Below, in pieces: positions 1 through 30,270 of a DNA stretch of 30,270 bases (positions are counted from its first letter, which is position 1; every line of letters begins with the position of its first letter). The notes beneath the pieces were generated by a model that saw nothing but the letters and a program-made list of their open reading frames with translations, did not search any database and was not told the DNA's origin. The stretch covers positions 1 to 30,270 of IMG/VR virus record IMGVR_UViG_3300025598_000117, one strand, 5' to 3'. Both the position numbers and the translations under genes were made by a program. Source of the DNA: a virus.

Positions 1-2
1 CT

Positions 3-371
3 CTTAGCCCTTATGTATTGATGCGTTATATTAGTAATGTTGATTCTAATGATAGAGAAATACAAGAGTGGTTTGTAGAAATGACTAATGAATTAGTCAA
101 TAAAAATCACTGGCAGTTAAGTAAAGAACACAAACCGCTTTTATGGAAATTAATAGCCAGTGTAGGAATCGGAAAAAGATTTTACCATCCGTATTTGGCA
201 TCAGGTAAAAAAGAAAAACCTGTTAAAATAGAAAAACTAATTGCTGATTTAAATCCTGCTATGAAAATGGAAGAAGTTAAAATTTTAGCATCATTAATGA
301 CTAAAAAAGATATTAATGAATTGTTCGATAGCTTAGGTTTTGATAAAAAGCAAAGAAAAGAATATGAATAA
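3..371 (+). CDS. 62: Clamp-loader small subunit, gp62-like (5' end outside window)
   Basis: The frame is open to the window edge, so this is the C-terminal 122 residues of a longer protein. It fits the gp62 family of T4-like marine phages: a P-Y-x-x-x-R-x-x-S segment, then E-M-T-N-E at about 30, a basic I-G-K-R-F patch, and a helical tail ending in basic residues. In T4, gp62 pairs with the gp44 ATPase to load the gp45 sliding clamp. The match is from remembered family pattern, not alignment. The stop overlaps the start of the next gene by 8 bases, so the genes are translationally coupled. The true start and N-terminal half are not visible. Confidence 0.6.
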   Translation, partial: LSPYVLMRYISNVDSNDREIQEWFVEMTNELVNKNHWQLSKEHKPLLWKLIASVGIGKRFYHPYLASGKKEKPVKIEKLIADLNPAMKMEEVKILASLMTKKDINELFDSLGFDKKQRKEYE

Positions 372-567
372 CGTGAAAGATGTTTGTACTTGTTATCGTT
401 GTATCGTAGAAAACGATATTAGAGAACCTATTAGTCAATTTCCTCTTTATTTAACTCGGGTAATAGTGTGTGAAGAATGTGGAAATAAAAGATGCCCACA
501 TGCAACGGATCATGTTAACAAATGTACGAATAGTAACGACCCGAACCAACCCGGAAGTAGATATTAA
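364..567 (+). CDS. Small conserved phage zinc-ribbon protein
   Basis: 67 residues. It has two Cys pairs near the N-terminus (C-T-C-Y-R-C) and a second cluster C-E-E-C-G-N-K-R-C-P-H-A, ending in S-N-D-P-N-Q-P-G-S-R-Y. The C-G-N-K-R-C-P-H/R-A...S-N-x-P-G-Q-x-G-S-x-Y signature is a common conserved hypothetical protein of tailed phages; the cysteines and histidines suggest a zinc-binding knuckle. The ATG at 364 lies inside the end of the gp62-like gene and follows an AAAGAAAAG purine tract that can act as ribosome binding site. Function unknown; nucleic-acid binding is only a guess. Confidence 0.75.
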   Translation: MNNVKDVCTCYRCIVENDIREPISQFPLYLTRVIVCEECGNKRCPHATDHVNKCTNSNDPNQPGSRY

Positions 568-1262
568 TGGTAGACTTGGTAGAACAACCATTTAACTGTG
601 TGCATTGTGGAAAAAGTTTCATGAGAGAAAATACTCTTGTGGCGCACGTTTGTGAAAACAAGCGTCGAGCAATGCAAAAAGACGAGAAACGAGTGCAGGC
701 AGGACTATTAGCTTACAATCGGTTTTATCAAGTAACTCAAAATGCTAGGAAAGTCAAGACTTATGAAGAATTTTGTAAAAGTTCTTATTATAATGCATTT
801 GTTAAATTTGGAAGTTTTTTAAATAATGTAAATCCATTATATCCAGAAAAATTCATTGATTATGTGATTAAAAGCGGAGTTAAGTTAGATCATTGGTGTA
901 AAGATGATTTATATGAAAATTATCTTTATAATATTTTGAAAACTGAACCTGTTGAATCGGCGGTACAGAGATCTCTTCAAACCATGATGGAATGGGCAGA
1001 TCTTAGTCAAGCGCAGTTTAATCATTATTTCAAGTATGTAAATCATAATCGAGCCGTTCAAGATATAAGAAATGGAAAGATATCACCTTGGATTATTTTA
1101 AATTGTAAAAGTGGAAAATCAATGGTAGAAAGGTTCAATGATGAACATTTAAGCCTAATCTCACCTGCATTCGATGTAGCTTATTGGATTAAACATTTTA
1201 AGAAAAATCCTGCAGATGTTGAATTAGTTAAAGAAATTTGTCGAGAGGCAGACCTAGAATGA
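567..1262 (+). CDS. C2H2 zinc-finger protein of unknown function
   Basis: 231 residues. The N-terminus holds one classical C2H2-like finger: F-N-C-V-H-C-G-K-S-F at about 9-18 and H-V-C at about 27-29, so the last ligand may be Cys rather than His. The rest is rich in aromatic and basic residues with no motif I recognise. TAATG overlap with the upstream gene and ATGA overlap with the DnaE-like gene downstream place it in one operon with the replication genes, so a DNA-linked role (for example recruiting or regulating the mini DnaE) is plausible but inferred. Confidence 0.75.
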   Translation: MVDLVEQPFNCVHCGKSFMRENTLVAHVCENKRRAMQKDEKRVQAGLLAYNRFYQVTQNARKVKTYEEFCKSSYYNAFVKFGSFLNNVNPLYPEKFIDYVIKSGVKLDHWCKDDLYENYLYNILKTEPVESAVQRSLQTMMEWADLSQAQFNHYFKYVNHNRAVQDIRNGKISPWIILNCKSGKSMVERFNDEHLSLISPAFDVAYWIKHFKKNPADVELVKEICREADLE

Positions 1263-1840
1263 TACAATGTGATGTAGATATTGATTTTGCAAATAGAGAA
1301 GAAATTCTATCAATTTTACCTCATATAGCTGCATCACGTACCGAAAGAAATGAATTAAAAAAACATAATACAGGTATATATTTGCAGAAAATACCTTTTA
1401 ACCCAATAAGTAATATCGCTACCATTGATTATGAAACTGCAGAAAAACGAGGTTATTTTAAATTAGATTTTTTAAATGTTAGTGTTTATAAAGATATTAA
1501 AAATGAAGACCATTTAATTAAATTAATGAAAAAGGAGCCACTATGGGATCTTTTACTTCAAGACGAGTTTGTAAATCTGTTATTTCATTTAAAGGGGCAC
1601 GGGGATGTACTGAGGAAGACCTGCCCAACTTCCGTGGAACAATTAGCTGCAGTCCTAGCGATGATACGCCCCGCGAAACGTTATTTGATTGGGAAAGACT
1701 GGACTACGGTGATGAACGAGATCTGGGTGAAACCGGATAGTAATGAATATTACTTTAAAAAAGCGCATGCTATATCGTATGCGCTTTTGATCGTAGTTCA
1801 AATTAATCTTATATGCGAGCAACTAGAAAATCTTACTTAG
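1259..1840 (+). CDS. Mini C-family DNA polymerase (DnaE palm/fingers-like)
   Basis: 193 residues starting at the ATG in the ATGA overlap; an earlier TTG start at 1238 is less likely. Landmarks of bacterial Pol III alpha appear in the right order: D-V-D-I-D-F at 5-10 (compare PDFDVDF with two catalytic Asp), H-N-T-G-I-Y near 36-41 (compare HAGGVVI), G-Y-F-K-L-D-F-L at 65-72 (compare LVKFDFLGL, third catalytic Asp), A-M-I-R-P-A-K-R near 134-141 (compare ALFRPGP), and Y-F-K-K-A-H-A-I-S-Y-A-L at 165-176 (compare YGFNKSHSAAYAL). The PHP, thumb, beta-binding and tau-binding parts are absent and inter-motif spacing is strongly reduced. All three Asp positions seem kept. Whether it polymerises is unknown. 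Confidence 0.7.
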   Translation: MIQCDVDIDFANREEILSILPHIAASRTERNELKKHNTGIYLQKIPFNPISNIATIDYETAEKRGYFKLDFLNVSVYKDIKNEDHLIKLMKKEPLWDLLLQDEFVNLLFHLKGHGDVLRKTCPTSVEQLAAVLAMIRPAKRYLIGKDWTTVMNEIWVKPDSNEYYFKKAHAISYALLIVVQINLICEQLENLT

Positions 1841-1850
1841 GTTTTCTAGT
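1822..1850. terminator. Hairpin between convergent genes
   Basis: A perfect 9-bp inverted repeat (ACTAGAAAA at 1822-1830, TTTTCTAGT at 1842-1850, 11-nt loop) sits exactly where the plus gene ending at 1840 meets the minus gene ending at 1833. It contains both stop codons. The A/T ends of the stem give each strand a short T run, so a two-way terminator is the simplest reading. Confidence 0.5.
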
Positions 1851-2216
1851 GCTTCTTACTAGCTGTATAGACTTACGTTTAACACGCTTTTCAGCAATTT
1901 CACTGAGATTAACTGTAGGACCAAATAATATTTCCAAATCTTTAGAATTAAAAGTTTTAATATAATTCCTAAAAAAAATCATATCTTTTTTTAAAAATAT
2001 ACTGATCGGTATTTGTCTATTGCTTTCCCACCACCAAATCTCACCTAATTCGAGCAATCTTTGTTTTTCTGCTTCGCTTTTAATACAGGTATAATCATAT
2101 ATACTAGTTACATTTGAATCAGTGTTGATCACAATGCCTATGTATTCTATGTCTTTCGACTTTATACAAGTCAAAAATGGAAAATTTTTTTGGAAACTAT
2201 CTTTTGATGTCGTCAT
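1833..2216 (-). CDS. Conserved T4-like phage protein, unknown function
   Basis: 127 residues. The segment E-L-G-E-I-W-W-W-E-S-N-R-x-I-P-I-x-I-F-L-K and the later F-N-S-K-D-x-E-I-L-F-G-P-T-V followed by K-R-x-K-R-x-S-I-x-L-V-R are, as I remember them, strongly conserved in a hypothetical protein of T4-like phages of marine and freshwater bacteria. The basic tail suggests nucleic-acid or RNA polymerase contact, but no function is established to my knowledge. It is the only minus-strand gene in the first 6 kb and overlaps the end of the DnaE-like gene by 8 bases. Confidence 0.8.
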   Translation of the reverse strand: MTTSKDSFQKNFPFLTCIKSKDIEYIGIVINTDSNVTSIYDYTCIKSEAEKQRLLELGEIWWWESNRQIPISIFLKKDMIFFRNYIKTFNSKDLEILFGPTVNLSEIAEKRVKRKSIQLVRSTRKPK

Positions 2217-2220
2217 GTAC

Positions 2221-2228
2221 CATAAATA
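2221..2228 (+). promoter_or_regulatory. T4-type late promoter (CATAAATA)
   Basis: One mismatch from the T4 late octamer TATAAATA. It lies 6 nt before the ATG at 2235, which leaves a leader of about one nucleotide if the T4 initiation distance holds. It serves a virion-type gene, which fits late expression. Confidence 0.5.
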
Positions 2229-2234
2229 TGTAAT

Positions 2235-3107
2235 ATGAAATTACCAGTCTATTTATACCCAAATTTATTCGAAGTAATATTAGATTTGGATGACAATAAT
2301 AACAGGATTATACAAGTTATGTATCAACGCGAACTAAAATTACAAAAAGGTGTTAAAAATACCATACAAATACAATTTAAAAATAGCGATCAGAAGCTAC
2401 TTAATGTTAGTTCCGGTAGTTTTGTAATGTCCTTGTTTGACACTGTAAATCAAAGAAATCTCATACAAAAAAATGTAATTATTGTAGATGATGGAATTAC
2501 TCCTCTATTAAGAGGGTTAGGAAAGGTGGTATTTACTGAAAGTGATCTAGAATCCTGCGAAAGTACTTATTATAAAATAGGGTTTAAAGCATTGGACACT
2601 GATGGAAGTTATATTCCGGCATATTCTAATACGTATTATGATATGGCCGGCACTGTAGAAGTAAAACACGATCTATTCCCTACACTAGTCCCCAGTCAAG
2701 AAGTCACCAGTCAACAATTTCAAATGCATGTTAACTACGACATAAATGCTCAGCAATATGAATATTATTCGGGAAATTTAGATGCTAGCCCTCAATTTAA
2801 ATCTAATAATGCACTACATACTGCTGCAATATATATGTCAAATTATACAGGAGTTGTAAGAATTGAAGGAACTTTAGAAAATGATCCTAATTCTTTTGGT
2901 AATTATGCTATAATTAATGAATCTTATTATAGTGCATTCACTGGGATTGATTATAAAAATTTTAATGGAATTTTTTCAAAAATAAGAGTTAGGTACATAC
3001 CTGTAAAAAACCCAGTTACTAATACTAATAGCTTATATAGTGGACCTACAGCAGCACAAAATCTAGCATACGCAGGGTCAGTTGACAGAGTATTGTATAG
3101 AAGTTAA
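2235..3107 (+). CDS. Probable virion structural protein
   Basis: 290 residues. N-terminal part: L-Y-P-N-x-x-E-V-x-L-D-L-D and M-Y-Q-R...L-Q-K-G-V-x-N-T-I-Q-I-Q-F-K-N-S-D-Q-K, a pattern I associate with T4-like phage virion proteins and with BppU-like N-terminal beta domains (phage baseplate or fibre attachment). The middle and C-terminus are rich in Y, N, S and T, typical of fibre or tail-surface beta structure. No transmembrane segment or signal peptide. Expressed from a late-type octamer just upstream. Its position beside the primase gene is typical of mosaic T4-like genomes. Confidence 0.6.
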   Translation: MKLPVYLYPNLFEVILDLDDNNNRIIQVMYQRELKLQKGVKNTIQIQFKNSDQKLLNVSSGSFVMSLFDTVNQRNLIQKNVIIVDDGITPLLRGLGKVVFTESDLESCESTYYKIGFKALDTDGSYIPAYSNTYYDMAGTVEVKHDLFPTLVPSQEVTSQQFQMHVNYDINAQQYEYYSGNLDASPQFKSNNALHTAAIYMSNYTGVVRIEGTLENDPNSFGNYAIINESYYSAFTGIDYKNFNGIFSKIRVRYIPVKNPVTNTNSLYSGPTAAQNLAYAGSVDRVLYRS

Positions 3108-3110
3108 ACT
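3082..3110 (+). promoter_or_regulatory. Sigma70-type promoter, leaderless geometry
   Basis: TTGACA (3082-3087), 17-bp spacer, TAAACT (3105-3110). The A of the primase ATG is exactly 7 nt past the -10 box, so the transcript would start at the start codon. No Shine-Dalgarno sequence is present. Confidence 0.6.
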
Positions 3111-3116
3111 TACTGT

Positions 3117-4112
3117 ATGAATCTCATACAGACTAGCTTAAAAACATTTCTGCCTGTGAAAAGAAAATCTACCAGTGGAGGATGGATTTCTTTTAATAGT
3201 CCTTGTTGCATACATCGAGGAGAAAGCAAAGATACTAGATCTCGCGGAGGAATAATGTTCACTGCGGAAGGATTTGTATTTTCTTGTTTTAATTGTGGGT
3301 TTAAAGCTGGGTGGAGCCCTGGAAAACCGATTAGTAAAAATACTAAAAATCTTCTTAAGTGGTTGGGAGTTCCTGAATCCGAAATAAACAAAATCATTTT
3401 AGAAGCAATAAAAGATAAAGAAACGATTACTGTTGAAAAGAAAGAATTTAATTTTATTTTACATGAAGAAACATTTCCAAATAATTGTTTTTCTTTTAGA
3501 GAACTAATTTCCATAGGGTGTGAAGAACCGGATTTTTTATCATGCTTATCTTATATAGAAGATCGTGGGTTTTCTGTTGATGATTTTAATTGGTATTGGT
3601 CTGCTGAAAAAGGATACCGAGATCGGGTTATTATACCGTTTTATTTAGAAAACAAACTGGTCGGATACACAGGTCGTAAAATTAACCCCGGATCTCCAAA
3701 ATACTTAACAAAAAATCAACACGGCTATGTATTCAACTTAGATAGACAGACATATGATCGTCAATATGTTATAGTTGTAGAAGGGCATTTTGATGCAATA
3801 GGTGTTGATGGAGTTGCTATCATGACCAATGAGCCGAGCAAGATTCAATGTGCTAGAATCAACATGCTGGAAAAAAAGGTAATAGCAGTTCCTGATCGAG
3901 ATCGTGCAGGTTCTAAACTATTAAAAGCTTCTATAGAAAACGGGTGGTCTGTTAGTTTACCCCCTTGGGAAGAAGATATTAAAGACGTTGCGGATGCGGT
4001 AAAAAGATATGGAAAAGTTTATACTTTAGCCACAATATTGCATTACCAAGAAGGCAATAAGATAAAAATAGAATTATATAAAAAGAAACTGGAGAAACTT
4101 GATGACAAATAA
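3117..4112 (+). CDS. 61: DNA primase, gp61-type
   Basis: 331 residues, close to T4 gp61 (342). Zinc-binding part first: C-C-x-H at 30-33 and C-F-N-C at 57-60, within the conserved H-R-G-E-x-K-D-T-R-x-R-G-G context. A Toprim-like half follows: V-V-E-G-H-F-D-A near 220 with the conserved Glu, and A-V-P-D-R-D-R-A-G near 260 with the metal-binding D-x-D. It makes RNA primers on the lagging strand with the gp41 helicase, whose gene overlaps its end by 11 bases. The start is fixed by the promoter that would make the mRNA leaderless. Confidence 0.9.
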   Translation: MNLIQTSLKTFLPVKRKSTSGGWISFNSPCCIHRGESKDTRSRGGIMFTAEGFVFSCFNCGFKAGWSPGKPISKNTKNLLKWLGVPESEINKIILEAIKDKETITVEKKEFNFILHEETFPNNCFSFRELISIGCEEPDFLSCLSYIEDRGFSVDDFNWYWSAEKGYRDRVIIPFYLENKLVGYTGRKINPGSPKYLTKNQHGYVFNLDRQTYDRQYVIVVEGHFDAIGVDGVAIMTNEPSKIQCARINMLEKKVIAVPDRDRAGSKLLKASIENGWSVSLPPWEEDIKDVADAVKRYGKVYTLATILHYQEGNKIKIELYKKKLEKLDDK

Positions 4113-5559
4113 AACTGATTATAGTTATGATGTTCAAAAAATCTATTTGGAGATGTTTTTAGGCGATGCCGAGACTTTCATTCGGTGCCAGAATATTTTT
4201 CAGCCAGATAACTTTGATCAACGGCTTCGATCGGTTGCAAAATTTATGACAGAATATGTAGACCAATATAAGGTTATGCCAGAAGCTTCTATCATTAATG
4301 CAAATTGCAAATCTGATTTAAAACCTATAGTTGCAGCAAAAGAAAACTATGATTGGCTGTTAGATGATTTTGAAAACTTTAGTAGACATAAAAGTCTAGA
4401 AAGAGCAATTATAGAAAGTAGCGATTTACTAGAATCCGGCGATTATGGTCCAGTAGAAAAGTTAATTCGAGACGCGATACAAATAAGTCTAAGTCGAGAT
4501 ATGGGCACAGATTATTGGGAAGATCCTCGTACCCGATTGATGAAACTTAAAGATAACAATGGTCAGATTAGTACAGGGTGGCCTAGTGTTGATAGAAAAA
4601 TTTATGGAGGGTTTAATCGGGGAGAAGTAGAGATCTTTTGTGCAAAATCAGGCGGTGGTAAGAGTTTATTCTTAGCTAATCTTGCAGTAAATTTTGCATT
4701 ACAAGGACTTAACTGCATTTATTTTACATTTGAGTTAAGTGAAGGGTTAGTAAGTATGCGTATTGATAGCATGGTTACTGGGTTCGGGTCTAAAGAGATT
4801 TTTCGTAATATAGATGACGTTGAATTGAAAGTTCGTATGTTAGGTAAGAAGTCAGGAGCAATTCGTGTAAAATACCTCCCTTCTCAGAAGAATTGCAATG
4901 ATTTGAGGTCATATTTGAAGGAATATCAGGTCAAAACGGGACAAAAACCAGACGTAATTTTAGTGGACTACTTAGACCTTATGATGCCTCTATCAATTAA
5001 GGTGAATCCTAGTGATCAATTTATCAAAGACAAATATGTATCAGAAGAACTACGAAATTTGGCAATGGATACCGGAACGGTACTAGTTACAGCTAGTCAG
5101 TTAAATCGAGGAGCAACAGAAGAAATCGAATATGATCATAGTCATATTGCAGGAGGAATTAGTAAAATTCAAACCGCAGATAATGTTATTGGTATTTTTA
5201 CCAGTAGAGCAATGCGTGAAAGAGGTCGTTATCAAATTCAATTTATGAAAACGCGCAATTCAGCGGGGGAAGGACAAAAGGTTGATCTAGAATTTAATAT
5301 CGAAACATTGCGTATTACGGATCTAGGAGAAGAAGCTGAAGAGAGTTTTAGTCAACAGAGATCGAATTCTAGTACTAGTAATATCATGGAAAAGTTTAAA
5401 AAGACCAGTACAGTCAAAGAATCCGAAGTTGATCTAGAAACTAAAGAAACGAGAAATGCAGATCCAACACATGGAACATCTGCTCCTAAGGTTAAAGGAG
5501 TGGTTGAAAGTAGTAGAATTCGTGCTATGTTAGCAAATTTGAACAGCGAAAAAGATTAA
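4102..5559 (+). CDS. 41: Replicative helicase, gp41-type (DnaB family)
   Basis: 485 residues from the ATG at 4102, which follows GGAG at 4091; a TTG one codon earlier is unlikely. Walker A is C-A-K-S-G-G-G-K-S-L-F near 180, Walker B ends V-I-L-V-D-Y-L-D-L near 293, and the sensor-like A-S-Q-L-N-R-G and the arginine-rich K-T-R-N-S loop follow, as in DnaB/gp41 helicases. It unwinds the fork 5' to 3' as a hexamer and recruits the primase encoded just upstream. The last 70 residues are rich in S, T and E and probably unstructured, ending in a conserved-looking S-R-I-R-A-M-L helix that may contact partners. Confidence 0.92.
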   Translation: MTNKTDYSYDVQKIYLEMFLGDAETFIRCQNIFQPDNFDQRLRSVAKFMTEYVDQYKVMPEASIINANCKSDLKPIVAAKENYDWLLDDFENFSRHKSLERAIIESSDLLESGDYGPVEKLIRDAIQISLSRDMGTDYWEDPRTRLMKLKDNNGQISTGWPSVDRKIYGGFNRGEVEIFCAKSGGGKSLFLANLAVNFALQGLNCIYFTFELSEGLVSMRIDSMVTGFGSKEIFRNIDDVELKVRMLGKKSGAIRVKYLPSQKNCNDLRSYLKEYQVKTGQKPDVILVDYLDLMMPLSIKVNPSDQFIKDKYVSEELRNLAMDTGTVLVTASQLNRGATEEIEYDHSHIAGGISKIQTADNVIGIFTSRAMRERGRYQIQFMKTRNSAGEGQKVDLEFNIETLRITDLGEEAEESFSQQRSNSSTSNIMEKFKKTSTVKESEVDLETKETRNADPTHGTSAPKVKGVVESSRIRAMLANLNSEKD

Positions 5560-5564
5560 TTTAA

Positions 5565-5593
5565 TTGACTTAATTTATTTTTAACTATATAAT
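5565..5593 (+). promoter_or_regulatory. Strong sigma70 promoter, leaderless geometry
   Basis: TTGACT (5565-5570), 17-bp spacer, perfect TATAAT (5588-5593). The A of the ATG at 5600 is again exactly +7 from the -10 box and no ribosome binding site exists between them. Confidence 0.75.
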
Positions 5594-5599
5594 ACACAT

Positions 5600-6145
5600 A
5601 TGAAAACAAATACTTTTTATTTAGATATGGACGGCGTAATTGCTGATTGGAACGCAGGCGTTAGAGATATTCTTGGGTATGTTAAAAAAGATCCTAATGC
5701 CCATTATCCTGATAGAGACTGGAACAGGATTAAGGATAATCAGCGAATGTATAGAAATCTTCCGATTATGCCTCGAGCAGGAGCATTGGTTTCTTTAGCT
5801 AATGCATTTAAAACACAGCTAGGTTGGAATGTTCTATTCCTTACGGCAGTCCCTAAGGGAAATGATGTTCCTTGGGCCTTCTGGGACAAATGTTTGTGGG
5901 CTCAAGATAATTTTCCAGGTATTCCTGTGCATTTCGGTCCTTTTGCTAAAGATAAGCATGTGCATTGCATTCCTGGCGATATTTTGGTAGACGATCGGCG
6001 TAGCAACTGCGAAGAATGGCGTGCGGCTGGCGGAGTTGCGGTCGAAGTAGATGCAACTCGTTATGAGGATGCAATTAACGAAGTTAAGGCGTTATTTGCT
6101 AATCACCTTGCTCAATTGCAGCTTGACGATTCAGACTCTCGATAG
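5600..6145 (+). CDS. HAD-family 5'-nucleotidase-like hydrolase
   Basis: 181 residues. It opens with F-Y-L-D-M-D-G-V-I-A-D-W (residues 6-17), the HAD motif I with nucleophile and acid Asp. Motif II is likely F-L-T-A near 82-85, a Lys is present in F-A-K-D-K-H near 118, and motif IV is D-I-L-V-D-D-R near 130. Size and motifs fit 5'(3')-deoxyribonucleotidases found in phages, which adjust dNTP pools; other small phosphatases cannot be excluded. It is driven by its own strong promoter and seems to be translated from a leaderless mRNA. The C-terminus overlaps a small minus-strand gene by 47 bases. Confidence 0.75.
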   Translation: MKTNTFYLDMDGVIADWNAGVRDILGYVKKDPNAHYPDRDWNRIKDNQRMYRNLPIMPRAGALVSLANAFKTQLGWNVLFLTAVPKGNDVPWAFWDKCLWAQDNFPGIPVHFGPFAKDKHVHCIPGDILVDDRRSNCEEWRAAGGVAVEVDATRYEDAINEVKALFANHLAQLQLDDSDSR

Positions 6146-6320
6146 CTTCTATTACACTTTCATGATCTGCGTAGAAAGCAAACCCTGTTTGGTCGTTTGC
6201 TGTTCTCCATTTTAAAAACCAAGAATCTCCAATCTCAGCAGCACATATAATCCATCCATATCGATTCATAATAGGACCGATTTGCCAGTAAGGTATAGGT
6301 TTAAAGTTGTGCGTAATCAT
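6099..6320 (-). CDS. Small hypothetical protein
   Basis: 73 residues with W-Q-I-G-P, G-W-I-I-C-A-A and W-F-L-K-W-R, a balanced composition typical of a real small globular protein. On its strand a purine tract (AAAAAGAT) stands directly before the ATG and the upstream DNA is A/T rich. It overlaps the 3' end of the HAD gene by 47 bases, the main reason for caution. No recognised domain. Confidence 0.5.
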   Translation of the reverse strand: MITHNFKPIPYWQIGPIMNRYGWIICAAEIGDSWFLKWRTANDQTGFAFYADHESVIEAIESLNRQAAIEQGD

Positions 6321-6342
6321 ATCTTTTTGTTATTTAATATAA

Positions 6343-6350
6343 GATAAATA
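6343..6350 (+). promoter_or_regulatory. Possible late promoter (GATAAATA)
   Basis: One mismatch from TATAAATA. Unlike the other late octamers it leaves a leader of about 18-23 nt that contains AGGAAC, a ribosome binding site before the ATG at 6374. It would drive the long run of genes to 12.6 kb. Confidence 0.4.
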
Positions 6351-6373
6351 ATTTATTGCTAGTAGGAACTATT

Positions 6374-6601
6374 ATGAATATTAATGATGTTTTAACTAAT
6401 GTAAAAATTCCAGAAGAGAAAAAACCTAAAAAACTCGATAAAGTTAAAAAAGTTGTAGAAAACATTTCTGTAAAACCAAAGATTTCCAAAAATAATGATC
6501 AAACACATGTTTATGGTCTAGGGGAAGGGTATGATAGTGTACTCGAAAGAATTAATCAACTACAACCGGAAGTTTACAATAGTATAAGAAATTTGGATTA
6601 A
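6374..6601 (+). CDS. Small lysine-rich protein heading the ATPase operon
   Basis: 75 residues. A strongly lysine-rich middle (several K-K pairs between about 15 and 45) is followed by the acidic H-V-Y-G-L-G-E-G-Y-D-S-V-L-E-R-I-N-Q-L segment. The ATG at 6374 has AGGAAC 5 nt upstream, so it is preferred over an earlier in-frame codon. Only 4 nt separate it from the AAA+ gene, suggesting a partner or adaptor of that ATPase; function unknown. Confidence 0.65.
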   Translation: MNINDVLTNVKIPEEKKPKKLDKVKKVVENISVKPKISKNNDQTHVYGLGEGYDSVLERINQLQPEVYNSIRNLD

Positions 6602-6605
6602 AAAA

Positions 6606-9305
6606 ATGCCAACCGAACAACCTAATTTACCTGGATCAACTACGTTAGGATCTCAAAACGCACAAAATAATAACTTACCTAACCAACAGGCTGTAGATAC
6701 ACAAACAACAGCTAAAGCACCTCTAGTGCCACCTTCACAGCAAAAAGCACAAATGCCTGCTAATGTGAAATCTCCTAAATATTCTAAACATGTTGAACTA
6801 CTAGCATTAATAACAAGCAACATGGTAGCTTCTTCCTCAGGTGAAGAACAAACTAGATTACTAATAGCAGGAGATACTGGATTAGGTAAAACTAGTTTCA
6901 TCAGCCAATTAGGCAGAATGTTAGGAATGGGCACAATGATTATTGAAGTGCCTCACTTAGTGGAAGAAAATTTAATTAATATTCCGTATACCGTTGTAGA
7001 TAAAGACGGAGCTAAACATCACGGAAACACACAAGTAGCCAAAGAAGGATCAAAATATAAATTAGTACAGGCTGAAGCAAGCTTGGTTACTGAAATCGAT
7101 AAACTAATTAAAGTTCCGGATAATCAATATGATGCCCATATAAAAAGTTTAGGGTTTTATGAAAAAGGACTTTTATCAGAATTTGAAAAAGAATATGGAT
7201 TAGAAAGACTTTATCAAGCTAGAGAAATGTGGGATAGAATATTATTCATAGATGAATATTTTAGAACTACAACTAAAACTATAAGAACTTTATTAAGAGG
7301 AATATTAAATGGGCAGATCGGTAACGATCCTATTCCACCTAAAACTTTTCCAATTTATGCTTCTAACTTATCAGATCAATCAGGCGCAATAGAAGAGCCA
7401 GAAAGTTATCATGCATTTGGAATAATAAATTTTGATGCTCCTTCATTAGAAAACTGGTTATATTATACAGTAGCCGAAGGAGTAGGAAAAAATGTTCACT
7501 TCAAAGAACAGGTTATAAATGCCTTTGTTAAAAATATGAAAGATGAACACATTAGCATTAATGATGTTATAAGAACTAGTCCTCGCCGATGGAGTGAAAT
7601 ATTATTTTATCTAAATAATATGTTTCCTTTTAAGAAAGGAAGTGATGATGCAAATATTGCTTACAGCCATGTTAGAGCTCAATTTGAAAATCAATCAAGA
7701 ACTTTATCTGGAGGATTTGAAGTATTTCATAATATATTAAAAGATCTTGCAATTGCAAGCGGTGTAGCTCCTTCTTTTAAACAATTATCGGCAGGTAGAT
7801 GGAGAGATGTTTTAAACAACGTTATCGTAAATGCTATACAGATCGGACCTTCTAAAAAATATGTACCAGTTATCCAAGGCGAACCGGGTATTGGAAAAAC
7901 CGCTATTGTTGCGAAACTCGAAGCAGATCAATACGAAGGTGATGGTACTGGATTTAACTTAAGAACTGCTGTTGTTAACTGCACCACAATTCATCCAGAC
8001 GATATGCTAGGAATTCCTTCCGGAAAAGATATAGAATTTAAAGATACTACTAAACGAGTAACAGAATTTAGCGAACCTTTATTATATAATAAAATTAATA
8101 AATTATTAATAGAAGCAACTAAAAATTATAAGAACCAGTTGATTAAGAGAGCAGAAGCCGGTAAATTGCAAGGTAGATCAGCCGAGCAAGTATTCGAAGA
8201 ATGGGAAAATCAAAAATATAAATTTGCTATTTTATTTGATGAAATTAATCGTGTTAAAGACATAAGAGTGTTTAATAGTCTTAGAAAATTAATTTTAACT
8301 AAAGAATTTGATGGAAAATTTAAACTAGATCCCGGGACTGTTGTCATCGGATCAATGAATCCGGGCGATAGTCAAACCATGGAATTAACGGATCATTTTA
8401 GAGATGCCATTGAAATCATACATTCCGAAGCAGACTGGAATGCATTCATCGGCTATATGAGAAATAACCGTTTTATAAAAACAGAAAAATTAAAATATAC
8501 CCCAATATCTTATGCGTTAAATATCGGTAAAAACTTTATCGAAGGATTACCTAAAGCTAGCTTCATCACAAGAGATATCAAGGGAGAAAAAGAATTTCAT
8601 TGGTCAAGTGGAGGAGGGATTGACATAAGAGTTGATCCAAGAGCCTTAGACCATATGTATCGTGATCTAGTAGCAAATACAGACCTTGCTATTAAGTCTA
8701 TGGAAAGAAAAGGAATATTCGAACCTGAAAATTTAGAATCAATCAAATCAGACCTTACAGAAAAAGCTGTTAATTCTTGTCGAGGGATTTTAACAAAGAA
8801 GTTTATGGATATAGGAGCTTCTTCAATTAGTCCTAATTTTTTAAGTGCCTTTACGAGTTATATGTCAGATATCGTTAACGAAAGTATATCGATGAAAACT
8901 ACTAAGGAAACAGATCTAGAGAGTATATTAGATGAATTTGTTACAGGAAAGACTAAGAGCCTAGCTAATGTAGAAATGCACGGCTACATGTCAAAATTTG
9001 ATCCGGCACAATTTAATGTAGACTTCGAAAGATATTTAGAAAAATTATATAAAAAATCGGGTGGCGATTTTGATGAATTCAGCAATGACGTTCTTAATAT
9101 TTTAAACAGCGTAAAAGAAGGAACTCAAAAATTAAAATGGTCTTACGAAGCATTAAATCAATTTTATAGACCAATAGAAGTTATGTTAGAATCTATTCTC
9201 GAATCTGAATATTCAGATTTAGATAAAAATCCACATGATGCTAAGTTAGCTGCTGTTGGTAAATTCTGGAATGAGGTTCTCTCCGCTACAGGAGCCGGGG
9301 CTTAA
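6606..9305 (+). CDS. Tandem AAA+ ATPase, MoxR-like
   Basis: 899 residues with two AAA+ modules. A disordered Q/N/P-rich N-terminus (1-55) precedes module 1: Walker A G-D-T-G-L-G-K-T near 89-96, Walker B I-L-F-I-D-E-Y near 212, then T-x-x-x-L-L-R-G-I-L-N-G-Q as in MoxR helix-2 regions. Module 2: Walker A G-E-P-G-I-G-K-T near 425, Walker B A-I-L-F-D-E-I-N-R near 542, sensor 1 G-S-M-N-P-G near 577. MoxR ATPases remodel protein partners, usually with a VWA protein; a metallopeptidase-like and a VWA gene follow here. Its substrate (virion protein, host complex, or metal cofactor) is not visible. Confidence 0.85.
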   Translation: MPTEQPNLPGSTTLGSQNAQNNNLPNQQAVDTQTTAKAPLVPPSQQKAQMPANVKSPKYSKHVELLALITSNMVASSSGEEQTRLLIAGDTGLGKTSFISQLGRMLGMGTMIIEVPHLVEENLINIPYTVVDKDGAKHHGNTQVAKEGSKYKLVQAEASLVTEIDKLIKVPDNQYDAHIKSLGFYEKGLLSEFEKEYGLERLYQAREMWDRILFIDEYFRTTTKTIRTLLRGILNGQIGNDPIPPKTFPIYASNLSDQSGAIEEPESYHAFGIINFDAPSLENWLYYTVAEGVGKNVHFKEQVINAFVKNMKDEHISINDVIRTSPRRWSEILFYLNNMFPFKKGSDDANIAYSHVRAQFENQSRTLSGGFEVFHNILKDLAIASGVAPSFKQLSAGRWRDVLNNVIVNAIQIGPSKKYVPVIQGEPGIGKTAIVAKLEADQYEGDGTGFNLRTAVVNCTTIHPDDMLGIPSGKDIEFKDTTKRVTEFSEPLLYNKINKLLIEATKNYKNQLIKRAEAGKLQGRSAEQVFEEWENQKYKFAILFDEINRVKDIRVFNSLRKLILTKEFDGKFKLDPGTVVIGSMNPGDSQTMELTDHFRDAIEIIHSEADWNAFIGYMRNNRFIKTEKLKYTPISYALNIGKNFIEGLPKASFITRDIKGEKEFHWSSGGGIDIRVDPRALDHMYRDLVANTDLAIKSMERKGIFEPENLESIKSDLTEKAVNSCRGILTKKFMDIGASSISPNFLSAFTSYMSDIVNESISMKTTKETDLESILDEFVTGKTKSLANVEMHGYMSKFDPAQFNVDFERYLEKLYKKSGGDFDEFSNDVLNILNSVKEGTQKLKWSYEALNQFYRPIEVMLESILESEYSDLDKNPHDAKLAAVGKFWNEVLSATGAGA

Positions 9306-9306
9306 C

Positions 9307-10476
9307 ATGAGATTTTTTGAATTCAGAACTATAATCAAAGAAGCGAGGTATGGATTAAGATCAGAAAAAGGAGAAGTTGTTTTTAGAACTTCTAAGGTAG
9401 ACGATCCTCATATCTTAAATGCTATTAAAAAAATATCTCAGGATACCGGCGTTCCGATGGATGATATGTTGGCATCTTTAAAAGTCGAAAATGAAATGAC
9501 CGAAAAGTTGGGTGAGTATAGTAAGATTTTACATGACATTGCGATTAAAAATGTAGGCGAACATGCTCTATGGAATATTGTTGACACTATTCCTTCCGAA
9601 AAACTTAATTCTTCATTTGATGAAACTACATTTATTATGCTATGTCAAGAGATACAACAACGAGAAAAAGGTTTTTTTCCTTTAAAATCTGTTGATAAAA
9701 AATTACATAAAAAGCTGATAAGTCAACTTCATCCTATATTAATCCCATCTTCTTTTAAACAATATCAACAGTATAATGATCAAATTACTACAGCCGCTGT
9801 CTCTAGTGATGGAAACTTCTTTTTTAATGTGCCTTTCATGCAAAAACTAGTTTACTTCGGCGATGTTATAGATGTAAAACCTACACGGCCTATATACGTT
9901 TCCAATGGTGGAAACATACCTGATAGTTACTGCTTCATCGAATTTTTGATAATGCACGAATTGTGTCACTTTATATTCGGAGACATTTCAGATTCGTCGC
10001 GATATAAACAATACGAACATAGATTGCATAACATCGCACAAGATTTTCGAATTAACTTTGAGTTAACTAAATTAGGATTTACACCATTACCTTTAGGAAT
10101 GTTTAGTGATGAATTAAATGCTGATAGATTTGAGAATTACCTAAAGTTATTGAGAGCTGTTAAAGAAGAAATAGATAAATTACCACCTTGGTTGCAAACT
10201 TGGTTTGAAGAGACTAATAGTCCAGACCAGCACGACGATCCGAATGATACAGACGATCAACAGAACCAGAATAAACATCCTTGGAGACCAAGTCTCGGTG
10301 ATATTGTGTTGATATCTAATGAGGGAAGATTTGGTAGAGTCGTAGAAATTAAACCTAATGATATGTACGCAATCACCCCAGTTTCAATACAGGAATTAGA
10401 AAAAGAATATCCTGGAATTAAAATTGGCACAGAAAAAGGTAAAAAGGAATCTGGTGAAAAAGGTAGTCAACCATGA
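9307..10476 (+). CDS. HExxH metallopeptidase-like protein with SH3-like tail
   Basis: 389 residues from the ATG one base after the ATPase stop. M-H-E-L-C-H-F near 218-224 is a zincin HExxH motif, followed by A-Q-D-F-R-I-N that can supply the third region, as in metallopeptidase domains that accompany VWA proteins (DUF2201 type). After an acidic D/N/Q linker near 310-330 comes a small beta domain, G-D-I-V-L-I-S-N-E-G-R-F-G-R-V-V-E-I, resembling KOW/SH3 barrels and the next gene. The N-terminus M-R-F-F-E-F-R-T-I-I-K-E-A looks like a T4 capsid-targeting peptide. Protease activity is not proven by the motif alone. Confidence 0.7.
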   Translation: MRFFEFRTIIKEARYGLRSEKGEVVFRTSKVDDPHILNAIKKISQDTGVPMDDMLASLKVENEMTEKLGEYSKILHDIAIKNVGEHALWNIVDTIPSEKLNSSFDETTFIMLCQEIQQREKGFFPLKSVDKKLHKKLISQLHPILIPSSFKQYQQYNDQITTAAVSSDGNFFFNVPFMQKLVYFGDVIDVKPTRPIYVSNGGNIPDSYCFIEFLIMHELCHFIFGDISDSSRYKQYEHRLHNIAQDFRINFELTKLGFTPLPLGMFSDELNADRFENYLKLLRAVKEEIDKLPPWLQTWFEETNSPDQHDDPNDTDDQQNQNKHPWRPSLGDIVLISNEGRFGRVVEIKPNDMYAITPVSIQELEKEYPGIKIGTEKGKKESGEKGSQP

Positions 10477-10838
10477 TTAAAGTTTATCCATTAAGATATT
10501 TACGTCCTATAGAACAAAAACCTCAAGAGGGTAATGGTCCGCCTCCACCTAGTACACCTCCTGGAGAGGGCGGATGTAAGATTAAAGTAGGACAATTGAT
10601 AAAAAACAGGAAAACAGGAGCGATAGGCCAAGTGATAGAAGTGGACGATCAATGCCGCGCTAAAATACGAGAGCTAACCTATGATGAAATTATGTCAATC
10701 AAACGGTCGATGCAGCCCGGCGGAGGACAGGACATCAATGATTTAAAAATTCCCGATTCTCCCAACGTTGAACCGAATCTCGAAGAATCAAGATTAAAAG
10801 AATTGTTAAATAAAATCATTAAAGGAGTATCTACATGA
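10473..10838 (+). CDS. Small SH3/KOW-like protein
   Basis: 121 residues, starting in an ATGA overlap. A proline/glycine linker (about 18-33) is followed by K-V-G-Q-L-I-K-N-R-K-T-G-A-I-G-Q-V-I-E-V, a G-x-x-G beta-barrel pattern that parallels the C-terminal domain of the preceding protein. The C-terminal 30 residues form a charged helix. The ending also overlaps the next gene by 4 bases, so stoichiometric co-production with the metallopeptidase-like and VWA proteins is likely. Role unknown. Confidence 0.7.
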   Translation: MIKVYPLRYLRPIEQKPQEGNGPPPPSTPPGEGGCKIKVGQLIKNRKTGAIGQVIEVDDQCRAKIRELTYDEIMSIKRSMQPGGGQDINDLKIPDSPNVEPNLEESRLKELLNKIIKGVST

Positions 10839-11827
10839 CCTGGTGGAATGAAGATGAGTACGAGCCTTGGCCGTCGCCGCCGCCTCCACCACAAGGCAAA
10901 GGAGGTAACTCAGATGATTCAGATAAACCGGATCAACCTCCTTCAGAAACTCAACCCTCAGAAGAACAAGATGATCTAGACGAAAAAGATCGTGATTCTT
11001 GGGAAAAGGTTAAAAATAAATTAAGACAAGAGCAAGGCGATGAAGCAGGAGCTCAAGCGAGTAGCGATGACGAAGGTCAAGGAAAAGAACAAAAACAAGG
11101 ATCTCAGTCTGGCCAGGAAATAAAAACCGACTATACTCCTAAGTATCCATGGCAAAATCTCATAAAGAAGTTTATATCTAAATCGACTATTTTAGACCGT
11201 AGTTATAGTAAAGCTAATAGACGAAATGCCGGCGGTCCGGAAGAATTAGAAATAACAGGAAGCAGTGTAGTTAGGCCTGGAGAAAAAGAACTTGATCCGA
11301 TATATAAAATGTGTTTTGTTGTCGACTCTTCCGGCAGTATGATTGGATCTGTTGATAAAGCATTAATTGAAGTACAAAAATTATTATCAGTAGTAGCGAA
11401 AGGATCTGATCCACAATTTGGATTAGTATTTTTTACAACTGATGCTTATTATTATTCTTGTAATCTAAAAAAAGGCGAAGCTATTAAAGTTAACAGTTTT
11501 GACGAGCTTATGAACCCACCGCCTAATGCTACAAAATTATCTCTAAAAGACGTTCTTAATTCAGCCTATAGCGGAGGAACGGTTTTTTCGAGGCAAATGG
11601 CTGATCAAATAAAAAATATGCTAAAACAAAATTATAATGTATGTATGTTTACAGACGAAGGTATTTTAGATCAAGTAGGAACAATTTCAAATTGGAAGAA
11701 CTTTTTATCTGTTTATACCAGCGCTGTAGGTAAGCATTTATTTTTAATTTTAAATAATCAAAGAAACTTTAAATTAATCGTTGATAAAATGGGAGGACTG
11801 AAACCTGATAATTTCAGTCATTTATAA
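10835..11827 (+). CDS. VWA-domain protein with complete MIDAS
   Basis: 330 residues. Residues 1-100 are a low-complexity P/D/E/Q/S linker. The VWA domain follows: F-V-V-D-S-S-G-S-M near 161-169 (MIDAS D-x-S-x-S), S-G-G-T-V near 250 (MIDAS Thr), and M-F-T-D-E-G near 275 (MIDAS Asp), so metal-dependent binding is expected. VWA proteins act as adaptors for MoxR ATPases. With the AAA+ and HExxH genes upstream this reproduces a MoxR-metallopeptidase-VWA set in one operon. The GGCAAAGGAGG-like stretch near 10898 is inside the coding region. Confidence 0.85.
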   Translation: MTWWNEDEYEPWPSPPPPPQGKGGNSDDSDKPDQPPSETQPSEEQDDLDEKDRDSWEKVKNKLRQEQGDEAGAQASSDDEGQGKEQKQGSQSGQEIKTDYTPKYPWQNLIKKFISKSTILDRSYSKANRRNAGGPEELEITGSSVVRPGEKELDPIYKMCFVVDSSGSMIGSVDKALIEVQKLLSVVAKGSDPQFGLVFFTTDAYYYSCNLKKGEAIKVNSFDELMNPPPNATKLSLKDVLNSAYSGGTVFSRQMADQIKNMLKQNYNVCMFTDEGILDQVGTISNWKNFLSVYTSAVGKHLFLILNNQRNFKLIVDKMGGLKPDNFSHL

Positions 11828-11829
11828 AA

Positions 11830-12597
11830 ATGAAATTAAAAAAATTATTAAAAGAAAATACAGATAACATTCGGAAAGATCTTGCAACTCTTTTTTATGT
11901 AGACGGTGATTATCATTTTGACTCATCAAAAGGTGGTTGGGTTTTTGAAGGAGATCTAAGAGCTGATAATAAAGAAAATTTAGTTGAGATTCCTTTTCCA
12001 ATTGCCGAAGTTCACGGAGAGTTTAGCATAGAAGCCTGCGGCATACAGAGTCTTAAAAATTTTCCTCGTAAAAGTTCTCTCATTAAAGTTGCAGCATGCA
12101 GTGGTCTAAAAACTTTAAATACTGATGGGTTAATCGAATCAGAGTCGATAAATTTTCAACATATTGCCAACGAAGAATTAACAAATCTATCAGGGTTTGA
12201 AGTTAAAACAAAAAATCTTGTCTTGAGAGCTGTAAGAAATCTTAAAACACTAAGCGGACTTAAAGGTCATGTACAAAATTTAATTGTAGGAAATCTTCAA
12301 AATATAGAAGAAGATTTTTCAAAAATTCCAGCATCATTAGTAAATCATGTTACAATTGATTTAGAAAAAGGTGGATTTTTAAAATCTAAACTTATTCTTC
12401 CTATATTGTTTCAAAAATTAGAAGAAAATAATGGAGATTTTGCTACTGTTAAATTAGAGAAATTAGAAAAAACAAAAGATGAAGTATTGAAAAAGATACT
12501 TATAAAATATCGTTATAGTGGAGCTCAAGGAATGATTCCTCTTATAAGAGAATTAAGATTAACTGACGATAAGTATAAACTTCTAACTAATATATAA
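11830..12597 (+). CDS. Leucine-rich-repeat-like protein with CTS-like start
   Basis: 255 residues. The middle (about 55-185) has irregular leucine-rich repeats of the short phage type (L-K-N-F-P, L-K-T-L-N, L-T-N-L-S-G-F, L-K-T-L-S-G-L-K). The N-terminus M-K-L-K-K-L-L-K-E-N resembles the T4 internal-protein targeting peptide with an L-x-E cleavage site. The spacing of 2 nt from the VWA gene suggests co-transcription. A binding protein for a host or phage partner is a reasonable guess; no enzyme motif is seen. Confidence 0.65.
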   Translation: MKLKKLLKENTDNIRKDLATLFYVDGDYHFDSSKGGWVFEGDLRADNKENLVEIPFPIAEVHGEFSIEACGIQSLKNFPRKSSLIKVAACSGLKTLNTDGLIESESINFQHIANEELTNLSGFEVKTKNLVLRAVRNLKTLSGLKGHVQNLIVGNLQNIEEDFSKIPASLVNHVTIDLEKGGFLKSKLILPILFQKLEENNGDFATVKLEKLEKTKDEVLKKILIKYRYSGAQGMIPLIRELRLTDDKYKLLTNI

Positions 12598-12598
12598 T

Positions 12599-13780
12599 TT
12601 ATTTTAATTTATAATATAATTCTTCTCTTATCGATTTAAACAGTTCTTTAAATCCCGACTTCTCTCCCTTCATTAATTTAGAAAGGATAAGATCGCTATC
12701 GGATATTTTATCATATGGATGTGCTTTTCTATAGGCCGCTATATCATTAGCGAATTGCGACATAAAATTACCAGAACCTAATGCGCTGCTGACTGCTTCT
12801 TTCCATATTGACTTAAATTGATCTGTATCTGAAATACTATCATACGGTTGATTTTTAATATTGTTAAGATGGTCTGATACATCGTCGTAGAGATTAGAAG
12901 TATCGCCATCTCTATTTAGAAATAGTTTTGCTACTTTCTGCATAACCACGGGAGCTACTTTAAACAGTCTTGCAGAAATATCATCTTCAGATTTTAAAGG
13001 ATCTGCTCTTCTAAGCTTTTCTCTAGCATTTACTTTAGCTCGTTGTACGCTAGCACCTGCAGTTCCTAATTTTCTACTACGTCGTCCACTGAATCTTTCA
13101 GGTGGTAAAGAAGATAGATCAGGAGCATCTCTATCTTCTAATCTATATACTGTAATGTCATCTGGTTTAGTTCCACCTACGAATTTTTTAATCTCATCAG
13201 ATATATTAGGTCCAGCTTCTGGTTTTTCTTTATGCCCATATCTGCCGCCTCTAGTAGCTGTAAATTCGTGTATTTTGATGTCTGCCCCATCCTTAAGACT
13301 TGCGTACATAATGTAAACTAAATCTGGATCTCTAGAAGGATCATATGGTTTATAATCTACTATCACTCCTCTTCTATTTCGAACAGGAATTCGATGAGCT
13401 GTAGGATCATCTAATTTAGGTCTTAGATATTCCGTTTTTGGTTTAAAGGCGGCCCACCCATTCGGACCATGAAAGACTATAAAGTTATCATAATGTGTTT
13501 TAAAATCATATAATTGTAAATTAGTTACTTTAGGATGTTTCTCATGCTTATATGGAACTAGTCTAGCGCGATCACTAACCAATTGATCATCATGTAGGAA
13601 TTTAGCCAGTTTGGTTCCTTCGGGATCGCTACCAAATGTTTTTAACAAAGGGCTTGACTCAAACAACGCAGCTAATTCTTCATAAATTCCTGTCGCTTCG
13701 ATTGCTTCATCAAACATAGATTCAAATTCTAATAAATCCAGTTTATTTCTTAAATTTTTAATTAAGTTAATATCTGACAT
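12599..13780 (-). CDS. Large unknown protein, late-promoter type
   Basis: 393 residues from the ATG at 13780, which has AAAGG about 9 nt upstream; a GTG at 13792 has none. The protein is helical at both ends, with a basic Arg-rich stretch near 225-260 (R-R-S-R-K, R-A-K-V-N-A-R-E-K-L-R-R). Two similar segments near 310-375, Y-D-S-I-S-D-T-D and Y-D-K-I-S-D-S-D, point to an internal duplication of about 50 residues. It is preceded by a perfect T4 late octamer on its strand. I do not recognise the family; a head or internal virion protein fits the promoter. Confidence 0.65.
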   Translation of the reverse strand: MSDINLIKNLRNKLDLLEFESMFDEAIEATGIYEELAALFESSPLLKTFGSDPEGTKLAKFLHDDQLVSDRARLVPYKHEKHPKVTNLQLYDFKTHYDNFIVFHGPNGWAAFKPKTEYLRPKLDDPTAHRIPVRNRRGVIVDYKPYDPSRDPDLVYIMYASLKDGADIKIHEFTATRGGRYGHKEKPEAGPNISDEIKKFVGGTKPDDITVYRLEDRDAPDLSSLPPERFSGRRSRKLGTAGASVQRAKVNAREKLRRADPLKSEDDISARLFKVAPVVMQKVAKLFLNRDGDTSNLYDDVSDHLNNIKNQPYDSISDTDQFKSIWKEAVSSALGSGNFMSQFANDIAAYRKAHPYDKISDSDLILSKLMKGEKSGFKELFKSIREELYYKLK

Positions 13781-13809
13781 AAGAGACAACACCTTTATAT
13801 TCGTATAAC

Positions 13810-13817
13810 TATTTATA
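13810..13817 (-). promoter_or_regulatory. Perfect T4-type late promoter (TATAAATA)
   Basis: Exact octamer on the minus strand, 29 nt before the ATG at 13780, leaving a leader with an AAAGG ribosome binding site. It is back to back with the octamer of the FeoA-like gene. Confidence 0.65.
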
Positions 13818-13828
13818 ACTTTTTTAAA

Positions 13829-13836
13829 GAATAAAT
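13829..13836 (+). promoter_or_regulatory. Late-promoter-like octamer (AATAAATA)
   Basis: One mismatch from TATAAATA, 10 nt before the GTG at 13847. It would give a leader of only about 5 nt. Confidence 0.4.
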
Positions 13837-13846
13837 ATCCATATGA

Positions 13847-14080
13847 GTGTCCAACATGACATTAGCTAACGCTCCTTTCAATAAACGATTAGTTATATCT
13901 TCAGTGGAAAATTTACAGCTATCTGAAATAGGGTTTATTCCAGGAGCTATAGTTCGAATTATAGCAAAAGCTCCATTCAAAGGACCTATAGCGGTCCGCG
14001 TAGATTCGTCGACATTTGCTATTAGATTAGAAGAGGCTGCACAAGTAAACATTAACGATTGTGAAGATATCGCGACTTAG
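13847..14080 (+). CDS. FeoA-domain protein
   Basis: 77 residues (74 if the ATG at 13856 is used). The segment L-S-E-I-G-F-I-P-G-A-I-V-R-I-I-A-K-A-P-F-K-G-P-I (split here for reading) followed by V-R-V-D-S-S-T-F-A-I-R-L-E-E-A is the FeoA SH3-like fold pattern, in which cellular FeoA assists the ferrous iron transporter FeoB. A free FeoA-like protein in a phage may bind host FeoB or simply reuse the barrel. GTG at 13847 is chosen because the octamer upstream leaves it just inside the transcript; no clear ribosome binding site precedes either start. Confidence 0.65.
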   Translation: MSNMTLANAPFNKRLVISSVENLQLSEIGFIPGAIVRIIAKAPFKGPIAVRVDSSTFAIRLEEAAQVNINDCEDIAT

Positions 14081-14086
14081 ATATTC

Positions 14087-14094
14087 TATAAATA
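14087..14094 (+). promoter_or_regulatory. Perfect T4-type late promoter, leaderless geometry
   Basis: TATAAATA lies 4 nt before the ATG at 14099. With the T4 initiation distance the transcript starts at about the first base of the start codon. Confidence 0.65.
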
Positions 14095-14098
14095 TATC

Positions 14099-15010
14099 AT
14101 GCAGATTCAAGAATTACTAACAGCTACTCAAATATTTACAGAAGCAAAATCTCCTCGAGGAGATTGTTTTGAAGTAGCAGCAAAAAATACAATTGATAAC
14201 CCTAATTTAGTTTTAGTACATGCATTTGTATCGGGTCAAGGACCTTTAGAGGGCCGACGTTTCGAGCATGCGTGGAATGAAGATGGCGATATAGTAATAG
14301 ATAATAGCAATGGGCGTAAGATTAAAATTCCTAAGATCTTGTATTATACCATAGGTCGTATTGATACTGATAACCCTGAAGAATACAGAGTTTACAATAA
14401 AAAATCTGCAATAGAGCATATGTTAAGGACAGAACATTGGGGACCTTGGGAATTAAGAGGTAGCAGTGATCGTCCGGCTAGCTCGAAAAAACGTAAAAAA
14501 GATAAAGTTACAGAATCTGAAGTTCCTAAGCATCATCCAGCATGGAGTTGGATGAATCATATTAATCCTCAAATCAAACAGTCTCTAAGCCACGTTACTG
14601 AGGAAGACTATACTCGTTTTCTCAGTTTAAAAGACGGATTCAAACACAAAATAGATTGGCCTGACTCGTCCTTTGAAGAAAACAGAAAGGCCACACTATT
14701 CTTAATCAATTACTTTAAGATGTCTATAGATTGGGACGACAGCGGATATCTAGAAAATTATGAAACTAGTGCTACTTGGGCGTGGAAAGAGTACATATGG
14801 ATACTGCATCGTTCGCCAGAATTATCGATGTTTTCTGTAGGCGGAATGACTCCTTCAAAGAACCCAGGGTATGGCAGTCATATGACGCATAAAATCTGGG
14901 TCTGTACCAATAACGATCGATTGGCACGAATTGTTCTTGCCATGAGTAGAGATATTAATCATTCAGAGAAATTTTTTAAACTTATCCAAAAGTTCTGGCC
15001 AAAAAAATGA
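14099..15010 (+). CDS. Papain-like domain fused to DWDDSGY-family domain
   Basis: 303 residues. N-terminus M-Q-I-Q-E-L-L-T-A-T-Q-I-F-T-E-A is CTS-like. Domain 1 (about 20-130) shows G-D-C-F-E-V-A, F-E-H-A-W and I-V-I-D-N-S-N-G-R in the order Cys-His-Asp, as in papain-like or transglutaminase-like folds; the S-G-Q-G-P and G-P-W-E-L pieces recur in phage homologues I remember. A K/S-rich linker (about 125-142) leads to domain 2, which carries M-S-I-D-W-D-D-S-G-Y near 210, the shared motif of a family with five other members in this window. A packaged protease-type effector is inferred. Confidence 0.65.
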   Translation: MQIQELLTATQIFTEAKSPRGDCFEVAAKNTIDNPNLVLVHAFVSGQGPLEGRRFEHAWNEDGDIVIDNSNGRKIKIPKILYYTIGRIDTDNPEEYRVYNKKSAIEHMLRTEHWGPWELRGSSDRPASSKKRKKDKVTESEVPKHHPAWSWMNHINPQIKQSLSHVTEEDYTRFLSLKDGFKHKIDWPDSSFEENRKATLFLINYFKMSIDWDDSGYLENYETSATWAWKEYIWILHRSPELSMFSVGGMTPSKNPGYGSHMTHKIWVCTNNDRLARIVLAMSRDINHSEKFFKLIQKFWPKK

Positions 15011-15516
15011 AAATAAATCAATTAATCAACGAAGCACAGCTCTATGTAAAAGGAATACCTAACCACTTACTATCCAGCATAGAGCCGGATACTGTTCCTG
15101 AATTTGAATCCAAAATTCAAGAGTTTGCTCATAACAGTAATATGATCAGCTTTGCAGATCTATCATCTACTGAAATCGAATGCCTCGAGCTCATGTTGAG
15201 ATACTTTAAGATGACCGTGGATTGGGATAATGTGGGCGTGCTACATGATAGAATTAAACTGATAATCGACAGCGACGTTTGGTCTTTTTTAGATCTACAA
15301 TGGGTTACCTATGATTCGCAAATGGCCACTATCATGCTTTTAATAGGATCTACAAATGCTGTGGGCAATTATCCTCATAATACATCTCGAACTACGGCAG
15401 TTTTCATTAAGTTTAAACAACCCGATCTACGCGAGTTAGCTTACAATATTAAACGCAAAATGAATGACTATGAAGACTTTTGGGACTACATAAAAGAACT
15501 CCTTCATGACCATTGA
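15007..15516 (+). CDS. DWDDSGY-family protein (divergent member)
   Basis: 169 residues, starting in an ATGA overlap with the previous gene. M-K-I-N-Q-L-I-N-E-A matches the capsid-targeting pattern with I-x-E/A cleavage. Residues around 70-80 read Y-F-K-M-T-V-D-W-D-N-V-G-V, aligned with F-K-M-S-I-D-W-D-D-S-G-Y of its neighbour; the downstream part is helical and ends in D-Y-E-D-F-W-D-Y-I. No catalytic motif recognised. Confidence 0.7.
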   Translation: MKINQLINEAQLYVKGIPNHLLSSIEPDTVPEFESKIQEFAHNSNMISFADLSSTEIECLELMLRYFKMTVDWDNVGVLHDRIKLIIDSDVWSFLDLQWVTYDSQMATIMLLIGSTNAVGNYPHNTSRTTAVFIKFKQPDLRELAYNIKRKMNDYEDFWDYIKELLHDH

Positions 15517-15594
15517 TCGGTCTGCACTACAACTGCCTCTCTCGCGTAGCGTAGCGCAGAATTTTTCCCACCCATTAACTACCAACTTAACCCC

Positions 15595-15667
15595 GGTCTA
15601 TACTAACCCTAAAAATCTGCTGCGCAAATTTTTCCCACCATGGAGATCTTGACCCCAGGTGATTTTT
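15595..15667 (+). repeat. 73-bp direct repeat, copy 1 (contains a promoter -35)
   Basis: This copy shares GGTCTAT, CCTAAAAATCTGC, TGGAGATCT and GGTGATTTTT, in the same order and over the same total length, with 17005-17077. The two copies flank the block holding the three tiny paralogues and the kinase-like gene. Copy 1 carries TTGACC, the -35 box for the gene at 15684; copy 2 has CGGCCC there. Confidence 0.6.
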
Positions 15668-15677
15668 GCTGTATAAT
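15649..15677 (+). promoter_or_regulatory. Sigma70 promoter, leaderless geometry
   Basis: TTGACC (15649-15654), 17-bp spacer, TATAAT (15672-15677). The ATG at 15684 is exactly +7 from the -10 box. Confidence 0.7.
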
Positions 15678-15683
15678 AAAGAA

Positions 15684-15872
15684 ATGAAACCAGAACAAGT
15701 AATCTACGCACAACGCTCAGATGGCAGCATTATACCAGTAGATCCCGCACACAGCTATCTAGAAGATTGGGCTAATCATTATGATCTCAAGCTCTATCGC
15801 TTTGATAAGCAGAGTCTCGATCATACCCTATTCTTGCTCAAGTATAGGGACCAAATAGAAAGATTCGGCTAA
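15684..15872 (+). CDS. Tiny paralogue 1 of the HTLFLLKYSD family
   Basis: 62 residues. It ends L-D-H-T-L-F-L-L-K-Y-R-D-Q-I-E, the same tail as in the next two genes (E-H-T-F-F-L-L-K-N-S-D and E-H-T-L-F-L-L-R-Y-S-D) and, more weakly, the minus gene at 28616. The centre has a basic/aromatic segment K-L-Y-R-F-D. The start at 15684 is chosen because the promoter places +1 there; an upstream in-frame TTG at 15666 would lie upstream of the transcript. TAATG overlap joins it to the next gene. Function unknown. Confidence 0.7.
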   Translation: MKPEQVIYAQRSDGSIIPVDPAHSYLEDWANHYDLKLYRFDKQSLDHTLFLLKYRDQIERFG

Positions 15873-16054
15873 TGGCAGCTATACGTTATTTGGAAAACCC
15901 CTATACTGGACGCTATATACGGTTACTCGTCGATGACGGAGATTGGCTTTGGGAACGAGGGCTAGCTGGGTGCCATTTACATGTCTACGAAGAAAATTCA
16001 GCTGAACATACTTTTTTCTTACTGAAAAACAGTGATCGTATAGTAGAAGAATGA
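15872..16054 (+). CDS. Tiny paralogue 2 of the HTLFLLKYSD family
   Basis: 60 residues. R-Y-L-E-N-P-Y-T-G-R-Y near the start matches R-Y-L-E-D-V-K-T-G-L of the next protein, and A-E-H-T-F-F-L-L-K-N-S-D-R-I near the end matches the family tail. It overlaps both neighbours by 1 and 4 bases, so the trio is one coupled operon derived by tandem duplication. Confidence 0.7.
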   Translation: MAAIRYLENPYTGRYIRLLVDDGDWLWERGLAGCHLHVYEENSAEHTFFLLKNSDRIVEE

Positions 16055-16287
16055 CTAGAGTACGCTATCTAGAAGATGTTAAAACGGGCTTGATTACCCG
16101 TGTAAAGCATAATGAAATAGATCTCAAATGGATCAAACACTCTAAAACACTGACAGTTCATGAATTTGACGTAAACAGTGCAGAGCATACCTTGTTTCTA
16201 CTGCGCTACAGTGATCAATTGGGCACCAACGTATCAGAGATGCTGGAAAGAGTTATAATTACAGAATTGGATCCAAAATTACCCTGA
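16051..16287 (+). CDS. Tiny paralogue 3 of the HTLFLLKYSD family
   Basis: 78 residues, ATGA start. It has R-Y-L-E-D-V-K-T-G near residue 4-12, V-H-E-F-D-V-N-S-A-E-H-T-L-F-L-L-R-Y-S-D near 36-55, and an extra 20-residue C-terminal helix absent from its paralogues. It ends 9 bases into the convergent kinase-like gene. Small single-domain beta-alpha proteins are likely; nothing more can be said. Confidence 0.7.
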   Translation: MTRVRYLEDVKTGLITRVKHNEIDLKWIKHSKTLTVHEFDVNSAEHTLFLLRYSDQLGTNVSEMLERVIITELDPKLP

Positions 16288-16971
16288 ACCCACCACAGGG
16301 TCCGTAATGACCATTTGAGCTCCTACACTGGTGTATCTGATCATGAAATTACCACCATGTAGATCAAGACCTTGATTCAGCTTAGTGATTAACTGACAGG
16401 CCTGTATGAGTTTACGATCACGTATATTAGTATAATCACCCTGTTTAGCTGCTGCAGCGATTGATTTTATCATAATAGACCAAATGCCATACTCTCCACG
16501 AACTTTAGGAAAATCAGGTGGATCAACAAATATACGATTGACAAAGCTATTGAATGTGTCAGGATGTATGTGTGCTACAGCAGCATAGGCATCATGAAGT
16601 CTTTCCATAGTGTAGACAAAGCGTGTGCCTTCAGGCTTCTTAAAGCTGTCAGCTACATAGATTCTAGGTAGATAATGATTGCTGCTCATTAAAGGCTGTA
16701 TAGCACGCACATACTGATAATAGGCATTGTTCTTGGGATCGGTAAACTTTCGCTCAACTTTGACTACTAGTGCAGGATCCTGTGAGTGATCAAATACCAC
16801 AGATTCTAAACCATGCCCTATAGACTGCCCTATAGGCAACCCACCTATCCAACGCTTTTCCGCAGTATCAGTAGATCTAAATAGTTTCTGCAAGAAAGTG
16901 GGCTTGACAGTGGCAGGCTGCTGTGTCTGTATGAGATCACGATCTTCTAAGGCAAATTCTCTGTAGCGCAT
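16279..16971 (-). CDS. Protein-kinase-fold protein with CTS-like start
   Basis: 230 residues from the ATG at 16971. Kinase landmarks occur in order: G-H-G-L-E-S-V-V-F near 52-60 (glycine loop), A-L-V-V-K-V near 67-72 (VAIK Lys), M-E-R-L near 120 (hinge), G-L-D-L-H-G-G-N-F-M-I near 205-215 (catalytic H/D-x-x-x-x-N loop) and I-T-D-P near 223 (DFG equivalent). The protein stops soon after, so the C-lobe is short. The start M-R-Y-R-E-F-A-L-E-D resembles capsid-targeting peptides. A small phosphotransferase packaged with DNA, in the way T4 packages Alt, is an inference. A late-type octamer lies 10 nt upstream. Confidence 0.65.
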   Translation of the reverse strand: MRYREFALEDRDLIQTQQPATVKPTFLQKLFRSTDTAEKRWIGGLPIGQSIGHGLESVVFDHSQDPALVVKVERKFTDPKNNAYYQYVRAIQPLMSSNHYLPRIYVADSFKKPEGTRFVYTMERLHDAYAAVAHIHPDTFNSFVNRIFVDPPDFPKVRGEYGIWSIMIKSIAAAAKQGDYTNIRDRKLIQACQLITKLNQGLDLHGGNFMIRYTSVGAQMVITDPVVGSG

Positions 16972-16981
16972 AATAGTTGAG

Positions 16982-16989
16982 TATTTATT
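16982..16989 (-). promoter_or_regulatory. Late-promoter-like octamer (AATAAATA)
   Basis: Minus-strand octamer with one mismatch, 10 nt before the ATG at 16971; predicted leader about 5 nt. Confidence 0.45.
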
Positions 16990-17222
16990 AGTATGTTTGC
17001 CCAAGGTCTATGTGCACCCTAAAAATCTGCGCTGCAAAAAATAAAAGGTCTGGAGATCTCGGCCCCTGGTGATTTTTATCCCCCATGGTGAGGATTTTTG
17101 AGAACTTTTTGAGAACTTTTTGAGAACTTTGGGGGATTTTCGCTGTGCCAAAAATTTTAAAAAGCAACAACTATTTTTGTATGCCTCTCCCAGCCTAAGC
17201 CAAAAGAGTTCTGCAGTGCACC

Positions 17223-17244
17223 GGTGGGGTGCTATAGCCCCACC
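17223..17244 (+). repeat. G4-hairpin element 1
   Basis: GGTGGGG and CCCCACC pair over an 8-nt loop. It lies about 95 bp upstream of the promoter for the gene at 17412 and close to a CTGCAG, as do several other copies. Confidence 0.55.
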
Positions 17245-17338
17245 AGGCATGTGCGAACTACGTAGACACAGCAGTTGACAGGCCTAACGCTGTATGCTAG
17301 TGACTGTACAACATTACAAAAACTTAATAAAAAAACGC

Positions 17339-17389
17339 TTGCACTACTAGCGTAGTGTGTTAGCATTAGCAACGTAGCAATACTGCTAC
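17339..17389 (+). promoter_or_regulatory. Cassette promoter with 5'-terminal stem-loop
   Basis: TTGCAC (17339-17344), 16-bp spacer, TAGCAT (17361-17366). Predicted +1 is 17373; GTAGCA (17374-17379) and TGCTAC (17384-17389) form a stem-loop at the mRNA 5' end, followed by an ACACAC-rich single-stranded leader. An A-rich tract (ACTTAATAAAAAAA) lies upstream of -35 like an UP element. Confidence 0.6.
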
Positions 17390-17411
17390 ATAACACACAG
17401 CACACAACACT

Positions 17412-17762
17412 ATGCAAACGCAACAACAAACAGCAGCAACGCAACAAGCAGCAACGCAAACAAAGCGCAAGTATACCAAGCGCAAGCAGTTGCGTTTAGT
17501 AACTAGCGCTGCTACTACTGCACAAGCGCAAGCAGCAGCAACCGCTACTAACAGCAACGCAGCAACGCGCAACAGCGCATTGCACACACAGCGTATGCTT
17601 AACTTTGCTACAGCGCAAAACGCAACGCAAATTAACAAAGCATTGTATACTAGCAACGTGCGTTATTTGCAAGCCTGTATTGCACATAACACAGCAATGC
17701 AGCAGTTGCAAGCGCAAATTACTGCACACTTGCTTAAAGTAGCAGTGCACTTGCAGTACTAA
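17412..17762 (+). CDS. Ala/Thr/Gln-rich basic protein of extreme composition
   Basis: 116 residues with no Asp, Glu, Gly, Pro or Trp; rich in A, T, Q, N and with K-R-K-Y-T-K-R-K near 18-25. The coding DNA has no TC, no GA and no GG step and only three CC steps over 351 bases. A complete promoter, leader and a 12-bp terminator hairpin support a real gene, though no family is recognised. The protein should be strongly positive and helical, so DNA, RNA or membrane binding is possible. Minus-strand frames here are mirror artefacts of the low complexity. Confidence 0.6.
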   Translation: MQTQQQTAATQQAATQTKRKYTKRKQLRLVTSAATTAQAQAAATATNSNAATRNSALHTQRMLNFATAQNATQINKALYTSNVRYLQACIAHNTAMQQLQAQITAHLLKVAVHLQY

Positions 17763-17786
17763 GCAACAGCGCAGTTAAACATACAC

Positions 17787-17820
17787 AGCACACGCTACGC
17801 AAGTAGCGTGTGCTTTGTTT
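17787..17820 (+). terminator. Rho-independent terminator
   Basis: 12-bp perfect stem AGCACACGCTAC / GTAGCGTGTGCT with GCAA tetraloop, followed by TTGTTTTG, 24 nt after the stop of the preceding gene. Confidence 0.75.
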
Positions 17821-17822
17821 TG

Positions 17823-18167
17823 CCTGTAGCAAACTGACTGTAACAAACAGCAGCCTAACTAAGCGCAGCGCCTAGTGGGAGTATACTAAGCAGTATAAAC
17901 AGCTAGCGGACCTCTGCAGTATTTGGCGGGGTGCAAATCCCACTGGGCAAACGTGCGAAGTTTTTATGTATGTGCATATTAATCAGTAGATGTAATAACA
18001 CTACAAAATCCCACAGTGCTAGCATCGTGTCGAATCTAGCATAATTACACCTGTTGTATACGCAGTAGGTTTAAAAACTAATGTGTAGTTTAATAACCTG
18101 CGCATGCAGTCAGGGGTGCAACCCCACTAGGACTGCTTGCTGTGCACAAGCGCACAAATAAAAAAAG
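17823..18167 (+). other. Non-coding stretch with two structured G4 elements
   Basis: No supported gene. Element 2: GGGG at 17928-17931 with TCCC at 17938-17941, plus a competing pairing of AGTGGGA (about 17874-17880) with TCCCACT (17938-17944). Element 3: GCAGTC and GACTGC (18106-18111, 18131-18136) enclose GGGG-TGCAA-CCCC (18113-18125); just upstream AAACTA/TAGTTT and CGCAG/CTGCG pairs suggest a larger fold. The doubled pairing options look like a switchable RNA or a protein-bound DNA site. Confidence 0.45.
18113..18125 (+). repeat. G4-hairpin element 3 (GGGG-TGCAA-CCCC)
   Basis: Compact hairpin 43 bp upstream of the -35 box of the next cassette, within a longer stem GCAGTC/GACTGC. Confidence 0.55.
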
Positions 18168-18220
18168 TTGCACACACTAGCATTTTGTGTGTATACTAGC
18201 GCTGTAGCACAACGCGCTAC
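18168..18220 (+). promoter_or_regulatory. Cassette promoter with 5'-terminal stem-loop
   Basis: TTGCAC (18168-18173), 18-bp spacer, TATACT (18192-18197). The predicted +1, 18204, is the first base of GTAGC, which pairs with GCTAC (18216-18220). Confidence 0.6.
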
Positions 18221-18242
18221 GTAATACATAAAAGCACAGCAT

Positions 18243-18806
18243 ATGCAACAGCAACAACAGCACATAGCACAGCAAGTAACTGCGTTACTTGCAAACACTA
18301 GCGTAACTTTTGCTTGCGTACAGTACACAACGTCTGTAGCAACAGCAGCAGCACATAAGCACTTAAACATACAAAAGCACACAGTTGCTAACGTACAGTT
18401 GTTTAGCAACATTAACGCTGCTACAAGCGTGTTTGCTAACGCTGTTAAGCGTAGCGCACAGCAGCACACTAACGACCCAGCAGCAGTTGCTAACTTTACA
18501 GCACAGCAAAATTACTTTACGCACACCGACTGCTACAGCATTGTGCAGCATAAAAACAACAGTAATTTGTACTTGTATTGCATTTACAACAATGCGCGCA
18601 GTTACTACACAATTAACAATGTACGCGCCACTAAGCAGCAGGTAGCTGAATACTTAACTGCAAGCGCTGCAAAGCAATTACTTAACGCTAGCCGCGTAAC
18701 GCATAACCTAACGCATAACGTAACGCACAGCGTTGTAGTGCGTACTATTGCGCTGCACAACATTGAGCGCATTAAAGCCAAGCGTAAGCAGTTACAGTTT
18801 GCTTAA
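18243..18806 (+). CDS. Ala/Asn/Thr/Gln-rich protein of extreme composition
   Basis: 187 residues; rich in A, N, T, Q, H, V and nearly lacking Asp (2), Glu (2), Gly (0) and Trp (0). The region 95-140 (T-D-C-Y-S-I-V-Q-H-K, L-Y-C-I-Y-N-N-A-R-S-Y-Y-T-I) reads like a folded beta domain, and the end I-K-A-K-R-K-Q is basic, so this is a real protein rather than repeat DNA. Only about a dozen GA, TC, GG and CC steps occur in 564 bases. Promoter, 5' hairpin and terminator are all present. No family recognised. Confidence 0.65.
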   Translation: MQQQQQHIAQQVTALLANTSVTFACVQYTTSVATAAAHKHLNIQKHTVANVQLFSNINAATSVFANAVKRSAQQHTNDPAAVANFTAQQNYFTHTDCYSIVQHKNNSNLYLYCIYNNARSYYTINNVRATKQQVAEYLTASAAKQLLNASRVTHNLTHNVTHSVVVRTIALHNIERIKAKRKQLQFA

Positions 18807-18827
18807 GCGTTAAGCAAGCACACACAT

Positions 18828-18863
18828 AACGCACGCACTATTTGTTAGTGCGTGCGTTTTTTT
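18828..18863 (+). terminator. Rho-independent terminator
   Basis: AACGCACGCACTA pairs with TAGTGCGTGCGTT over a 5-nt loop and runs into a T tract, 21 nt after the stop at 18806. Confidence 0.8.
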
Positions 18864-18960
18864 ATGAGCGTTATTTGTGTGTGCGCTGCAGCACAGTATG
18901 GGGTACTAATAAATGCGCTGTCATTAACTAACAGCAAGCGAGTCCGCTGCAGTGTAGGGC

Positions 18961-18974
18961 GGGGTGCAAACCCC
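18961..18974 (+). repeat. G4-hairpin element 4 (GGGG-TGCAAA-CCCC)
   Basis: An outer stem CACAGT...ACTGTG surrounds it, similar in layout to element 2 (AGTCCGCTGCAGTGTAGGGC precedes it here; ACCTCTGCAGTATTTGGC there). Confidence 0.55.
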
Positions 18975-19048
18975 ACTGTGACACAAGAGAATGCAAACTT
19001 TGCGTACTAGAGCACAAAAATGTTTTTGTAATCCCCTTACTGCAGCAC

Positions 19049-19100
19049 TTGCAGTCTGCGCGTGTATGCTGTAATATTGCAGTTGTAGAACTACTGCTAC
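19049..19100 (+). promoter_or_regulatory. Promoter with weak 5' stem-loop
   Basis: TTGCAG (19049-19054), 17-bp spacer, TAATAT (19072-19077). Predicted +1 is 19084; GTAG (19085-19088) and CTAC (19097-19100) form a short stem, then GCACACAC as in the other cassettes. Confidence 0.5.
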
Positions 19101-19133
19101 GCACACACTTAACTTAGCACAGGACTTACAGCA

Positions 19134-19355
19134 ATGAGCATGCAAGCAGATTACACAGCGGACGTTACGCGCAACGTCTACGGACACAAGCATACTAGCG
19201 CAGCAGCACGCATTGACAGTTTGCTTATTGACGGCGCTACAGGCGCTGTGTTGGAGCAGGAACGTGCCAGCTGGCGCGATCATCTGCGGCATTTGCGCGA
19301 AGAACACGGACTGCAGATCGTTGTAACAGCAGCAGGGGTTTACATTATTGGCTAA
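19134..19355 (+). CDS. Small hypothetical protein
   Basis: 73 residues with ordinary composition (I-D-S-L-L-I-D-G-A-T-G-A-V-L-E, then R-D-H-L-R-H-L-R-E-E-H-G-L-Q-I-V-V-T). The C-terminal half looks like a helix-strand unit. AGGA lies 10-14 nt before the ATG. It shows the cassette leader but a milder base bias than the two genes upstream. No recognised domain. Confidence 0.6.
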   Translation: MSMQADYTADVTRNVYGHKHTSAAARIDSLLIDGATGAVLEQERASWRDHLRHLREEHGLQIVVTAAGVYIIG

Positions 19356-19393
19356 CGCTTAGGCCAGCGGCTGCAGCACAGCCCGTGTCTAGC

Positions 19394-19422
19394 AGTGGGG
19401 TTTACCTCTAGTAGACCCCACT
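19394..19422 (+). repeat. G4-hairpin variant with long loop
   Basis: AGTGGGGT (19394-19401) pairs perfectly with ACCCCACT (19415-19422); CAGCGG upstream and CCGCTG downstream can add an outer stem. It lies between the genes at 19134 and 19490. Confidence 0.55.
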
Positions 19423-19454
19423 GATTAACCGCTGAACCTCTTTGGAAAAAGTTG

Positions 19455-19483
19455 TTGACAGCAGCGCACACAGGTGTTAGCAT
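19455..19483 (+). promoter_or_regulatory. Sigma70 promoter, leaderless geometry
   Basis: TTGACA (19455-19460), 17-bp spacer, TAGCAT (19478-19483). The ATG at 19490 is exactly +7. An earlier ATG at 19484 would lie upstream of the transcript. Confidence 0.65.
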
Positions 19484-19489
19484 ATGTCT

Positions 19490-19600
19490 ATGTCCATTAA
19501 GTACATTTTGCCCTGGGCCTTTGCCATGTTGTTGCTATTGCTCGGGCACTTTACCGCTGCTATAGTGTTAGCAGCATTGACGCTACTACTGGCCTACTAG
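19490..19600 (+). CDS. 36-residue membrane protein
   Basis: Begins M-S-I-K-Y-I-L-P-W-A-F-A and consists almost entirely of one hydrophobic stretch (runs of L, A, V, I), ending L-L-L-A-Y. It could span the membrane once or form a tight hairpin. The promoter geometry selects the second ATG. A GGGCGGCC terminator follows 48 nt later. Size and hydrophobicity recall small phage proteins that target the host envelope, but no function can be assigned. Confidence 0.55.
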   Translation: MSIKYILPWAFAMLLLLLGHFTAAIVLAALTLLLAY

Positions 19601-19647
19601 TTTTCGTTGAGTGCTTTGTGTTGTGCTGCGGGCTAGACGCCCGCTTA

Positions 19648-19685
19648 GGGCGGCCCTGTCCTAGACGCTGGCCGCCCATTTTTTT
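19648..19685 (+). terminator. Rho-independent terminator
   Basis: GGGCGGCC (19648-19655) pairs with GGCCGCCC (19670-19677), then A and a run of T. A second stem GCGGGC/GCCCGC lies just upstream (19628-19644). Confidence 0.75.
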
Positions 19686-19689
19686 GACT

Positions 19690-20030
19690 CTAAATCCAAA
19701 AACCTAATAGCAAGTCTCAAAGTGCTCAGAGGGGTTGTCTCTGACAACTGATCAGAAGTTTTCCAAACCTGTTGTATCAGCCCCAAGGCCTTGCCAGCTG
19801 ACTTTGCTAAAACAATAGGTTGCTGATCGTTGACCCATGTTCTGTTTAACATTAGACAGCGGCTGTTCAACTAAATCAAAGACCTAATGATAAAAACAGA
19901 GCTGGTTAGTTCAAGTTCCAAAAGAACGGAGTCAATGGAGTCGCTAGGGGTTGCGCAGCTAAAGTCTAGCGAGAACAAGATCTAAGAATCATTGGATCAG
20001 AGTTCTGCAGCGGGGTAATAGGAGAGGAAA
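19690..20030. other. Gene-poor stretch, possibly structured
   Basis: No gene is supported. A minus-strand frame (19661-19870) lacks a good start and ribosome binding site. TCGCTAG and CTAGCGA (about 19940-19970) form a 7-bp inverted repeat, and CTGCAGCGGGGTAAT (about 20006-20020) is one of several copies of that motif in the window. A structured RNA or binding region is possible. Confidence 0.3.
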
Positions 20031-20032
20031 GG

Positions 20033-20057
20033 AAACAGCAGCCCCTAGCTGCTGTTT
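20033..20057 (-). terminator. Terminator of the small minus operon
   Basis: AAACAGCAG / CTGCTGTTT stem with a 7-nt loop; on the minus strand it runs into TTTCCTTTCC. It lies 19 nt beyond the stop at 20076. Confidence 0.55.
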
Positions 20058-20075
20058 CGATAAGTGCTTGTTAGT

Positions 20076-20219
20076 TTAATTCAAATAGTGCTTAACTATG
20101 TAGTAAAACGCTAAAGCAAGCCCGACAATACAAGCCAGTTCCACAAAGGCATCGAACGCGGCTTCCGCTTTTTTCGTTTTACGCTCATAGTATTCTTCAT
20201 TTTCGTAGTCATCATACAC
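20076..20219 (-). CDS. 47-residue single-span membrane protein (GTG start)
   Basis: Starts GTG with AAAGGA 8 nt upstream: Y-D-D-Y-E-N-E-E-Y-Y-E-R-K-T-K-K-A-E-A-A (acidic, then basic), followed by one hydrophobic helix A-F-V-E-L-A-C-I-V-G-L-A-L-A-F-Y-Y-I-V and K-H-Y-L-N. The overlapping ATG frame one base off gives a shorter basic peptide and is rejected. Twelve bases separate it from the upstream 28-residue gene, so both share one mRNA. Confidence 0.6.
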   Translation of the reverse strand: MYDDYENEEYYERKTKKAEAAFDAFVELACIVGLALAFYYIVKHYLN

Positions 20220-20231
20220 AGTTACAGTCCT

Positions 20232-20318
20232 TTACTTGCGTTTCTTTTTAGCGTATGCTGCGCGTGCTGCACTACGGCGTGATGCTGCTTTAACAGAATG
20301 ATTGCGTACTTTTGCCAT
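20232..20318 (-). CDS. 28-residue Lys/Arg-rich peptide
   Basis: Begins M-A-K-V-R-N-H-S-V-K and ends A-A-Y-A-K-K-K-R-K; 11 of 28 residues are Lys or Arg. AAGG precedes the ATG and the leader contains ACACACAAGG, the cassette leader. It resembles the 27-residue Arg-rich peptide encoded at 20771 on the other strand. Possible roles are nucleic-acid or ribosome binding; none is established. Confidence 0.5.
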   Translation of the reverse strand: MAKVRNHSVKAASRRSAARAAYAKKKRK

Positions 20319-20395
20319 ATGTTACCTTGTGTGTTGTTAAACATAACGTCGACTGTGTACTTATACGATCTTATTCTATCAGCGTCAACCTTTTT

Positions 20396-20539
20396 TTAGC
20401 GTGCTTCTCCCAGCAACGTAACGCGGCGTCCTGGGTAAGTGGCCTGTGCTTGACGAATAGCATCAGTGCTATAGTTGCCTTCCATAACAACGTCAAACCA
20501 AGTAGCACCGTTGAATACACGAATTCGATAGGCTCGCAT
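20396..20539 (-). CDS. 47-residue hypothetical protein
   Basis: Reads M-R-A-Y-R-I-R-V-F-N-G-A-T-W-F-D-V-V-M-E-G, then Y-S-T-D-A-I-R-Q-A-Q-A-T-Y-P-G-R-R-V-T-L-L. This strand-strand-helix-strand pattern is typical of a tiny folded phage protein. AAGGA lies 7 nt before the ATG and a good sigma70 promoter is present upstream. No family name known to me. Confidence 0.65.
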   Translation of the reverse strand: MRAYRIRVFNGATWFDVVMEGNYSTDAIRQAQATYPGRRVTLLGEAR

Positions 20540-20574
20540 AACAAGTATCCTTTAGGGTAAAGAGTTGCCCGCCA

Positions 20575-20602
20575 ATAATAGCAGACATAAATTAATTGTC
20601 AA
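20575..20602 (-). promoter_or_regulatory. Sigma70 promoter for the gene at 20539
   Basis: On the minus strand TTGACA, 16-bp spacer, TATTAT. Confidence 0.65.
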
Positions 20603-20637
20603 CCTTTTTCTTTTCTACAAATTTTTGCAAATTTAGG

Positions 20638-20738
20638 TTGAGTTTAAATATCGCTGTACATATACTAGACGGATGCATAGCAGCAAGGTATTTGCTTGTG
20701 TGTGTTACTAAGTGTGTTGTTGCCTTGTTGCTATGCAT
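20638..20738 (+). promoter_or_regulatory. Promoter with long 5'-terminal stem-loop
   Basis: TTGAGT (20638-20643), 17-bp spacer, TATACT (20661-20666). The predicted +1 is 20673, the first base of a 16-bp stem: ATGCATAGCAGCAAGG (20673-20688) with CCTTGTTGCTATGCAT (20723-20738), one G-T pair, and a 34-nt T/G-rich loop. Confidence 0.65.
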
Positions 20739-20770
20739 TTTACAATAACCTTTAACTCGGAGCAAGTGTT

Positions 20771-20854
20771 ATGTCTAGACCACGTGTAAAGGTAACTGCC
20801 CGCGCTCGAGCGCAACGTGCTGCTCGTTACCATCGTAGCCTACGCAGACGCTAA
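20771..20854 (+). CDS. 27-residue Arg-rich peptide
   Basis: M-S-R-P-R-V-K-V-T-A-R-A-R-A-Q then R-A-A-R-Y-H-R-S-L-R-R-R: ten Arg and one Lys. CGGAG lies 8 nt before the ATG, a promoter with 5' stem-loop precedes it and a strong terminator follows, so the unit is a complete monocistronic gene despite its size. It may bind RNA, DNA or an acidic host protein. Confidence 0.6.
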   Translation: MSRPRVKVTARARAQRAARYHRSLRRR

Positions 20855-20877
20855 CGGTGTAGTTAGTGCTGCTGAGC

Positions 20878-20910
20878 AAATAGCGCAGACAATGTCTGCG
20901 CTATTTTTTT
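20878..20910 (+). terminator. Rho-independent terminator
   Basis: 13-bp stem AAATAGCGCAGAC / GTCTGCGCTATTT with AAT loop and a T run. Confidence 0.85.
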
Positions 20911-20949
20911 GACTTGAACAAACGCATCATGGACTTAGCTGTCATCTGT

Positions 20950-20962
20950 GGGGTGCAACCCC
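20950..20962 (+). repeat. G4-hairpin element 5 (GGGG-TGCAA-CCCC)
   Basis: Located 58 bp upstream of the -35 box for the gene at 21094 and 40 bp after the previous terminator. Confidence 0.55.
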
Positions 20963-21020
20963 GGTGGCTGTAAGCGTTTACATGTGTGTAAAAAGTTAAC
21001 AAAACTTAATAAAACTATGC

Positions 21021-21074
21021 TTGTGTTATGTAAGCACATGCTATAGCATTAGCAGCGTAGCACTACTGCTACGC
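21021..21074 (+). promoter_or_regulatory. Cassette promoter with 5'-terminal stem-loop
   Basis: TTGTGT (21021-21026), 17-bp spacer, TAGCAT (21044-21049). Predicted +1 is 21056, inside the first base pair of GCGTAGCA (21055-21062) / TGCTACGC (21067-21074). The upstream tract TTAACAAAACTTAATAAAA is shared with the other cassettes. Confidence 0.65.
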
Positions 21075-21093
21075 ACACACAAAAGTAAACACA

Positions 21094-21402
21094 ATGCTTA
21101 CAGTTACAAAAGTTGAAAGTGACGACACTGGCGTTTGCACACAGTATGCGTGCAACTTTACTGCTGCTTGCGATGGCAGCAGCATTTGGGCTGACACAAC
21201 AGGGCGCAAAGTACAAGTTACTGCTATTAGCGTACATGAGTGTGAGGGCTACAAAAGCATATATGTAACGCACAATAGCGACTGGCAAATTTACACTGAC
21301 AATGGCTTTGCTGCTGCTATTAGCAACGTATTAGGCTACAACGTAGACTTTACGGAGCAGGGAATGCAAGAGGACAACTTTGCAAGTATGGAAGCAGCAT
21401 AA
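21094..21402 (+). CDS. 102-residue hypothetical protein, YC-free coding strand
   Basis: Reads like a small beta-rich protein (M-L-T-V-T-K-V-E-S-D, then R-K-V-Q-V-T-A-I-S-V-H-E and K-S-I-Y-V-T-H-N-S-D-W-Q-I-Y) with four Cys. The coding strand has no TC and no CC in 309 bases, while GA and GG occur where Asp, Glu and Gly need them. Full cassette promoter and leader. No recognised family. Confidence 0.65.
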   Translation: MLTVTKVESDDTGVCTQYACNFTAACDGSSIWADTTGRKVQVTAISVHECEGYKSIYVTHNSDWQIYTDNGFAAAISNVLGYNVDFTEQGMQEDNFASMEAA

Positions 21403-21406
21403 CAAT

Positions 21407-21440
21407 TTGCAAGCAGCGTGCACAGTGCTATACTGTGCAC
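21407..21440 (+). promoter_or_regulatory. Promoter with palindromic operator over -10
   Basis: TTGCAA (21407-21412), 16-bp spacer, TATACT (21429-21434). A 9-bp inverted repeat GTGCACAGT (21418-21426) / ACTGTGCAC (21432-21440) is centred on the -10 box, the classic place for a dimeric repressor. Confidence 0.6.
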
Positions 21441-21463
21441 GTTACACACACAGGAGCAGACCA

Positions 21464-21709
21464 GTGAGAACCAATGACATTAAGAAAGGTCAGCGTATCC
21501 AGCAGCGCAATGGCTGGTACGGGACTATGTTCGATAATCGTAAGGGCAATCTCCGTTGCGTTGAAGTCGAAGGTGCTTTTACAGAGATCGGCGACATTTA
21601 CGCACATGAGATCGCGCGTGCTCAGGACGCCAATGGGATCTGGCACCCGATCGAACTTACTGAGTCGCAGCTGAAGTTGCGAGCTCAATTGGCAGCAATG
21701 GGCTGGTAA
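21464..21709 (+). CDS. 81-residue hypothetical protein (GTG start)
   Basis: GTG at 21464 has AGGAG 7 nt upstream. The protein has R-T-N-D-I-K-K-G-Q-R-I-Q-Q-R-N-G-W-Y-G-T-M, then V-E-V-E-G-A-F-T-E-I-G-D-I-Y-A-H-E-I, an SH3-like beta pattern of a small phage protein, and a short C-terminal helix. Its promoter may be repressed by a factor binding the palindrome. Upstream residues of the longer open frame overlap the previous gene and the promoter and are not used. Confidence 0.65.
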   Translation: MRTNDIKKGQRIQQRNGWYGTMFDNRKGNLRCVEVEGAFTEIGDIYAHEIARAQDANGIWHPIELTESQLKLRAQLAAMGW

Positions 21710-21744
21710 AATAAAACGCAGTGCGCTGTTATTCAGTGCACTGC

Positions 21745-21765
21745 TGTGGGGTTTTGCACCCCACA
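21745..21765 (+). repeat. G4-hairpin variant (TGTGGGG/CCCCACA)
   Basis: 7-bp stem with a TTTTGCA loop, 36 nt after the stop of the preceding gene. A second inverted pair CAGTGCGCTG/CAGTGCACTG lies just upstream. Confidence 0.5.
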
Positions 21766-21851
21766 CTACAGCGAGAGGTTCTCCAGAAACCATAAGAATT
21801 CATAGATGATCTTCAGAAGATCTTTTTATATGATTTCGAGCTAGTCCGACC

Positions 21852-21865
21852 GGGGTGCAAACCCC
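21852..21865 (+). repeat. G4-hairpin element 6 (GGGG-TGCAAA-CCCC)
   Basis: 58 bp upstream of the -35 box of the gene at 21993; AGTCCG just before it matches the sequence in front of element 4. Confidence 0.55.
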
Positions 21866-21922
21866 ACACTGCAGAGATGGTGCAAACTGTTAACAGATTA
21901 ACAAAACTTAACAAAAAAACAC

Positions 21923-21971
21923 TTGCTCTGTGCTTATGTATATGTAAAATAGTGTTGTAGCAACGTGCTAC
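21923..21971 (+). promoter_or_regulatory. Cassette promoter with 5'-terminal stem-loop
   Basis: TTGCTC (21923-21928), 16-bp spacer, TAAAAT (21945-21950). The predicted +1, 21957, is the first base of GTAGCA, paired with TGCTAC (21966-21971). The A-rich upstream tract TTAACAAAACTTAACAAAA is present. Confidence 0.6.
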
Positions 21972-21992
21972 ACAACACACAAGAGATCACAC

Positions 21993-22298
21993 ATGATTAG
22001 CGAAATCGCAAAAGCCCTAATCGCACTCGCCAGTGAGATTAAGGAGCAGGCGGGTCCTGTCTCAATGATGTTCCACATTGCAGGAAGTCAGGGTGACTTT
22101 GAGACCGCGTTGTATATCTACAACGACAAGAGTCTCTTTAACGAAACCTACTTCACTGCAGAAGAGATTGAGAAGTTCAATCGCATCATGCCCGCTATTG
22201 CTGATGGACTTAGCAAGTTGCAAAAGTTCGACGAGCAAATTGCTGCATTAGATGCTGCTAAGTACCACTCAGCAGACTATCTCAACGCAGTTAACTAA
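21993..22298 (+). CDS. 101-residue mostly helical hypothetical protein
   Basis: Starts M-I-S-E-I-A-K-A-L-I-A-L-A-S-E-I-K-E and ends in a helical A-A-L-D-A-A-K segment; one internal strand A-L-Y-I-Y. Leader ACACACAAGAGATCACACATG with AAGAG as weak ribosome binding site. Normal codon use, in contrast to the other cassette genes, suggests the cassette signals and the coding sequences have different histories. Function unknown. Confidence 0.7.
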   Translation: MISEIAKALIALASEIKEQAGPVSMMFHIAGSQGDFETALYIYNDKSLFNETYFTAEEIEKFNRIMPAIADGLSKLQKFDEQIAALDAAKYHSADYLNAVN

Positions 22299-22320
22299 CA
22301 GATCACAGTCAAATAAACGA

Positions 22321-22352
22321 GCGCATAGTGGGCAACCACTATGCGCTTTTTT
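22321..22352 (+). terminator. Rho-independent terminator
   Basis: GCGCATAGTGG / CCACTATGCGC, GCAA tetraloop, six T. Confidence 0.85.
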
Positions 22353-22533
22353 GTGGCCGTTTTTTCCAAAAGTTCGCTCCCCTAGGTTTTGTGCTCGATC
22401 TCTAAAGCTAGATCGTTGGAGATAACCTTAGATAGCCTCGAGCCTCTAGCGGGGTTTCAAGGGCAGTACGGATGGGTTGCTGTAAATATTCTGTGTATGA
22501 ATAGATAACCTCACATGCCTCGGTGGGATAAGA

Positions 22534-22562
22534 TTGACAAGGTTAACATAATATACAATACT
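22534..22562 (+). promoter_or_regulatory. Possible promoter inside a longer frame
   Basis: TTGACA (22534-22539), 17-bp spacer, AATACT; or a TACAAT at a shorter 14-bp spacing. It supports the start at 22590 over the ATG at 22515. Confidence 0.4.
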
Positions 22563-22589
22563 GTTTCTTTAGCCCAAACAGGAACAGGT

Positions 22590-22724
22590 ATGAATCATTG
22601 GATAACGATTGTGCTGGTAATTGTCTTAGCGGTTTGGATTGCAAACCTAATTGCTCATGCTGACCAGCTGAGTAAGAATCCAACACTGATCAAAAAATAT
22701 CGTGAGGGAAAGTTTGACGAATAG
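22590..22724 (+). CDS. 44-residue single-span membrane protein
   Basis: M-N-H-W, then a hydrophobic segment I-T-I-V-L-V-I-V-L-A-V-W-I-A-N-L-I-A, then a charged tail ending K-Y-R-E-G-K-F-D-E. AGGA lies 7-10 nt before the ATG. An in-frame ATG at 22515 would add 25 residues but has no ribosome binding site and lies upstream of the predicted promoter. Its stop is directly followed by the promoter of the next gene. Confidence 0.6.
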   Translation: MNHWITIVLVIVLAVWIANLIAHADQLSKNPTLIKKYREGKFDE

Positions 22725-22725
22725 G

Positions 22726-22753
22726 TTGACAAGTTGGCTATTAGTCGTATACT
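22726..22753 (+). promoter_or_regulatory. Sigma70 promoter
   Basis: TTGACA, 16-bp spacer, TATACT; the leader TGAAG...CTTCA can form a small stem, then ACACACAGG before the ATG at 22790. Confidence 0.75.
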
Positions 22754-22789
22754 GAAGCTGTCGATACTTCACAACACACAGGTGTAACT

Positions 22790-23086
22790 ATGGCACGCGG
22801 TAACTTTAAAGCAGAATGCGCAACTTTAGACGAACAGTTTGTGGAACGCATGCGCAAGCCCATTCTTAAGGTTTGGGGTTTGGTCGGGCACGATGTGCTG
22901 CGAGATGCCGAAACTATGGGCGAGCGCATTGATAACGAATCCGCTATTGAGTGCTGCATTGATGCTGATCGTATTATTTACGAAGCACGCGATTCGCATG
23001 CGGCCGGGGCTTTAGACACGATACTGACCAACTACGGTTATCCACAAGTGCTCAAGTACCTTGCGCAACGTATTCGCTTAGTTTAA
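22790..23086 (+). CDS. 98-residue hypothetical protein
   Basis: Largely helical, mixed charge (C-A-T-L-D-E-Q-F-V-E-R-M-R-K-P, then D-A-E-T-M-G-E-R-I-D, then D-A-D-R-I-I-Y-E-A-R-D-S). Clear promoter with 16-bp spacing and ACACACAGG leader, and a hairpin terminator. It is the last plus-strand gene of the small-gene region. No family known to me. Confidence 0.7.
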   Translation: MARGNFKAECATLDEQFVERMRKPILKVWGLVGHDVLRDAETMGERIDNESAIECCIDADRIIYEARDSHAAGALDTILTNYGYPQVLKYLAQRIRLV

Positions 23087-23102
23087 ACTTTTAAGAATCC
23101 AG

Positions 23103-23133
23103 CTAGCGGGTGTGGGGGCACTCGCTAGTTTTT
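23103..23133 (+). terminator. Rho-independent terminator
   Basis: CTAGCG / CGCTAG with inner GTG / CAC pairs and five T. Confidence 0.65.
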
Positions 23134-23224
23134 CCCACTCTTTTCCATTCGATTTTTTTTCAAAGAACCTGAGCGAGATCTCTAGGGATCTGACTGGGGT
23201 TTTACAGGAGAAAAAACAGCGGGC

Positions 23225-23644
23225 CTAAGCCCGCTGCACCTGATAGGGCTGCTTCCAGTTCCCAACTTGGATACTGCAGTAATAGGCAGTGTCGAAGTAG
23301 TCAATTTCGCTGCGGGTATTATCATACCAACCTGCGGCCTTAAGAGCTTGATGCAGCGCTTCTAAGGCTTCACGAGCCACTCCGTCATAGTGTTCGTGGA
23401 TCCAGTAGACATTGACATCTTCATAGCCGCTAGTATTGGGCCGGAAACCATGCAGCTGATAACGCTGATTGCGAGCACAGACTTCATTACTGTTGCCGAT
23501 AAAGTCAATAGGACCGCTGGTCAACTTGAGACGGATTGTGCTGTGGTTGCCCACACTAAGCGTGCCCTTAAGTCCATAACGCTTGAGTACAGGCTTAACT
23601 GCTGCTGCAATCACTGCCTTGCGCTCTTGATTCATATAAGCCAT
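23225..23644 (-). CDS. Widespread conserved phage protein (MAYMNQERKA type)
   Basis: 139 residues from the ATG at 23644, which has AAGGAG 6 nt upstream. The pattern M-A-Y-M-N-Q-E-R-K-A, then V-x-N-H-S-T-I-R-L-K-L-x-S-G-P-I-D-F-I, then V-Y-W-I-x-E-H-Y-x-G-x-A, then D-Y-F-D-T-A-Y-Y-x-x-I-Q-V-G-x-W-x-x-P-Y is a conserved hypothetical seen in many phages and mobile elements, as I remember it. It has a single-domain alpha/beta look; function unknown. Confidence 0.8.
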   Translation of the reverse strand: MAYMNQERKAVIAAAVKPVLKRYGLKGTLSVGNHSTIRLKLTSGPIDFIGNSNEVCARNQRYQLHGFRPNTSGYEDVNVYWIHEHYDGVAREALEALHQALKAAGWYDNTRSEIDYFDTAYYCSIQVGNWKQPYQVQRA

Positions 23645-23675
23645 TGTCTGCTCCTTGTTGCTAACCAACTGCAGT

Positions 23676-23704
23676 ATATTACTGCCTAGCCAAACTCGAT
23701 GCAA
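23676..23704 (-). promoter_or_regulatory. Promoter of the gene at 23644
   Basis: Minus strand: TTGCAT, 17-bp spacer, TAATAT. Confidence 0.55.
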
Positions 23705-23803
23705 CCAATCCCCATATCAAGATCTTCTAGATTCTCAGAGACAAACTTCTGATGTTGAAAACCTGCAGCGGGGTATTTGACGCATGCTGGATACCAGATG
23801 CTG

Positions 23804-23843
23804 TATAATCCAGCAAGTGTGCAGCAGCCCGCACACTTGCTGG
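23804..23843. terminator. Strong hairpin beside a TATAAT box
   Basis: 13-bp perfect stem CCAGCAAGTGTGC (23810-23822) / GCACACTTGCTGG (23831-23843). It lies 10 nt beyond the stop of the minus gene at 23854, so it probably terminates it, although the U run is short. On the plus strand it follows TGCTGTATAAT directly, so a short structured RNA is an alternative. Confidence 0.45.
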
Positions 23844-23853
23844 AAGCCTTTGT

Positions 23854-24090
23854 TTATTCTTCCCACCCGTAGTCAATTTCTGAAGTGGTGTCGAAAGTCC
23901 AATGCAGATTGTGACGGAAGTTCAGTCCAGTGATGCGCTCACGCTCCCGATCCTGCAGAGCAATGTCTGCAGCATCTTCTTCATCGTCCGTGAGCTCTTC
24001 TGCATCCAACAAAGCATCTTCTTCATCGGGCAGCTCGATGTCCATGCGCTCGTCCGCATCTAAAACATCAGCAATAGTAAAACGGCTCAT
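23854..24090 (-). CDS. 78-residue acidic protein
   Basis: M-S-R-F-T-I-A-D-V-L-D-A-D-E-R-M-D then a long D/E-rich stretch (about 18-50) and a W-containing end (H-W-T-F-D-T-T-S-E-I-D-Y-G-W-E-E). AAGGAG lies 7-8 nt before the ATG. Such acidic small phage proteins can mimic DNA or bind basic host proteins, but nothing specific is visible. A longer in-frame start upstream has no signal. Confidence 0.65.
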   Translation of the reverse strand: MSRFTIADVLDADERMDIELPDEEDALLDAEELTDDEEDAADIALQDRERERITGLNFRHNLHWTFDTTSEIDYGWEE

Positions 24091-24125
24091 CTGTGTGCTC
24101 CTTTGCACTTGCTGTCTACAGCCTT

Positions 24126-24153
24126 AGTATACACTAAACGGCCAACAGCGCAA
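24126..24153 (-). promoter_or_regulatory. Promoter of the acidic protein gene
   Basis: Minus strand: TTGCGC, 16-bp spacer, TATACT, located partly within the end of the upstream gene. Confidence 0.55.
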
Positions 24154-24283
24154 CCATTTTAAACAAAAAAAGTGCCAAAAGCACAGCGCCCCAGATGCCA
24201 AATACCACTAAGAGCAGTACTAACAGGAGCACCAGCTTGTAAGCTAAGTCAAACCAATCTATTGCGGTAACGCGAGTTTTCAT
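24134..24283 (-). CDS. 49-residue membrane protein
   Basis: M-K-T-R-V-T-A-I-D-W-F-D-L-A-Y-K then a nearly continuous hydrophobic stretch of about 30 residues (L, V, F, A), broken by G-I-W-G, ending A-L-L-A-V. One long or two short membrane segments. The start follows TACTATAT immediately; there is no ribosome binding site, so this may be another leaderless gene, but the -35 is unclear. Confidence 0.5.
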   Translation of the reverse strand: MKTRVTAIDWFDLAYKLVLLLVLLLVVFGIWGAVLLALFLFKMVALLAV

Positions 24284-24329
24284 ATATAGTAGGGCAGTTT
24301 TGAGTGTTGCCCAGCACCGGAGCATACTG

Positions 24330-24545
24330 TTAAGCAGCCAAGCTCATGATCAGCTCAACCACAGAGTCTTCAACACGGTTATTACGCACAATGCCCGACC
24401 AAGTAGCACGCTGGCTGATGGTCTTGCGGAAACCACCGGACTCAGTACCGTAGCCGCTCAACATACGCGACACAGCGCGAATGCTCTTGAAGGTACGAAC
24501 CTGGCCCGAAGGAAAAGTAACATCAATCTTGATTGCACGGCTCAT
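24330..24545 (-). CDS. 71-residue basic protein
   Basis: M-S-R-A-I-K-I-D-V-T-F-P-S-G-Q-V-R-T-F-K-S-I-R-A, then S-R-M-L-S-G-Y-G and I-V-R-N-N-R-V-E-D-S. AGGAG lies 8 nt before the ATG; the nine-codon extension upstream covers this site and is rejected. A strand-strand-helix pattern with basic surface suggests nucleic-acid contact. Own promoter with 17-bp spacing. Confidence 0.65.
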   Translation of the reverse strand: MSRAIKIDVTFPSGQVRTFKSIRAVSRMLSGYGTESGGFRKTISQRATWSGIVRNNRVEDSVVELIMSLAA

Positions 24546-24591
24546 GTCATTTGCTCCTGTTTGTGATGACATTTACTAACTCAACACAAGT

Positions 24592-24620
24592 AGTTTACAT
24601 GCTCTACTAAACATTGTCAA
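24592..24620 (-). promoter_or_regulatory. Promoter of the gene at 24545
   Basis: Minus strand: TTGACA, 17-bp spacer, TAAACT; leader of about 40 nt ending in AGGAG. Confidence 0.65.
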
Positions 24621-24651
24621 CTACTTTTTACCAACTTTTTTAAACAAATTT

Positions 24652-24726
24652 TGGTAGGACCGGAGAGATTCGAACTCTCGACCAACGGATTAAAAGTCCG
24701 CTGCTCTACCGCTGAGCTACGATCCC
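24652..24726 (-). tRNA. tRNA-Lys (anticodon TTT)
   Basis: On the minus strand: acceptor GGGATCG pairs with CGGTCCT, D arm AGCTCAGCGGTAGAGC, anticodon stem GCGGA/TCCGT around CTTTTAA (anticodon TTT), T arm GAGAGTTCGAATCTCTC, and an encoded CCA. All canonical positions are present, so it should be functional. It reads AAA, the favoured Lys codon of the A/T-rich left part of the window. Confidence 0.95.
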
Positions 24727-24747
24727 ATTCAAACTAGTATATACTAC

Positions 24748-24927
24748 TTAAAACGCTTCTGCAACCTCGCGGTCCACTCGCCAGTTATAGCGCAATTCCC
24801 GCTCATGGTCCTTGGCACTCCGGTGCGTACGAGGACGGTTAAACTGGTTGAGATTGCGGGCTACAGGATTGCTCTTGCGGCGCCGGTTCTTGTCCAAATA
24901 GTTGTGATCGTTCACAATCGACTCCAT
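24748..24927 (-). CDS. 59-residue basic protein
   Basis: M-E-S-I-V-N-D-H-N-Y-L-D-K-N-R-R-R-K-S-N-P, then R-N-L-N-Q-F-N-R-P-R-T-H-R-S-A-K, ending N-W-R-V-D-R-E-V-A-E-A-F. About a quarter of the residues are Arg or Lys, so RNA or DNA binding is likely. A clear sigma70 promoter lies upstream, its -35 box overlapping the stop codon of the gene at 24966. AGGA is very close to the ATG (about 2 nt), an unusual spacing. Confidence 0.6.
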   Translation of the reverse strand: MESIVNDHNYLDKNRRRKSNPVARNLNQFNRPRTHRSAKDHERELRYNWRVDREVAEAF

Positions 24928-24945
24928 TTCCTAACTATGTACAAT

Positions 24946-24973
24946 AGTATAGCAGGTTTTACCAATTAGTCAA
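24946..24973 (-). promoter_or_regulatory. Promoter overlapping the upstream stop codon (copy 1)
   Basis: Minus strand: TTGACT, 16-bp spacer, TATACT. The sequence ACTAATTGGTA...CCTGCTATA recurs at the next promoter. Confidence 0.65.
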
Positions 24974-25127
24974 CCACAAATTCTGCATCAGGCAATACCA
25001 GCGTTTCTACAAACCATGCAGCGGCTGTGCAGTATTCCCCGCCATATTTGTAGGCCGCATCTTCAGTCTTAAAGGGCCCGACAAACTCAAAGCCACTAGA
25101 AGGATCACCGAACAATACAATAAACAT
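24966..25127 (-). CDS. 53-residue hypothetical protein
   Basis: M-F-I-V-L-F-G-D-P-S-S-G-F-E-F-V-G-P-F-K-T-E-D-A-A, then Y-C-T-A-A-A-W-F-V-E-T-L-V-L-P: a strand-loop-strand-helix-strand of a compact phage mini-protein. The spacing of GAGGAG before the ATG is good. Its stop codon TAA lies within the -35 region of the next promoter. Confidence 0.65.
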   Translation of the reverse strand: MFIVLFGDPSSGFEFVGPFKTEDAAYKYGGEYCTAAAWFVETLVLPDAEFVVD

Positions 25128-25154
25128 AGATTCAGTCTCCTCTTGCTATACTAT

Positions 25155-25182
25155 AATATAGCAGGCGCTACCAATTAGTTAA
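25155..25182 (-). promoter_or_regulatory. Promoter overlapping the upstream stop codon (copy 2)
   Basis: Minus strand: TTAACT, 16-bp spacer, TATATT; same ACTAATTGGTA...CCTGCTATA core as copy 1. Confidence 0.55.
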
Positions 25183-25354
25183 CCATTTCCCGCACGCGAA
25201 ACTCACGTACAATGCCGCCCTGCGCACGCCCGCCCACTGGCATACAGCGTTTAGCACGCTCTGCATCTGCGCGTGTATTATAGACTACAACAGGATCCCA
25301 ACGACTGCCCGCAGTCTTGAACTCGATCAGTCGCTCTAATACCCAGTTAGCTAT
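25175..25354 (-). CDS. 59-residue ORF without a standard start codon
   Basis: The frame reads A-N-W-V-L-E-R-L-I-E-F-K, then W-D-P-V-V-V-Y-N-T-R-A-D-A-E-R-A-K-R and R-E-F-R-V-R-E-M-V-N, clearly protein-like and similar in layout to its neighbours. No ATG, GTG or TTG lies between the upstream stop and residue 10. Candidates are an ATA start at 25354, with GAGG 10-13 nt upstream, or a +1 frameshift at AGC-TAA-C from the gene ending at 25347, giving a fusion of about 175 residues. The coordinates follow the ATA option. Confidence 0.5.
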   Translation of the reverse strand: MANWVLERLIEFKTAGSRWDPVVVYNTRADAERAKRCMPVGGRAQGGIVREFRVREMVN

Positions 25355-25697
25355 TGGTCAATCCCTCAGGAAGATAGCCCGTAAGTCGCTCAATAGGTAG
25401 ATCTTTGATCAGTTCTTCAATGGCTGTATAATCTTGGTCTTCTACATCACGACGTATTTGATCTAATACACGATCAATTACTGCTTGATTGGGTGCATTT
25501 AACGCTACCTTTTGCAAACGGAAAAAGTAGTCCCGCTCAGGATTGATCTCAGCAAACTCAACAAAGTATTCTTCATGCGTGATCTCATCATGGCAACTGA
25601 AGCCATCGTCACCAGTGTGATCAATACGGAAGACCGATTCGCCCTGCACAAAGAACGCGGAGTCTTGTGCAATATCAAACAATTCGTCGTCGGTCAC
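25347..25697 (-). CDS. 116-residue acidic hypothetical protein (GTG start)
   Basis: M-T-D-D-E-L-F-D-I-A-Q-D-S, then strand-rich V-F-R-I-D-H-T-G-D-D-G-F, then F-V-E-F-A-E-I-N-P-E-R-D-Y and two helices at the C-terminus. GTG at 25697 has AGGAG 8 nt upstream and a TTGACC-17-TAATAT promoter. It may be followed by a frameshifted extension. No family recognised. Confidence 0.7.
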   Translation of the reverse strand: MTDDELFDIAQDSAFFVQGESVFRIDHTGDDGFSCHDEITHEEYFVEFAEINPERDYFFRLQKVALNAPNQAVIDRVLDQIRRDVEDQDYTAIEELIKDLPIERLTGYLPEGLTNS

Positions 25698-25731
25698 AGT
25701 ATTTGCTCCTGTTGTCTAACTGTGTGCGTAT

Positions 25732-25760
25732 ATATTAATGCGATGTGCACGCAAGGTCAA
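25732..25760 (-). promoter_or_regulatory. Promoter of the gene at 25697
   Basis: Minus strand: TTGACC, 17-bp spacer, TAATAT; the leader contains ACACAG and AGGAG. Confidence 0.6.
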
Positions 25761-26218
25761 GAACTCTTTTGGTGGGATTTTCCAGCTTAACCAAATCCTG
25801 TTCCCACAGTCACGATCTTATACTGTTCTGCTGAGTTAGATAGCGTGAGGTACTGTTAGATTGCAGCGTAAAAAATAGTCTTAAAAATCAAGCGGTTACG
25901 TCTCAAAACCTGGGAAAAATCCACCATTTTTTCTTAGTTTGGCAGGGGTTTAGTGAGATTTTGGCGGGGAATTTTGGCAAAAATTGTGATTGACGGTGTG
26001 AGTGATGAGAGGCTATGCTCAAATACTCCCTCATCATTTCTCATCATTTCTCATCATTTCTCATCATTTCTCATCATTCTCACACACACACTCAACCACT
26101 ATCTCTCATCGTATTTCTTATCTATTCTCGCTACTGTTCCCTAGCGTCATTCTTGTCAGAATTTCTACACACACGGAGATTCTGTGTGTTAGTGTATATG
26201 CTGAGTTGACTGTTAATC
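25761..26218. other. Gene-free stretch with short tandem repeats
   Basis: No credible gene; three overlapping plus-strand frames simply translate the repeats. Contents: five 10-bp repeats at 26031-26080, an A/T-rich part near 25870-25990, a (CA)n tract after the repeats, and ACACACA / TGTGTGT paired near 26170-26190. The set would suit an origin, a recombination site or a protein-binding array. Confidence 0.4.
26031..26080 (+). repeat. Five 10-bp tandem repeats (TCATCATTTC)
   Basis: Four exact copies at 26031-26070 and a fifth changed in its last two bases. The 10-bp period puts each copy on the same face of the helix. Confidence 0.8.
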
Positions 26219-26446
26219 TCAATCTCCAATAGATCGAGTCACACTTGAACGGATCACACGAGCCAAGAGTAGTAAGGCAGCAGTATGCAGGATATCCAAC
26301 TGTTGACCAGTCCAGTGATAGTAGTTGACCACAGCCCAGTTCCATAGTTGGCTAACCAGTACAGCAGCAAACACGACAGCCGCCAGTGTTAGAGCTGTGC
26401 GGAAGACCAGTTCGTTCCAGGAGGGCAATTTCGCCGTGTCTAACAT
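26219..26446 (-). CDS. 75-residue two-span membrane protein
   Basis: M-L-D-T-A-K-L-P-S-W-N-E, then hydrophobic L-T-L-A-A-V-V-F-A-A-V-L-V, a W/Y/H loop (W-N-W-A-V-V-N-Y-Y-H-W), then L-H-T-A-A-L-L-L-L-A-R and a charged tail. Good promoter (TTGACT-17-TACAAT) and an AAGGA leader. It belongs to a set of small membrane proteins in the right half of the window that may act on the host envelope. Confidence 0.65.
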   Translation of the reverse strand: MLDTAKLPSWNELVFRTALTLAAVVFAAVLVSQLWNWAVVNYYHWTGQQLDILHTAALLLLARVIRSSVTRSIGD

Positions 26447-26484
26447 AGTCTTCGAGTCCTTGTGTGCCGCAGTTGATGTCAGCT

Positions 26485-26513
26485 ATTGTACGATCGTTAG
26501 CCCTTAGAGTCAA
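26485..26513 (-). promoter_or_regulatory. Promoter of the gene at 26446
   Basis: Minus strand: TTGACT, 17-bp spacer, TACAAT. Confidence 0.65.
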
Positions 26514-26540
26514 GAGTTAGCATCAGCGAAGATTCCTTGC

Positions 26541-26593
26541 TCTTACAGCGGGGTATTAGTCTAATTAGTGGTCTATCTATTACAGCGGGGTAT
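26541..26593. repeat. Paired TTACAGCGGGGTATT motifs
   Basis: Two copies about 36 bp apart. Related CTGCAGCGGGGTA copies occur near 20006 and 23763. They sit in gaps between genes and none has a clear hairpin partner, unlike the GGGGTGCAA elements. Confidence 0.55.
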
Positions 26594-26605
26594 TGTGATC
26601 AGATC

Positions 26606-27094
26606 TTACCCTTTATCGTGGGCCTTAAGCCACTCTCGTACATCACGGGGATCGACCACTTGTCCATTTATTTCTTGGTCAGCAATAAGTTCTAAAGCTT
26701 TGAATACAGTTTTATGTACTCGAAAGGTTTCAGGTAAAAATAGTGCGAATGCTTTGACCAATGAGCCATCTTCTAGGTTCTTTACAGTCTTGATCACAAG
26801 ATCGCATCTAGAACCCTTATAATGCAGTATCAAGACACTGACTTTATCATCTGTGCCATAACTGCTTTCTTCCCAATCTAGTTGCATGTCATAGTATCGC
26901 GCTATTGCGCCCAGTGCATCTCGATTGTATTGAGTGATTGATGCCATGGCATTGTGAGTGGCGTTTCTGCGTGTCATGGGATAGTAGTAGGGTTTATTCC
27001 AAAATTCATTGGGATCTACAGGGTTTAGATCTCCTGCTGTTTTAGAGTTTAGGTCCCAGATCAAGTGATCATTTAGTAGTTGTTGTATTTTCAT
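26606..27094 (-). CDS. DWDDSGY-family protein, member 3
   Basis: 162 residues. N-terminus M-K-I-Q-Q-L-L-N-D-H-L-I-W-D-L-N matches that of the gene at 28565 (M-R-I-S-Q-L-L-N-E-S-R-I-I-W-D-L). Family motif Y-Y-D-M-Q-L-D-W-E-E-S-S-Y near 67-79, then the strand L-I-L-H-Y-K-G-S-R-C-D-L-V-I-K. The Asp in place of Glu in the L-N-D cleavage-like site is atypical. Last gene of a four-gene late operon. Confidence 0.7.
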   Translation of the reverse strand: MKIQQLLNDHLIWDLNSKTAGDLNPVDPNEFWNKPYYYPMTRRNATHNAMASITQYNRDALGAIARYYDMQLDWEESSYGTDDKVSVLILHYKGSRCDLVIKTVKNLEDGSLVKAFALFLPETFRVHKTVFKALELIADQEINGQVVDPRDVREWLKAHDKG

Positions 27095-27103
27095 TACTTG
27101 GGC

Positions 27104-27472
27104 CTATTCGATTTCTTTTAGTATTCTGTTCACGTCCTGTTTAACTTCAGGATCGTTGACAAATATGCCTTGCCAGAAGTAGCTGCCATGTACGCGATCT
27201 AACCAGCGAGTTTCTTTGATTACCACGCACAATTGAGAACTTCTGTAGATCAACAGTAGTACGCCTCGAATGGCTCCTGGTGGACTAGTCTGGGTATAAC
27301 CACTGTCCTCCCAATCTAGGCTTAGTTTATACTTTTGATTTAGAAGATCTATCATGCGATCAAATTTTATTTTACTATCTTCTGGCTGATCACAGGAGTC
27401 TAGAGTTTGAATAACATCCGGTCTTAGATGCCATTTTAAATAACTCTCTGCCAGCAGTTGGGAGATTTTCAT
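27104..27472 (-). CDS. DWDDSGY-family protein, member 4
   Basis: 122 residues from the ATG at 27472, which overlaps the previous stop; a longer in-frame start 7 codons earlier is not needed. M-K-I-S-Q-L-L-A-E-S-Y-L-K-W-H-L-R-P gives an exact L-x-E/S site. Motif Y-K-L-S-L-D-W-E-D-S-G-Y near 57-68, then V-L-L-L-I-Y-R-S-S-Q-L-C-V-V-I-K. The C-terminus is short compared with other members. Confidence 0.75.
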   Translation of the reverse strand: MKISQLLAESYLKWHLRPDVIQTLDSCDQPEDSKIKFDRMIDLLNQKYKLSLDWEDSGYTQTSPPGAIRGVLLLIYRSSQLCVVIKETRWLDRVHGSYFWQGIFVNDPEVKQDVNRILKEIE

Positions 27473-28014
27473 GGTTCTTCCCCAGTCTGCCATTGATTTA
27501 GTATTTCTAAGATGTCGTCTATCTCATCTGGTGTTAGATCGATTGGGTTTTCTGATAGAAACCCTCTACCAAAGGCATCACGCATTAGACGGTAAAAGGG
27601 TTCCGAATGAGCTTTTAATATTATGTCAAATCGAGCGCGCCATTCTGCTTGATGATTGATAAAACGGTAGTAATATAATATAACTGTTAGTTCATTTGAT
27701 CGATATACCAACCAAGCAGGGTCCCGCTTTTCTTCAACGTATCCTTGGATAAATCCGCTATCTTCCCAATCCCTTTCTAATTTAAATCGATCAATTATAT
27801 GGGCAATTAACTTTTTGACATTAGGAGCTCTTTGGACTCTAGGGAGAATTATGTAAGGATTCCCAAAGTGACCTAAAACTTTATTAGTGGTTATTATTCG
27901 GTTTATTTTTACAAAATCTGTAGTATCCTGTGTCTCTAGAGCATCTAATACGTTAGGAGGCAGTTCATCAAATATCTGTGTTCGTTGCTCTCGCACGATT
28001 TGGTAAACTCTCAT
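27469..28014 (-). CDS. DWDDSGY-family protein, member 5
   Basis: 181 residues. M-R-V-Y-Q-I-V-R-E-Q is the targeting-like start. Motif F-K-L-E-R-D-W-E-D-S-G-F near 75-86, then A-W-L-V-Y-R-S-N-E-L-T-V-I-L, then a helical C-terminus with D-L-T-P-D-E-I-D-D-I-L-E. ATGA overlaps on both sides tie it into the operon. Confidence 0.75.
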   Translation of the reverse strand: MRVYQIVREQRTQIFDELPPNVLDALETQDTTDFVKINRIITTNKVLGHFGNPYIILPRVQRAPNVKKLIAHIIDRFKLERDWEDSGFIQGYVEEKRDPAWLVYRSNELTVILYYYRFINHQAEWRARFDIILKAHSEPFYRLMRDAFGRGFLSENPIDLTPDEIDDILEILNQWQTGEEP

Positions 28015-28565
28015 GTACTTGACTTCCTTAGGCTAAGTTTGAGCATGCTCTCAAGGTCTTCATAGTATTTTAGGTATTCTTCCAGTCGTTCTTTAAAATC
28101 TGCAGGTTCTAAATTATCAACCTGTTTGTTAGCTAGATAATACAGTTGATTTATGGCTCGAATGAGTGGTCTACTGCCCCCAAAGAATAATCTATAAATT
28201 GTAGAACTGGAGGTCTTCCATTTTTTAGCTGCAATCACTATATCTAGTTCAGCTCCTCGAAAATATAGGACCAGCTCTTCTGGGCTGTCAGGATCTTCAA
28301 AAGGACTGTAGCAACTGCTTTCGTGGTCTAGAGAAACTTTAAAATAAGATCCTAGAAATTCTGTTAGGGTTCTTTTCTTAGGAAGATGATCTTCATTTGC
28401 AGGCATACCTATAAGACAAGCTGCTGCTCTTTCAGTTTCTAGTTTTTTTAAAAGTTTTTCAGGTCTTATGGCATCTCTATCACAGGATCCTAATACTTCC
28501 TCTTTAATGTCTGGCCTAAGGTCCCATATTATTCGGGATTCATTTAATAATTGGCTTATTCGCAT
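28011..28565 (-). CDS. DWDDSGY-family protein, member 6 (operon head)
   Basis: 184 residues. M-R-I-S-Q-L-L-N-E-S gives an exact L-N-E/S site, followed by R-I-I-W-D-L-R-P as in the paralogues. The motif is changed to F-K-V-S-L-D-H-E-S-S-C-Y near 100-111; the strand L-V-L-Y-F-R-G-A-E-L-D-I-V-I follows. First gene of the operon; an AATAAATA octamer lies 9 nt before its ATG. Confidence 0.75.
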   Translation of the reverse strand: MRISQLLNESRIIWDLRPDIKEEVLGSCDRDAIRPEKLLKKLETERAAACLIGMPANEDHLPKKRTLTEFLGSYFKVSLDHESSCYSPFEDPDSPEELVLYFRGAELDIVIAAKKWKTSSSTIYRLFFGGSRPLIRAINQLYYLANKQVDNLEPADFKERLEEYLKYYEDLESMLKLSLRKSST

Positions 28566-28574
28566 GATTACGAA

Positions 28575-28582
28575 TATTTATT
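28575..28582 (-). promoter_or_regulatory. Late-promoter-like octamer (AATAAATA)
   Basis: Minus-strand octamer with one mismatch, 9 nt before the ATG at 28565, giving a leader of about 4 nt for the whole paralogue operon. Confidence 0.5.
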
Positions 28583-28615
28583 CTTATCTAGATTCGGAAC
28601 TCCTAGGGCGGGGTG

Positions 28616-28879
28616 TCAGGGGGCTGTAGTCACCGGTTGCATACGCCATTCTAGACTGCTATGTTTGAGTGCAAATAGCGTGAATTCTTTTGGGTCATTA
28701 ACAACCTCTACAACGTATTCCGGAGAGGATCGAGGCACGACCCTCCCACGGTATTGGGCATAATCACTACGGCGGGTATGGTAGACTTCAAATACCGATA
28801 CCCCCGGGTCTATTAGAAATACTTTAGGCCAGGGGGTGATATTAGTTTCGCACCACCCGTGTGCGTAATCGTATGGCAT
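28616..28879 (-). CDS. 87-residue protein, distant HTLFLLKYSD-type tail
   Basis: W-C-E-T-N-I-T-P-W-P-K-V-F-L-I-D, then V-F-E-V-Y-H-T-R-R-S-D-Y-A-Q-Y-R-G-R, then Y-V-V-E-V-V-N-D-P-K-E-F-T-L-F-A-L-K-H-S-S-L. The last segment resembles A-E-H-T-L-F-L-L-R-Y-S-D of the trio at 15.7-16.3 kb. It starts one base after the stop of the membrane protein gene upstream (TAATATG), without a ribosome binding site of its own, so it depends on coupled translation. Confidence 0.65.
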   Translation of the reverse strand: MPYDYAHGWCETNITPWPKVFLIDPGVSVFEVYHTRRSDYAQYRGRVVPRSSPEYVVEVVNDPKEFTLFALKHSSLEWRMQPVTTAP

Positions 28880-28880
28880 A

Positions 28881-29081
28881 TTACAGTAGACGATCGCGAT
28901 ACCGATGGGCTAGTGCAAACAAGCGATAGATATTGTAGACTGTAATCACTGCTGCTGATACAAAGATGATCTTGAGTAGGACTGCACCCACAGGTGGGTA
29001 GACCGTAGAAACCACGTAGACTGCAAAGAATGTAGCCAATAACAGGGCTGTCTTAGCAGCCGCAACCATATCGATACGCAT
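28881..29081 (-). CDS. 66-residue two-span membrane protein
   Basis: M-R-I-D-M-V-A-A-A-K-T, first span A-L-L-L-A-T-F-F-A-V-Y-V-V-S-T-V, short Y-P-P-V-G loop, second span L-L-K-I-I-F-V-S-A-A-V-I-T-V-Y, then a basic tail R-L-F-A-L-A-H-R-Y-R-D-R. AAGGAG lies 9 nt before the ATG and the promoter is the best match to consensus in the window. Confidence 0.7.
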   Translation of the reverse strand: MRIDMVAAAKTALLLATFFAVYVVSTVYPPVGAVLLKIIFVSAAVITVYNIYRLFALAHRYRDRLL

Positions 29082-29110
29082 AATCTTCTGCTCCTTTTTA
29101 AAGTGTGTAA

Positions 29111-29139
29111 ATTATACTAAGATTTTATCAAAATGTCAA
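29111..29139 (-). promoter_or_regulatory. Consensus sigma70 promoter
   Basis: Minus strand: TTGACA, 17-bp spacer, TATAAT; leader of about 22 nt with AAGGAG. Confidence 0.85.
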
Positions 29140-29141
29140 GT

Positions 29142-29390
29142 CTATTTTTCAATTTTGATTGCCTTAGCCACTATAGCTTCAATCTCTTTAACCACAGCGG
29201 CCAGTATTGAACGGTAGTATAATGATAGATTGTGTGCTATAACCCATACGATGGCCAGTGTTCCATAAAAGATCTTAGGTGGTTCTTGCCATAGTAGGGC
29301 ACCTAGTGAGACCCATGCAGCGATAGCAATGGCGAGCCGCTGTAGCAGCTCGCCTCGGCTAATGTTAGTAGTTACTTGAAAGTTACTCAC
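29142..29390 (-). CDS. 82-residue membrane protein (GTG or upstream TTG start)
   Basis: S-N-F-Q-V-T-T-N-I-S-R-G-E-L-L-Q-R, then hydrophobic A-I-A-I-A-A-W-V-S-L-G-A-L-L-W, a Q-E-P-P-K loop, then G-T-L-A-I-V-W-V-I-A-H-N-L and a helical charged C-terminus. GTG at 29390 lies 2 bases after the stop of the AAA+ gene; a TTG at 29411 would overlap it. Neither has a clear ribosome binding site, so translation is coupled to the AAA+ gene. Confidence 0.6.
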   Translation of the reverse strand: MSNFQVTTNISRGELLQRLAIAIAAWVSLGALLWQEPPKIFYGTLAIVWVIAHNLSLYYRSILAAVVKEIEAIVAKAIKIEK

Positions 29391-29392
29391 TA

Positions 29393-30232
29393 TCAAACTC
29401 GTTTCATACAAGTAATTTCAGCATAGTTTTTCCAATCATCTGGAAAGGATACTTTAAGATCGGCAACCTTAAGCACCATTCGACAGCTGAGTTCTTGCAT
29501 ACGAGCCTGATGTTCTTCCACAAAGTCAAGAATTTCTTTCTTCTCAGCTTCTTCAAAACTGTACTTCTGCAACATACCTGCTTCGGTTACATGACGCAAC
29601 CAAATCATTTTTTCGCGATCAGTATCCATCTGCAGATCAATATAGTGACAACGTGACTCAATAGCCTTCAAGTGATTGCGAAGCTTCTTAGAGCGGACCA
29701 AATCGAATTTTATATTCGTAATAAAGATCGCACTACCTTCAAACTCAAAACGATCCGGAATACCTTCTCGACGAAGCAAACGACTGTCCTTGTTCCAAGA
29801 AATGTAACGACGATCAGTAGAGTCGAGTGCGCCTTTAAGCGTATTCAAGCTCTCTTCTTCTTCGAGTACAGTATCACAGTCGTCAAACGCGATTACGTTC
29901 TTATGCTCGCGGAACTCCCAAAGTTTGCTGTAAAGGCCGATGCTAGATGCAGTACCTTTTACAATTTCATAACGTGGTGGGCGTCCTGCTAGGGTATTGA
30001 ACAAGTCATCTTTAGCAAGGATAGTACCAACGCCGTGACTCTTGCCAATACCTGCAGGGCCTGCTACAATCAACGCACGGACTGCGCCTTTCTTAACTGC
30101 ACGAGTAACATTGTGGAAAACTTCAAAACGATTCTGCAGGCGGGTGAGGATCTGTTGATCCGTTTCTTTTGCTACTGCCTTAGCGACATCGGCAACACGA
30201 TCCAGATCAATTTCAATCTTGCTCTCAGCCAT
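29393..30232 (-). CDS. Phage AAA+ ATPase
   Basis: 279 residues from the ATG at 30232 with AGGAC 7 nt upstream; a longer frame has no site. Walker A is G-P-A-G-I-G-K-S near 60-67, Walker B V-I-A-F-D-D-C-D near 115-122, and sensor 1 A-I-F-I-T-N near 170, followed by the Arg-rich I-E-S-R-C segment. This single AAA+ module is frequent in large phages as an uncharacterised ATPase, unrelated in layout to the tandem MoxR-like protein. Remodelling of a DNA-bound or head complex is a guess. Confidence 0.8.
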   Translation of the reverse strand: MAESKIEIDLDRVADVAKAVAKETDQQILTRLQNRFEVFHNVTRAVKKGAVRALIVAGPAGIGKSHGVGTILAKDDLFNTLAGRPPRYEIVKGTASSIGLYSKLWEFREHKNVIAFDDCDTVLEEEESLNTLKGALDSTDRRYISWNKDSRLLRREGIPDRFEFEGSAIFITNIKFDLVRSKKLRNHLKAIESRCHYIDLQMDTDREKMIWLRHVTEAGMLQKYSFEEAEKKEILDFVEEHQARMQELSCRMVLKVADLKVSFPDDWKNYAEITCMKRV

Positions 30233-30270
30233 GTGTAAGTCCTCATTAGTGTGTATCAACTGGATTATTA

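Follow-up and report, generated by a model that had tools for sequence, protein, structure and literature searches.

Near-absolute exclusion of TC and CC from the message strand of an early-gene cluster in giant phages and its possible origin in mRNA integrity

In a large family of uncultivated giant phages, a small gene cluster excludes the dinucleotides TC and CC (together YC) from its message strand; purifying selection, and not mutation, almost certainly maintains this exclusion and probably acts on the RNA. The sequence analyzed here (the window) comes from one such phage and is 30,270 bases long (IMG/VR record IMGVR_UViG_3300025598_000117); in it, a block at 17300-18860 lacks nearly all YC and, in addition, nearly all GA and GG (together GR). 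We give about even weight, for and against, to the reading that this block belongs to a cluster of early genes with mRNAs kept free of YC by selection for mRNA integrity.

Judged by its helicase (~50% identity over 84%) and its phrog_1250 protein (44%), the nearest named relatives of the window are the PA5oct-like jumbo phages (Arenbergviridae), with only 44-51% protein identity. The GC content along the window steps from ~0.33 in 1-17000 to ~0.45 in 17000-30270 (0.44 in the block itself), and the step lies near the block, as if the replication part of the genome met the early-gene part there. Adjoining the block, the gene at 16279-17004 (minus strand) matches phrog_15752 (E 3e-10), the family of the T7 gp0.7-type protein kinase, an inhibitor of transcription in the host that also acts on RNases III and E, and its homologue also flanks the block in the related locus L005. 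Just left of the block, at 17095-17130, stand three tandem copies of TTTTTGAGAAC. In L005, a gene for a protein that resembles GIY-YIG by eye (8431-8733, minus strand) lies directly left of the YC-free block, and a gene family resembling it is found ~1.9 kb upstream of the FTEQGMQ gene (described below) in 17 depleted loci. The features of the window are as follows, with promoters and terminators read from the letters.

17300-17822, plus strand: first YC/GR-free transcription unit, with promoter and leader, gene 17412-17762 and terminator hairpin
17361-17389, plus strand: leader repeat TAGCATTAGCAACGTAGCAATACTGCTAC with the hairpin GTAGC...GCTAC (direct repeat family D3)
17412-17762, plus strand: gene of a 116-aa protein without D, E, G, P or W
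17783-17818, plus strand: terminator-like hairpin ACACAGCACACGCTAC/GTAGCGTGTGCTTTGT without YC or GR (inverted repeat I16)
17823-18131, no strand: spacer from terminator to next promoter, holding most YC/GR exceptions of the block, mainly in GC-rich GGGGTGCAAATCCC-type hairpins
18132-18866, plus strand: second YC/GR-free transcription unit
18168-18173 and 18192-18197, plus strand: promoter-like TTGCAC and TATACT upstream of gene 18243
18243-18806, plus strand: gene of a 187-aa protein with homologues in loci L005-L009
18831-18863, plus strand: hairpin and T-run at the end of the second unit
19134-19355, plus strand: 73-aa gene, partly depleted (YC 5 against 11.4 by synonymous draws)
20961-21461, plus strand: 500 nt without message-strand YC, containing the FTEQGMQ gene
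21094-21402, plus strand: gene of a 102-aa FTEQGMQ-family protein, common to the YC-free loci

The leader repeat recurs at 19072-19100 and 21044-21072, and TTGCAC ~20 nt upstream of the copy at 17361-17389 could serve as a -35 box. GC-rich GGGGTGCAAACCCC-type hairpins, in which many GG and CC exceptions sit, recur between the transcription units at 17911-17945 and 18944-18978 (the two copies of repeat D8), 21747-21773 and 21850-21876 (repeats D4, D8).

An earlier note on this DNA had described the depletion of GA, TC, GG and CC in the block from its letters alone, and the depletion is real and survives both shuffling and synonymous-codon controls. The block contains 59 of the four steps (GA 12, GG 15, TC 9, CC 23), while 2,000 mononucleotide shuffles gave 343.6±13.3 with a minimum of 304, and the odds ratios are 0.12 for GA, 0.25 for GG, 0.11 for TC and 0.24 for CC, with GC at 2.46 and CA at 1.55. 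The counts noted for gene 17412-17762 are exact (TC 0, GA 0, GG 0, CC 3), and the "about a dozen" steps given for gene 18243-18806 are 13 (GA 4, GG 1, TC 1, CC 7). As for the flanking non-coding DNA, said to share the depletion, this holds up to the edges of the transcription units and fails beyond them, where the spacer at 17823-18131 gathers most exceptions. The first unit has 3 YC against 62 expected and, with the YC exclusion already allowed for, GA 1 against 25 and GG 0 against 13, and a run without any GR extends from 17302 to 17836; the second unit has 8 YC against 87, GA 4 against 33 and GG 1 against 19, corrected likewise.

The earlier note had proposed correction for amino-acid content as a refuting test, and the depletion persists when synonymous codons are redrawn gene by gene from the usage of this phage (2,000 draws). 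Gene 17412 has 3 YC where the draws give 20.7±4.1 and no GR where they give 14.1±2.9, gene 18243 has 8 YC against 32.9±4.8 and 5 GR against 19.0±3.2, and two control genes of the window showed no YC depletion in the same redraw. In gene 21094-21402 the depletion noted for the coding strand only was also borne out, with TC 0 and CC 0 while GA 15 and GG 16 are kept (by synonymous draws, YC 0 against 14.2±3.2 and GR 31 against 36.6±2.7). What had looked like an oddity of this gene is, however, the general case, since depletion on one strand proved to be the rule among relatives. The partly depleted 73-aa gene at 19134 has an orthologue in L005 (11834-12055) from which YC is absent.

The product of gene 21094 is the window member of a family defined by the C-terminal motif FTEQGMQ[DE]. 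An alignment-based search with the FTEQGMQ gene found 142 matching places in IMG/VR, all of them metagenomic, of which 80 were kept. Among 60 distinct loci, 37 were taken as depleted by an anchor-gene ratio below 0.12, 10 were intermediate and 13 exceeded a ratio of 0.5, in some cases because a wrong open frame had been picked. Across the 37 depleted domains (30.5 kb in total), 45 YC were observed against 2,246 expected (0.02), an effect far exceeding the uncertainty of such approximate base-composition expectations, and 24 domains have no YC at all. Where C is allowed only after a purine, purines necessarily precede A, G and T less often, so the expectation for GA and GG was fitted under this constraint; GA then stands at 0.97 and GG at 0.89 of expectation in the 37 loci, which means that the other strand is essentially untouched. 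The general rule is thus the exclusion of TC and CC on the message strand only. The earlier suggestion that a site containing YC or GR is under selection accordingly stands for YC on the message strand, which is universal, whereas the GR part is an addition of the window's lineage.

The exclusion can be followed in large contigs. In the marine relative G006, coded on the minus strand, 2,078 nt pass without one YC on the message strand, and this run covers a six-gene cluster together with its spacers and promoters, while YC is abundant on either side. The longest YC-free run is 922 nt in G039 (353 kb, 467 ORFs), followed by one of 160 nt, and 1,272 nt in G042 (148 kb), followed by one of 156 nt, so each of these two genome contigs has a single YC-free locus; G040 (210 kb) has one main locus with a run of 840 nt, and the next, of 215 nt, adjoins it. 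In the tree of FTEQGMQ proteins, most of one large clade is depleted and partly relaxed members are scattered within it, a pattern that fits an agent met by some lineages only. The PA5oct-like phages are the nearest named relatives, yet the FTEQGMQ gene was not found in them and the 50 kb examined held no YC-free domain. The terminal repeat of PA5oct (NC_071039, 27301-28100), which is not an FTEQGMQ locus, is moderately low in YC and GR, with a combined ratio of 0.36-0.5 over 400 nt.

The FTEQGMQ protein is modeled by AlphaFold with a pLDDT of 95; the model had no match in the PDB and matched one viral model, M1HTR4. No relative was found among 50,697 records of named phages, and the cellular relatives come down to one phage-like contig in a Porticoccaceae MAG, which is not depleted. 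Among Pfam and PHROG families, none matched the products of the YC-free cluster convincingly. The cluster genes are preceded by consensus-like TTGACA/TATAAT promoters and by GGAG ribosome sites, and the cluster would therefore consist of small early genes with strong host-type promoters, "early" being judged from the type of promoter. In L174 (3234-3310), and likewise in L176 and L213, the spacers are compact and the -35 box of the following promoter is enclosed by an inverted repeat (CACTACACAGC...GCTGTGTAGTG, for example), so that a single element may both close one gene and open the one after it.

The exclusion follows the part of the message that is needed for translation. Spacers hold 3.9 YC per kb within the domains and 73 outside them. 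Going upstream from the first gene, YC per kb rises in 25-nt steps through 10, 24, 29, 59 and 74 (background ~74), and after the last stop codon it is 32 and then 75, a profile that is indicative, since the algorithm setting the domain edges favors YC-free sequence. The exclusion hence starts around the promoter, with an edge less sharp than the downstream one, and ends ~25 nt past the last stop codon, the background being regained within 25-50 nt; somewhat upstream of the likely transcription start there is still depletion (24-29 per kb against 52-71 at other early promoters). The three codon phases are alike, with YC at 0.02, 0.00 and 0.02 in the L005-type block, which shows that codon usage is not at work, and UC (0.016) and CC (0.026) are excluded equally, without effect of further context. 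Codon or amino-acid usage as the cause is ruled out by this equality of phases and by the synonymous redraws, ribosome-dependent A-site RNases by the phase independence, and low-complexity protein sequence rich in Q, A, T and N by the ordinary acidic proteins elsewhere that share the YC exclusion. The cytosines of the exceptional YC are slightly more often paired than other cytosines (0.69 against 0.61), which lends at most weak support to an enzyme acting on single strands.

The way in which YC is avoided points to selection. In Thr and Ala codons, the share of C at the silent third base drops from 0.25 outside the domains to 0.01 inside while A rises from 0.32 to 0.57, and T, which a deaminase would raise, goes from 0.32 to 0.28; the excess of YC to YT changes that the earlier note expected among relatives is absent, silent C being replaced by A. 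In Ile codons ATT stands in place of ATC, so the substitute is simply a codon that is allowed. Before codons beginning with C, the preceding base inside the domains is A in 0.52, G in 0.47, C in 0.001 and T in 0.007 of cases (~0.25 each outside), which indicates that the C stays and the neighboring pyrimidine changes. Pairwise between relatives, substitutions involving C make up 967 of 1,522 after a purine and 5 of 864 after a pyrimidine, counts from pairs that are not independent. C has not been lost from the block (0.247 against 0.19 in the whole window), and between the window and L005 the share of four-fold sites that differ is 0.15-0.29 in the depleted genes and 0.48-0.77 in the flanking ones. 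The cost in amino acids is heavy: proline makes up 0.1% of residues inside and 4.0% outside, and the ratio of TCN to AGY serine codons is 2:346 inside and 1958:2022 outside.

In addition to the general rule, the second strand is also excluded in genes 17412 and 18243 and their relatives in L005-L008, where GA and GG stand at 0.00-0.24 even after the YC correction. This further exclusion is confined to two genes of the window's lineage and is not part of the general rule. The L005 orthologue of gene 17412 has zero TC, CC, GA and GG, and in L005 and L006 neither YC nor GR occurs across 915 nt of two genes, for which composition predicts ~97 of each. The gene 18243 protein (best-segment identity 92% with L005 and L006, 67% with L007 and 73% with L008) has homologues in L005-L008 that are depleted as in the window, while the homologue in L009, with 46-49% identity, shows no depletion and serves as a control. 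The D, E, G and P residues of the L009 protein are replaced throughout in the L005 protein, mostly by N, Q, T, S, K, A, R and H. The structure model of the gene 18243 protein is of low confidence (pLDDT 63). In L009, which belongs to an unrelated phage, the homologue is a lone opposite-strand gene (9992-10501) with capsid-like genes on one side and portal-like genes on the other, a placement that suggests a mobile gene.

A two-base rule on the message strand, which holds in coding and non-coding sequence and ends after the stop codon, is as expected for a message that must survive some agent at every single YC, and we think it probable that selection acts on RNA rather than on DNA. Something that destroys or blocks RNA at YC would be active while the cluster mRNAs are made and translated, and the simplest such agent would be a single-strand endoribonuclease with Y-C dinucleotide specificity. 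As expected for avoidance of an RNase, the exclusion is restricted to the message strand (except in genes 17412 and 18243), independent of phase, present in transcribed non-coding RNA and limited to what translation needs of the message. That an RNase, of whatever origin, is the agent seems to us an evenly balanced proposition. Since only this operon is protected, its products would be needed before the agent acts or against it: they might neutralize or outlast the enzyme, with the remaining genes expressed afterwards. The tiny, strongly promoted early genes, the one conserved member and the free occurrence of YC in almost all other genes together suggest an antidote operon, a role that its context makes conceivable but which we hold with less than even confidence. 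Against an RNase, no YC-specific enzyme was found in host or phage, and setting the gene content of depleted phages beside that of undepleted ones pointed to no candidate. YC is present in adjacent early genes whose promoters are similar, which means that the agent would not be equally effective on every early message; the depletion also reaches somewhat upstream of the likely transcription start, and a YC-specific RNase does not account for the GR exclusion in genes 17412 and 18243. The complete scenario, in which giant phages make a poison-proof antidote from YC-free mRNAs while a widespread bacterial Y-C RNase is active, is speculative, and we lean against it as a whole.

Within RNase avoidance, we slightly favor an RNase of the host, a defence enzyme or toxin set free by infection, over a host-shutoff RNase encoded by the phage, to which the operon would be immune because it is expressed during the action of the enzyme. 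The phage enzyme would suit a pattern that follows one phage clade over many environments and is kept in most lineages; however, hundreds of other genes in the same phages retain YC, the scattered relaxation within the clade would mean that the enzyme had been lost several times, and no candidate for it turned up in the shared gene content. We therefore regard this sub-case as unlikely.

The main rival to RNase avoidance is escape from the termination factor Rho, where messages lacking YC would not load Rho, so that transcription would run on through them even if their translation were poor. In its primary RNA-binding site Rho prefers 5'-YC dimers in single-stranded RNA (PMC9160355), which matches the excluded class exactly, and Rho would likewise act in a manner specific to the message strand, blind to phase and equal for UC and CC; being widespread in bacteria, it would also account for the breadth of the pattern. 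The base content inside the 37 loci (C 0.18, G 0.26) is in line with avoidance of Rho (rut) sites. Rut sites, however, share only the YC-dimer preference with the phage rule, for they need several spaced YC in a C-rich, G-poor stretch and a single YC should be tolerated, while here single YC are excluded despite the amino-acid cost, to none at all in most domains, and C over G is allowed in gene 17412 (C 0.27, G 0.20). Moreover, translation shields genes from Rho, and yet the exclusion stops where translation stops; neighboring early genes would be left unprotected, and the GA and GG exclusion would be left unaccounted for. On balance, escape from Rho is quite improbable.

A DNA-level attack or constraint at the locus, such as a nuclease, a recognition site (e.g., a YC-type CRISPR PAM) or a single-stranded DNA state, would explain the exclusion on both strands of genes 17412 and 18243 and of their relatives in L005-L008, and why depletion reaches slightly upstream of the promoter. 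A site in double-stranded DNA does not fit the strand asymmetry of the 37 loci or the end of the exclusion at the stop codon, and 1 kb without sites would not protect a genome of more than 200 kb; this explanation is very unlikely, and PAM avoidance is unlikely in view of that asymmetry and of how little of the genome would be protected. A mutational origin, through a cytosine deaminase that prefers YC (one of two readings in the earlier note) or through UV-type damage at dipyrimidines, is hardly credible: YC is a shared target of APOBEC-type deaminases and UV mutagenesis, and the strand hit would be the non-template one, which is exposed, but the silent replacements, the codon junctions, the retained C content and the low four-fold divergence all stand against it.

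That a single operon, in genomes of 150-350 kb, is almost completely rid of one dinucleotide class is an unexpected trace of very strong selection, and no previous account of such an exclusion in bacteria or their viruses was found. If immunity to an RNase is the cause, the sequence of the operon would directly disclose the specificity of an as yet undiscovered defence enzyme active in infection and, for the lineage of the window, that of a second enzyme acting at G-purine; the operon would also mark the countering genes of many giant phages known only from uncultivated material, and message-strand dinucleotide exclusion in early genes would then be a simple computational signature of bacterial arms races at the RNA level. 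If Rho is the cause, the operon would escape termination by passive means and would put the YC rule to a strong test in vivo.

Known systems resemble the proposed one in part. Among HEPN RNases, Csx1 of the S. islandicus type III CRISPR system cuts C-C strongly and U-C weakly (PMC6754442), and Cas13 enzymes each prefer one dinucleotide, AU, UC, AC or GA (PMC9312194); they show a dinucleotide preference as proposed for the agent here, but the equal exclusion of UC and CC matches neither exactly, and no such system has been linked to these phages. The T4 protein TifA, a small early phage product of tifA that stops the infection-activated RNase toxin ToxN (PMC10853763), is like the suggested antidote in role, with no sequence relation shown. 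In single protein production, ACA-less transcripts are translated in E. coli expressing MazF (PMC5408214), so that messages without the RNase site are likewise translated during RNase activity; that system is man-made, with a three-base site and a known enzyme, whereas the phage operon is natural, its site has two bases and its RNase is putative. Finally, human cytomegalovirus suppresses CpG in its immediate-early 1 gene and thereby evades ZAP, an RNA-binding factor (reviewed in PMC7756014), and there, too, a large DNA virus drops one dinucleotide from an immediate-early RNA and escapes the factor that recognizes it. Unlike cytomegalovirus, the viruses studied here are bacteriophages, the dinucleotide is YC, and its exclusion is near-absolute and restricted to the message strand of one small operon.
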